Assembly: GCA_902761755.1 (NCBI GenBank)
Contig: CACWLP010000023.1
Span: 1 to 35,758, forward strand
DNA: 35,758 bases
Source of the DNA: an uncultured Eubacteriales bacterium
GTDB lineage: Bacteria > Bacillota > Clostridia > Christensenellales > Aristaeellaceae
Reading direction: 5' to 3'
The notes beneath the pieces are model-generated. The model had not been told where the DNA came from. It searched no databases and worked only from the letters and a program-made list of their open reading frames with translations. This document shows, piece by piece, positions 1 to 35,758 of this stretch. A program made the position numbers and the translations under genes. How positions within the stretch are numbered: the stretch's first letter is position 1; every line of letters begins with the position of its first letter.

Positions 1-1
1 C

Positions 2-445
2 GGCAGCCAGACGGACGTGGGCACGTCCAATAATACGTACACCCTTTCCTGGGGCACCGCCAAGGCGGGCAACTATACCGTAACGGAAACCCTGGGCACC
101 CTGGAAGTGACGGCCAACACCACGCCCATCACCTTCACCGCAGCCTCCGCCGGCAAGACCTACGATGGCTCCCCCCTCACCGACGGCAGCGTGACCGCGG
201 CGGGTCTCCCCGCGGGCTTCACCTGCACCGCCGCCGCCACCGGCAGCCAGACGGACGCCGGCAGCAGCGACAACACCGTATCGTCCTATGCGATCCTGAA
301 GGACGGCAGCGACGTGACGGCCAATTTCTCCAACGTGAGCACAGCGGCGGGCACCCTGACAGTCAGCCCCGCGCCCCTCACCGTCACCACCGGATCGGCC
401 AGCAAAGCCTACGACGGCACGCCGCTGAGATCACCGGCCTGGTGA
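2..445 (+). pseudogene. MBG (YDG) repeat surface protein, upstream fragment, 5' end outside window
   Basis: The reading frame is open from the first base of the window, so the gene starts further left. It encodes extracellular-type MBG/YDG beta-sandwich repeats: KTYDGSPL and KAYDGTPL signatures each open a unit, and units carry the GSQTD and GTLTV elements. Such repeats usually form stalks of secreted adhesins or surface proteins in Firmicutes. The frame ends with an abrupt stop at 443-445, right after a KAYDGTPL signature. The expected continuation (AEITGLVNGE) is present in another frame from about 424. This is therefore not the natural C-terminus but a frameshift, most simply a small deletion just after the codons for GTPL. 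It could be a real pseudogene or an assembly error in repetitive DNA. Confidence in the family is high; the state of the gene is uncertain. Confidence 0.8.
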
Positions 446-2187
446 ACGGCGAAGCCGCCACTGCCACCGCCACCGGCAGCCAGACGGACGTGGGCACATC
501 CGATAATCCTTACACCCTTTCCTGGGGCACCGCCAAGGAGGGCAACTATTCCGTAACGGACGGCGAAATCGGCACCCTGGAGGTCACGGCCAACAACACG
601 TACATCGTCATTACCTCCGGCACCTCCAGCGGCACCTACACGCCCTTCGGGCTGAAAAACAGCGATTACTCCGTGGAGGGCGATCTTCCCGCGGCGCTCA
701 CCCTGGACGTGGAAATCACCGGATTCCAGGAGGTGGCCGGCACCAGTAACAACACCATTGCCGGCTATACCATCAAGGATCAGAACGGCGACGACAAGAA
801 AGCGTACTTTACCAACGTCCATCTGAACGTAGGCACGCTGACGCTGAGCAAAGCAAAGATCAACGTCTGGACGAGCAGCGACACACAGACCTACAAGGGC
901 TCCTCTTACCAAACCTCAAACGTCTCCTGGACGGGCGTTTACGGCGGGGACAATCCCAGGACGACGGATCTTTCCATCACCGATCACATTAATTCGTGGG
1001 TGCGGGATGTGGGCACGTACGAACTGAGCTACAAAGCGGAGCTGATCCGCGAAGACCTGATGGATAAATATGAGATCGGGGAAACAAAGTTCGGCACGTT
1101 CACGATCACTCCCGCCGCGCTGACCGTGACCGCCGGAACAGCCAGCAAGGTTTACGACGGCACGCCGCTTACGGACACGACCGCCAGCCTGGAGGGGCTG
1201 CTGGGCACCGACGCCGGCAAAGCCACCGTGTCCGCCACTGCCACCATCACCAACGCAGGCAGCGTACCGTACACCTATGAAATCGACTGGGGAGAAGTGA
1301 ACTCCAACAACTATGCTGTATCGGAAGCTCCGGACACCCTGACGGTGGACCCGCTGGGCCTGAAATTTGACCTGGGCGGCAGAACAATGACCTACGGGAG
1401 CGTGGACTTTGAATTATACCCGATCCTGACTTACACAACCGGCAATCACAAGGGTGAAACCGTGAACCCGGATTCGATTACCTTCGACGAGGTGGACACC
1501 TACACCGCCACATACACGCTGTTCACCGGGGATACGGCCACGCTGACCGTCCAGGGCGCCGTGGATAATAATAACGTCGGCGAATACTCTTTCACCTGCA
1601 ACGCTTCCGTCTCCGGAAGCGCTTCCAATTACGACATTTCTTACGCCCACACCACCGTAACCATCAAACCGCTTAAAGTCACGATCAAAACTGAATCACA
1701 ATCAAAAACCTACGACGGAAAACCGTACCCCCAGGATACGGAGGTACCGCCGCCCACAATCACAATCGAAGACGCGCCCGGAGACTTTACCATTATGTTC
1801 TCGGTACAGAACAAAGAAGGTCAGATCACCAATTTCGGAAGCGTAAAAAACGACTTCGAGATCGAATGGGGCGATGAAAACCCGGACAATTATGAAATCA
1901 GTGAAGATCCGAATCCGGGCACCCTGACCATAAACAAGGCCACCCTGACCGTTTCCACACCGTCGGGAAGCCACGCTTATGACGGCAATCCTTACACCCT
2001 GGGGCCGGCAACCGTCACAGGCCTGGTGGGCACTGAAACCGTCACCGTCAATACCACGGGCAGCCGAACCGAGCCTGGCTCCAGCACGAATACCTACGAG
2101 GTCATCTGGAACGGAACGGCAGAGGAAAACAACTATCAGGTTGTCGACGGCGAAATCGGTACGCTGACGGTGTTTTTAGGCACGTAG
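442..2187 (+). CDS. MBG (YDG) repeat surface protein, C-terminal fragment
   Basis: This frame continues the MBG-repeat protein interrupted at about 425; codons for AEITGLVNGE are readable from about 424, before the first possible start at 442 (GTG). No ribosome binding site precedes that GTG, which argues against independent translation. It holds about seven further MBG-like units, with clear KVYDGTPL, KTYDGKPY and HAYDGNPY signatures and more diverged units between. The protein ends inside the last unit at GTLTV, with no LPXTG motif, SLH domain or C-terminal membrane segment, so any anchoring part must lie in the unseen N-terminal region. The stop is 29 bases before the next gene, so the two may be cotranscribed. 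The first 120 bases of the window recur at 474-597, showing recent internal duplication. Confidence 0.75.
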   Translation: MNGEAATATATGSQTDVGTSDNPYTLSWGTAKEGNYSVTDGEIGTLEVTANNTYIVITSGTSSGTYTPFGLKNSDYSVEGDLPAALTLDVEITGFQEVAGTSNNTIAGYTIKDQNGDDKKAYFTNVHLNVGTLTLSKAKINVWTSSDTQTYKGSSYQTSNVSWTGVYGGDNPRTTDLSITDHINSWVRDVGTYELSYKAELIREDLMDKYEIGETKFGTFTITPAALTVTAGTASKVYDGTPLTDTTASLEGLLGTDAGKATVSATATITNAGSVPYTYEIDWGEVNSNNYAVSEAPDTLTVDPLGLKFDLGGRTMTYGSVDFELYPILTYTTGNHKGETVNPDSITFDEVDTYTATYTLFTGDTATLTVQGAVDNNNVGEYSFTCNASVSGSASNYDISYAHTTVTIKPLKVTIKTESQSKTYDGKPYPQDTEVPPPTITIEDAPGDFTIMFSVQNKEGQITNFGSVKNDFEIEWGDENPDNYEISEDPNPGTLTINKATLTVSTPSGSHAYDGNPYTLGPATVTGLVGTETVTVNTTGSRTEPGSSTNTYEVIWNGTAEENNYQVVDGEIGTLTVFLGT

Positions 2188-2216
2188 ACTTCTGAGACGG
2201 AGCGTGATACGTCGGC

Positions 2217-4136
2217 ATGAATATCATTCGAAAATACCTGATCCCCCTGCTGGCAGCCGCCGCCGTCACGGCGCTGGCCGCCGTGGGCGTGCTGTACCGC
2301 ATGGACAAATGGACCCAGGACTGGCTGTTCCAGCAGCGGGGCGTGCCCTCCAGGGACATCGTGCTCATCGGCATCGACGAGGAAACCCTTTCCGAGCTAG
2401 GCCCTTACGGCCCCAATTACCGGAGCGTAATGGCCTTCGCCCTGGAAAAGCTGGCGTCCGATCCGGAAAAGCTGCCCGCAGCCGTGGCCATCGACGTGCT
2501 CTACGAAGGGGAAAGCGGCTCCCAGGCGGATGAAAAGCTGGCCCAGGCCGCAAAAAAGCTGGGCTGTGTGGTCACCGCCGCCATGGCGGAATACGGCGAC
2601 GTGATCCAGTGGGAAAACGGCCGCGCTGTCAGCTGGAGCACCTCCGTCATCGGCTACGTGGAGCCCTACGACCAATTGCGGGACGTAACCGTACAGGGGC
2701 ACATCAACGCCATGGCCGATAAGGACGGCGTGCTGCGCCACGCCCTGCTGGCGATAGAAAAGCCGGATGGCGGAAAAGTCCTTTCCATGGCGGCCCAGAC
2801 GGCCCGGATCTTCCTGGAAAAGAACGGGAAGGAGCTCCGTCTGCCCCCCGTCAACGCCGGCGGACATTTCTACGTTTCCTTCACCGGCAGGCCCGGGGAT
2901 TTCTACGACGGGTTCTCCCTTTACCGCCTGGTCATGGGCCAGATCCCCGCTTCCGCGTGGGCGGGCAAGATCGTGCTGATCGGCCCGTACGCCGCGGCGC
3001 TTTCGGACGATTATTTCACCGCCGCCAGCAAGGGCGTGAAAATGTTTGGCGTGGAATACCAGGCCAACGTGATCCAGAACCTGCTGGAGGGCAATTACAA
3101 ATACGAAGTGCCGGAGCTGCCCCAGCTGCTGGTGCTCTTTGCGGTGTGCGCCGCGGCGGTGCTGCTGTTCCTGCGGCTGCGGGTAAGCCGGGCCTGCCTG
3201 CTCTGCGGCGGGCTGATCGCGGGCAGCGCGGGGCTGTGCTGGCTGCTGTCCCGTTTCGGGCTCATCACCCATCCCCTGTGGCTGCCCTGCGCCATTCTGG
3301 TGCTGTTCCTGGGGGCCATGGCCGTGCAGTACGCCAAGGCCGCCCGGGAAAAGCAGCGCCTGGCCCTGGAAAACGAACGCATCGGCGCGGAGCTGGCCCT
3401 GGCCACCCGCATCCAGGCCAATTCCCTGCCCAAGGAATTCCCGCCCTTCCCGGACAGGAACGAGTTTGACATTTACGCCTCTATGACCCCCGCGAAGGAA
3501 GTGGGCGGCGATCTGTATGATTTCTTCCTCATCGACGACGATCACCTGGCCCTGACCATCGGCGACGTATCCGGCAAGGGCGTGCCGGCGGCGCTGTTCA
3601 TGATGCTGTCCTCCGCCCTGATCCGGAACGCGGCCATGAACGAAATAAGCCCCGCCCGGATCCTCACCCTGGTCAACCGCCAGATCTGCGCCCGGAACAC
3701 GGAGGAAATGTTTATCACCGTATGGATGGGCGTGCTGGAAATCTCCACCGGATTGCTCACCGCCGCCAACGCCGGCCACGAATACCCCGCCCTGAAGCAG
3801 GCGGACGGCAGCTTCGAGCTGATGAAGGACCGGCACGGCGTTGTGGTGGGCGCCATGGACGGGGTGCGTTACCGGGATTACACCATCCAGATGTTCCCGG
3901 GAACGAAGCTGTTCGTCTACACCGACGGCGTGGCGGAAGCCACCGACGTAAGCGAACAGCTTTTCGGCACCGGCAGGATGATCGACGCCCTGCGCAAGGC
4001 CGAAAACGGCACGCCGGAGGAGCTGCTCCGGGTCGTCCGCAGCGATGTGGACGCCTTCGTCGGCAAAGCGCCCCAGTTCGACGACCTGACCATGCTGTGC
4101 CTGCAGTACAACGGCCCCGGAACGGCCGAAGAATAA
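2217..4136 (+). CDS. CHASE2-domain SpoIIE-type serine phosphatase (RsbU-like)
   Basis: A 639-residue membrane phosphatase expected to dephosphorylate STAS anti-sigma antagonists in response to an extracytoplasmic signal. Residues 9-27 form the first membrane segment and about 33-290 an extracellular CHASE2 sensor (VLIGIDEETL start, KIVLIGPYA near its end). Three membrane segments span 303-372. A short coiled linker (ERIGAELALATRIQ) leads into the PP2C/SpoIIE catalytic domain at 413-632. Metal-binding acidic residues are present: D432 in GGDLYD, D450 in GDVSGKG, D570 in YTDG and D622/D623 in FDD. The catalytic half closely resembles that of the 711-residue protein encoded convergently at 4420-6555, so the two are paralogues. 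The ribosome binding site is weak (GGAG about 16 bases upstream). The likely substrates are the STAS proteins at 9219-9934, by context only. Confidence 0.9.
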   Translation: MNIIRKYLIPLLAAAAVTALAAVGVLYRMDKWTQDWLFQQRGVPSRDIVLIGIDEETLSELGPYGPNYRSVMAFALEKLASDPEKLPAAVAIDVLYEGESGSQADEKLAQAAKKLGCVVTAAMAEYGDVIQWENGRAVSWSTSVIGYVEPYDQLRDVTVQGHINAMADKDGVLRHALLAIEKPDGGKVLSMAAQTARIFLEKNGKELRLPPVNAGGHFYVSFTGRPGDFYDGFSLYRLVMGQIPASAWAGKIVLIGPYAAALSDDYFTAASKGVKMFGVEYQANVIQNLLEGNYKYEVPELPQLLVLFAVCAAAVLLFLRLRVSRACLLCGGLIAGSAGLCWLLSRFGLITHPLWLPCAILVLFLGAMAVQYAKAAREKQRLALENERIGAELALATRIQANSLPKEFPPFPDRNEFDIYASMTPAKEVGGDLYDFFLIDDDHLALTIGDVSGKGVPAALFMMLSSALIRNAAMNEISPARILTLVNRQICARNTEEMFITVWMGVLEISTGLLTAANAGHEYPALKQADGSFELMKDRHGVVVGAMDGVRYRDYTIQMFPGTKLFVYTDGVAEATDVSEQLFGTGRMIDALRKAENGTPEELLRVVRSDVDAFVGKAPQFDDLTMLCLQYNGPGTAEE

Positions 4137-4156
4137 TCATTATCGGCTTTCCAAAC

Positions 4157-4182
4157 AAAAAGGGGCTGTTGCACAGCCCCTT
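4157..4182 (-). terminator. Terminator at left end of repeat copy 1
   Basis: Read on the - strand, the 9-bp stem AAGGGGCTG/CAGCCCCTT runs directly into a TTTTTG tract. It can stop transcripts of the 4420-6555 gene, but only after about 240 bases of the repeat have been transcribed. Confidence 0.7.
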
Positions 4183-4374
4183 CGATCAAATGGATCCTCC
4201 ATTTGATCGACATAAAACGCCTTTTCCTCTCGTCCCTGCGGGACTCCCGGGCGGAAAAGGCGCAAGGAACTTGGAGGGGCTACGGCCCCTCCAAACCACC
4301 CCGGGGTTATTCGATTCCCCGGTATTCACTGCTGCTCGTTCTTTTTTGAAAACCAATATCCCTGTAAACAAAGA

Positions 4375-4416
4375 GGATGTTGCAGATTGGCTTCTGCAAC
4401 ATCCCCTTCGTTTTTT
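4375..4416 (+). terminator. Terminator at right end of repeat copy 1
   Basis: A 12-bp perfect stem with a six-base loop is followed by CCTTCG and six T residues at 4411-4416. It can stop transcripts of the CHASE2 phosphatase gene coming from the left. It lies 4 bases from the stop codon of the convergent 4420-6555 gene. Confidence 0.75.
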
Positions 4417-4419
4417 CCT

Positions 4420-6555
4420 TTAGATGGCTTTCCGGATGGTCAGGATGTTCTGCCCGTCCCTGTATTCGTATTCCACCTTGTCCATGCTCTTTTTCACCAT
4501 GTAGATGCCCAGGCCGCCGATCTGCCTCTGCTCGGCGGGCAGGGTAATGTCCGGATCGGCTTTGGCCAAAGGATCGTAGGGGATGCCCCGGTCAATAAAG
4601 GTGACGGCCACCTGCGCGGGATCCTGCGCCGTATCCACCCGGATCGTCGCCATCCCCACATTCGGGGTATAAGCATAGCTGGCGATATTCACAAACAGCT
4701 CTTCCACTGCCACGTCAATCTGCATCTGGACTTTCGGAGGGCATTTCATTTTTTCCAAAAACCGGTCCACAAATCCAAGCACCTCTTCCAGGTTTTCCAC
4801 CTTGGCTTCCAGGGTCAGTTCATTCATGGTGTTTTTCCCTCCTCCTCCCGCGTAGTAGAGGCTCAGCATCGTGATATCGTCAAATTGCGGCGCGCCGCCC
4901 ACGAACGCCCGGATATCCTGCCGCACCGCGTCCAGCTGGTTCCTGGGCGCTGCGTCGGGATCGCGGTTCAGCGCGGCCAGCATACGGTCCGTGCCGAACA
5001 GCTCGTTCTGCGCGTTGGTGGCTTCCGGCACGCCGTCGGTGTAGACAAACAGGCTGTCCCCGGGGTGCAGCTCGAAGGCATGCTCCCGGAAACGGAGGCC
5101 CTCCATCGTGGCCACGGCGGGGGAATGGCGGTATTCCACCAGCTCGTACCGCCCGTTGGCGCGGCGGAGCACCGGATGCTCATGGCCGGCGTTGGCCGCC
5201 ACGCCGCGGCCGGTGGAAATCTCGATCACCGCCAGCCACACCGTCACGAACAGCTCCGCCTCGTTTCCTTCACACAGCTGATCGTTGACGCTGCAGAGCA
5301 CCTCCGCCGGGCTTCCGCCCATCTGGACGCGGTTCTTGATCAGCGTCTTGGCGATCACCATAAACAGCGCCGCCGGCACCCCCTTGCCGCTCACATCGGC
5401 CATTACCAGCGCCAGGTGATCGTCGTCCACCAGGAAGAAATCGTAGAAATCGCCGCCCACTTCCTTGGCCGGGTGCATCATGGCGTACAGATCAAATTCC
5501 GTACGGTCCGGGAAGGCCGGAAAGATCCGGGGCAGCATGTCCGCCTGGATCTGCGTGGCCACGTTGAGCTCCGCTCCGATGCGCTCCTTCTCGGCGGTCA
5601 CCCGGGTCAGATCGTCGATATACTCCGCCAGCTGCGTTTCCAGGTCATCCATCACGGTGCTCAGGTTTTCCAATTCGTCGCCGGTGCGGATGTTCAGCCC
5701 GGAAAAGTGGTTCAGCGCCACGGGGCGGCTGTCCGTATGGTGCGCCCGGTCGTAGCTGTATTGGGTGGCGGCCTTCGCCAGTTTATTGATGGGCACCACC
5801 ACCTGCCGCCGCATATTCCACGCCATCAGCGCGCTGAGCACGGCGGTCACCACCAGCAGCGTCACGCAGTAATTGATCAGGAACGACTGCCGGTCGCTCA
5901 TCACCTTATCCATGGAGATATCAATGATGGCCGCGGAGAAGGTGCCGTCGTCCGAAACATAGATCGGGGAGCCGCCGGAGCTGAGCCAGCCGAAATCGGG
6001 CTCGTTGGTGATCACGGCCTCGTTCCCCCGCTGCAGCGAATCCGCCTGATCGTCCTCAATGGGCTCCCAGATGCCCGGCGCGCTGTAGAATTCGTCGTCC
6101 GCGTCGGTGCCGTCGGCCACATAGAGGCAGACATGCCGGGCCTTGTCGATCACCATGATGTAGGTGAACATGACGTCGTTCTTTTCCTTCACGGTGATCA
6201 GCGTGCTGCGAAGCCGCTGATAATCCTCATTGTCTTCAATGTCGGCAAACCGGCTGCGATAGGCCTCGCTCTCCTGGTCCTCCCGTTCCTCCTCCGTCGC
6301 CTCCAGATACCTTTCGTGGATCATCACGCTGTATTTTTCCACCACGTCCCGGTCCACCAGCGCCGCAGCCGTATTGGCCAGGTGGCTGGTATTGTTCAGA
6401 TAATGGCTGTCCATCGTGTTTGAATAAACGGTATACCCGATCACAATGGCCGTGATCCCCAGCACAAAAGCGATCAGCAGGATCGAGAGCAGCGTCTTCC
6501 TGCTGATGGACCGCCGCATTTTCCGCTCTTTGGGCTGCAGTGCGGTTTCCGACAT
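4420..6555 (-). CDS. Membrane sensor with SpoIIE phosphatase and RsbW-like kinase domains in one chain
   Basis: A 711-residue protein with the two opposing enzymes of a partner switch. TM1 is at about 21-43, an extracellular sensor at 44-225, TM2 at 226-248 and a HAMP-like linker at 250-310. The SpoIIE/PP2C domain at 345-568 has GGDFYD (D369), ADVSGKG (D387), YTDG (D507) and FDD (D559/D560). A C-terminal HATPase domain at about 580-711 has an intact N-box (E618, E619, N623), D655 in FIDRG and a GGLGIYM glycine loop at 680-686, so it should bind ATP and phosphorylate STAS proteins. The start follows AGGGAGG at good spacing. It is the last gene of the - strand operon beginning at 9934, 15 bases after the MATE-HATPase gene. 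Separate RsbU and RsbW polypeptides are the more familiar arrangement. Confidence 0.9.
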   Translation of the reverse strand: MSETALQPKERKMRRSISRKTLLSILLIAFVLGITAIVIGYTVYSNTMDSHYLNNTSHLANTAAALVDRDVVEKYSVMIHERYLEATEEEREDQESEAYRSRFADIEDNEDYQRLRSTLITVKEKNDVMFTYIMVIDKARHVCLYVADGTDADDEFYSAPGIWEPIEDDQADSLQRGNEAVITNEPDFGWLSSGGSPIYVSDDGTFSAAIIDISMDKVMSDRQSFLINYCVTLLVVTAVLSALMAWNMRRQVVVPINKLAKAATQYSYDRAHHTDSRPVALNHFSGLNIRTGDELENLSTVMDDLETQLAEYIDDLTRVTAEKERIGAELNVATQIQADMLPRIFPAFPDRTEFDLYAMMHPAKEVGGDFYDFFLVDDDHLALVMADVSGKGVPAALFMVIAKTLIKNRVQMGGSPAEVLCSVNDQLCEGNEAELFVTVWLAVIEISTGRGVAANAGHEHPVLRRANGRYELVEYRHSPAVATMEGLRFREHAFELHPGDSLFVYTDGVPEATNAQNELFGTDRMLAALNRDPDAAPRNQLDAVRQDIRAFVGGAPQFDDITMLSLYYAGGGGKNTMNELTLEAKVENLEEVLGFVDRFLEKMKCPPKVQMQIDVAVEELFVNIASYAYTPNVGMATIRVDTAQDPAQVAVTFIDRGIPYDPLAKADPDITLPAEQRQIGGLGIYMVKKSMDKVEYEYRDGQNILTIRKAI

Positions 6556-6570
6556 GGTGAATCCTCCCTT

Positions 6571-8307
6571 TTACAGGCGTATGATGACCGTGTTGAAGCC
6601 TTGGTAGTGCCGGTAGGAAAACTCTTTCACTTTCTTTTTGATGGCGCTGATGCCCAGGGCGGAAAAATCCACGTCCTCATCCGTGGCCGCGCCGTTCATT
6701 TCCATGGCCAGGGGATTGAACGAATCGGCGTTATCCCGGATATGCAGCTCCATGCTTCCGTCCTCCAGGGCGATCATGGTCAGCTGGATGAAGCCGTCTT
6801 CCTTGCCGCGGAAGCCGTTGTCCAGCGTGGCCACGCAGATTTCCTCCACGGCCATGGCGGCGATGTACTGCTGCTTGACCGGGGCGTCCCAGCGCTGGCA
6901 AAATTCCCCGATTTCCTCCGTGGTTTCGGTGATTTCCTCGCTCCTGGAAAAAATGGTCTTGCGGAAAACGCGTTCCCGCTGGAAAGGCGGCCGGCCGGAA
7001 AAGCACTTGCACAGCCCGAATATCGCCAGCGTCATCGCCTCCGACAGCACGAACAGCTTCCAGAACCGGTCCGGCGCAGAGAGCATGAAAATCAGCGCCA
7101 GCATCACGGGCAGCACGCCCCGCAGCGTGCTCAGCAGCAGCGTATCCTTTTCCGACTGCCGGGCTTCGTAATAATTCGCCAGCATGATGCCCACGCTGGA
7201 CAGGGGGATGCTGACGGCGAAATACCTGAGCGCCTCCCGCCCGGCGGTAAGGATATTCTCCTCCGTCAGGCCGAAGAAACGGCAGATCAAATCGGGAAAC
7301 AGAAAGACCGCCGCGGCCAGGATCAGGCTGGACGCCACCGCATAGCGCAGCGCGGTAGACAGCGCCAGGCGCATCCCGTCCTCGTTGTACTCTCCGTAGT
7401 ACGTGCTGATGACCGGCAGCGCAGACTTCGCCGTGGCGTCGCACAGGTTCATTCTGAAGTAAGAAACGCTCAACACCACGTCCAGCACGGCGATCCCGAT
7501 GCCGCCGATGCTGTCCAGCAGCAGGCGGTTGGCGATGAGCAGGAAAATCATGCTGTAGAGAAACTCCACCGACGAGGAAAGCCCCCTGACGAAGGAGGAG
7601 AACACGCTCCTGAAAGCCGGTTTCATGGGGCTGAATTTCAGCGCCCCTTTGCGGCGGCAGATCACCGCGACGGAAATGACCGTTCCCACCGTCTGCCCCG
7701 CCACCGTGGCGATGGCGGCGCCCGCGACATCCAGACGCAGCACCAGCACCAGCAGCACGTTCAGCGAAATATCCACCACATTGCCCGCGGTGAACGCCAC
7801 ACTGGCCTGCTTTTCCAGGTCGTCGTTCTTCATGTAGTAGTTCAGCAGGTAATTCAGGAACAGCATGGGCGTGCCCAGCAGCGTGATGCCCAGGTAAACG
7901 CGGCAGGCGTCATAGAGCGCTCCGTCCTCCGGCACGGTCCCCAGCAGCCCCAGCAGCGGCCGGAGCAGCAGATTGCCCAGAACCGCGAACACGGCCCCCG
8001 CGATCAGGCTGACGCAAAAAGTGCCCTGGAAATCCGCCAGCGCCTCCTCCCGCTTTCCCTGCGCCATCTGCTGGGAAAAGCGCACGCTCCCGCCGATCCC
8101 AAGGCCGTTCATGATCGCATTGAAGACCTGAACCACCGGCATGGACAGCGCGATGGCCGCCAATCCGATATACCCGACCCGGTTGCCCAGCACCAGCCCA
8201 TCGGCCACGTCCCCGAGAGAAAGCACGATGGCAGAAACCAGCGCCGGGAAAAACTGGCGCCGGAACATCCTTCCGGAAAAGAATCGGTCGATGGTTTGCT
8301 GCCTCAT
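6571..8307 (-). CDS. MATE/MOP-family transporter fused to a degenerate HATPase (anti-sigma kinase-like) domain
   Basis: Residues 1 to about 440 form a polytopic transporter of the MATE/MOP type: repeated hydrophobic segments and MATE-like stretches such as GNRVGYIGLAAIALSMPV and GAAIATVAGQTVG. It would be expected to move a drug, lipid or other amphiphile across the membrane. Residues about 455-578 form an RsbW-like HATPase domain: VEEICVATLDNG resembles the N-box and ALGISAIKK the G2 loop. Aligned to the intact domain of the neighbouring 711-residue protein (VEELFVNI), the Mg-binding Asn is Ala493. The DxG box reads DNADS (D525). The domain may therefore bind nucleotide poorly and serve as a docking or sensing module for the STAS proteins. 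The start overlaps the upstream stop by 4 bases, so the gene is translationally coupled to the DUF2156 gene. Confidence 0.88.
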   Translation of the reverse strand: MRQQTIDRFFSGRMFRRQFFPALVSAIVLSLGDVADGLVLGNRVGYIGLAAIALSMPVVQVFNAIMNGLGIGGSVRFSQQMAQGKREEALADFQGTFCVSLIAGAVFAVLGNLLLRPLLGLLGTVPEDGALYDACRVYLGITLLGTPMLFLNYLLNYYMKNDDLEKQASVAFTAGNVVDISLNVLLVLVLRLDVAGAAIATVAGQTVGTVISVAVICRRKGALKFSPMKPAFRSVFSSFVRGLSSSVEFLYSMIFLLIANRLLLDSIGGIGIAVLDVVLSVSYFRMNLCDATAKSALPVISTYYGEYNEDGMRLALSTALRYAVASSLILAAAVFLFPDLICRFFGLTEENILTAGREALRYFAVSIPLSSVGIMLANYYEARQSEKDTLLLSTLRGVLPVMLALIFMLSAPDRFWKLFVLSEAMTLAIFGLCKCFSGRPPFQRERVFRKTIFSRSEEITETTEEIGEFCQRWDAPVKQQYIAAMAVEEICVATLDNGFRGKEDGFIQLTMIALEDGSMELHIRDNADSFNPLAMEMNGAATDEDVDFSALGISAIKKKVKEFSYRHYQGFNTVIIRL

Positions 8308-9173
8308 TTCTTCCGAGCCTCGTTCATTCGTATCTGGCCGATGGGACGCATCAGCTGCTTCACCAGCCGGATGCCGGGGATCCCCAGGTCATCCTCGCCG
8401 TTCAGAATGGCATAGTGCTCGGGCAGTATGCGGGCCAACGCCTGGCGGGTATAGTCCTGCAAGCCGGAAATGCGCTCTGTGCTCTTGGAAAAAGCGATAT
8501 CGAAGGAAGTTTCCGTCAGGGGAAATCCGGCGGAAATGGAAGCCGGCTCCCCATCCAGGTACACGATCACGCCCGTCAGATCCAGCGTCCGGCGGTGCTC
8601 CATCATCAGCTGGGAGGTGCCCCAGTCCATCAGCCCGTCCTCGCCGGGAAAACGGGCATGCCAGCGCCGCAGCACCTTTTCCATGTCGCTGTTGTTTTCC
8701 GCCGTCCAGGGCTCCACGCGCAGCTCGTGCTCGGCGCACAGGCGCTTCACGCCCTTGCGGATGCGGCGGTAGCCCTCCCCCGCCATGGTCAGGTAGGCCT
8801 GCCGGTCGTACAGGTATTCCGAATCCCCGTCCGCGGGAGCAAACTCAAACACGCCCGGAAACCGCTCTTCCAGAAACGCGATGTCCCCGTCCCGGGCATA
8901 GATCAGATCCAGCGGCTCTTCTTCCCGGAGCAGCTCCTCGATCCATCCGGCCCCCCGTTCCCTGTTTCCACAGGGAAAGTACCAGCAGTTGCCGGGCCTG
9001 GAGGTGCAGCGGACGATGTATGCATCCTCCTCCAGATGGATCGCCAATCCCATGTCACGCTGCCACAGAAACAGGGAGGCGAAGGAATGGGACTCGGACG
9101 GATGGCCGCACGCCGCGCGGATCGCATCGATCTGCAGCTTCTGTGCCAGCGTGATTTTTTCTGTCGTTATCAT
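8304..9173 (-). CDS. DUF2156 (phosphatidylglycerol lysyltransferase C-terminal-like) protein
   Basis: A 289-residue soluble protein resembling DUF2156, the GNAT-fold catalytic half of MprF-type aminoacyl-phospholipid synthases, which also occurs as a stand-alone domain. Visible family-like features are the N-terminal SHSFASLFLWQ segment, YLYDRQAYLTMAGEGYRRIRKGVKRL in the middle (an acceptor-site-like region), GVIVYLDGEPASISAGFPL and the C-terminal NGEDDLGIPGIRLVKQ segment. The true substrate is unknown: stand-alone members need not use aminoacyl-tRNA. Its stop overlaps the start of the MATE-HATPase gene (ATGA). In MprF a lipid flippase and this transferase domain are fused; here a MOP-type transporter and the transferase are adjacent, which suggests a split system, but this is inference. 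A purine-rich site (GAGGGAG) lies about 14 bases before the ATG. Confidence 0.82.
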   Translation of the reverse strand: MITTEKITLAQKLQIDAIRAACGHPSESHSFASLFLWQRDMGLAIHLEEDAYIVRCTSRPGNCWYFPCGNRERGAGWIEELLREEEPLDLIYARDGDIAFLEERFPGVFEFAPADGDSEYLYDRQAYLTMAGEGYRRIRKGVKRLCAEHELRVEPWTAENNSDMEKVLRRWHARFPGEDGLMDWGTSQLMMEHRRTLDLTGVIVYLDGEPASISAGFPLTETSFDIAFSKSTERISGLQDYTRQALARILPEHYAILNGEDDLGIPGIRLVKQLMRPIGQIRMNEARKK

Positions 9174-9218
9174 ATAGGAAGGTTTTCTCCCTCGCAGAAA
9201 GCCGCCGGATGCCGCGGC

Positions 9219-9518
9219 TTATTCCCGGATGGTCAGGATATCCACAAAGCCCGTCACTTCAAAGATCTCCATGATTTCGGGCTTCACGTTGCAGATTTCC
9301 ATTTCTCCCTGCTTCTTCATGGTTTTCTGGGCCGAAAGCAGCACGCGCAGGCCGGCGGAAGAAATGTAATCCAGCTTATCCAGGTCGAAGAGCAGTTCTG
9401 TGATCCCGTCCAGGGCAGTGCGCAGCTCATTCTCCAGCTGCGGGGAGGTGGAGGTGTCCAGGCGGCCCTCCAGAGCGATCGTGAGACTAGTGCCATTCTG
9501 ATTCTTCAGGATATTCAT
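9219..9518 (-). CDS. STAS-domain anti-sigma factor antagonist (RsbV/SpoIIAA-like)
   Basis: A 99-residue single STAS domain. It has the typical beta strand TIALEGRLDTSTSPQLENEL, the phospho-acceptor loop DYISSAGLRVLL with conserved serines, and a C-terminal EIFEVTGFVDIL helix. In partner switching, such proteins are inactivated by phosphorylation by an RsbW-type kinase and reactivated by a SpoIIE-type phosphatase. Both activities are encoded in the same operon (4420-6555). AGGAG lies 7 bases before the ATG. It sits 119 bases downstream of a second STAS gene and 45 bases upstream of the DUF2156 gene. Two antagonists with one intact and one degenerate kinase domain suggest a branched circuit. 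Confidence 0.93.
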   Translation of the reverse strand: MNILKNQNGTSLTIALEGRLDTSTSPQLENELRTALDGITELLFDLDKLDYISSAGLRVLLSAQKTMKKQGEMEICNVKPEIMEIFEVTGFVDILTIRE

Positions 9519-9637
9519 GGTATGCTCCTTTTCTGTGTCGTTTTTTGCTTGCCCGGCGCCGGGCCTGCCGCCGGGAAACCCGGCAGGGCCCGTTTACGCC
9601 CAGGCACGAGGATCGTGGCTGTCCGGGGCGGAGGGCT

Positions 9638-9934
9638 TTACGCCTGTCTTTCCACGTCGCACACGGCGACAAAGCCCGTGAGGCTGAGGACCTCATAGAT
9701 GTCGTCGGTGACGTTGATGATGCGTATCTCCCCCTGGCTGTACATGGTTTTCACCGCCTGCATCACCACCTTCAGCCCGGAACTGGAAATGTATTCGAGC
9801 CGGGAGCAATCCAGCGTCAAATCCCGGGTCCCGGCCAGCGCCTGATCCATTTCCTCGGCGAACTGCGGCGCCGCGAGGGTATCGATGCGGCCAATGGGGG
9901 TAACGGTGGTTTTGTCGCCGTCCCTTACAATCAT
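9638..9934 (-). CDS. STAS-domain anti-sigma factor antagonist, first gene of the partner-switch operon
   Basis: A 98-residue STAS protein, paralogous to the one at 9219-9518. Core features are VTPIGRIDTLAAPQFAEEM, the phospho-acceptor loop YISSSGLKVVMQA and EVLSLTGF. The ATG at 9934 is preferred over the one at 9940 because AGGAGG is 7 bases upstream of the former and only 1 base from the latter; the longer form would add Met-Ser. It is the first gene after the - strand promoter at 10048-10075. Its likely partners are the HATPase domains of the 711-residue protein and of the MATE fusion; the downstream target is not apparent, because no sigma factor lies in the operon. Confidence 0.93.
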   Translation of the reverse strand: MIVRDGDKTTVTPIGRIDTLAAPQFAEEMDQALAGTRDLTLDCSRLEYISSSGLKVVMQAVKTMYSQGEIRIINVTDDIYEVLSLTGFVAVCDVERQA

Positions 9935-10047
9935 GCTCATTCCTCCTCACCCCCGGAGCGCACGCCGGACCGGCGCGGTGCCGCCTGCATCCGGGCTCAT
10001 CATGCCCCCGGGATATTTGGCCTTGAAGTCAGAAACTTCCATTTACT

Positions 10048-10075
10048 ATTATACACAAAAATATACCTGCGTAAA
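10048..10075 (-). promoter_or_regulatory. Sigma-A-like promoter of the partner-switch operon
   Basis: On the - strand, TTTACG (10070-10075) and TATAAT (10048-10053) are separated by 16 bases, in an AT-rich patch within otherwise GC-rich DNA. An inverted repeat GAAGT/ACTTC at 10025-10039 overlaps the expected early transcribed region and could be an operator. About 110 bases of leader precede the STAS start. Confidence 0.65.
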
Positions 10076-10110
10076 GTTTTTTTTGCGTTTGCAGGCCGGA
10101 ATACAAACGG

Positions 10111-10154
10111 AAAACACGAGGAACGCCCCTCCCACAGTCAGGGGGGAGGGGCGT
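10111..10154 (-). terminator. Terminator of the NHLM-type export operon
   Basis: An 11-bp perfect stem, ACGCCCCTCCC at 10123-10133 paired with 10144-10154, lies 16 bases after the stop of the cystatin-like gene. On the - strand it is followed by a moderately T-rich tract. It separates this operon from the downstream partner-switch promoter. Confidence 0.75.
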
Positions 10155-10169
10155 ATCCGGGCGCCGGGA

Positions 10170-10544
10170 TCATTCCGCCGGGCCGTATTCGCACAGGGCG
10201 CCGAAATCGAAAGGCATGATGTGCAGGATCTCCACGGTCCCATCCAGCTTCTCATAAAGATAAATCAGCGCATAGAACGGCTGGGCGTCGGGCACCACCA
10301 CCGTGGCCTGGGCCAGGAAGCAGTGGTTCGTTCCGGCCACCACCTGGGAGCCCAGGTAGGCTACGGGCACATAATTGACCCCCACCAGGCCTTCCATGCC
10401 CTGATCGAACAGGGCCTGCAATTCTTCCGTGATCTCCGGGGATTCGGAGGGGGCCCAGCCGCCGGACAGGGCCGGCGCTTCTTCCGCACAGGCGGCGCAG
10501 ACCAGCAGCATCGCAACAAACGTCAGCGCAATCAGTTTCTTCAT
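10170..10544 (-). CDS. Secreted cystatin-like protein
   Basis: A 124-residue protein with a signal peptide (MKKLIALTFVAMLLVCAACA, likely signal peptidase I cleavage after ACA) and a mature part that looks like a cystatin. It has a Gly-Gly-Trp near the mature N-terminus (28-30), a helix ITEELQALFDQGMEGLVG, then strand and loop SQVVAGTN (66-73), the papain-binding first hairpin of eukaryotic stefins and cystatins (QxVxG). Strands ATVVVPDAQPFYALIYLYE and TVEILHI follow. Cystatins inhibit C1 papain-like cysteine proteases. The gene is the last of an export operon that includes a papain-fold C39 peptidase, starting 70 bases after the preceding stop. The ATG at 10544 is chosen because it opens the signal peptide; the ATG 12 bases upstream abuts AAAGG. 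No lipobox fits well. The fold assignment is from motif reading only. Confidence 0.75.
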   Translation of the reverse strand: MKKLIALTFVAMLLVCAACAEEAPALSGGWAPSESPEITEELQALFDQGMEGLVGVNYVPVAYLGSQVVAGTNHCFLAQATVVVPDAQPFYALIYLYEKLDGTVEILHIMPFDFGALCEYGPAE

Positions 10545-10614
10545 GATCAATTTCATCCTTTCACGCGCCGTTTTTTCCCGGCGCATTCATTGATACGAAC
10601 GGGATCCGGATCTG

Positions 10615-12834
10615 TCAGGGGTTTTCTTCGCCGGGCTCGCTTTTTTTGGTTTCTTCAGCCCCCAGCCGCTGACGTTCCACCAGTTCGGCGAAAATACCGT
10701 TGCGGGCGATCAGGTCCTCATAGGTGCCGTCTTCGGCGATCTTGCCGCCGTCGATCACCAGGATGCGGTCGCAGTGCCGGATGGTGGACAGGCGGTGAGC
10801 GATAACGATGCGGGTGCACTTCATCTTGTCCAGGGCGTCGGAAACCTTTTTCTGGGTGATGTTGTCCAGGGCGGAGGTAGCCTCGTCGAAAATCAGGATC
10901 CGGGGCTTGGGCGCGATGGCCCGGGCGATCATCAGGCGCTGGCGCTGGCCGCCGGAAATGGTGCCGCCGCCTTCCTGCAGAAGCGTGTTCATGCCCATGG
11001 GCATATCCCGGATGTCCTCGGCGATCCCCGCGATCTCCGCCGCGTCCCAGGCGTCCTGCAGTTTCAGCGTGGGCGCGGAAATCACGATGTTTTCAAAAAT
11101 GCTGCCGGAAAACAGGTGCCCGTCCTGCATCACCACGCCGATCTGCCGCCGCAGGGAGCGCAGGTCCAGCTGCTGCAGATCCTTCTTATCATAGTTGATC
11201 ACGCCGCGGGAGGGCTTTTCAAACCCCAGCAGCAGCCGGACCAGCGTGGACTTTCCGCAGCCGCTCTTCCCCACGATGGCCACGTACTGCCGCGGCGGGA
11301 TGCTCAGGTTGAAATCGTCGAACAGCGGCTTGCTTTCCGGATCGTATCCGAAGGTCACGTGGGCCATCTCGATGCTGCCGGACAGCCGGGTGACGGTCTC
11401 CTTGGTGGTGGAGGATTCCGGCGCCGCGGCCAGGAGGGGCTTGATCAGGTTGATGATGGGCTTGATGGAAGCGGCGGACAGCGCCACGGCCGCCAGGGAG
11501 GAAAACGCGGAGGAAATATAGCCGTAAGCCGTGTTGAAGGCGTAGTAGTCCGCCACGCTCACCTTGCTCCTGACCGCGATGAAATACATCACGGCGGTGC
11601 CGATCAGGGTGATGGCGGTGGTGAACACCTCGGACAGCTTGATGATGCCGGGAGGATTGAAGGTGAGCTCCGCGCTCTTGGAATAGGCCTGGGACCATTT
11701 GGCGAACGCCCGGTTTTCCGATCCGCTCAAACGGATCTTCTGGATGCCGGTGATCAGGGAATACACCAGGCCGCGCTCCTTGGCGGTATGCACCATTTTT
11801 TCCGCGTCGATGCGCATCTGCACCATGGCGGACAGCAGGCTGATGCCCAGCGTCAGCAGCGTCACGATCAGGCTGGGCCAGACCAGGCTTGGCGCGAAGG
11901 CGAAGATCTGCGTCAGATACACCAGGGAAAAGACGCCCGTGATCCCCGTGGAGAACAGCGAATCCACGATGGTGGTGCACAGGGAATCCATGTAGCTGAT
12001 ATATTGGTTCAGTTCGCCCGCGGAATAGGATTTGAAGAAGGACGCCGGCATGGACAGGATGCGCATCATGGTGGCCGCGCTGACGTTGATATTCAGCTTT
12101 TCACGGATCCTGGAGAGCACCATCGTTCTGATGATCATCAGGATGGCGCTGCCTATGGTGGCAAACAGCAGGAAAGACATAACGGCGTACAGCAGCTGCA
12201 TGCTGCCGCTGAGCACCACGGTGCCCATCAGCACCTGGTTCAGCTTGGGCATCAGCATGCCCACCAGCGTGATGGCCAGGGCCGCCACGCCGAAGCTGAC
12301 CAAGTCGCGCACGGTGAGGCAGCCCATCATATAGCGCAGCAGATCCTTGAGCGTCAGCTCCCGGGTGGGCAGCGGGCGGTAGAAGCACAGCGCCTCGCTG
12401 CTGATCCGCTTTTCTTCCTTGGCGTTGATCCGCACCCGGCCCCCGGTCCGGGGATCCACATACTCATAGCCGCCCATATTGGAGGGCAGCACGGTGATGA
12501 CCGTGCCCTCGTCCTTCAGGGAAGTGATCATGGGCCCCATGGCGTCTCTGTGCCAGCCCTTGGTGAGGATGACCTCCCGGTACAGGATGCCGGTGGGCGA
12601 AAGAAGATAATCCAGCCGGTCCTGCAGCCCGCGGACGTTGGCGGGCACTTCCCTTTCCTTGAGGCCGAAGTATTTCAGCAGCCCGGAAACGGCGTCGCTC
12701 ACGTCCTCCTGGTCCTGCAGGGTGCTGTGGATCTTCCGGCCGGTAATGGAACGGGCAATGCCTTCAAACGAGTCGCTCAGCAGTTCGCGCTCGTGCTTTT
12801 TCCGGAATTCTATCTGCTCGTCAAACCAACCCAT
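10615..12834 (-). CDS. NHLM/NHLP-type peptide export ABC transporter, peptidase-less subunit
   Basis: A 739-residue transporter of the NHLM_micro_ABC2 type. Residues 1-170 form a soluble N-terminal region lacking C39 catalytic residues, followed by an exporter membrane domain (about 175-460) and a nucleotide-binding domain. That domain has Walker A GKSGCGKST (522-530), signature SGGQRQR (627-633), Walker B ILIFDE (646-651) and a switch His in VIAHRLST. All ATPase motifs are intact. In NHLM systems this subunit pairs with the C39-bearing transporter and an HlyD-like protein to process and export leader-bearing peptides. It lies 34 bases after the C39 transporter gene, with AGAGGG before its ATG. 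The NHLM assignment is from domain architecture and gene order; a precursor peptide is not found next to it. Confidence 0.88.
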   Translation of the reverse strand: MGWFDEQIEFRKKHERELLSDSFEGIARSITGRKIHSTLQDQEDVSDAVSGLLKYFGLKEREVPANVRGLQDRLDYLLSPTGILYREVILTKGWHRDAMGPMITSLKDEGTVITVLPSNMGGYEYVDPRTGGRVRINAKEEKRISSEALCFYRPLPTRELTLKDLLRYMMGCLTVRDLVSFGVAALAITLVGMLMPKLNQVLMGTVVLSGSMQLLYAVMSFLLFATIGSAILMIIRTMVLSRIREKLNINVSAATMMRILSMPASFFKSYSAGELNQYISYMDSLCTTIVDSLFSTGITGVFSLVYLTQIFAFAPSLVWPSLIVTLLTLGISLLSAMVQMRIDAEKMVHTAKERGLVYSLITGIQKIRLSGSENRAFAKWSQAYSKSAELTFNPPGIIKLSEVFTTAITLIGTAVMYFIAVRSKVSVADYYAFNTAYGYISSAFSSLAAVALSAASIKPIINLIKPLLAAAPESSTTKETVTRLSGSIEMAHVTFGYDPESKPLFDDFNLSIPPRQYVAIVGKSGCGKSTLVRLLLGFEKPSRGVINYDKKDLQQLDLRSLRRQIGVVMQDGHLFSGSIFENIVISAPTLKLQDAWDAAEIAGIAEDIRDMPMGMNTLLQEGGGTISGGQRQRLMIARAIAPKPRILIFDEATSALDNITQKKVSDALDKMKCTRIVIAHRLSTIRHCDRILVIDGGKIAEDGTYEDLIARNGIFAELVERQRLGAEETKKSEPGEENP

Positions 12835-12868
12835 AGTATTTCCCTCTTCTCCTTGGCCTTTTCGATCG

Positions 12869-15046
12869 TTATTCGCTGGTCACCAGCGCCGCGTACGCGC
12901 CGCCCTTGGCGTACAGCTCCTCGTGGGTGCCGCGTTCGATGATTTTGCCCTTGTCCATCACGATGATCTCGTCGCAGTTGCGGATGGTGGACAGGCGATG
13001 GGCGATGATGATGCAGGTGATGCCCCGGTCGTTGATGGAACGGATCACCTCATGCTCCGTTCGGGCGTCCAGGGCGGAGGTGGCCTCGTCCATGATGCAG
13101 ATGGTGGGATCCTGGGAAAGCGCCCGGGCGATCTCCAGCCGCTGGCGCTGCCCGCCGGACAGGTCGCGCCCGCCGTCCAGCAGCTTATGGGAAAAGCCGC
13201 CCTCGCGGGTGACGATATCGTCGTAGATGCCGGCGTCCCGGGCCGCCAGGGTGACTTCAAAATCCTCGATGGAATCATCCCACATCTTGATGTTCTGGGA
13301 AATGGTGTCCTCAAAGAGGGTGATGTCCTGATCGATAACGCTGACGGAGCCCGTGAACACATTGCGGTCGATTTTTTCCAGGGGGATGCCGTCAAACGTG
13401 ATCGTGCCGCTCCAGGGATGGTTGAGCCCGGAGATCAGCTTGGCCAGGGTGGATTTTCCGCAGCCCGTCCGCCCTACGAAGGCGATCTTCTGCCCGGGCT
13501 TCACCGTCATGGAAAAATCGGTGATCAGGGGCTTGCCCAGCCGGGAATAGCCGAAGGTGACGTTTTTGAGCTCGATGGCGCCGGAGAGCTTCTGATATTC
13601 TTCTTTCTTCTCCCGGGGAGAGAAGGAATCATCCTCTTTGTAGCTCATCACGTCGTCCACGCGCTCCATCTGGGTGATCATTTCCTGCATGGACTGGCCG
13701 GCGCTGATCATGGAAGAGGCGGGCGCCATGAAGGAGGACAGGAAGCTCTGGAAGGCCATCACCATGCCGATGGTGAACTGGCCCCGCACCACCAGCATCA
13801 CCCCGAGCCCCAGCACCGCCAGATTCGCAATGTAGGAGATGAGGGCAGGCAATGAACCCAGAAAATAGTTCAGCCGGTTGAACCGGACGCCCTGGGTGTT
13901 CACGCTGGCCTGGTAGCCGGCCCAACGGCCGAAAAAGCCGTTCTCCGCGCCGCTGGACTTGATGGTTTCGATCATGCTGATGCCGGACATGGTGGCGGAG
14001 GAAAGCTTGGCGGAATCGCGCTGCTGGACGCGGGTGATGTTCACCCGCTTGGCCGTGACGACAGAGGATACGGCCAGGTTCAGCAATATGGCCCCGATGC
14101 CGATGAGCGACAGCAGCAGGCTGTAATGGATCATGACGATCAGATAGAACACCATCATCATCGCCTGGATCGCCAGGGGGGCGAAGATCTGCACCAGGGA
14201 ATTGGAGATGGACGCATTGGTGGCCTGGCGGTCTGCGATATCCGCCGACATCCGCTGGCTGAAAAACTGCATGGGCAGCCGCAGCACCTTCCACAGATAG
14301 GAAGCGCTGCCGTAGGCGGACATCTTGCCCTCGATACGCAGGGAATAAACGGCGGAAATCCAGGTGACCACCACGCTGACGATGATCAGAAGCGAGAACA
14401 GGAGCATGAACGGCGTGAGCCATTCGGGGTTTTCGCCGGTAAGCAGCCGGTCCAGGAACGTACGGGAAAACGCCGGCTGGATCAGGCCGATCAGGGAAGA
14501 AACGGTGGTGGTGAGCACCACGAACGCCGCGGCGGCGCCGGCGCCCCTCAGGCGTTCCTTCGCATAGGAGAATACGGATTTGGGCTTGCCGGAGGGAACG
14601 AAATCCTCTCCCGGCTCAAAAGTAAGGCAGACGCCGGTGAATTCCCGGTCAAATTCCTCCCATTCCACGGTCACGCGGCCCCGGGCGGGGTCGTTGAGCA
14701 CGGCGCGCTTGCCCTTGAAGCCGCAGAGCACCACAAAGTGGTTGAACCCCCAATGGATGATGCAGGGGAAGGGGCCTTCCTCCATCAGCGTATCCGGCTC
14801 GATCCGCCAGGCGTTGGCCTTCATGCCGTAGCTCCGGGCGGCCAGCATGATGTTTTTTGCGTTGGCCCCGTTCATGGACACGCCGCAGTCCACCCGGGCC
14901 TGCTCCAGGGGGATCCATTTGCGGTAATAATGCATGATCATGGTCAGCGACGCGGCGCCGCATTCCAGCGCTTCCATCTGCATGACCACGGGGACGCGCA
15001 CCGCGCCCTTCGTCACCGGTTTGGGCACTTTCTTCTTATTAAACAC
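12869..15046 (-). CDS. C39 peptidase-containing ABC transporter (NHLM/NHLP-type peptide maturation and export)
   Basis: A 725-residue transporter combining a cytosolic C39 cysteine peptidase (residues 17 to about 145), an exporter membrane domain and a nucleotide-binding domain. The peptidase has the oxyanion Gln (Q23), catalytic Cys (C29 in ALECGAASL), His (H103 in NHFVVL) and Asp (D119 in NDPARG), so it should cleave leaders after Gly-Gly. The C-terminal ATPase has Walker A VGRTGCGKST, signature LSGGQRQR and Walker B ICIMDEATSALD. The start is GTG at 15046 with AGGAGG about 7 bases upstream. It follows the HlyD-like gene by 12 bases. Substrates should be peptides with a GG-type leader; the best candidate in this window is the product of 27596-27835. 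Confidence 0.93.
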   Translation of the reverse strand: MFNKKKVPKPVTKGAVRVPVVMQMEALECGAASLTMIMHYYRKWIPLEQARVDCGVSMNGANAKNIMLAARSYGMKANAWRIEPDTLMEEGPFPCIIHWGFNHFVVLCGFKGKRAVLNDPARGRVTVEWEEFDREFTGVCLTFEPGEDFVPSGKPKSVFSYAKERLRGAGAAAAFVVLTTTVSSLIGLIQPAFSRTFLDRLLTGENPEWLTPFMLLFSLLIIVSVVVTWISAVYSLRIEGKMSAYGSASYLWKVLRLPMQFFSQRMSADIADRQATNASISNSLVQIFAPLAIQAMMMVFYLIVMIHYSLLLSLIGIGAILLNLAVSSVVTAKRVNITRVQQRDSAKLSSATMSGISMIETIKSSGAENGFFGRWAGYQASVNTQGVRFNRLNYFLGSLPALISYIANLAVLGLGVMLVVRGQFTIGMVMAFQSFLSSFMAPASSMISAGQSMQEMITQMERVDDVMSYKEDDSFSPREKKEEYQKLSGAIELKNVTFGYSRLGKPLITDFSMTVKPGQKIAFVGRTGCGKSTLAKLISGLNHPWSGTITFDGIPLEKIDRNVFTGSVSVIDQDITLFEDTISQNIKMWDDSIEDFEVTLAARDAGIYDDIVTREGGFSHKLLDGGRDLSGGQRQRLEIARALSQDPTICIMDEATSALDARTEHEVIRSINDRGITCIIIAHRLSTIRNCDEIIVMDKGKIIERGTHEELYAKGGAYAALVTSE

Positions 15047-15058
15047 GCCGCCACCTCC

Positions 15059-15550
15059 TCACTGCAGCAGCAGCGAGATGGGCTGCAGATCCTCCGTGAC
15101 CACTTCGCCGGTGTAGACGCCCGCTTCCAGATCCGTGATCACCGGCACTTCCACCACCGGGTCGCCCACGCTTAAGTTTCCGCTGAGCAGCACCCGGGGG
15201 GAGATCTCCTCCGACACGATGATCACGTCATGTTGACCGTCGGTCTTCAGCGGATAATCGGCGCCTTCCACCCGGATGACGCCCCGGGAAAGCACCTTGT
15301 CCACCATGTCGTAGCCCACATAGACGGTTTTCTTTTCCGGGCTGACGGAAACGGCGAATTCCTCCGTGGTGCGGATATGCCCGAAAATCCCCCACAGGAT
15401 GCCGCCCACCAGCAGCGCGATCACCGCCGCCAATACCAGCCAGATCCCCGGAGACGTGACCCGCAGGTAGTCGTTCAGCGACTCCGGCGATTCCACGGCC
15501 TCCAGGCTTTTCTCACGGAACAGTTTGGTCTTCGGTTGTTGTTCAGACAT
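15059..15550 (-). CDS. Short HlyD-like membrane protein of the NHLM export system
   Basis: A 163-residue protein with a cytoplasmic N-terminus (FREKSLEAVESPESLNDYLRV, typical of NHLM HlyD proteins), one membrane segment at about 36-56 and a C-terminal beta-rich part. It is far shorter than usual membrane fusion proteins (around 400 residues) and lacks the long coiled-coil hairpin, consistent with a Gram-positive cell without an outer membrane. It is the first gene of the - strand export operon, with GAGGAG about 9 bases before the ATG. The operon is divergent from the BY-kinase operon; no - strand promoter could be assigned confidently. The short beta-rich tail may dock to the two transporters outside the membrane. 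Confidence 0.8.
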   Translation of the reverse strand: MSEQQPKTKLFREKSLEAVESPESLNDYLRVTSPGIWLVLAAVIALLVGGILWGIFGHIRTTEEFAVSVSPEKKTVYVGYDMVDKVLSRGVIRVEGADYPLKTDGQHDVIIVSEEISPRVLLSGNLSVGDPVVEVPVITDLEAGVYTGEVVTEDLQPISLLLQ

Positions 15551-15978
15551 GGCGAAGTGCTCCTCTCGTTGGTTTCCGCTTCAGGACCGCCGTCGGATCA
15601 GGGGCCGGCCTGTTTTTCCGCCCGGCCCTGCCTGCGCGCCCGGCGGCATGCTCCCGCGCCGCGTGGGATGCGATCCGTTTTTTGAAAACGGCGCGGCCCC
15701 CGATCCCCTTCCGCCGGGGATCGTCCAGGGGGGCGGCGGACAAATTTGTTAACAGATTCACGTCAGTGCATATTTTATCATATTTTTTTTGCGGACGCCA
15801 CCCTTTGCAGAAAATTTTTTCCATTTTAACGGGGAAAAAACCCCGAAAATACACAAAATTGTTTTGACAAGATTCCCGTTTGCCCGTATAATGTTATGTG
15901 GGTTTTTTTGCGACCCAAAAAATGGTTCCGCATACGCCGGCACAGAAAAATGCCGATCGAATAACGGGGAGTTGACCG
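15551..15978. other. 428-base divergent intergenic region
   Basis: This separates the peptide export operon (-) from the BY-kinase operon (+). The left part is GC-rich and the right part, from about 15760, is strongly AT-rich. It holds the + strand promoter at 15864-15892 and, just upstream of that -35 box, a perfect inverted repeat CGGGG (15830-15834) / CCCCG (15841-15845) around six A residues that could be an operator. No convincing gene or structured RNA was seen, and no clear - strand promoter. Confidence 0.6.
15864..15892 (+). promoter_or_regulatory. Perfect consensus sigma-A promoter of the BY-kinase operon
   Basis: TTGACA at 15864-15869 and TATAAT at 15887-15892 are separated by exactly 17 bases. 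The start codon is at 15979, leaving a leader of about 80 bases with GGGGAG as ribosome binding site. Such an ideal promoter suggests strong basal transcription, perhaps checked by a repressor. Confidence 0.9.
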
Positions 15979-17448
15979 ATGTCCATGAACAAGCAGCCCA
16001 CCGCCAACGACAGACAGGCAGTCAGCATCGATCTGATCAAACTGGCCAAGTTTCTTCTGAAATACTGCTGGCTGATCCTGCTTTGCGCCGCCGTCGGATT
16101 CTGTTTCATGCAATGGCGCAGCTCAAGGGTCAAAGTGGCTGATACCTATACGGCTGCGGGCACGATGTACGTATACAATTCAAATCCGAATATGATCAAT
16201 TACGGCTACGCCAGCACTTCGGATATCAAAAGCGCCGTTACGCTGCTGGACACCTACATGGAAGTGGTGAAAAGCAACAAAGTGCTGGATGTGGTCGCGG
16301 AGCGGCTGGCGCCGGATTACCCGACGATCACGCCGGGCCAGATCAGGGCGACCCTGTCCATGGCTTCGGTCAATGAAACCGGCGTGGTGAGCGTCCGCTG
16401 CACCACCACCGATCCGCAGCAGTCCGCGGACATCTGCAACGCCGTCATGGACGTGGCGCCGGCGGAGATCATCCGCGTGGTGGGCGCCGGCAGCATCGAG
16501 ATCATCGACTACGCCACGGTCCCCACGGCGCCCAACGGCTATTCCCCCGCCAGGAAAAACATGATCGGGGCCTTGGTCGGCGCGGCGGCGGCGGCAGCGG
16601 TGCTGGTCCTGTTTTTCCTGCTGGATTCCAAGGTCCGGGACGCCTCGGAAATAGAGGAGCGCTATACCCTTCCCGTCCTCTCCTCGATCCTTCGGGAAAA
16701 GAAGGAGAGCCGGGATCCCAGCGAGTTCCGCCTGACAGGCGACAGCCCCATGGATCAGCTGGAGGGGTACGCCAAGCTGCGGATGAACCTGATGTACACC
16801 CTGGTAGCAAAAGAAAGTCATTCCGTAATGATCACCAGCGCCATTTCCGGCGAAGGAAAATCCACCATCGCCGCCAATCTGGCCATCTCCATCGCCATGA
16901 GCGGCAAGCGGGTGCTTCTGGTGGACGCCGATATGCGGCGCGCCTGCCAGCGCCGGATCTTCCATTACAGCGGGAAAAACCCGGGCCTTTCCGACGTGCT
17001 GGTAGGCAGCTGCCCCTGGCAGAACGCCCTGATCAGCACCGATCTACAGGAGCTGGAGATCCTGCCGGCGGGCACGGTGCCGCCGAATCCCACGGAAATG
17101 CTGGATTCCCCCGCCATGCACGCCCTTCTCCCGCAGCTGGAGCAGTCCTACGACATGGTGATCCTGGACGCGCCCCCCGTGAACGTCGTCAGCGACGCTT
17201 TCGCCCTGGCTTCCAGTATTTCCGGCAGCCTGTTCGTGGTCCGGCAGAAATATACGGACCACCGGGACATCCGCAAGGCGCTGCGCCAGGCGGAATTGGG
17301 CGGGCTGGAGCTGCTGGGCTTCGTTTTCTACGGAGAAAAGCTGGAACATGGCAGCAGCAGAAAATATTACGATCAGTATTATCACAAGTACGACACCCGG
17401 AGAAAAAAAGACGCGCATCGGCCTGAACGGGATTCGGAAAAGGAGTGA
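15979..17448 (+). CDS. Wzz-BY-kinase fusion (capsule/exopolysaccharide-type tyrosine kinase)
   Basis: A 489-residue bacterial tyrosine kinase with its membrane activator in the same chain. TM1 is at 29-46, an extracellular Wzz-like domain at 50-180, TM2 at 193-215, and a cytosolic kinase from about 260. The kinase has Walker A SAISGEGKST (287-296), Walker A' LLVDADMR (313-320) and Walker B VILDAPP (394-400). The C-terminus bears a tyrosine cluster, SSRKYYDQYYHKYD (Y463, Y464, Y467, Y468, Y471), the usual autophosphorylation tail. The typical role is control of polysaccharide chain length and export. No glycosyltransferase, flippase or polymerase gene accompanies it here; instead it is followed by a giant repeat protein and an LCP-like protein, so its target may be unusual. 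Confidence 0.92.
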   Translation: MSMNKQPTANDRQAVSIDLIKLAKFLLKYCWLILLCAAVGFCFMQWRSSRVKVADTYTAAGTMYVYNSNPNMINYGYASTSDIKSAVTLLDTYMEVVKSNKVLDVVAERLAPDYPTITPGQIRATLSMASVNETGVVSVRCTTTDPQQSADICNAVMDVAPAEIIRVVGAGSIEIIDYATVPTAPNGYSPARKNMIGALVGAAAAAAVLVLFFLLDSKVRDASEIEERYTLPVLSSILREKKESRDPSEFRLTGDSPMDQLEGYAKLRMNLMYTLVAKESHSVMITSAISGEGKSTIAANLAISIAMSGKRVLLVDADMRRACQRRIFHYSGKNPGLSDVLVGSCPWQNALISTDLQELEILPAGTVPPNPTEMLDSPAMHALLPQLEQSYDMVILDAPPVNVVSDAFALASSISGSLFVVRQKYTDHRDIRKALRQAELGGLELLGFVFYGEKLEHGSSRKYYDQYYHKYDTRRKKDAHRPERDSEKE

Positions 17449-17455
17449 GAAAAAG

Positions 17456-20400
17456 TTGAAACGCACGCAAAAATGGCTCGGCCTGCTGCTGGTTCTCTTA
17501 TTGGCGGCAGCCACCGTCCCCGCCGCCAACGCCCAGGGCGATCCGGCGCTGTCCATTCCGGCTTTCACGGAAACGGACTGCGTCTGGGATGAAAGCGGCA
17601 ATCTGATCAGCGAAACGGCCCACGGTCCGGACGGCGCGCCGGCACTGAACAGCCGCGGGTTCGCCCGGGCCGAATACGCCTGGGATGAGCACAATAATCT
17701 GCTGACGGAAGCGTACTTCGGCCTGAACGGCGAACCGGTCGCCGCGGACGGCGGTTACGCCCGGGCCGAATATACCTACGGACGGCAGGCGAACGGCCGC
17801 AGCTATGTGCTCACCGAGGACCGCTATGCTCCGGACGGCAGCCGCGCCCAGATCCCCGGCAGCTACAGCTTCCGGCGGGACGCCTGGGACGGCGAGCAGA
17901 TCCTCTCCAGCGAGTATTTCGACGCGGACGGCGCTCTGGTGCGGCCTGTGGGCGGATACGCCCAGATCCTGTATGACGTGGCGCTGGAGGAGGATACGAA
18001 AACCGTCACCAAGCGCTATCTGGACGCCGACGGCTCTCCCCTGCTGGGCACGGAGGGCGGCGCCACGGTGGTTTCCGTGTACACCGCCAACACCGCCAGG
18101 CCCCTGAATGAGGAAGTGGAGGAAAGCTTCCAGGGCATGCAGACGGATCCCGGCACCCGCAGGGACGGCACGGCCAAAAAATGGAAGCTCCAGTCCACGG
18201 AAATCTTCTCCCTGGACGGCGGCAAAGCCCTGGGGGCGAAGCACTGGCACCGCATGGTCAATACCTATGATGAGCGGGACAACCTGATCCGGGTGGACTA
18301 TACCGGCACGGAAGGCGAGCCCATCATCGCCGGCACGGGCTACGCCTCCCTCACCAACGCGTACGATGAACTGGACCGCGTGGTGGAAACCGAATACCTG
18401 GGCAAGGAAGGCCAGCTGATCAAAATGATCAACGGCTACGCCAAGCTGACCTACGAGTATTACGGCGAATCGGACAAAATCCATTATATCCGTTATTTCG
18501 GCGCGGACGGAAGCCGCACGATGACCACCACCGGCATTTCCATGGAAGAAAGGGAATATGACGGCGAGGATTTCGATTATCGGGAAACCTTCTATGACGT
18601 GCTGGACGAATACACCATGTCCAACGGCGGTTTCGCCCGCCATGACGTGCTGTATCACCGCGATCGGGGATACGACGACGACGGCAACGAGCTGTGGATC
18701 GTCAATCCCACCGCCGTGGAGCGGGAGCGCTTCTTCGGCACGGACCTGGAGCTGATCCAGCTCAAGGCCGGGTACGCCGGCATCGTGAACGAATACAACG
18801 AATCCAATCAGGTGGTGCGCACGGCGTACATGGGCAGCCAATGGCAGCCGGTCCGGAACGATGAAAGGCAGCTGTCCTCCATCACCTATCGCTATCAGGG
18901 CACCGATCCCAAAGAGCCCGCCGTGTACGAGGCCTATTTTGACCTGGACGGCCTGCCCTGCGAATCCCTGAACGGCGCCTATGCCCGGAGCATGGTGTAC
19001 GGCGGCCCCATGCAGAACCTGCTGCTGGAGGAAGCCTTCTTCACCGCCGACGGGGAAAAGGACACCAACGTGGTCAACGGCGCCCATCGGGTGGTATACA
19101 CCTTCAACGGCGATCTGCTGCAGACCTCCGCGCGGTACTTTGACAAGGACGGCAATCCTTCCGCCGACCGCCAGGGCATGGCGGCCATGCTGCGGGAATA
19201 CAACCGGGACGGCAGCCTCCTGTGGCAGGCCACCTTCGGCACCGACGGCCAGCTGATCTCCACCGGCGGTCAGGGCGCCGTCCAGGTGCATACCTACGAT
19301 TATTCCAGCCATCACACCGGTGAAAAATACTACGGCGCCGACGGCACGCCGCTGACCCAGGCGGTGGGCTACGCCTCCGTCACCTACGAATACGACAGCC
19401 ACGGCAACATCACCGTCATCAATTATTTCAACGCGGAAGACGGCCCCGCCCTGGTATCGGGCCGCGCCCGGATCGAGCGGGAATACGACGATCAGCACCA
19501 CATGCTCTACGAAGCGAACTTCGGCAGCGACCTGCAGCCGGTGCTGGTCCGGGAAGGCTATTCCGCGCGGCGTTTCGCCTATGATCCGGTGCTGGGCATC
19601 ACCACCAAAGTGGAATATCTGGGCGCCGACGGCGCTCCGGTGCTGCTTTCCACGGGCTACGCCTCCTATGAGCTTCAGTACGATTCCCACGGGAACCTGC
19701 TGCGCCGCGCCTATTACGACGAAGCGGGCCAGCCCGTGGCGCCGCCTTCCGTAGGGTACGCCTGGTTTGAAAGGAAATGCGATATCCACGACCGGGTGCT
19801 GGAGGAAGCGCGCTACGGCGCGGACGGCAGCCTGATCGTGAACCCCGACAAATACGCCGTCATGACCACGGTGTATGACGATGAAAACAATACGGAAACC
19901 CTGACTTACCTGGACGCGGACCGGAAGCCGGTGGATACCGCGTTCGGCTACGCCAGCCTGGCGACCGCTTACGATCACCGGGGCAACGTGCAGAGCAAAA
20001 GCTATTTCGGCGCCGACGGGCAGCCCGTGGCCATTCCGGACGGCTATCACCAGGCCGTATTCACCTGGGATGAGGAAGGGCGCATGCTGGCCGAATCCTA
20101 CAAAGACGTGAACGGCGCGCCGGCGGAATGCCCCAACGGCTACGCTTCCTTCCAGAGAGAATACGATCTGCGGGGCAATCTGGTCCGCGAGGTGTATTAC
20201 GGCGCGGACGGGCAGATCACGAAGGTCAGCGCCGGCGCCGCGGAGATCCGGCGGGAATACGACAGTGAAGACCGCCTGCTCAGCGAACGGTATTTCGACG
20301 AAACCGGGACTCCTTACAAGCTCCGGGGCGATTACGCCGCCGTGGAATATGTCTACGACGGCCACGGCGATATCCTGAAGGAAGCGTACTTCGGCGTGAA

Positions 20401-23311
20401 CGGAGAGCCGGTAGTCTCCTCCAAGGGATACGCCCTGAAGGAATGCGCCTATGACGACGCCGGGCACCTGCTCTCCGAGGAATACTCCGACGGCATGGGC
20501 ACCCTGATCGTGCAGTCGAAGGGCTACGCCCGCAAGCTGCAGACCTGGAGCCCCACGGGCTTCCTGACCAGCGAAGCCTACTTCGGCGAGGATGGCAACC
20601 CCATCCTGCAGGAAGGCCGTTACAGCTACAAGACCTACCTGCGGGACGCCAACGGCCTGTGCACCGAGGAGCAGTGGTACTACTCCCAGGGCAATCCCAC
20701 CCAGATGCCGGGGGGCTATGACCGCATCACCCACGAATACGACGCGGCGGGCCGCTGCATCCGTTCGGTGTGGTATTTCAGCGGCGAGATCGTCATGACC
20801 GAGGACGGGTACGCCGCCGCGGATTACGAATACGACGCCCGCGGCCGCCTGACCAAGGAAAGCTATCTGGATGACAAGATGGACCGCGTGATGGTCCACA
20901 AGGGCTATTCCGCCATCGCCCGGGTTTACGACAACGCCGGGAATACCCTGCAGGTCCGGTATCTGGACGATCAGGACAATCTGGTGCGTCTGCCCGAGGG
21001 CTTTAGCGTCTGGCAGCGGGAATACGACCAGTACAATCACGTGATCCTGGAGCAGTACCTGGACGAAAACGAGCGCATCGCCTCCCTGACGAACCGCACC
21101 GTCGCCTCCCGCCGGTACTACGACGCCCGGGGCAACCTGGTCCGGGTGGAAAACCTGAACGCCGGCATGCAGGCGGTGGAAACCCAGTTCGGCTACGCCA
21201 GCATCGCCTACGGCTACGACGCCCAGGACCGCAGGATCAGCGAGGATTATCTGGATGCCAGCGGCCTCAACACCATGATCTCCGCCGGCTATTCCGGCAT
21301 CCGCTACGAATACAGCGATCAGGGCAAGGTCTGGCGCACCACCTACGTGGACACGTACAACCAGCCCACCCTGTTCAAGGACGGCTACGCCGCCGTGCAG
21401 TACCTGTACGACGACAACCAGTATCTGAAGAGCATCGTCTATCTGGACGACAAATACGACCGCACCTACATCAGCGCCGGGTATTCCGCCATCCTGCGCA
21501 CCGTGGATAAGAACGGCGACGTGCTGACGGAAACCTACCTGGACAGCGAGGATTCCCCCGTGCCCTGCTCCGCCGGCTACGCCGCCATGCGCAACACCTG
21601 GGACGACCGCCAGCGCCTGGTAAAGCGGCAGTATCTGGATGCGGAAGGCCAGCCCATGACCCTGAGCGGCGGCTACAGCGCCATCGGCTACGTCTATGAC
21701 AACAGCGACAACGTCACCCGCCAGACCTACTACAACACCAAGGGCGCCCAGGTCTGGGGGCCGTACGGCTACAGCGAGATCCTTTACAAATACGACGCCC
21801 GGAACAACTGCATCGAGGAAAAGCTCCTGAACGTCCAGGGCCAGCCCGCCGTTCACACCCAGGGCCGCTATTCCTCCCTCACCCGGGAGGTAGACCCGGA
21901 CGGCCGCGTCCTCTCCGTTAAGTATTTCGACATTTCGGGCAATCCGGTGGCTTACGCCAACAGCTACGCGGAGATCCGCTACACCTACGACCTGGCGGGC
22001 CGCGAAACCTCCCGGAGCTTCTACGACCGGGCCGGCAACCCCACCGTGAACCTGCAGAGATACGCCAAGAAGACCACCGAGTACAACCCCCTGGGCAATG
22101 TGACGAGGGAAGCGTACTACGACGTGGACGGCAATCTGACGGACACGACGATGAATTACGCCGTGGCCGAGTACACCTACGACGATCTGGGCAACCTCAC
22201 GTCCGAAAGGTATCTGGACGCCCAGTTCCTGGGCGTCACGCCGGAAGGCGCGCAGTACGCCTACGCTCTGATGGATTACGACGAGGAGGGCCGCCTGGTC
22301 AGCGAGGAATACTACGATGAATACGACCGCCTCGCGCCCAGCCGGGAAGGCTACGCCGCCCATTACATCTCCTACGCCGAAAGCGGCCGGGTGGCGGAGG
22401 AATCCTACATCGACACCAGCCGCCAGCCCATGGTGGTCGGCAGCTTCAGCCGCCGCGTACTGGTCTCCGAGGATGAAGACGCCCGCACCTACGTGATGCG
22501 GATCATGGACGAAACGCTGCCGGAGGACGCCTACACCTGCTCCCTGCAGACCTTCGATCATTACGACCACGCCATCGTCTTCCGCTATCTGGACGGCCAG
22601 AACAATCCGGCCATCGGCCCCGAGGGCTGCAGCATGGTGGAAAAGGAATACACCAGCCGCGGCCAGGTGTCCCTGGAGAAATACTTTGACGCGGAGGGCA
22701 ATCCCTGCGCCGTGGACGGCGTGTACGGCGTGCGCAGGGAGTATTCTCCCTTCGCCAAGCTGGAAAAGGAAACCTGGCTGGACCGGGATGGCAATCCCGC
22801 CGTCACGAAGGACGGTTTCGCCGCCAAGCTGTACGATTATGACCTGAGCAACTCCCAGCGGGTGGAAAAATACTTCTGCTACTACCTGGATCTCAACGGC
22901 GGGCGCTGCGCCGCCAGCAACGGCGCCTGGGGCATCAGCACCCTCTACTACCCCGCCACCCGGGTGCACGAGGTGACCTTCCTGAACGCGGAAGGCGATC
23001 CCGTGACCACCACGGACGGCTACGCCATCCTGGAATACGAAAACGACGACTATGGCAACGTGGTCTGGGAAGGCTATTACGACAGCTATCACGCCCCGAT
23101 CAACTGCGCTGCAGGCTATTCCAGCGTGGAGCGCAGCTTCGACGGCGAGGGCAGGCTGATCTCCGAAAGGTATCTGGACCGTTACAACAAGCTGACCAAC
23201 AACGTAGACGGCGTGGCGGGCTGGAACGGCTACTACACGCCGGACGGCGAGCTGATCATCAACAACCGGTACGATCAGGACCGCAAAACCGTGCCGGCGG
23301 ACAATCAGTAA
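17456..23311 (+). CDS. Giant secreted protein of about 33-residue YD-like tandem repeats
   Basis: A 1951-residue protein with a TTG start (GGAG 12 bases upstream) directly before a signal peptide, MKRTQKWLGLLLVLLLAAATVPAANA. Nearly all the rest is a diverged tandem array of about 55 units of 32-33 residues with the pattern GYAxxxYxYDxxGNLxxExYxGADGxPV. The units recall YD/RHS or MORN-like beta repeats, but there is no Rhs core, autoprotease or toxin tip. The C-terminus (DRKTVPADNQ) lacks a sorting signal or membrane anchor, so the product is probably released, polymer-associated or held by a partner. Seven bases separate it from the BY-kinase gene and 15 from the LCP-like gene; all three appear cotranscribed. 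Acidic and aromatic residues dominate and cysteine is scarce. Function is unknown; a matrix or carbohydrate-contacting role is inference. Confidence 0.85.
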   Translation: MKRTQKWLGLLLVLLLAAATVPAANAQGDPALSIPAFTETDCVWDESGNLISETAHGPDGAPALNSRGFARAEYAWDEHNNLLTEAYFGLNGEPVAADGGYARAEYTYGRQANGRSYVLTEDRYAPDGSRAQIPGSYSFRRDAWDGEQILSSEYFDADGALVRPVGGYAQILYDVALEEDTKTVTKRYLDADGSPLLGTEGGATVVSVYTANTARPLNEEVEESFQGMQTDPGTRRDGTAKKWKLQSTEIFSLDGGKALGAKHWHRMVNTYDERDNLIRVDYTGTEGEPIIAGTGYASLTNAYDELDRVVETEYLGKEGQLIKMINGYAKLTYEYYGESDKIHYIRYFGADGSRTMTTTGISMEEREYDGEDFDYRETFYDVLDEYTMSNGGFARHDVLYHRDRGYDDDGNELWIVNPTAVERERFFGTDLELIQLKAGYAGIVNEYNESNQVVRTAYMGSQWQPVRNDERQLSSITYRYQGTDPKEPAVYEAYFDLDGLPCESLNGAYARSMVYGGPMQNLLLEEAFFTADGEKDTNVVNGAHRVVYTFNGDLLQTSARYFDKDGNPSADRQGMAAMLREYNRDGSLLWQATFGTDGQLISTGGQGAVQVHTYDYSSHHTGEKYYGADGTPLTQAVGYASVTYEYDSHGNITVINYFNAEDGPALVSGRARIEREYDDQHHMLYEANFGSDLQPVLVREGYSARRFAYDPVLGITTKVEYLGADGAPVLLSTGYASYELQYDSHGNLLRRAYYDEAGQPVAPPSVGYAWFERKCDIHDRVLEEARYGADGSLIVNPDKYAVMTTVYDDENNTETLTYLDADRKPVDTAFGYASLATAYDHRGNVQSKSYFGADGQPVAIPDGYHQAVFTWDEEGRMLAESYKDVNGAPAECPNGYASFQREYDLRGNLVREVYYGADGQITKVSAGAAEIRREYDSEDRLLSERYFDETGTPYKLRGDYAAVEYVYDGHGDILKEAYFGVNGEPVVSSKGYALKECAYDDAGHLLSEEYSDGMGTLIVQSKGYARKLQTWSPTGFLTSEAYFGEDGNPILQEGRYSYKTYLRDANGLCTEEQWYYSQGNPTQMPGGYDRITHEYDAAGRCIRSVWYFSGEIVMTEDGYAAADYEYDARGRLTKESYLDDKMDRVMVHKGYSAIARVYDNAGNTLQVRYLDDQDNLVRLPEGFSVWQREYDQYNHVILEQYLDENERIASLTNRTVASRRYYDARGNLVRVENLNAGMQAVETQFGYASIAYGYDAQDRRISEDYLDASGLNTMISAGYSGIRYEYSDQGKVWRTTYVDTYNQPTLFKDGYAAVQYLYDDNQYLKSIVYLDDKYDRTYISAGYSAILRTVDKNGDVLTETYLDSEDSPVPCSAGYAAMRNTWDDRQRLVKRQYLDAEGQPMTLSGGYSAIGYVYDNSDNVTRQTYYNTKGAQVWGPYGYSEILYKYDARNNCIEEKLLNVQGQPAVHTQGRYSSLTREVDPDGRVLSVKYFDISGNPVAYANSYAEIRYTYDLAGRETSRSFYDRAGNPTVNLQRYAKKTTEYNPLGNVTREAYYDVDGNLTDTTMNYAVAEYTYDDLGNLTSERYLDAQFLGVTPEGAQYAYALMDYDEEGRLVSEEYYDEYDRLAPSREGYAAHYISYAESGRVAEESYIDTSRQPMVVGSFSRRVLVSEDEDARTYVMRIMDETLPEDAYTCSLQTFDHYDHAIVFRYLDGQNNPAIGPEGCSMVEKEYTSRGQVSLEKYFDAEGNPCAVDGVYGVRREYSPFAKLEKETWLDRDGNPAVTKDGFAAKLYDYDLSNSQRVEKYFCYYLDLNGGRCAASNGAWGISTLYYPATRVHEVTFLNAEGDPVTTTDGYAILEYENDDYGNVVWEGYYDSYHAPINCAAGYSSVERSFDGEGRLISERYLDRYNKLTNNVDGVAGWNGYYTPDGELIINNRYDQDRKTVPADNQ

Positions 23312-23326
23312 AAGGAGGCCGCGACC

Positions 23327-24421
23327 ATGAAAGAATCGAGCAACCGCAAACCGCGTTCCCTGCGCGTCCTGTTCAGGCTCATCGCCCTGGCGCTCGTCCT
23401 GTGCCTCCTGCCTGCGTTTGCCGCGGCGGAGAGCGCGGAGGAAGAAGCCGGGGAATGGGTGGAATTCCTGCTGATCTGCAACGAAGGCATGAATAACGAC
23501 AAGGGCAACGCGGGCAACACCCTCATGGTAGTGTCCATGAACCCCGAAAAAGGCAAGATCCGGCTGCTGATGTTCACGTGGGATACCTTCATCGAATACG
23601 AGGGCTACGACGTGCCCCAGAAGCTGGATATGCCCTACCGCAACAACGGCCCCGAGGGAGCCATGAAGGTGTTCAACGCCAACTTCGGCACCAACATTCA
23701 GCACTACATGTCCCTGAACTACCTGAACCTGGCCAGCATGATCGACGATTACGGCGGGGTGGACGTGGATATTTCCCGGGCGGAGCGCAACGCCCTCAAC
23801 GGCATGGTGGGCTCCAAGAAGAACCAGCTGCTGGCCCAGGTGGACAGCGGGCTGCTGACCCAGGCCATGGTGGACATGCTGGCGGACGAGTATTACCTCA
23901 CCGAGTTCGGCCCCGGCACCCATCTGAACGGCCTGCAGGCCGTGGGCTATGGCTGGCTGCAGTACGATTCGGTCTACAACTGCTGCGGGCGCGAAGCGAA
24001 GGTCATTGCCAGCATGTTTGAGAACTGCAGCAACACCATCTCCAAGAAGATCGCCTTCTATACCGACGCATCGGGCTTCCCGGAGAAGCTGAACGGCCGC
24101 CGGGCGGTCAATCTGGACAATATGACCCAGAGCGACTACGAATTCATCCGCGCGCAGCTGGCGCCGATCTTCCAGAAATCCTACAATAACCTGCCCGAAG
24201 ACGTGATCCGCTCCATCACCGTCTCGCTGGCCAGGGTGGCGTACGAAGCCTCCCGCCAGGGCGCGGACATTTTCGATGAGGATCACGTGAAATTCAAGGT
24301 CCTCCCCCTGGAGGCCACCCAGGAATACGACATTATCGCCGGCGCGAAGGGCCATATCGTGGACAAAGAGGCCAATTCCAAGGCCATCCGCGAATTCCTC
24401 TTACAGGACGACGATAACTGA
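23327..24421 (+). CDS. LCP (LytR-CpsA-Psr) fold protein with altered active site
   Basis: A 364-residue protein with a signal peptide or N-terminal membrane segment (about 12-35) and an LCP-like domain (46-240). The core NTLMVVSMNP, NYLNLASMIDDYGGVDVDI and GTHLNGLQAVGYGWLQYD corresponds to canonical LCP strands and helices. LCP enzymes transfer undecaprenyl-linked glycans to peptidoglycan. Here several ligand residues are lost: the SDT Asp is Asn64, the PRDT Arg is Trp85 (FTWDT), and the arginine pair of YARxR is replaced (YGWLQ). The later GRE motif (221-223) remains. It may thus bind rather than transfer, or use another substrate. AAAGGAGG precedes the ATG. It is the last gene of the BY-kinase operon, followed by a terminator. 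The family call is fairly sure; loss of activity is inferred. Confidence 0.82.
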   Translation: MKESSNRKPRSLRVLFRLIALALVLCLLPAFAAAESAEEEAGEWVEFLLICNEGMNNDKGNAGNTLMVVSMNPEKGKIRLLMFTWDTFIEYEGYDVPQKLDMPYRNNGPEGAMKVFNANFGTNIQHYMSLNYLNLASMIDDYGGVDVDISRAERNALNGMVGSKKNQLLAQVDSGLLTQAMVDMLADEYYLTEFGPGTHLNGLQAVGYGWLQYDSVYNCCGREAKVIASMFENCSNTISKKIAFYTDASGFPEKLNGRRAVNLDNMTQSDYEFIRAQLAPIFQKSYNNLPEDVIRSITVSLARVAYEASRQGADIFDEDHVKFKVLPLEATQEYDIIAGAKGHIVDKEANSKAIREFLLQDDDN

Positions 24422-24443
24422 CGGCCCCGTCCGGGGCGCTGCT

Positions 24444-24492
24444 CCCCGGCCTGTACGGCGCATCATCCGGCGTCGGCCAGGCCGGGGCTTTT
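24444..24492 (+). terminator. Terminator of the BY-kinase/LCP operon
   Basis: A ten-base stem, CCCCGGCCTG at 24444-24453 paired with CAGGCCGGGG at 24478-24487, is followed by CTTTTG. The promoter of the next operon begins 34 bases later. Confidence 0.75.
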
Positions 24493-24525
24493 GTATCAAT
24501 CAGCCGGTTTTTTGCCCGATATTGC

Positions 24526-24554
24526 TTGACAGCGCTCTTTTTCTCCCATATAAT
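24526..24554 (+). promoter_or_regulatory. Perfect consensus sigma-A promoter of the peptide operon
   Basis: TTGACA at 24526-24531 and TATAAT at 24549-24554 lie 17 bases apart. The expected transcription start, near 24561, is only about 20 bases before the GTG start at 24582, which excludes the longer upstream reading of the first gene. No other strong promoter was seen before 30859, so the whole peptide operon may depend on it. Confidence 0.9.
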
Positions 24555-24581
24555 GACATTTGTGGAGGTGGCTGGACCAAC

Positions 24582-25076
24582 GTGAGCAAGCCCATTCCGT
24601 CCGTCCGTGTGCTGCCGACGGAGCAGTATTTTTCCCTGGTCCGTCAGCAGCTGGCTGAAACGGGCCAGGCCTTCGTCCGCGTCACGGGCGTCAGCATGCA
24701 GCCGCTGCTGCGCCATTTGCGGGACGGGGTGGTGCTGGGGCCTCCACAGCGCCTCCGCAGGGGGGACATCGTGCTTTTCGACCGGCTGAACGGGCGCTAC
24801 GCGCTGCACCGCGTCATCCGGGTCGGGAAGAACGGGTTCACCATGGCGGGCGACAATCAATGGCACGTGGAAAAGGATCTGCCCTTCGGCCAGGTAGTGG
24901 GCGTGGCCGTCGCCCTGGAACGGAAGGGCCGCCGGATCCCCTGCGAAAACTTTTTCCTGAAAATGTATTCCCAGGCGGTGACAGCCCTCACATTTCCGCG
25001 TATATACTTACGAAAAGCAGCGGGAAAGCTATTCAGGCTGTTCCGCCGACAGCCCGGGAAAGGAGCGCGCGCATGA
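24582..25076 (+). CDS. S24/S26-type Ser-His peptidase-like protein of a peptide gene cluster
   Basis: A 164-residue protein resembling the catalytic core of signal peptidases. It has Ser38 in GVSMQP, His76 in YALHRVI and Asp91 in the AGDN box, i.e. the Ser-His arrangement of SipW/eukaryotic-type S26 enzymes rather than Ser-Lys. Unlike membrane signal peptidases it has no N-terminal membrane segment; the basic C-terminal part (LTFPRIYLRKAAGKLFRLFRR) may be amphipathic. Such S24/S26-like genes occur beside PqqD and radical SAM genes in Clostridia; leader cleavage is a reasonable guess but unproven. The GTG at 24582 is chosen because it follows GGAGGTG and lies after the promoter. Its stop overlaps the PqqD start (ATGA). 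It is the first gene of the operon. Confidence 0.8.
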   Translation: MSKPIPSVRVLPTEQYFSLVRQQLAETGQAFVRVTGVSMQPLLRHLRDGVVLGPPQRLRRGDIVLFDRLNGRYALHRVIRVGKNGFTMAGDNQWHVEKDLPFGQVVGVAVALERKGRRIPCENFFLKMYSQAVTALTFPRIYLRKAAGKLFRLFRRQPGKGARA

Positions 25077-25339
25077 AGATCAAGCCGGGATACATCCTGC
25101 GGGAAGTCATGGACATTTTCGTGATCATCGGGGTGGGCAGCGAGGCCTACTCGCCCAACGAGATCCTCAGCCTGAATGAAACCGGCGCGTTCCTCTGGCG
25201 CATCCTGGAAAAGGGCGCGGAAAAGCCGGAGCTGGCGGCGGCCCTGCAGCGGGAATACGATACCGATCCGCAAACCGCGGAAAGGGACGTGGACGTTTTC
25301 CTGGAGATGCTGCGGGGAAAGGCGCTGATCGACGGATGA
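25073..25339 (+). CDS. PqqD-family peptide-binding protein (RiPP recognition element)
   Basis: An 88-residue stand-alone PqqD-like winged-helix protein: YILREVMDIFVIIGVGSEAYSPNEILSLNETGAFLWRIL is the typical strand-strand-helix start, followed by a PELAAALQREYD helix and a DVDVFLEMLRGKALI C-terminus. PqqD proteins hold the leader of a precursor peptide for a modifying enzyme, usually a radical SAM protein. Both its ends overlap its neighbours by 4 bases (ATGA), showing tight translational coupling to the peptidase-like gene before and the radical SAM gene after. AAAGGAG lies 8 bases before the ATG. Confidence 0.92.
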   Translation: MKIKPGYILREVMDIFVIIGVGSEAYSPNEILSLNETGAFLWRILEKGAEKPELAAALQREYDTDPQTAERDVDVFLEMLRGKALIDG

Positions 25340-26487
25340 TCCAGAAGCAGTGGGATCTGAACAAGGTCACAGACCGGATCCAGCTGCAGGCCATCCGGCA
25401 GCGCAGGCCGCTTTCCTGCACCATGGAGCTCACCTACCGCTGCAATTTTCATTGCCGCATGTGCTACGTCCGCATGACGGACGCCCAGGCCGCGCCCTAC
25501 GGCCGGCTGCGCACGGTGGACGAATGGCTGGATATGGCCCGGCAGATGCGGGACGCGGGCGTGCTGTACCTGACCCTCACCGGCGGGGAATGCACCCAGT
25601 ATCCGGGGTTCGAGGAGCTGTACGGGCAGCTTTCGCAGCTGGGCTTCCGCATCAGCATCATGAGCAACGCCGGCGCGTACACCGATTCCGTTCGGGACGT
25701 ATTCCGCCGCTATCCCCCCGTCAGCGTGGGCATCACCCTCTACGGCGGCAGCAAGGAAACCTACGCCGCCGTCACCGGCGATCCCGAAGGCCTGGACAGG
25801 GCGGTGGAGAACATCCGCTTTTTCCGGTCCATCCGGGTGCCTGTGGGCTTGAATTTCACCATGATCCGGCAGAACGTGCTGGATTATCCCCTGGTGGGCA
25901 GGCTGTGCCGGGACCTCGGCTGCTCCTGGACGCTGATCACCGACATCAACGGCCACCGGCACGACGTTTCCATGTCGGACGCGCTGCAATGCCGCCTCTC
26001 CCCCGCCCAACGGGCCTGCGTGGCCTGCCACCCGCCGGAGGAAGCGGCCCTGGCCATGGAAAACGCCAAGGAGCTGGAAAAGGCGCTGGCCGGCTTCCAA
26101 ATGCCCCAGGCGCCCGCGGAAGCGCCGCCGCCTGAGCCGGACGCCTGCATCGGAGCTTCATCCGGCTGCGCCATCTACTGGAACGGGGAAATGAACACCT
26201 GCATTTCCTTGAACGGGCGCGGCAACGCGCACCCCTTTGAAACGGGCTTCGAGGCTGCCTGGGCGCAGCTGAAAGCCCAACAGGACGAGACCTTTCGCCG
26301 CCCTGCAGCCTGCCAGGCGTGCGGCATGCAGGAAGACTGCCTGCACAACTGTGCCGGCCGGCGGTTTGAAGGTACGGGCTCCCCGCACGGGCCCGACCCA
26401 TACACCTGTCAGTACACGTATCTGCTGCGGCTGTACAAGGCCCGGCGAAACGGCGCTGACATCCCCCCTTCCCCCACCTGCGTCTGA
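25336..26487 (+). CDS. Radical SAM peptide maturase with SPASM-like C-terminus
   Basis: A 383-residue enzyme with the radical SAM cluster motif CNFHCRMC (C36, C40, C43), a GGE motif in LTLTGGECTQYPGF, and a cysteine-rich C-terminus for auxiliary iron-sulfur clusters. The latter includes CIGASSGCAIYWNGEMNTC, then CQACGMQEDCLHNCAGRR and a final CQY. SPASM enzymes make thioether or carbon-carbon crosslinks in precursor peptides. Its coupling to PqqD and position 41 bases before a short Cys/Gly-rich gene (26529-26729) make that peptide the likely substrate. A PAEAPPPEP linker (about residue 260) before the C-terminal cluster region looks flexible. The type of crosslink cannot be told from the sequence. 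Confidence 0.93.
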   Translation: MIQKQWDLNKVTDRIQLQAIRQRRPLSCTMELTYRCNFHCRMCYVRMTDAQAAPYGRLRTVDEWLDMARQMRDAGVLYLTLTGGECTQYPGFEELYGQLSQLGFRISIMSNAGAYTDSVRDVFRRYPPVSVGITLYGGSKETYAAVTGDPEGLDRAVENIRFFRSIRVPVGLNFTMIRQNVLDYPLVGRLCRDLGCSWTLITDINGHRHDVSMSDALQCRLSPAQRACVACHPPEEAALAMENAKELEKALAGFQMPQAPAEAPPPEPDACIGASSGCAIYWNGEMNTCISLNGRGNAHPFETGFEAAWAQLKAQQDETFRRPAACQACGMQEDCLHNCAGRRFEGTGSPHGPDPYTCQYTYLLRLYKARRNGADIPPSPTCV

Positions 26488-26528
26488 GGCCCGAAGCCCG
26501 GCGCGACCCAAGAAAAGGAGAGATTCCC

Positions 26529-26729
26529 ATGAAAAAGTACGAAGCCCCGGAACTGTTCGTCGACACCTTCGCCGCGGATACCATGATTGCGTCTGGTGGC
26601 GGCGGCGGCGGCCCCAAGAATGACAATGCCGGCAACAACCAGAATTGCTGGGGTGAAAACTGTATACCCGGTGCCGTAGAAGACGGACAAAACGCCTGCC
26701 TTGGGGGCGTATACAGTCACGGTTGCTAA
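26529..26729 (+). CDS. Putative RiPP precursor peptide, Gly/Asn/Cys-rich
   Basis: A 66-residue peptide with a leader-like start (MKKYEAPELFVDTFAADTMI), a run of six glycines (23-28) and an Asn/Gly-rich C-terminal half containing four cysteines (C40, C45, C57, C66, the last being C-terminal). There is no signal peptide. AAAGGAGAG precedes the ATG at good spacing. Its position directly after PqqD and the SPASM radical SAM gene supports the role of substrate, with thioether crosslinks from the cysteines as the obvious possibility. The double glycines could also allow cleavage by a C39 peptidase. It overlaps the longest possible version of the next gene. The mature product, if any, cannot be inferred. 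Confidence 0.8.
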   Translation: MKKYEAPELFVDTFAADTMIASGGGGGGPKNDNAGNNQNCWGENCIPGAVEDGQNACLGGVYSHGC

Positions 26730-26739
26730 TAAAACTGGA

Positions 26740-27558
26740 ATGTTTTCATTCGGGCAGGTTGCTGTTCAATTTACGGGAAGCGAAAACTTTAGCGCTTTAC
26801 TCAGGCCATCTTTTCAGAAGTATGGAAAAAACACGGGCGATTTGCCGATCACTGTGGTTTTGAATATTGAAAAAAAGCCACTTTTGTTTGGTGTACCCGG
26901 TTTCTCTGGTTGGAGTTCAGTAAGCGAGGGAAACCAACGACAGGTCGTTTATTCCGATGAAAAGAAAGCTGTTTTTTCCCTTCAATATGGAATGAAGGAC
27001 TACAGCGTAAGCGTTCTCGTTGATCCCAACTCGCAAACCTCTGTTCAGGCTGCAGCTCAATTCGGTCTGATGGTTGCATTGTACAAGGACTGCATTGGGC
27101 TCCATGGCGTGACGCTGCTTTGTGGAAATGAGGTTGTAATCCTCTCCGCGCCCAGCGGCACAGGAAAAACCACTTTAGCGCATCTGCTGGAAACATACTG
27201 CGGTGCCAGTGTGATCAACGGCGATTTTGCCTTGCTGACCCCAACAGAAAACGGCGTGATCTTTGAGCCGACCCCCTTCTGCGGCTCGTCCGGCAGATGC
27301 CTGAATCATCGGGTGCGGGTCAACCGGGTGGTATTCCTGGAACAGGGAAAAACCAACGAATGGCGGAAGCTGGAAGAAAGGGAAGCCCTCATCCGGTTCA
27401 TGAACAATGCGTTTGTTCCCACCTGGGACGGCGGGATGCAGCAGGCCGTGCAGGAAAACATTCTGAAATGCATCTCCACGCTGAAGGTCAATTTGTTTTC
27501 CTTCGCCCCCACGCGGGAAGCAGCAGAAATGTTTCTCAATCAATTATGTCCCCAATGA
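26740..27558 (+). CDS. HprK-like P-loop kinase domain protein of the peptide cluster
   Basis: A 272-residue protein resembling the HPr-kinase C-terminal fold found in lasso-peptide and other RiPP clusters. It has GLHGVTLLCG before the P-loop, Walker A SAPSGTGKTT, then a VINGDFALL acidic motif and CLNHRVRVNRVVFL. Relatives phosphorylate precursor peptides, so tailoring of one of the two peptides here is a fair hypothesis. The start is uncertain: no clear ribosome binding site precedes ATG 26740, and a TTG at 26701 in frame would give 285 residues and overlap the precursor gene by 29 bases. The N-terminal 400 bases are noticeably richer in A and T than the neighbours, a possible sign of separate origin. 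GC content rises again toward the 3' end. Confidence 0.82.
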   Translation: MFSFGQVAVQFTGSENFSALLRPSFQKYGKNTGDLPITVVLNIEKKPLLFGVPGFSGWSSVSEGNQRQVVYSDEKKAVFSLQYGMKDYSVSVLVDPNSQTSVQAAAQFGLMVALYKDCIGLHGVTLLCGNEVVILSAPSGTGKTTLAHLLETYCGASVINGDFALLTPTENGVIFEPTPFCGSSGRCLNHRVRVNRVVFLEQGKTNEWRKLEEREALIRFMNNAFVPTWDGGMQQAVQENILKCISTLKVNLFSFAPTREAAEMFLNQLCPQ

Positions 27559-27595
27559 AGAGCGATCTTCAATAAAAAATAGGAGGAGAAAAACT

Positions 27596-27835
27596 ATGGC
27601 AGAATTTGACTTCAAAGTACCTACCAGCAAGGAAGAAATGGAAGAGCTGCGCAAGACCCTGCGCGAAGAAATCTCCGATGAGGCCCTGGACAACGTCGTC
27701 GGCGGCAATGATGACCTGAAGGGCAAGAGCACCACAATCTGGACCTGCCCCTTCTGCGGTGCAGCAGTCAAGTGCAAACAGATGCAGGACGCTGCCAAGC
27801 ACATGACCAAGTGCCCCAACAACCCCTATAAGTAA
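27596..27835 (+). CDS. Peptide with double-glycine leader and CxxC/HxxxC core
   Basis: A 79-residue peptide. Residues 1-37 form a helical acidic leader ending in SDEALDNVVGG, the classic site for C39 peptidases. The 42-residue remainder has CPFC (C51, C54), C60 and a KHMTKC segment (H69, C73), looking like a small zinc finger or a disulfide-rich core, and ends NNPYK. GGAGGAG precedes the ATG. No C39 transporter lies in this operon: the ABC exporter at 28494-30176 lacks the peptidase. The C39 transporter at 12869-15046 is therefore the nearest candidate for processing. The next gene encodes a CPWC thioredoxin-like protein that could set the redox state of the cysteines. Alternatively it may be a cytosolic zinc-ribbon protein with a chance GG. 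Confidence 0.8.
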   Translation: MAEFDFKVPTSKEEMEELRKTLREEISDEALDNVVGGNDDLKGKSTTIWTCPFCGAAVKCKQMQDAAKHMTKCPNNPYK

Positions 27836-27857
27836 TCCTTCCGAACCGACCCTTCCG

Positions 27858-27884
27858 CCTGGCAGGCCCCCTGCCAGGCCTGTT
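27858..27884 (+). terminator. Terminator or attenuator after the double-Gly peptide gene
   Basis: CCTGGCAG at 27858-27865 pairs perfectly with CTGCCAGG at 27871-27878, followed by CCTGTTTCT. The short, broken T-tract suggests partial read-through, which would make the peptide gene more expressed than the genes behind it. Confidence 0.6.
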
Positions 27885-27904
27885 TCTATGGAGGTGTTTT
27901 CCCC

Positions 27905-28462
27905 ATGAAAAAAGGCCTGAAAATCCTCTGCCTGATCGTGGCGCTGATCGCGGTGTTCCTGCTGGGATGGCGGCTGATGCCCCGGGTGTGGCCCGGCATC
28001 AAGGAGGCTATCGTTTATCCGGTCTTCCCCCAGATGCGGCCCGCCGCGGCCCCGGCCCCCACCCAGGAGCCGTATGTGCCCAAGAGCAGCGCGGCCTTCG
28101 GCGACCCCGTGGGCGAAACCGACAGCCTGATCTATTATTTCTATAAGGATTACTGCCCCTGGTGCCGCGAATTGGAGCCCCTCACCGCGGGCCTGCCCCG
28201 GCAGATCATCCTGCCCGACGGCACGGCAAGCGCGGTGAAGCTGGTGTGCCTCAACAAGGTGGAGGAGCCCATGCTGCAGGTGATCACCGATTACTACGAA
28301 AAGTACGAAATCCCGGAGGAGCAGCAGTACGTGCCCGCCATGGTGATCGGGGATAAATACCTGTTCGCCGGCGAGGAGATCGTGCCCGGGCTGCTGGAAG
28401 CCCTGACTGCCGGCGACGGATTGAAAACCCCGCTGCTGGACGGGAACGAACGGGTAAAATAA
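27905..28462 (+). CDS. Membrane-anchored thioredoxin-fold protein (CPWC)
   Basis: A 185-residue protein with an N-terminal membrane anchor (about 5-23), a Pro/Ala-rich spacer and an extracytoplasmic thioredoxin-like domain. The active-site motif is CPWC (C84-C87) in FYKDYCPWCREL, and YVPAMVIGDKYLFAGEE supplies the cis-Pro-like segment before the last strand. It should reduce, form or isomerise disulfides outside the membrane. GGAGG lies 9-10 bases before the ATG. Its position between the Cys-bearing peptide gene and the exporter gene suggests that it acts on the exported peptide. A redox-sensing role is possible. Confidence 0.85.
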   Translation: MKKGLKILCLIVALIAVFLLGWRLMPRVWPGIKEAIVYPVFPQMRPAAAPAPTQEPYVPKSSAAFGDPVGETDSLIYYFYKDYCPWCRELEPLTAGLPRQIILPDGTASAVKLVCLNKVEEPMLQVITDYYEKYEIPEEQQYVPAMVIGDKYLFAGEEIVPGLLEALTAGDGLKTPLLDGNERVK

Positions 28463-28493
28463 TCATCCTGATGATCAAGAGCACAAAAAAAGC

Positions 28494-30176
28494 ATGAGCA
28501 ATTTCGCAAAAGTAAAACAAATCTTCAAAAGCCACGCCCTCCGCGCCATTTACCGCTGGAGCCGGCCGGTGCATAAGGCGCTGCTGCTGATCTGCCTGAT
28601 GAGCGTGGTGGGGTCGCTCACGTCCCTGGGGCTGACGATGGTGACAAAAAGCCTCATCGACGGGGCCACCGGATCGGACGAAGCCGCGCTGTGGAAATAC
28701 GGCGCGCTGCTGGTGGCGCTGATCGCGTTTTCCCGGCTGCTTTCGGTGCTGGGCTCGGTGGTGCGCATCCGGGCCAACACCCGGCTGCAGCAGCACATGC
28801 AGTCCATGGTGACTTCCTCCATCCTGGGCAAGGAATACGCCAGCCTGAAGGGCTTTCACAGCGGCGAACTGGTCAACCGCGTGTTTTCCGACGTGAGCGT
28901 GGTCAAGGGCGGCGTGATGGGCCTGCTGCCCAGCATGCTGAGCACCTTCGTCAGCTTCGTGGGCGCCGCGGTGATCCTGATTTCCATGGACTGGCGCTTC
29001 CTGCCGGTGCTGATCCTGGCGGCGGTGCTGGGCTCCGGGCTGATGCTGGCCTTCCGCAACCCCATGAAGCGCCGGCACAAGCGCATGCAGGAGGCCGAAG
29101 ACGCCCTGCACGCCTCCACCCAGGAGACCCTGGAAAACATCCGGGTGGTCAAGGCCAGCGTGTCCGAGGACCGGGCCATCTCCGCCATGGAGGAGCGCCG
29201 GGAGCACCTGCGCTCCGAGCAGCTCCGCAACGCCCGGCTGTCCATCTGGATGAACCAGGGCATGGGCAGCATGTTCGACGTGTCCTGGCTGATCTGCAAC
29301 CTGTGGGGGTGCGTGAAGATCTTCCACCATACAGGCTTCACCTACGGCTCCCTGGCCGCGCTGATCCAGCTGGTGGGCCGCATCCAGGCCCCCATCGCCA
29401 ACGCGGTCAACCTGGTTTCCCAGGCCTACGGGGTGGTGGCGTCGGCCGAAAGGCTGCTGGACGTGGTGGGCCTGCCCGACGAGGACGAGGGCACGCAGCT
29501 GGCCGCCTTCGATTCCATCCGCCTGGAGGACGTGAGCTTTAGATACGAGGACGCAAACGAGGACGTGCTGCTGGGCGTCAGCGGCGTGATCCGCCGGGGG
29601 GACTTCGTGGCCCTCACCGGAATCAGCGGCGGCGGCAAAACCAGCCTGTTCCAGCTGCTGCTGGGCATCTACAAGCCCACCGGCGGCAGGGTGCTTTTCA
29701 CCCTGGGGGATCAATGCTGCCCCGCCGCCCGGGGCACCCGTGGGCTGTTTGCCTACGTACCCCAGGGGAACACCCTGTTTTCCGGCACGCTGCGGGATAA
29801 CCTGACCATGTTCACCGATCAGGCCTCGGACGCGGAGATCCGCCAGGCCATCCACGCCGCGTGCCTGGATGCGCTGGTGGACGAAATCGGCCTGGACGCC
29901 ATGCTGGGCGAAAGGGGCATCGGCCTTTCCGAAGGCCAGGCCCAGCGGGTGGCCGTGGCCCGGGCGCTGCTGTCAAAAGCGCCCATCCTGCTGCTGGATG
30001 AATCCACCAGCGCCCTGGACGAACAAACCGAAGCGCAGCTGCTGCAGAATATTTCCGCCATGCGGGACAAGACCTGCATCATCGTGACCCATCGCCGGGC
30101 CGCCCTGGCGATCTGCGATTACACGCTGCACATTTCATCCGGCCGCATGACCCGGATCGAGGGAACGGAACAGTGA
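28494..30176 (+). CDS. ABC exporter of the peptide operon
   Basis: A 560-residue half-transporter. The membrane domain spans about residues 25-320 and the nucleotide-binding domain 340-560. The latter has Walker A GISGGGKTS (376-384), signature LSEGQ (478-482, a variant of LSGGQ), Walker B ILLLDE (498-503) and the switch His in VTHRR (H533). All catalytic residues are present, so it should be active as a homodimer. It lacks a C39 peptidase domain. Given its place after two peptide genes, it probably exports a mature peptide or gives self-protection. Its stop overlaps the start of the phosphoesterase gene (GTGA). No strong ribosome binding site is visible before its ATG. Confidence 0.92.
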   Translation: MSNFAKVKQIFKSHALRAIYRWSRPVHKALLLICLMSVVGSLTSLGLTMVTKSLIDGATGSDEAALWKYGALLVALIAFSRLLSVLGSVVRIRANTRLQQHMQSMVTSSILGKEYASLKGFHSGELVNRVFSDVSVVKGGVMGLLPSMLSTFVSFVGAAVILISMDWRFLPVLILAAVLGSGLMLAFRNPMKRRHKRMQEAEDALHASTQETLENIRVVKASVSEDRAISAMEERREHLRSEQLRNARLSIWMNQGMGSMFDVSWLICNLWGCVKIFHHTGFTYGSLAALIQLVGRIQAPIANAVNLVSQAYGVVASAERLLDVVGLPDEDEGTQLAAFDSIRLEDVSFRYEDANEDVLLGVSGVIRRGDFVALTGISGGGKTSLFQLLLGIYKPTGGRVLFTLGDQCCPAARGTRGLFAYVPQGNTLFSGTLRDNLTMFTDQASDAEIRQAIHAACLDALVDEIGLDAMLGERGIGLSEGQAQRVAVARALLSKAPILLLDESTSALDEQTEAQLLQNISAMRDKTCIIVTHRRAALAICDYTLHISSGRMTRIEGTEQ

Positions 30177-30859
30177 AAACATTCATCATCGGCGATATCC
30201 ACGGCATGAACGGCACCCTGCAGGCCATGCTGGACAAGCTGCAGCCGGACGAGCAGACGGACCGGCTGGTGCTGCTGGGCGATCTGTTCGACCGCGGGCC
30301 GGAATCCTGGGAGGTGTTTCAAACGGTCCGGTCGCTGGCCGTTTCCTTCGGCCAGCGCTTCGTGCTGCTCCTGGGCAACCACGAGGATTATCTGCTCCAG
30401 CCCAAGCTGACGCTGTCCCAGCGCATGGTGTGGGACCGGGTGGGCCGGGGCGCCACGGCCCAGTCCTTCGCCCGCCACGGCGCCCGGATGAAGGACGCCG
30501 TGCCCTGGCTGACGGAGCACTGCCGTTTGTTCTGGCGGGGCGAGGGAATCCAGTGCGTCCACGCCGGGCTGCTGGTGGACCCCATCGAAGCGAACGACCG
30601 CGCGGTCCTGATCCACGACCACGGCATCACGATGCAAAACCGGTATGCCGGGCCTCTCACCGTGGTGGGCCACATCGCCCTGGACGCGCCCACCTACTTT
30701 GCCGGAGACAGGGAGAATTACCGCAAGCTGCCCTTGGGTGAGACGGCGCCTCTGCCCGAAAACGGCATCATCTGCATCGATACGGGTTGCGGCAAGGGCG
30801 GCAGCCTCACCGCCATGGCGGTGGAAAACGGCAGTTTTCTCCTGAGATCCGCAAGATAA
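30173..30859 (+). CDS. PPP-family metallophosphoesterase
   Basis: A 228-residue phosphoesterase with the three PPP signatures: GDIHG (7-11), GDLFDRG (36-42) and GNHE (68-71). Further metal and phosphate contacts are plausible in VHAGLL and VVGHIALDAP. Relatives include bacterial PrpA/PrpE-type Ser/Thr phosphatases and ApaH-like hydrolases. The GTG start at 30173 overlaps the ABC exporter stop by 4 bases, so it is translationally coupled to export. The same operon encodes an HprK-like kinase, so dephosphorylation of a phosphorylated peptide or partner is an attractive but untested role. It ends the peptide operon. Confidence 0.9.
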   Translation: MKTFIIGDIHGMNGTLQAMLDKLQPDEQTDRLVLLGDLFDRGPESWEVFQTVRSLAVSFGQRFVLLLGNHEDYLLQPKLTLSQRMVWDRVGRGATAQSFARHGARMKDAVPWLTEHCRLFWRGEGIQCVHAGLLVDPIEANDRAVLIHDHGITMQNRYAGPLTVVGHIALDAPTYFAGDRENYRKLPLGETAPLPENGIICIDTGCGKGGSLTAMAVENGSFLLRSAR

Positions 30860-30890
30860 TGAAAAAAGCAGCGCGAATCCTGTCCGGCTG

Positions 30891-30920
30891 TGGACAATCC
30901 CCTCCGGGCTGTGGTAAAAT
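30891..30920 (+). promoter_or_regulatory. Probable promoter of the first ECF sigma operon
   Basis: TGGACA at 30891-30896 and TAAAAT at 30915-30920 are separated by 18 bases, about 140 bases before the TTG start at 31061. The match to sigma-A is good but imperfect. No strong terminator was found between the preceding stop (30859) and this site, so read-through is possible. Confidence 0.5.
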
Positions 30921-31060
30921 ATGCCCGAAAGACGATCCGCCGATCTGAATCCACGCCCCGCATTTATTGGACTGATCCGTCCGGATTCGCTGCCATCTTT
31001 CCGTCGCATCCGTATATACCATCGGATGATGCAACGAAGGAAGGAAAGGAGGAGCAAGAT

Positions 31061-31255
31061 TTGGAAGAAATAGTCAGCTTACTGTTCGATTTTCAGGCTT
31101 ATGAAAAGAACGAAGAATTGCAGTCGGTGATCGACGCGGTCCATTCGCGTTACACCGGCGTGCAGCTGAGCGATGACGAGGCTGAATTGATTTCGGCGGC
31201 GGGGCGGCCGGAAGCAGCCTTTCAGCATAAAAAGAAAAAGGAAGAATGCCCATGA
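31061..31255 (+). CDS. Small protein coupled to an ECF sigma factor
   Basis: A 64-residue protein starting at TTG 31061, with AAAGGAGG 8 bases upstream; this strong site decides the start. It begins MEEIVSLLFDFQAYEKNEEL, is mostly helical and acidic with one cysteine, and ends in a lysine-rich tail (QHKKKKEECP). It has no membrane segment and no recognised domain. Its stop overlaps the start of the sigma factor gene (ATGA), so the two products are made in step. It could be a co-regulator or a small cytosolic anti-sigma factor, but nothing in the sequence proves this. Confidence 0.8.
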   Translation: MEEIVSLLFDFQAYEKNEELQSVIDAVHSRYTGVQLSDDEAELISAAGRPEAAFQHKKKKEECP

Positions 31256-31734
31256 GTTCTTCCGGCTTTGAACAGATCTACGCTGCCTACAGCGGCAAGG
31301 TAATGGGGTACTTCATGGCCCGGGTGCAGCGCCGGGCGGACGCCGAAGACCTGTGCGCAGACGTCTTCGAGAAAATATACAGAAAAATCAGCGATTATGA
31401 CGCGGAAAAATCCGCCCTGAACACCTGGATCTACACCATCGCACGGAACACCCTGATCGATCATTTCCGCAAAATGAAGCCCACCGGGGAGCTTGACGAG
31501 AACATCCCGGCGGACACGGCGGTAGAATCCTCCCTGCTGAGCAGGGAAACGCTGAGCGAACTGGCGGACGCCCTCCGGCTGCTGCCCCAGGAGCAGCGGG
31601 ATATCGTGGTGCTGCTATACTACGACCGTAAACCCCTGACGGAGATCGCCCGGATGATGCACCTGAGCTACGGCATGGTGAAGCTGCGCCACCAGAAGGC
31701 GCTGGCCGCGCTGAAAAAAGCCATGAGCATCTGA
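31252..31734 (+). CDS. ECF-type RNA polymerase sigma factor
   Basis: A 160-residue sigma factor with only regions 2 and 4. Region 2 (about 5-75) reads FEQIYAAYSGKVMGYFMARV...AEDLCADVFEKIYRKISDY...LNTWIYTIARNTLIDHFRK. Region 4 (about 105-158) has LRLLPQEQRDIVVLLYYDRKPLTEIARMMHLSYGMVKLRHQKALAALKK as its helix-turn-helix. The ATG at 31252 (8 bases after AGGAAG, overlapping the upstream stop) is preferred over the ATG at 31246, which is only 2 bases from that site. No membrane anti-sigma factor accompanies it; the only partner is the 64-residue protein. The 3' end runs straight into repeat copy 2. Confidence 0.92.
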   Translation: MSSSGFEQIYAAYSGKVMGYFMARVQRRADAEDLCADVFEKIYRKISDYDAEKSALNTWIYTIARNTLIDHFRKMKPTGELDENIPADTAVESSLLSRETLSELADALRLLPQEQRDIVVLLYYDRKPLTEIARMMHLSYGMVKLRHQKALAALKKAMSI

Positions 31735-31742
31735 CGCATGCG

Positions 31743-31785
31743 GAAAAAAAACGGGGATGTTGCGTAAAGCCAATCTGCAACATCC
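31743..31785 (-). terminator. Terminator at left end of repeat copy 2
   Basis: On the - strand, the 9-bp stem GGATGTTGC/GCAACATCC is followed by CCG and eight T residues. It can stop transcripts of the GGDEF gene, 285 bases past its stop codon. Confidence 0.7.
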
Positions 31786-32040
31786 TCTTTGTTTACAGGG
31801 ATATTGGTTTTCATAAAAGAATGAGCAACAGTGAATACTGGGAAAAAAGAAAACCCCGGGGTGGTTTGGAGGGGCCGCAGCCCCTCCAAGTATAATCCGC
31901 AGCAGCGAAGCGTGCGCTGCGAGGAGCATTTTTGCTAAAGCAGAGCATGCCCTGCGGGAGCAATTTTTACGCCCAGGAGTCCCATAGGGACGAGAGGAAA
32001 AGGCGTTTTCTGTCGATCAAATGGAGGATCCATTTGATCG

Positions 32041-32071
32041 AAGGGGCTGTGCAACAGCCCCTCGTTTTTTT
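32041..32071 (+). terminator. Terminator at right end of repeat copy 2
   Basis: AAGGGGCTG, loop TGCAA, CAGCCCC, then TCG and seven T residues. It stops transcripts of the ECF sigma operon after they have crossed the whole element. It abuts the stop codon (32070-32072) of the convergent GGDEF gene. Confidence 0.75.
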
Positions 32072-33161
32072 ATGCCCTGGGGCGGCTGCGCCGGTCCCGC
32101 CCTGTCTGCTGGTAATAGTCGGCCTTATCCCTGTACATATTCTGGTCGGAGGCCTGCAGCGCGTCCTCCAGGCTGCTGTCCTTTTCCTTCATGGCATACC
32201 CCGTGGAAATGCTGTACCCGGCCCCGGCCACGCCGTCTTTGATGGCTTTCACGGTTTTTTCAACGGCTTCCTCGTCCCGGTGCAGGAACAGGACCACAAA
32301 CTCGTCGCCGCCCACCCGGTATCCGATGGTATTGTGATCGCAAGCCTCATTGATGCACCGGCCGATCTCCGTCAGCGCCCGGTCCCCCGCCGCGTGGCCC
32401 TGCGTGTCGTTCAGTTTTTTCAGCCCGTTCATATCCAGGGAGGCCACGGCGGAAATATCCCTGGAGAGATGCTCGCCGTCGTCATAGAAGGCAAAGCGGT
32501 TCCGCAGCGACGTCAGCGGATCCAGGTAATTATCATGAGAGCGCAGGAAAACGAACAGGAACATGCTGGCGATCATCATCGCCTCGTTGAGATGGCAGCC
32601 GCCGAAAAACGCATCCACGGCGGACGCGGCCATGCACCCGATCACGCAGATGATCAGGATCCATCTTTCGGCCTTTTTTCCTTCATAGAAGCGCTGCCAG
32701 ACCAGCGCCAGGATCTGGATCATATAGATCAGGCCGATCACGAAAACGGCATAACCCAGCGGGCCGCGGACAAAATCGTAATCCGCGTCAAAGGAAAAAG
32801 CGATGGGCGAGAAGAACGCCGTCAGGTTCACCGCAAGATTCACCAGGAACAGGATCCAGATCTTCCACGACCGGCGTTCCGTCGGGCATACCACCAGCAG
32901 CAGCCCCACCGCCGCCATGGGCCGCAGCACATATCCGATCACGGAAAGCAGGGTGCGCCAGAAGCGCAGCGCCGGATCCAGGGCGGTGATGGTTTCAAGG
33001 ATATCCTCCATCGTCAGCAGAAAGCAGCAGATCAGGGTCAGCCAGAAAAAGCGCAGCTCCACGTCCCTGGCCTTTTTCTGGGCGTGCAGCTTGATCCCGC
33101 AGAGAAGAATCAGAAAAAGCGTCGTAAAATGCACGTTGATAAAGGAGCCAAAATCAAGCAT
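32070..33161 (-). CDS. Membrane GGDEF diguanylate cyclase
   Basis: A 363-residue protein with a multi-pass N-terminal membrane sensor (roughly six to eight segments over residues 5-205) and a C-terminal GGDEF domain. The domain has DPLTSLRNRFAF at its start, SLDMNGLKKLNDTQGHAAGDRAL, and an intact catalytic RVGGDEF loop (GGDEF 284-288). There is no RxxD inhibitory site just before the loop, so product feedback through that site is unlikely. It should make cyclic di-GMP in response to a membrane signal. The ATG at 33161 is chosen because GGGAGG lies 9 bases upstream; the TTG 24 bases further up has none. A promoter at 33220-33249 serves it, and repeat copy 2 follows its stop. Confidence 0.92.
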   Translation of the reverse strand: MLDFGSFINVHFTTLFLILLCGIKLHAQKKARDVELRFFWLTLICCFLLTMEDILETITALDPALRFWRTLLSVIGYVLRPMAAVGLLLVVCPTERRSWKIWILFLVNLAVNLTAFFSPIAFSFDADYDFVRGPLGYAVFVIGLIYMIQILALVWQRFYEGKKAERWILIICVIGCMAASAVDAFFGGCHLNEAMMIASMFLFVFLRSHDNYLDPLTSLRNRFAFYDDGEHLSRDISAVASLDMNGLKKLNDTQGHAAGDRALTEIGRCINEACDHNTIGYRVGGDEFVVLFLHRDEEAVEKTVKAIKDGVAGAGYSISTGYAMKEKDSSLEDALQASDQNMYRDKADYYQQTGRDRRSRPRA

Positions 33162-33219
33162 CCGATCCGTCCTCCCTTTCGGCAATCGTCCGCGGCAGGC
33201 CGGGAAGGCCTGTCATCTG

Positions 33220-33249
33220 ATTATACCATAACCGCCCCCCGGTTGTCCA
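33220..33249 (-). promoter_or_regulatory. Promoter of the GGDEF gene
   Basis: On the - strand, TGGACA (33244-33249) and TATAAT (33220-33225) are 18 bases apart. A perfect 6-bp hairpin CAGGCC/GGCCTG (33196-33212) falls at the very start of the expected leader. Confidence 0.7.
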
Positions 33250-33267
33250 TGCTCAGTTCCCCCGGAG

Positions 33268-33315
33268 AAGAAAAAGGAGGCCGCCCCCTGCCTGCCAGGG
33301 CGCGGTCCCCTTTTT
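33268..33315 (-). terminator. Terminator after the putative anti-sigma gene
   Basis: CCGCCCCCTG (33281-33290) pairs with CAGGGCGCGG (33296-33305) with one mismatch, extended by imperfect G/C pairing. Five A residues lie to the left (33271-33275) and five T residues to the right, so it could work in both directions. It lies 20 bases past the stop at 33336. Confidence 0.65.
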
Positions 33316-33335
33316 CGCTTCACACTCCCGTTTTT

Positions 33336-35066
33336 TTATCCGTTCCCCATGTTGGCGTGCTCCACCATCATTTCGCGAACGGTTTCCTGGCCGTCCTTTT
33401 CGTAAATCAGCTGGATGAACTGCACCCGGTAGCCGTCGGAAAGGAATTCGGGGTCGGTGGTGAACATGAAATCCCAGTCCAGCTGCCAGCAGCCGTTCTC
33501 CTTTTCGTCGTCAAACCGGCGATGCAGGAAGCCCACCTGATAATCCCCCAGCTTTTCCAGGGCGTCCGGGCCGTACCGGTCCGCCACGGCCTGCCGGGCG
33601 ATCTCCAGGGCCCGATCGTATTCGGCCCGGGAGGGCTGGGCATAGGGCTCGCCATACACGGCTAGCTTCACGTCCATGGGCCAGAAGTACAGGTTTTCGC
33701 CGTATTCCAGGATGGCCTGCTCTTCCTTCTGCGCCCGTTCCATCACCCGCTGCCGCGCAGTAATACCGGCCGGCGAAACCGCTGCCGGGGCCTGGTCAAG
33801 TAGGGAGAAGGGCACATACAGCATCATGGGATCGGCGTCCGGGCCGTAGGCATACGCCCGCTTCTCCAGCACCTGTCCGGTCATGCAGTCGATCTCCAGG
33901 CACCACACAGCGTCGTATTTGCCGCTCCGCTGCAGATCCTCCGCCCGGAGGATCACCCGGTGGTTCACCTTGTAGATGGGCCTGTCCCCGTCGGTGCAGC
34001 AGATCACGTGATCGTATACCTTGCCGGTGATCTCGCCGTAATTCATTTCTTTTAAGGCGATCTCTTTCGCCTCATCCGGGCTGACGGCCCCTTCCGGCGG
34101 CAGGCGGTAGCCCGCGTGCTGATACAGCCAGCCGCTGCGCCCGCCTGGATCGCAGTCCTTGATCTTCTCGCCGAACTCCGCCCAGGTTTCCACATCCCAA
34201 TTCGTGCAGGATCCGTCCCGGTTTTCCAGATCGTCCATGACGGAAACCCAGTCCTTCGCATCGGTACTCTCCAGATACGGGGCGCGCCAGGCCGCGGCGC
34301 CGCCGCCGTCCCGGCCGAAGGACGCATCGTAATCCACGCTGCCGGTACGCCGGTTTTCAAACCCGAATCTCCATTCGGCCCGCGGCGTGGGGATATCGGA
34401 ATCCTCATACAGATAGGTCAGGCAGAAGCTCTCGTTGATTTTCCATTCGCCGTCGCTTTCCGAGGGCAGCTTCACCCCGTAGGCGTTCTCCAGGATCTCC
34501 GCGGCCAGGGCCCGGGCTTCCGGCACGGTCATATCCCCGTCTCCGGGGAGCAGGTTCAGGTTTTCGTCCCACGCACCGATCTCCACCATCATTTCCCCGT
34601 ACCAATGCTGCTGCTCCACGCTCCATTCGTATTCGTTTCCGCCGAAAGCGGCCTTGCAGATTTCCTCGATGGTGTCCCTCTCCCAGTAGCCGTGGCCGGC
34701 GCGGAAGGCCTGCATCATGGTGGAGCCCTCGTCCAGGGTGATGCCGTTTTCGTTCAGGGTGCGGATCAGATTTTCCAGTTCCTCATGGGTATAGTTTTCC
34801 TGTCGGCTGCTCTGGGCCATGGGCACGGCCATTTCTTCCACGATCTGCTGCCCGGAAAGCAGCGCCGCCGCCAATGCGCCCCCGGCCAGCAGCAGGCTCA
34901 GGATCAGCGCCAGCACGAAGGCCAGCGGCATTTTCTTTTTATACATTTTTCTTCCCTCCATTGCGGTTTCGATCAGCCGATCCCGCTGGGCGGAGGACGT
35001 CTGCAGGGAGGACAGCTCCCGGTCCAGGGCATCCCGGACCTGTTCTTTCATGGTCAGTGCTTTCAC
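33336..35066 (-). CDS. Putative membrane anti-sigma factor with large PepSY-like extracellular part
   Basis: A 576-residue single-pass protein. The cytosolic N-terminus (1-45, MKEQVRDALDRELSSLQTSS...) would hold the sigma factor. One membrane segment lies at about 46-70 and a 500-residue extracellular region follows. That region contains PepSY-like units, e.g. SPDEAKEIALKEM...YKVNHRVIL...WCLEIDCMTGQVLEK, and similar stretches around 185-245 and 480-560. PepSY-like domains often occur in secreted or sensory proteins. The start is GTG 35066, overlapping the sigma factor stop (GTGA), with GGGAGG 9 bases upstream. Cotranscription with an ECF sigma gene and this topology make an anti-sigma role likely, although no classical zinc-binding anti-sigma motif is visible in the short cytosolic part. 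Confidence 0.75.
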   Translation of the reverse strand: MKALTMKEQVRDALDRELSSLQTSSAQRDRLIETAMEGRKMYKKKMPLAFVLALILSLLLAGGALAAALLSGQQIVEEMAVPMAQSSRQENYTHEELENLIRTLNENGITLDEGSTMMQAFRAGHGYWERDTIEEICKAAFGGNEYEWSVEQQHWYGEMMVEIGAWDENLNLLPGDGDMTVPEARALAAEILENAYGVKLPSESDGEWKINESFCLTYLYEDSDIPTPRAEWRFGFENRRTGSVDYDASFGRDGGGAAAWRAPYLESTDAKDWVSVMDDLENRDGSCTNWDVETWAEFGEKIKDCDPGGRSGWLYQHAGYRLPPEGAVSPDEAKEIALKEMNYGEITGKVYDHVICCTDGDRPIYKVNHRVILRAEDLQRSGKYDAVWCLEIDCMTGQVLEKRAYAYGPDADPMMLYVPFSLLDQAPAAVSPAGITARQRVMERAQKEEQAILEYGENLYFWPMDVKLAVYGEPYAQPSRAEYDRALEIARQAVADRYGPDALEKLGDYQVGFLHRRFDDEKENGCWQLDWDFMFTTDPEFLSDGYRVQFIQLIYEKDGQETVREMMVEHANMGNG

Positions 35067-35584
35067 AGGGTATCGCCTCCCTTCAGCGCGCGCCGGAGCG
35101 TCTCTTCCGCCCGGACCAGCCGCTTGTACGCGGTGGATTTGGGAATGCCCAGGGCCTGGGCCGTTTCCTGGATGGTCAGGTTCTGATAATAATGCAGCAG
35201 CACCACCTGCTTGAGCTTTTCCGGCAATCGCATCACATCCATGGTCAGCGCCCGGTCCTGCTCCTGCCGGGCCGTCAGCCGGGGCGGCAGGTCCTCCAGG
35301 GCCGTGCGCGCGTCCGTATGGCGGGCCCAGGCCAGCCGCCGGTAATCCTTGCAGGTGTTCACCGCGATCCGCATCAAGTAAGCCTTTTCATGGCCCGGGC
35401 CGTTTTTTTCAAACCGCGCCATGGCCTTCCAAGCCTTGAGAAACGTATCCTGCCGGGCATCCTGGGCCAGGTGCCTGTCCCCTAAGTACAGGAAACACAC
35501 CCGCAGCACGGCGTCCCCGTAGGCGTCCACCCATTCCTCCAGCCTTTTTGCCCGAACAGCGCCCGGTACCTCGGCGTGTTCCAC
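35063..35584 (-). CDS. ECF-type RNA polymerase sigma factor
   Basis: A 173-residue sigma factor. Region 2 (about 18-85) is EEWVDAYGDAVLRVCFLYLGDRHLAQDARQDTFLKAWKAM...YLMRIAVNTCKDYRR. Region 4 (about 115-168) is LPEKLKQVVLLHYYQNLTIQETAQALGIPKSTAYKRLVRAEETLRRAL, a typical helix-turn-helix. It starts at GTG 35584 with GGAGGAGG about 10 bases upstream. Its stop overlaps the anti-sigma gene start, the usual tight coupling of an ECF sigma factor and its regulator. It is clearly different from the sigma factor at 31252-31734. Repeat copy 3 begins 75 bases upstream of its start. Confidence 0.93.
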   Translation of the reverse strand: MEHAEVPGAVRAKRLEEWVDAYGDAVLRVCFLYLGDRHLAQDARQDTFLKAWKAMARFEKNGPGHEKAYLMRIAVNTCKDYRRLAWARHTDARTALEDLPPRLTARQEQDRALTMDVMRLPEKLKQVVLLHYYQNLTIQETAQALGIPKSTAYKRLVRAEETLRRALKGGDTL

Positions 35585-35658
35585 TTTTGTTTCGCCTCCT
35601 CCTCATCCGCGTTCACCTGTATAAACGCGGCGGGCGCCGCCTTTGTTTACCGCGGGAA

Positions 35659-35758
35659 GAAAAAAGGGGCTGTTGCACAGCCCCTTCGATCAAATGGATC
35701 CTCCATTTGATCGACTTAAAGCGCCTTTTCCTCTCGTCCCTGCGGGACTCCCGGGCGG
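35659..35758. repeat. Multi-hairpin intergenic repeat, copy 3 (cut by window end)
   Basis: The same orientation as copy 1, and it differs from it at only two positions over about 97 bases. Hairpin A is at 35664-35686, B at 35686-35714, and the left arm of C with GTCCC/GGGAC follows; the rest lies outside. The left A-tract (35659-35665) gives the same outward-facing terminator on the - strand. By analogy with copies 1 and 2, a - strand gene probably ends just to the right of the full element. Confidence 0.9.

Follow-up and report, generated by a model that had tools for sequence, protein, structure and literature searches.

The window, a stretch of 35,758 nucleotides from an uncultured Eubacteriales bacterium, probably contains a two-peptide RiPP locus, in which one peptide (peptide A) would be modified by a radical SAM enzyme and a kinase, cut and exported, and the other (peptide B) would be a companion exported by an NHLM system. 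Inspection of the ORFs revealed nine co-directional genes downstream of a sigma-70-type consensus promoter on the forward strand (24526..24554), an exact match to TTGACA-N17-TATAAT, of which the window has two versus 0.01 expected. Four-base overlaps link the genes of an S24-type peptidase and a PqqD protein, of PqqD and the radical SAM enzyme, and of an ABC exporter and a PPP phosphatase; all of the ORFs and overlaps that an earlier note had placed behind one perfect promoter were found. A single transcript for the nine genes is not assured, because a possible attenuator, a stem-loop of ten pairs with a weak T tail (27857..27879, forward strand), lies 3′ of the peptide B gene, before that of a thioredoxin-like protein; terminator-like sites overall (8, versus 7.2 in shuffles) are not in excess. 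Pfam scores exceed the cut-offs for S24, PqqD, Radical_SAM, ABC and Metallophos and fall below them for SPASM and thioredoxin, and the HprK-like kinase has no model match, so the identities of these three rest on motifs and homologues and, for the kinase, also on a fold model.

Peptides A and B are both encoded at six Clostridia loci, some of them from sheep stomach, and the five loci beyond the window carry orthologous gene sets. The genomes encoding full-length peptide A and those encoding full-length peptide B are the same five of 300, with locus L051 additional, and the peptide B gene immediately follows the kinase gene (an interrupted frame in L051) at all six loci. The proposal that two dissimilar peptides belong to one RiPP operon is well supported, and the gene set proved conserved as well; gene order proved less constant, as L031 has the ABC-PPP pair upstream and some genes are missing elsewhere, ABC and PPP being absent from the L143 and L051 stretches. 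Many related radical SAM genes have PqqD, HprK-like, S24 and ABC genes around them (99 loci were kept after removal of five duplicates, 96 of them with a qualifying radical SAM gene; L142, L145 and L158 were sampled owing to other genes, which slightly biases the count towards those genes). Genome G077 retains PqqD and the radical SAM enzyme without either peptide, and L145 (G108) holds another radical SAM/PqqD/HprK/S24/ABC cluster in which a GG-leader peptide stands beside a YxxP-like one.

The first gene (24582..25076, forward strand) encodes an S24/S26-like candidate leader peptidase (PF00717, 27.6 bits, cut-off 23.3), of which Ser38 and His76 are invariant in all six aligned sequences. Prediction of a RiPP recognition element, which the earlier note had suggested as a check, gave a PqqD-family protein (25073..25339, forward strand; PF05402, 63.9 bits), alignable from seven of seven loci, and a YxxPxL leader in peptide A. 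The closest solved relative of this PqqD protein in a PDB search is the lasso leader-binding B1 protein TbiB1 (E 1e-6), and its scores with the NCBIfam lasso PqqD models are below the cut-offs (36.1 versus 70 and 28.7 versus 80 bits). The radical SAM enzyme (25336..26487, forward strand; PF04055, 72.9 bits) has the CxxxCxxC motif and a seven-cysteine SPASM pattern (C271, C289, C326, C329, C335, C339, C358) that is invariant in the four aligned sequences, with a Pfam SPASM score of 16.9 bits versus a cut-off of 21.5. It falls in a clade of seven with support of 100/100, SkfB (E 4e-17) is the sole PDB entry that matches it at E<=1e-10, and no curated maturase family fits it, the top NCBIfam match among the best 25 of 55 reaching 61.8 bits versus a cut-off of 381.

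Peptide A (26529..26729, forward strand) has 66 residues and is under purifying selection (dN/dS 0.11-0.20). Alignment of its six sequences shows that the Tyr, Pro and Leu of YxxPxL are invariant and that the leader has a conserved end, D-T-M/V-I-A-S (DTMIAS in the window), where the earlier note had seen no clear cleavage site. The core contains invariant NQNC and NxC motifs, in which each of the invariant residues Cys40 and Cys57 adjoins an invariant Asn; presumably these motifs are akin to those of the NxxC RaS-RiPPs. Recognition of lasso leaders by B1 proteins requires the Tyr, Pro and Leu of YxxPxL (PMC10368454). The lasso-type leader, together with a PqqD protein nearest to TbiB1, makes peptide A the likely substrate of the radical SAM/SPASM enzyme. 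Among short ORFs near radical SAM genes, the motif [AVIT]AS follows YxxP in 19 of 1096 on the same strand and in 2 of 1186 on the opposite strand, but six of the 19 are the peptide A orthologues themselves and many precursor-like ORFs have an AA or AG ending instead; a general cleavage motif is therefore only suggested.

The HprK-like kinase gene (26740..27558, forward strand, with an alternative TTG start at 26701) probably begins at ATG 26740, in agreement with its orthologues, in which case it need not overlap the peptide A gene. Its P-loop SAPSGTGK, H135 and D175 (numbered on the longer TTG form) are invariant in all five aligned kinases. No Pfam HprK model matched the protein, and NCBIfam HprK_rel_A scored 17 bits versus a cut-off of 200. 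The predicted structure has a PEPCK/HPr-kinase fold with a P-loop, and a second structural search with this model gave only PEPCK entries among the 50 matches listed. HprK homologues are described as phosphorylating lasso precursors, BsfK targeting core Ser3 with the aid of B1 (PMC10368454). Because T18 and S22 of peptide A are the sole invariant Ser/Thr columns in the alignments of both peptides, they are the predicted phosphosites; in L143 and L051 they are the only Ser/Thr residues of peptide A. The kinase frame of L051 is broken by stops, yet its peptide A retains both; the interruption may be an assembly error.

The ABC exporter gene (28494..30176, forward strand; PF00664 and PF00005), which has no C39 domain match, overlaps by four bases a gene for a PPP/calcineurin-like phosphatase (30173..30859, forward strand; PF00149, 61.5 bits), in which GDxHG, GD..DRG and GNHE are invariant in five of five aligned sequences. 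As a dedicated pairing, the earlier note's combination of phosphorylation with a PPP phosphatase was not supported. In 13 PPP loci from relatives, none of them from the window's genome or the five peptide A genomes, an ABC gene is directly upstream of PPP in nine, and tblastn with the window's kinase (E<=1e-8; several stretches are short) found HprK within 5 kb in none. A specific kinase-phosphatase pair was therefore rejected; the phosphatase is mostly part of a family-wide ABC-PPP gene pair, with one counter-example, L034 (G117), where HprK, PqqD and PPP are consecutive and the ABC gene is further upstream.

Peptide B (27596..27835, forward strand) has 79 residues, with a leader ending in VVGG, a C-x2-C-x14-H-x3-C finger and a terminal NPYK. 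It is under purifying selection (dN/dS 0.18-0.42), and the C, C, H and C of the finger (C-x2-C-x14-H-x3/4-C) are invariant in six of six sequences. Its low-confidence model (mean pLDDT 63.7) is strand-strand-helix and gave no significant match in a fold search, and no NCBIfam NHLP/Nif11 leader model matched the peptide at E<=1. L032 also encodes a Sec-type protein, as read from the sequence, that terminates in the same finger. A candidate processor and exporter of peptide B, overlooked in the earlier note, is encoded on the reverse strand of the window (10615-15550): an NHLM ABC1 protein (12869..15046; TIGR03796, 896.8 bits, cut-off 853.3) with a C39 peptidase domain (PF03412, E 4.6e-32), an ABC2 subunit (10615..12834; TIGR03797, 696.6 bits, just under the cut-off of 709.4) and a short HlyD-like protein that matches only the N-terminal part of TIGR03794 (15059..15550; 38.3 bits, cut-off 156.2). 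Four of the six loci (the window and three of the five other clusters) have NHLM genes nearby; the L051 stretch (19.1 kb) and the L143 contig (6.2 kb) showed none. At E<=1e-200, ABC1 is matched in 41 of 150 genomes, the window's own included, and NHLM is common among relatives without peptides A and B, which weakens the case for a system specific to peptide B.

The thioredoxin-like protein (27905..28462, forward strand; CPWC; Pfam thioredoxin 15.1 bits, cut-off 23.5) has a hydrophobic N-terminus that may be a membrane anchor. Its gene is present in four of the six loci, namely all four with a four-cysteine peptide A and neither with a two-cysteine peptide A, and no homologue at E<=1e-5 was found anywhere in the genomes of the latter two (G113, 80% complete; G208, 83%). 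This association counts as one event, being confined to one branch of the tree, and close homologues in G006 and G026 stand among housekeeping genes. The thiol-handling gene of the earlier note is thus present in the window as a lineage option; absence from L032 and L142 rules it out as an essential part.

We infer the following course of modification and export. PqqD would bind the YxxPxL leader and present the peptide A core to the SPASM radical SAM enzyme. At Cys40 and Cys57 this enzyme would probably introduce thioether or other oxidative links, one or two in all, each lowering the mass by 2 Da. The HprK-like kinase would probably phosphorylate Ser22 or Thr18, where leader and core meet, cleavage near D-T-M-I-A-S would probably be the work of the S24-type Ser/His peptidase, and the ABC protein without C39 would export the product; the thioredoxin-like protein would probably oxidise the two extra peptide A cysteines, where present, to a disulfide. 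Peptide B, the companion, would be processed at VVGG, leave via the NHLM C39 transporter and probably fold as a small C2HC zinc finger. A fuller and still doubtful version is that leader-bound PqqD passes one peptide to both the radical SAM enzyme and the serine kinase, giving a phosphorylated thioether product whose partner is an unmodified zinc-finger mini-protein on a separate C39 route.

The window might instead hold a loose neighbourhood, in which a common PqqD/radical SAM/S24/HprK RiPP unit has as neighbours an ABC-PPP pair and a secreted zinc-finger peptide, both unrelated to it. ABC-PPP does occur in relatives without RiPP genes, is displaced in L031 and lacking from the L143 and L051 stretches, and the stem-loop follows peptide B; this reading is nevertheless unlikely given that peptides A and B occur together in every genome with either at full length, that peptide B keeps its place after the kinase gene, and that the L145 cluster likewise pairs a GG-leader with a YxxP-like peptide. 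It is distinctly unlikely that the radical SAM substrate is peptide B, or both peptides, with a modified cysteine core exported by NHLM as in Nif11/NHLP systems. Peptide B invariably accompanies peptide A and the window-type radical SAM enzyme, and published NHLP/Nif11-type clusters can include radical SAM proteins (PMC4289311), but the stand-alone PqqD matches lasso B1, a reader of leaders like that of peptide A, peptide B lacks the NHLP/Nif11 match, and its Cys/His spacing, shared by the Sec-type protein of L032, fits metal binding. It is very improbable that peptide A belongs to the phosphorylated lasso peptides, with the radical SAM enzyme as an extra tailoring step: the leader, PqqD and kinase would suit this, and rumen lasso clusters repeatedly contain PqqD and HPr kinase (PMC7533575), but Pfam identified neither a transglutaminase-type (B2) peptidase nor a cyclase in the nine-gene set, the host genome (~73% complete) has no B2 over the cut-off and one sub-threshold match, and no Asp/Glu column is conserved at the ring position, 7-9, of the core. 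A lasso identity was rejected, the core having no conserved ring acceptor.

The preferred two-peptide reading shares much with known systems. Phosphorylated lasso systems (paeninodin, BsfA) have the YxxPxL leader, stand-alone PqqD/B1, HprK-like kinase and ABC exporter, whereas the operon here has a radical SAM/SPASM enzyme where those have B2 and a cyclase, an S24-type peptidase and a core without ring acceptor. Sactipeptide and ranthipeptide systems (SkfB and PapB types) likewise place a SPASM radical SAM enzyme beside a cysteine-containing precursor, SkfB being the nearest solved relative, but the window's enzyme is far under the curated maturase cut-offs (best 25 of 55 NCBIfam), and a separate lasso-type RRE, a kinase and the conserved NQNC and NxC motifs set it apart. 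NHLM systems share ABC1 with C39 over the cut-off, ABC2, an HlyD-like protein and a GG-leader peptide, but the peptide B leader is short, without NHLP/Nif11 model match, and its core finger-like. The earlier note's view that no familiar RiPP class matches is half right: it stands for curated maturases, yet PqqD, HprK-like, S24 and ABC genes are common around related radical SAM genes, and leader, RRE and kinase are combined as in phosphorylated lasso peptides. In the mainly open-access, partly covered literature on radical SAM/PqqD/HPr-kinase/S24 sets, lasso kinases and GG-leader zinc peptides, no description of the two-peptide gene set was found, nor in the consulted parts of PMC9062424, PMC7533575, PMC8498205, PMC5067487, PMC10368454 and PMC4289311; the 22 unreported pathways of PMC9062424 and the single HPr-kinase mention of PMC4289311 may still include it. 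Most parts are shared with known peptide-modification systems, and within that literature the peptide pair appears to be without earlier description.

The biological role may be antagonism or signalling between gut bacteria. If the proposed course is true, radical SAM crosslinking and HprK-type peptide phosphorylation, known apart, would meet on one lasso-type leader, with a secreted zinc-finger peptide added as constant companion. The predicted phosphosites T18 and S22 and link sites C40 and C57 are few enough for a direct test.

The operon at 24582-30859 encodes an S24-type peptidase, a PqqD protein, a radical SAM/SPASM protein, peptide A, an HprK-like kinase, peptide B, a thioredoxin-like protein, an ABC protein and a calcineurin-like (PPP) phosphatase. 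The earlier note, which proposed a candidate undescribed RiPP operon, placed all nine orfs correctly, and the promoter upstream is the perfect consensus that it described. Family scans back the S24, PqqD, Radical SAM, ABC and Metallophos assignments; the SPASM region and the thioredoxin-like protein score under the Pfam family cut-off, the kinase has no match to the HprK model in Pfam, and no NCBIfam maturase model comes close to its own cut-off. Despite its sub-cut-off score, the SPASM cysteine pattern is complete and is invariant in the four aligned sequences. Ser38 and His76 of the peptidase are kept in 6/6, and the predicted structure of the kinase has a PEPCK/HPr-kinase fold (mean pLDDT 80), the best-scoring entries being PEPCK.

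The radical SAM protein is matched in 25 of 200 genomes at E<=1e-20 (its own included), with close matches in G099 (77% identity), G113 (61%) and G077 (57-67%, in two pieces). Named genomes, scanned as well, yielded 78 loci, of which five are 60-78% identical; these five overlap the earlier set, three being G099, G113 and G077 and one being identical in sequence to a contig of G209. The five named records are all Clostridia or Clostridiales MAGs, two of them labelled sheep omasum. Profiles of the two peptides found full-length matches among 300 genomes in G000 (the window's own), G099, G113, G208 and G209, and weak extra matches to peptide B in G096 and G108. Six loci have both peptides (the window, L031, L143, L051, L032 and L142) and a seventh, L033 of G077, has PqqD and radical SAM only; the seven radical SAM proteins form a single clade (support 100/100). 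In an even sample of the order (396 genomes), peptide B was found in the window's own genome only. Relative to the window, peptide A has dN/dS values of 0.11-0.20, the radical SAM protein 0.12-0.36 and peptide B 0.18-0.42, many dS values being near saturation.

The leader of peptide A starts with K-K-Y-x-A-P-x-L and ends with D-T-M/V-I-A-S; mean pairwise identity is 79% over the first 23 alignment columns versus 50% over the remainder. Within the core, N37-Q38-N39-C40 and N55-x-C57 are invariant. Its cysteines number four in the window, L143, L051 and L031 and two in L032 and L142. The leader of peptide B ends with V/IVGG, and its C-terminus is C-x2-C-x14-H-x3/4-C followed by a terminal NPYK, or NPFK in L031. 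Its model has a strand-strand-helix arrangement spanning 47-72, a part predicted with moderate confidence (mean pLDDT overall 63.7), and a fold search with the model gave no significant match. In L032 a second, Ala/Pro/Glu-rich protein (6852-7789, minus strand), which reads as Sec-type, ends in a peptide-B-type finger and occupies the place of the thioredoxin-like gene. The G096 match lies in L144, where a tandem array (443-6155) encodes short peptides that combine a GG leader with a CxxC zinc-ribbon-like core; four of the five scanned have weak zinc-ribbon-type matches below cut-off, and the window's radical SAM protein is not matched on that contig.

The closest solved relative of the PqqD protein is TbiB1, the B1 protein of a lasso system, and the next relative listed bears the name of a lasso PqqD chaperone or of a PqqD family protein. 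The only invariant Ser/Thr residues across both peptides are T18 and S22 of peptide A. In paeninodin, an HPr-kinase homologue acts at the C-terminal serine, according to PMC8498205. If the kinase acts on Ser/Thr of peptide A, its target in L143 would by elimination be S22 or T18, since that peptide A has no others. The kinase frame of L051, interrupted by stops, counts against phosphorylation of S22/T18.

Neighbourhoods were counted at 96 loci with related radical SAM genes, including the window and its orthologues and excluding five duplicates. Within 6 kb of the radical SAM gene, PqqD was found at 61, HprK-like at 59, S24 at 38 and a similar ABC at 27, with PqqD, HprK and S24 together at 21; therefore the framework is common among such loci. 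The peptide pair is uncommon. PPP and thioredoxin-like genes lie within the same distance at 5/96 each. PPP is matched in 14/150 genomes at E<=1e-60; at nine of the 13 non-window loci an ABC match ends 3-96 bases upstream, and none of the 13 has an HprK match within 5 kb. The exception found is L034, where HprK, PqqD and PPP are consecutive. In L173-L184 the ABC exporter-PPP phosphatase pair is conserved in relatives, some adjoining housekeeping genes. The thioredoxin-like protein is matched in 20/300 genomes at E<=1e-5, six exceeding 260 bits; in G006 and G026 the homologue sits among housekeeping genes. Among the six is G204, whose L158 is a different radical SAM cluster (8019-14486) with two Cys-rich peptides, PqqD, HprK and S24 genes, an ABC 72% identical and a close homologue of the thioredoxin-like protein. 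Loci with the thioredoxin-like gene and a four-cysteine peptide A form a single tree branch (support 92/94).

NHLM exporter genes lie on the minus strand at 10615-15550, roughly 9 kb upstream of the operon, with C39-type ABC1 above cut-off, ABC2 slightly under it, and an HlyD-like gene. They also occur close to the L031/L159, L032 and L142 clusters (ABC1 82-92%, ABC2 70-86%, HlyD 55-64% identity); none was found in L033, in the 19.1 kb of L051 sequence or in the 6.2-kb contig of L143. A link between this exporter and peptide B is plausible but non-specific, because ABC1 is common among relatives (41/150 genomes). A second perfect sigma-70 promoter (15864-15892) precedes a gene at 15979-17448 that reads as Wzz/Wzc-like. 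A 1987-residue RHS-repeat protein (17348-23311) and an apparently LytR-like protein (23327-24421) also adjoin the cluster in L031, where a CHASE2-SpoIIE phosphatase (window 2217-4136) comes after the thioredoxin-like gene; another apparent SpoIIE-type phosphatase with a sensor part is at 4420-6555 (minus strand).

The G108 match to peptide B covers the leader only and lies in L145, inside a different radical-SAM/PqqD/HprK/S24/ABC cluster. This divergent cluster (5595-10714) contains two genes each of the HprK-like and S24 types besides PqqD, with an ABC nearby, and its GG-leader peptide (8726-8980) adjoins a YxxP-like peptide (8393-8599). An arrangement with two leaders may extend beyond peptides A and B. 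The locus is undescribed within the searchable literature; it is a real, conserved two-peptide RiPP locus made of known parts, with putative chemistry and role.
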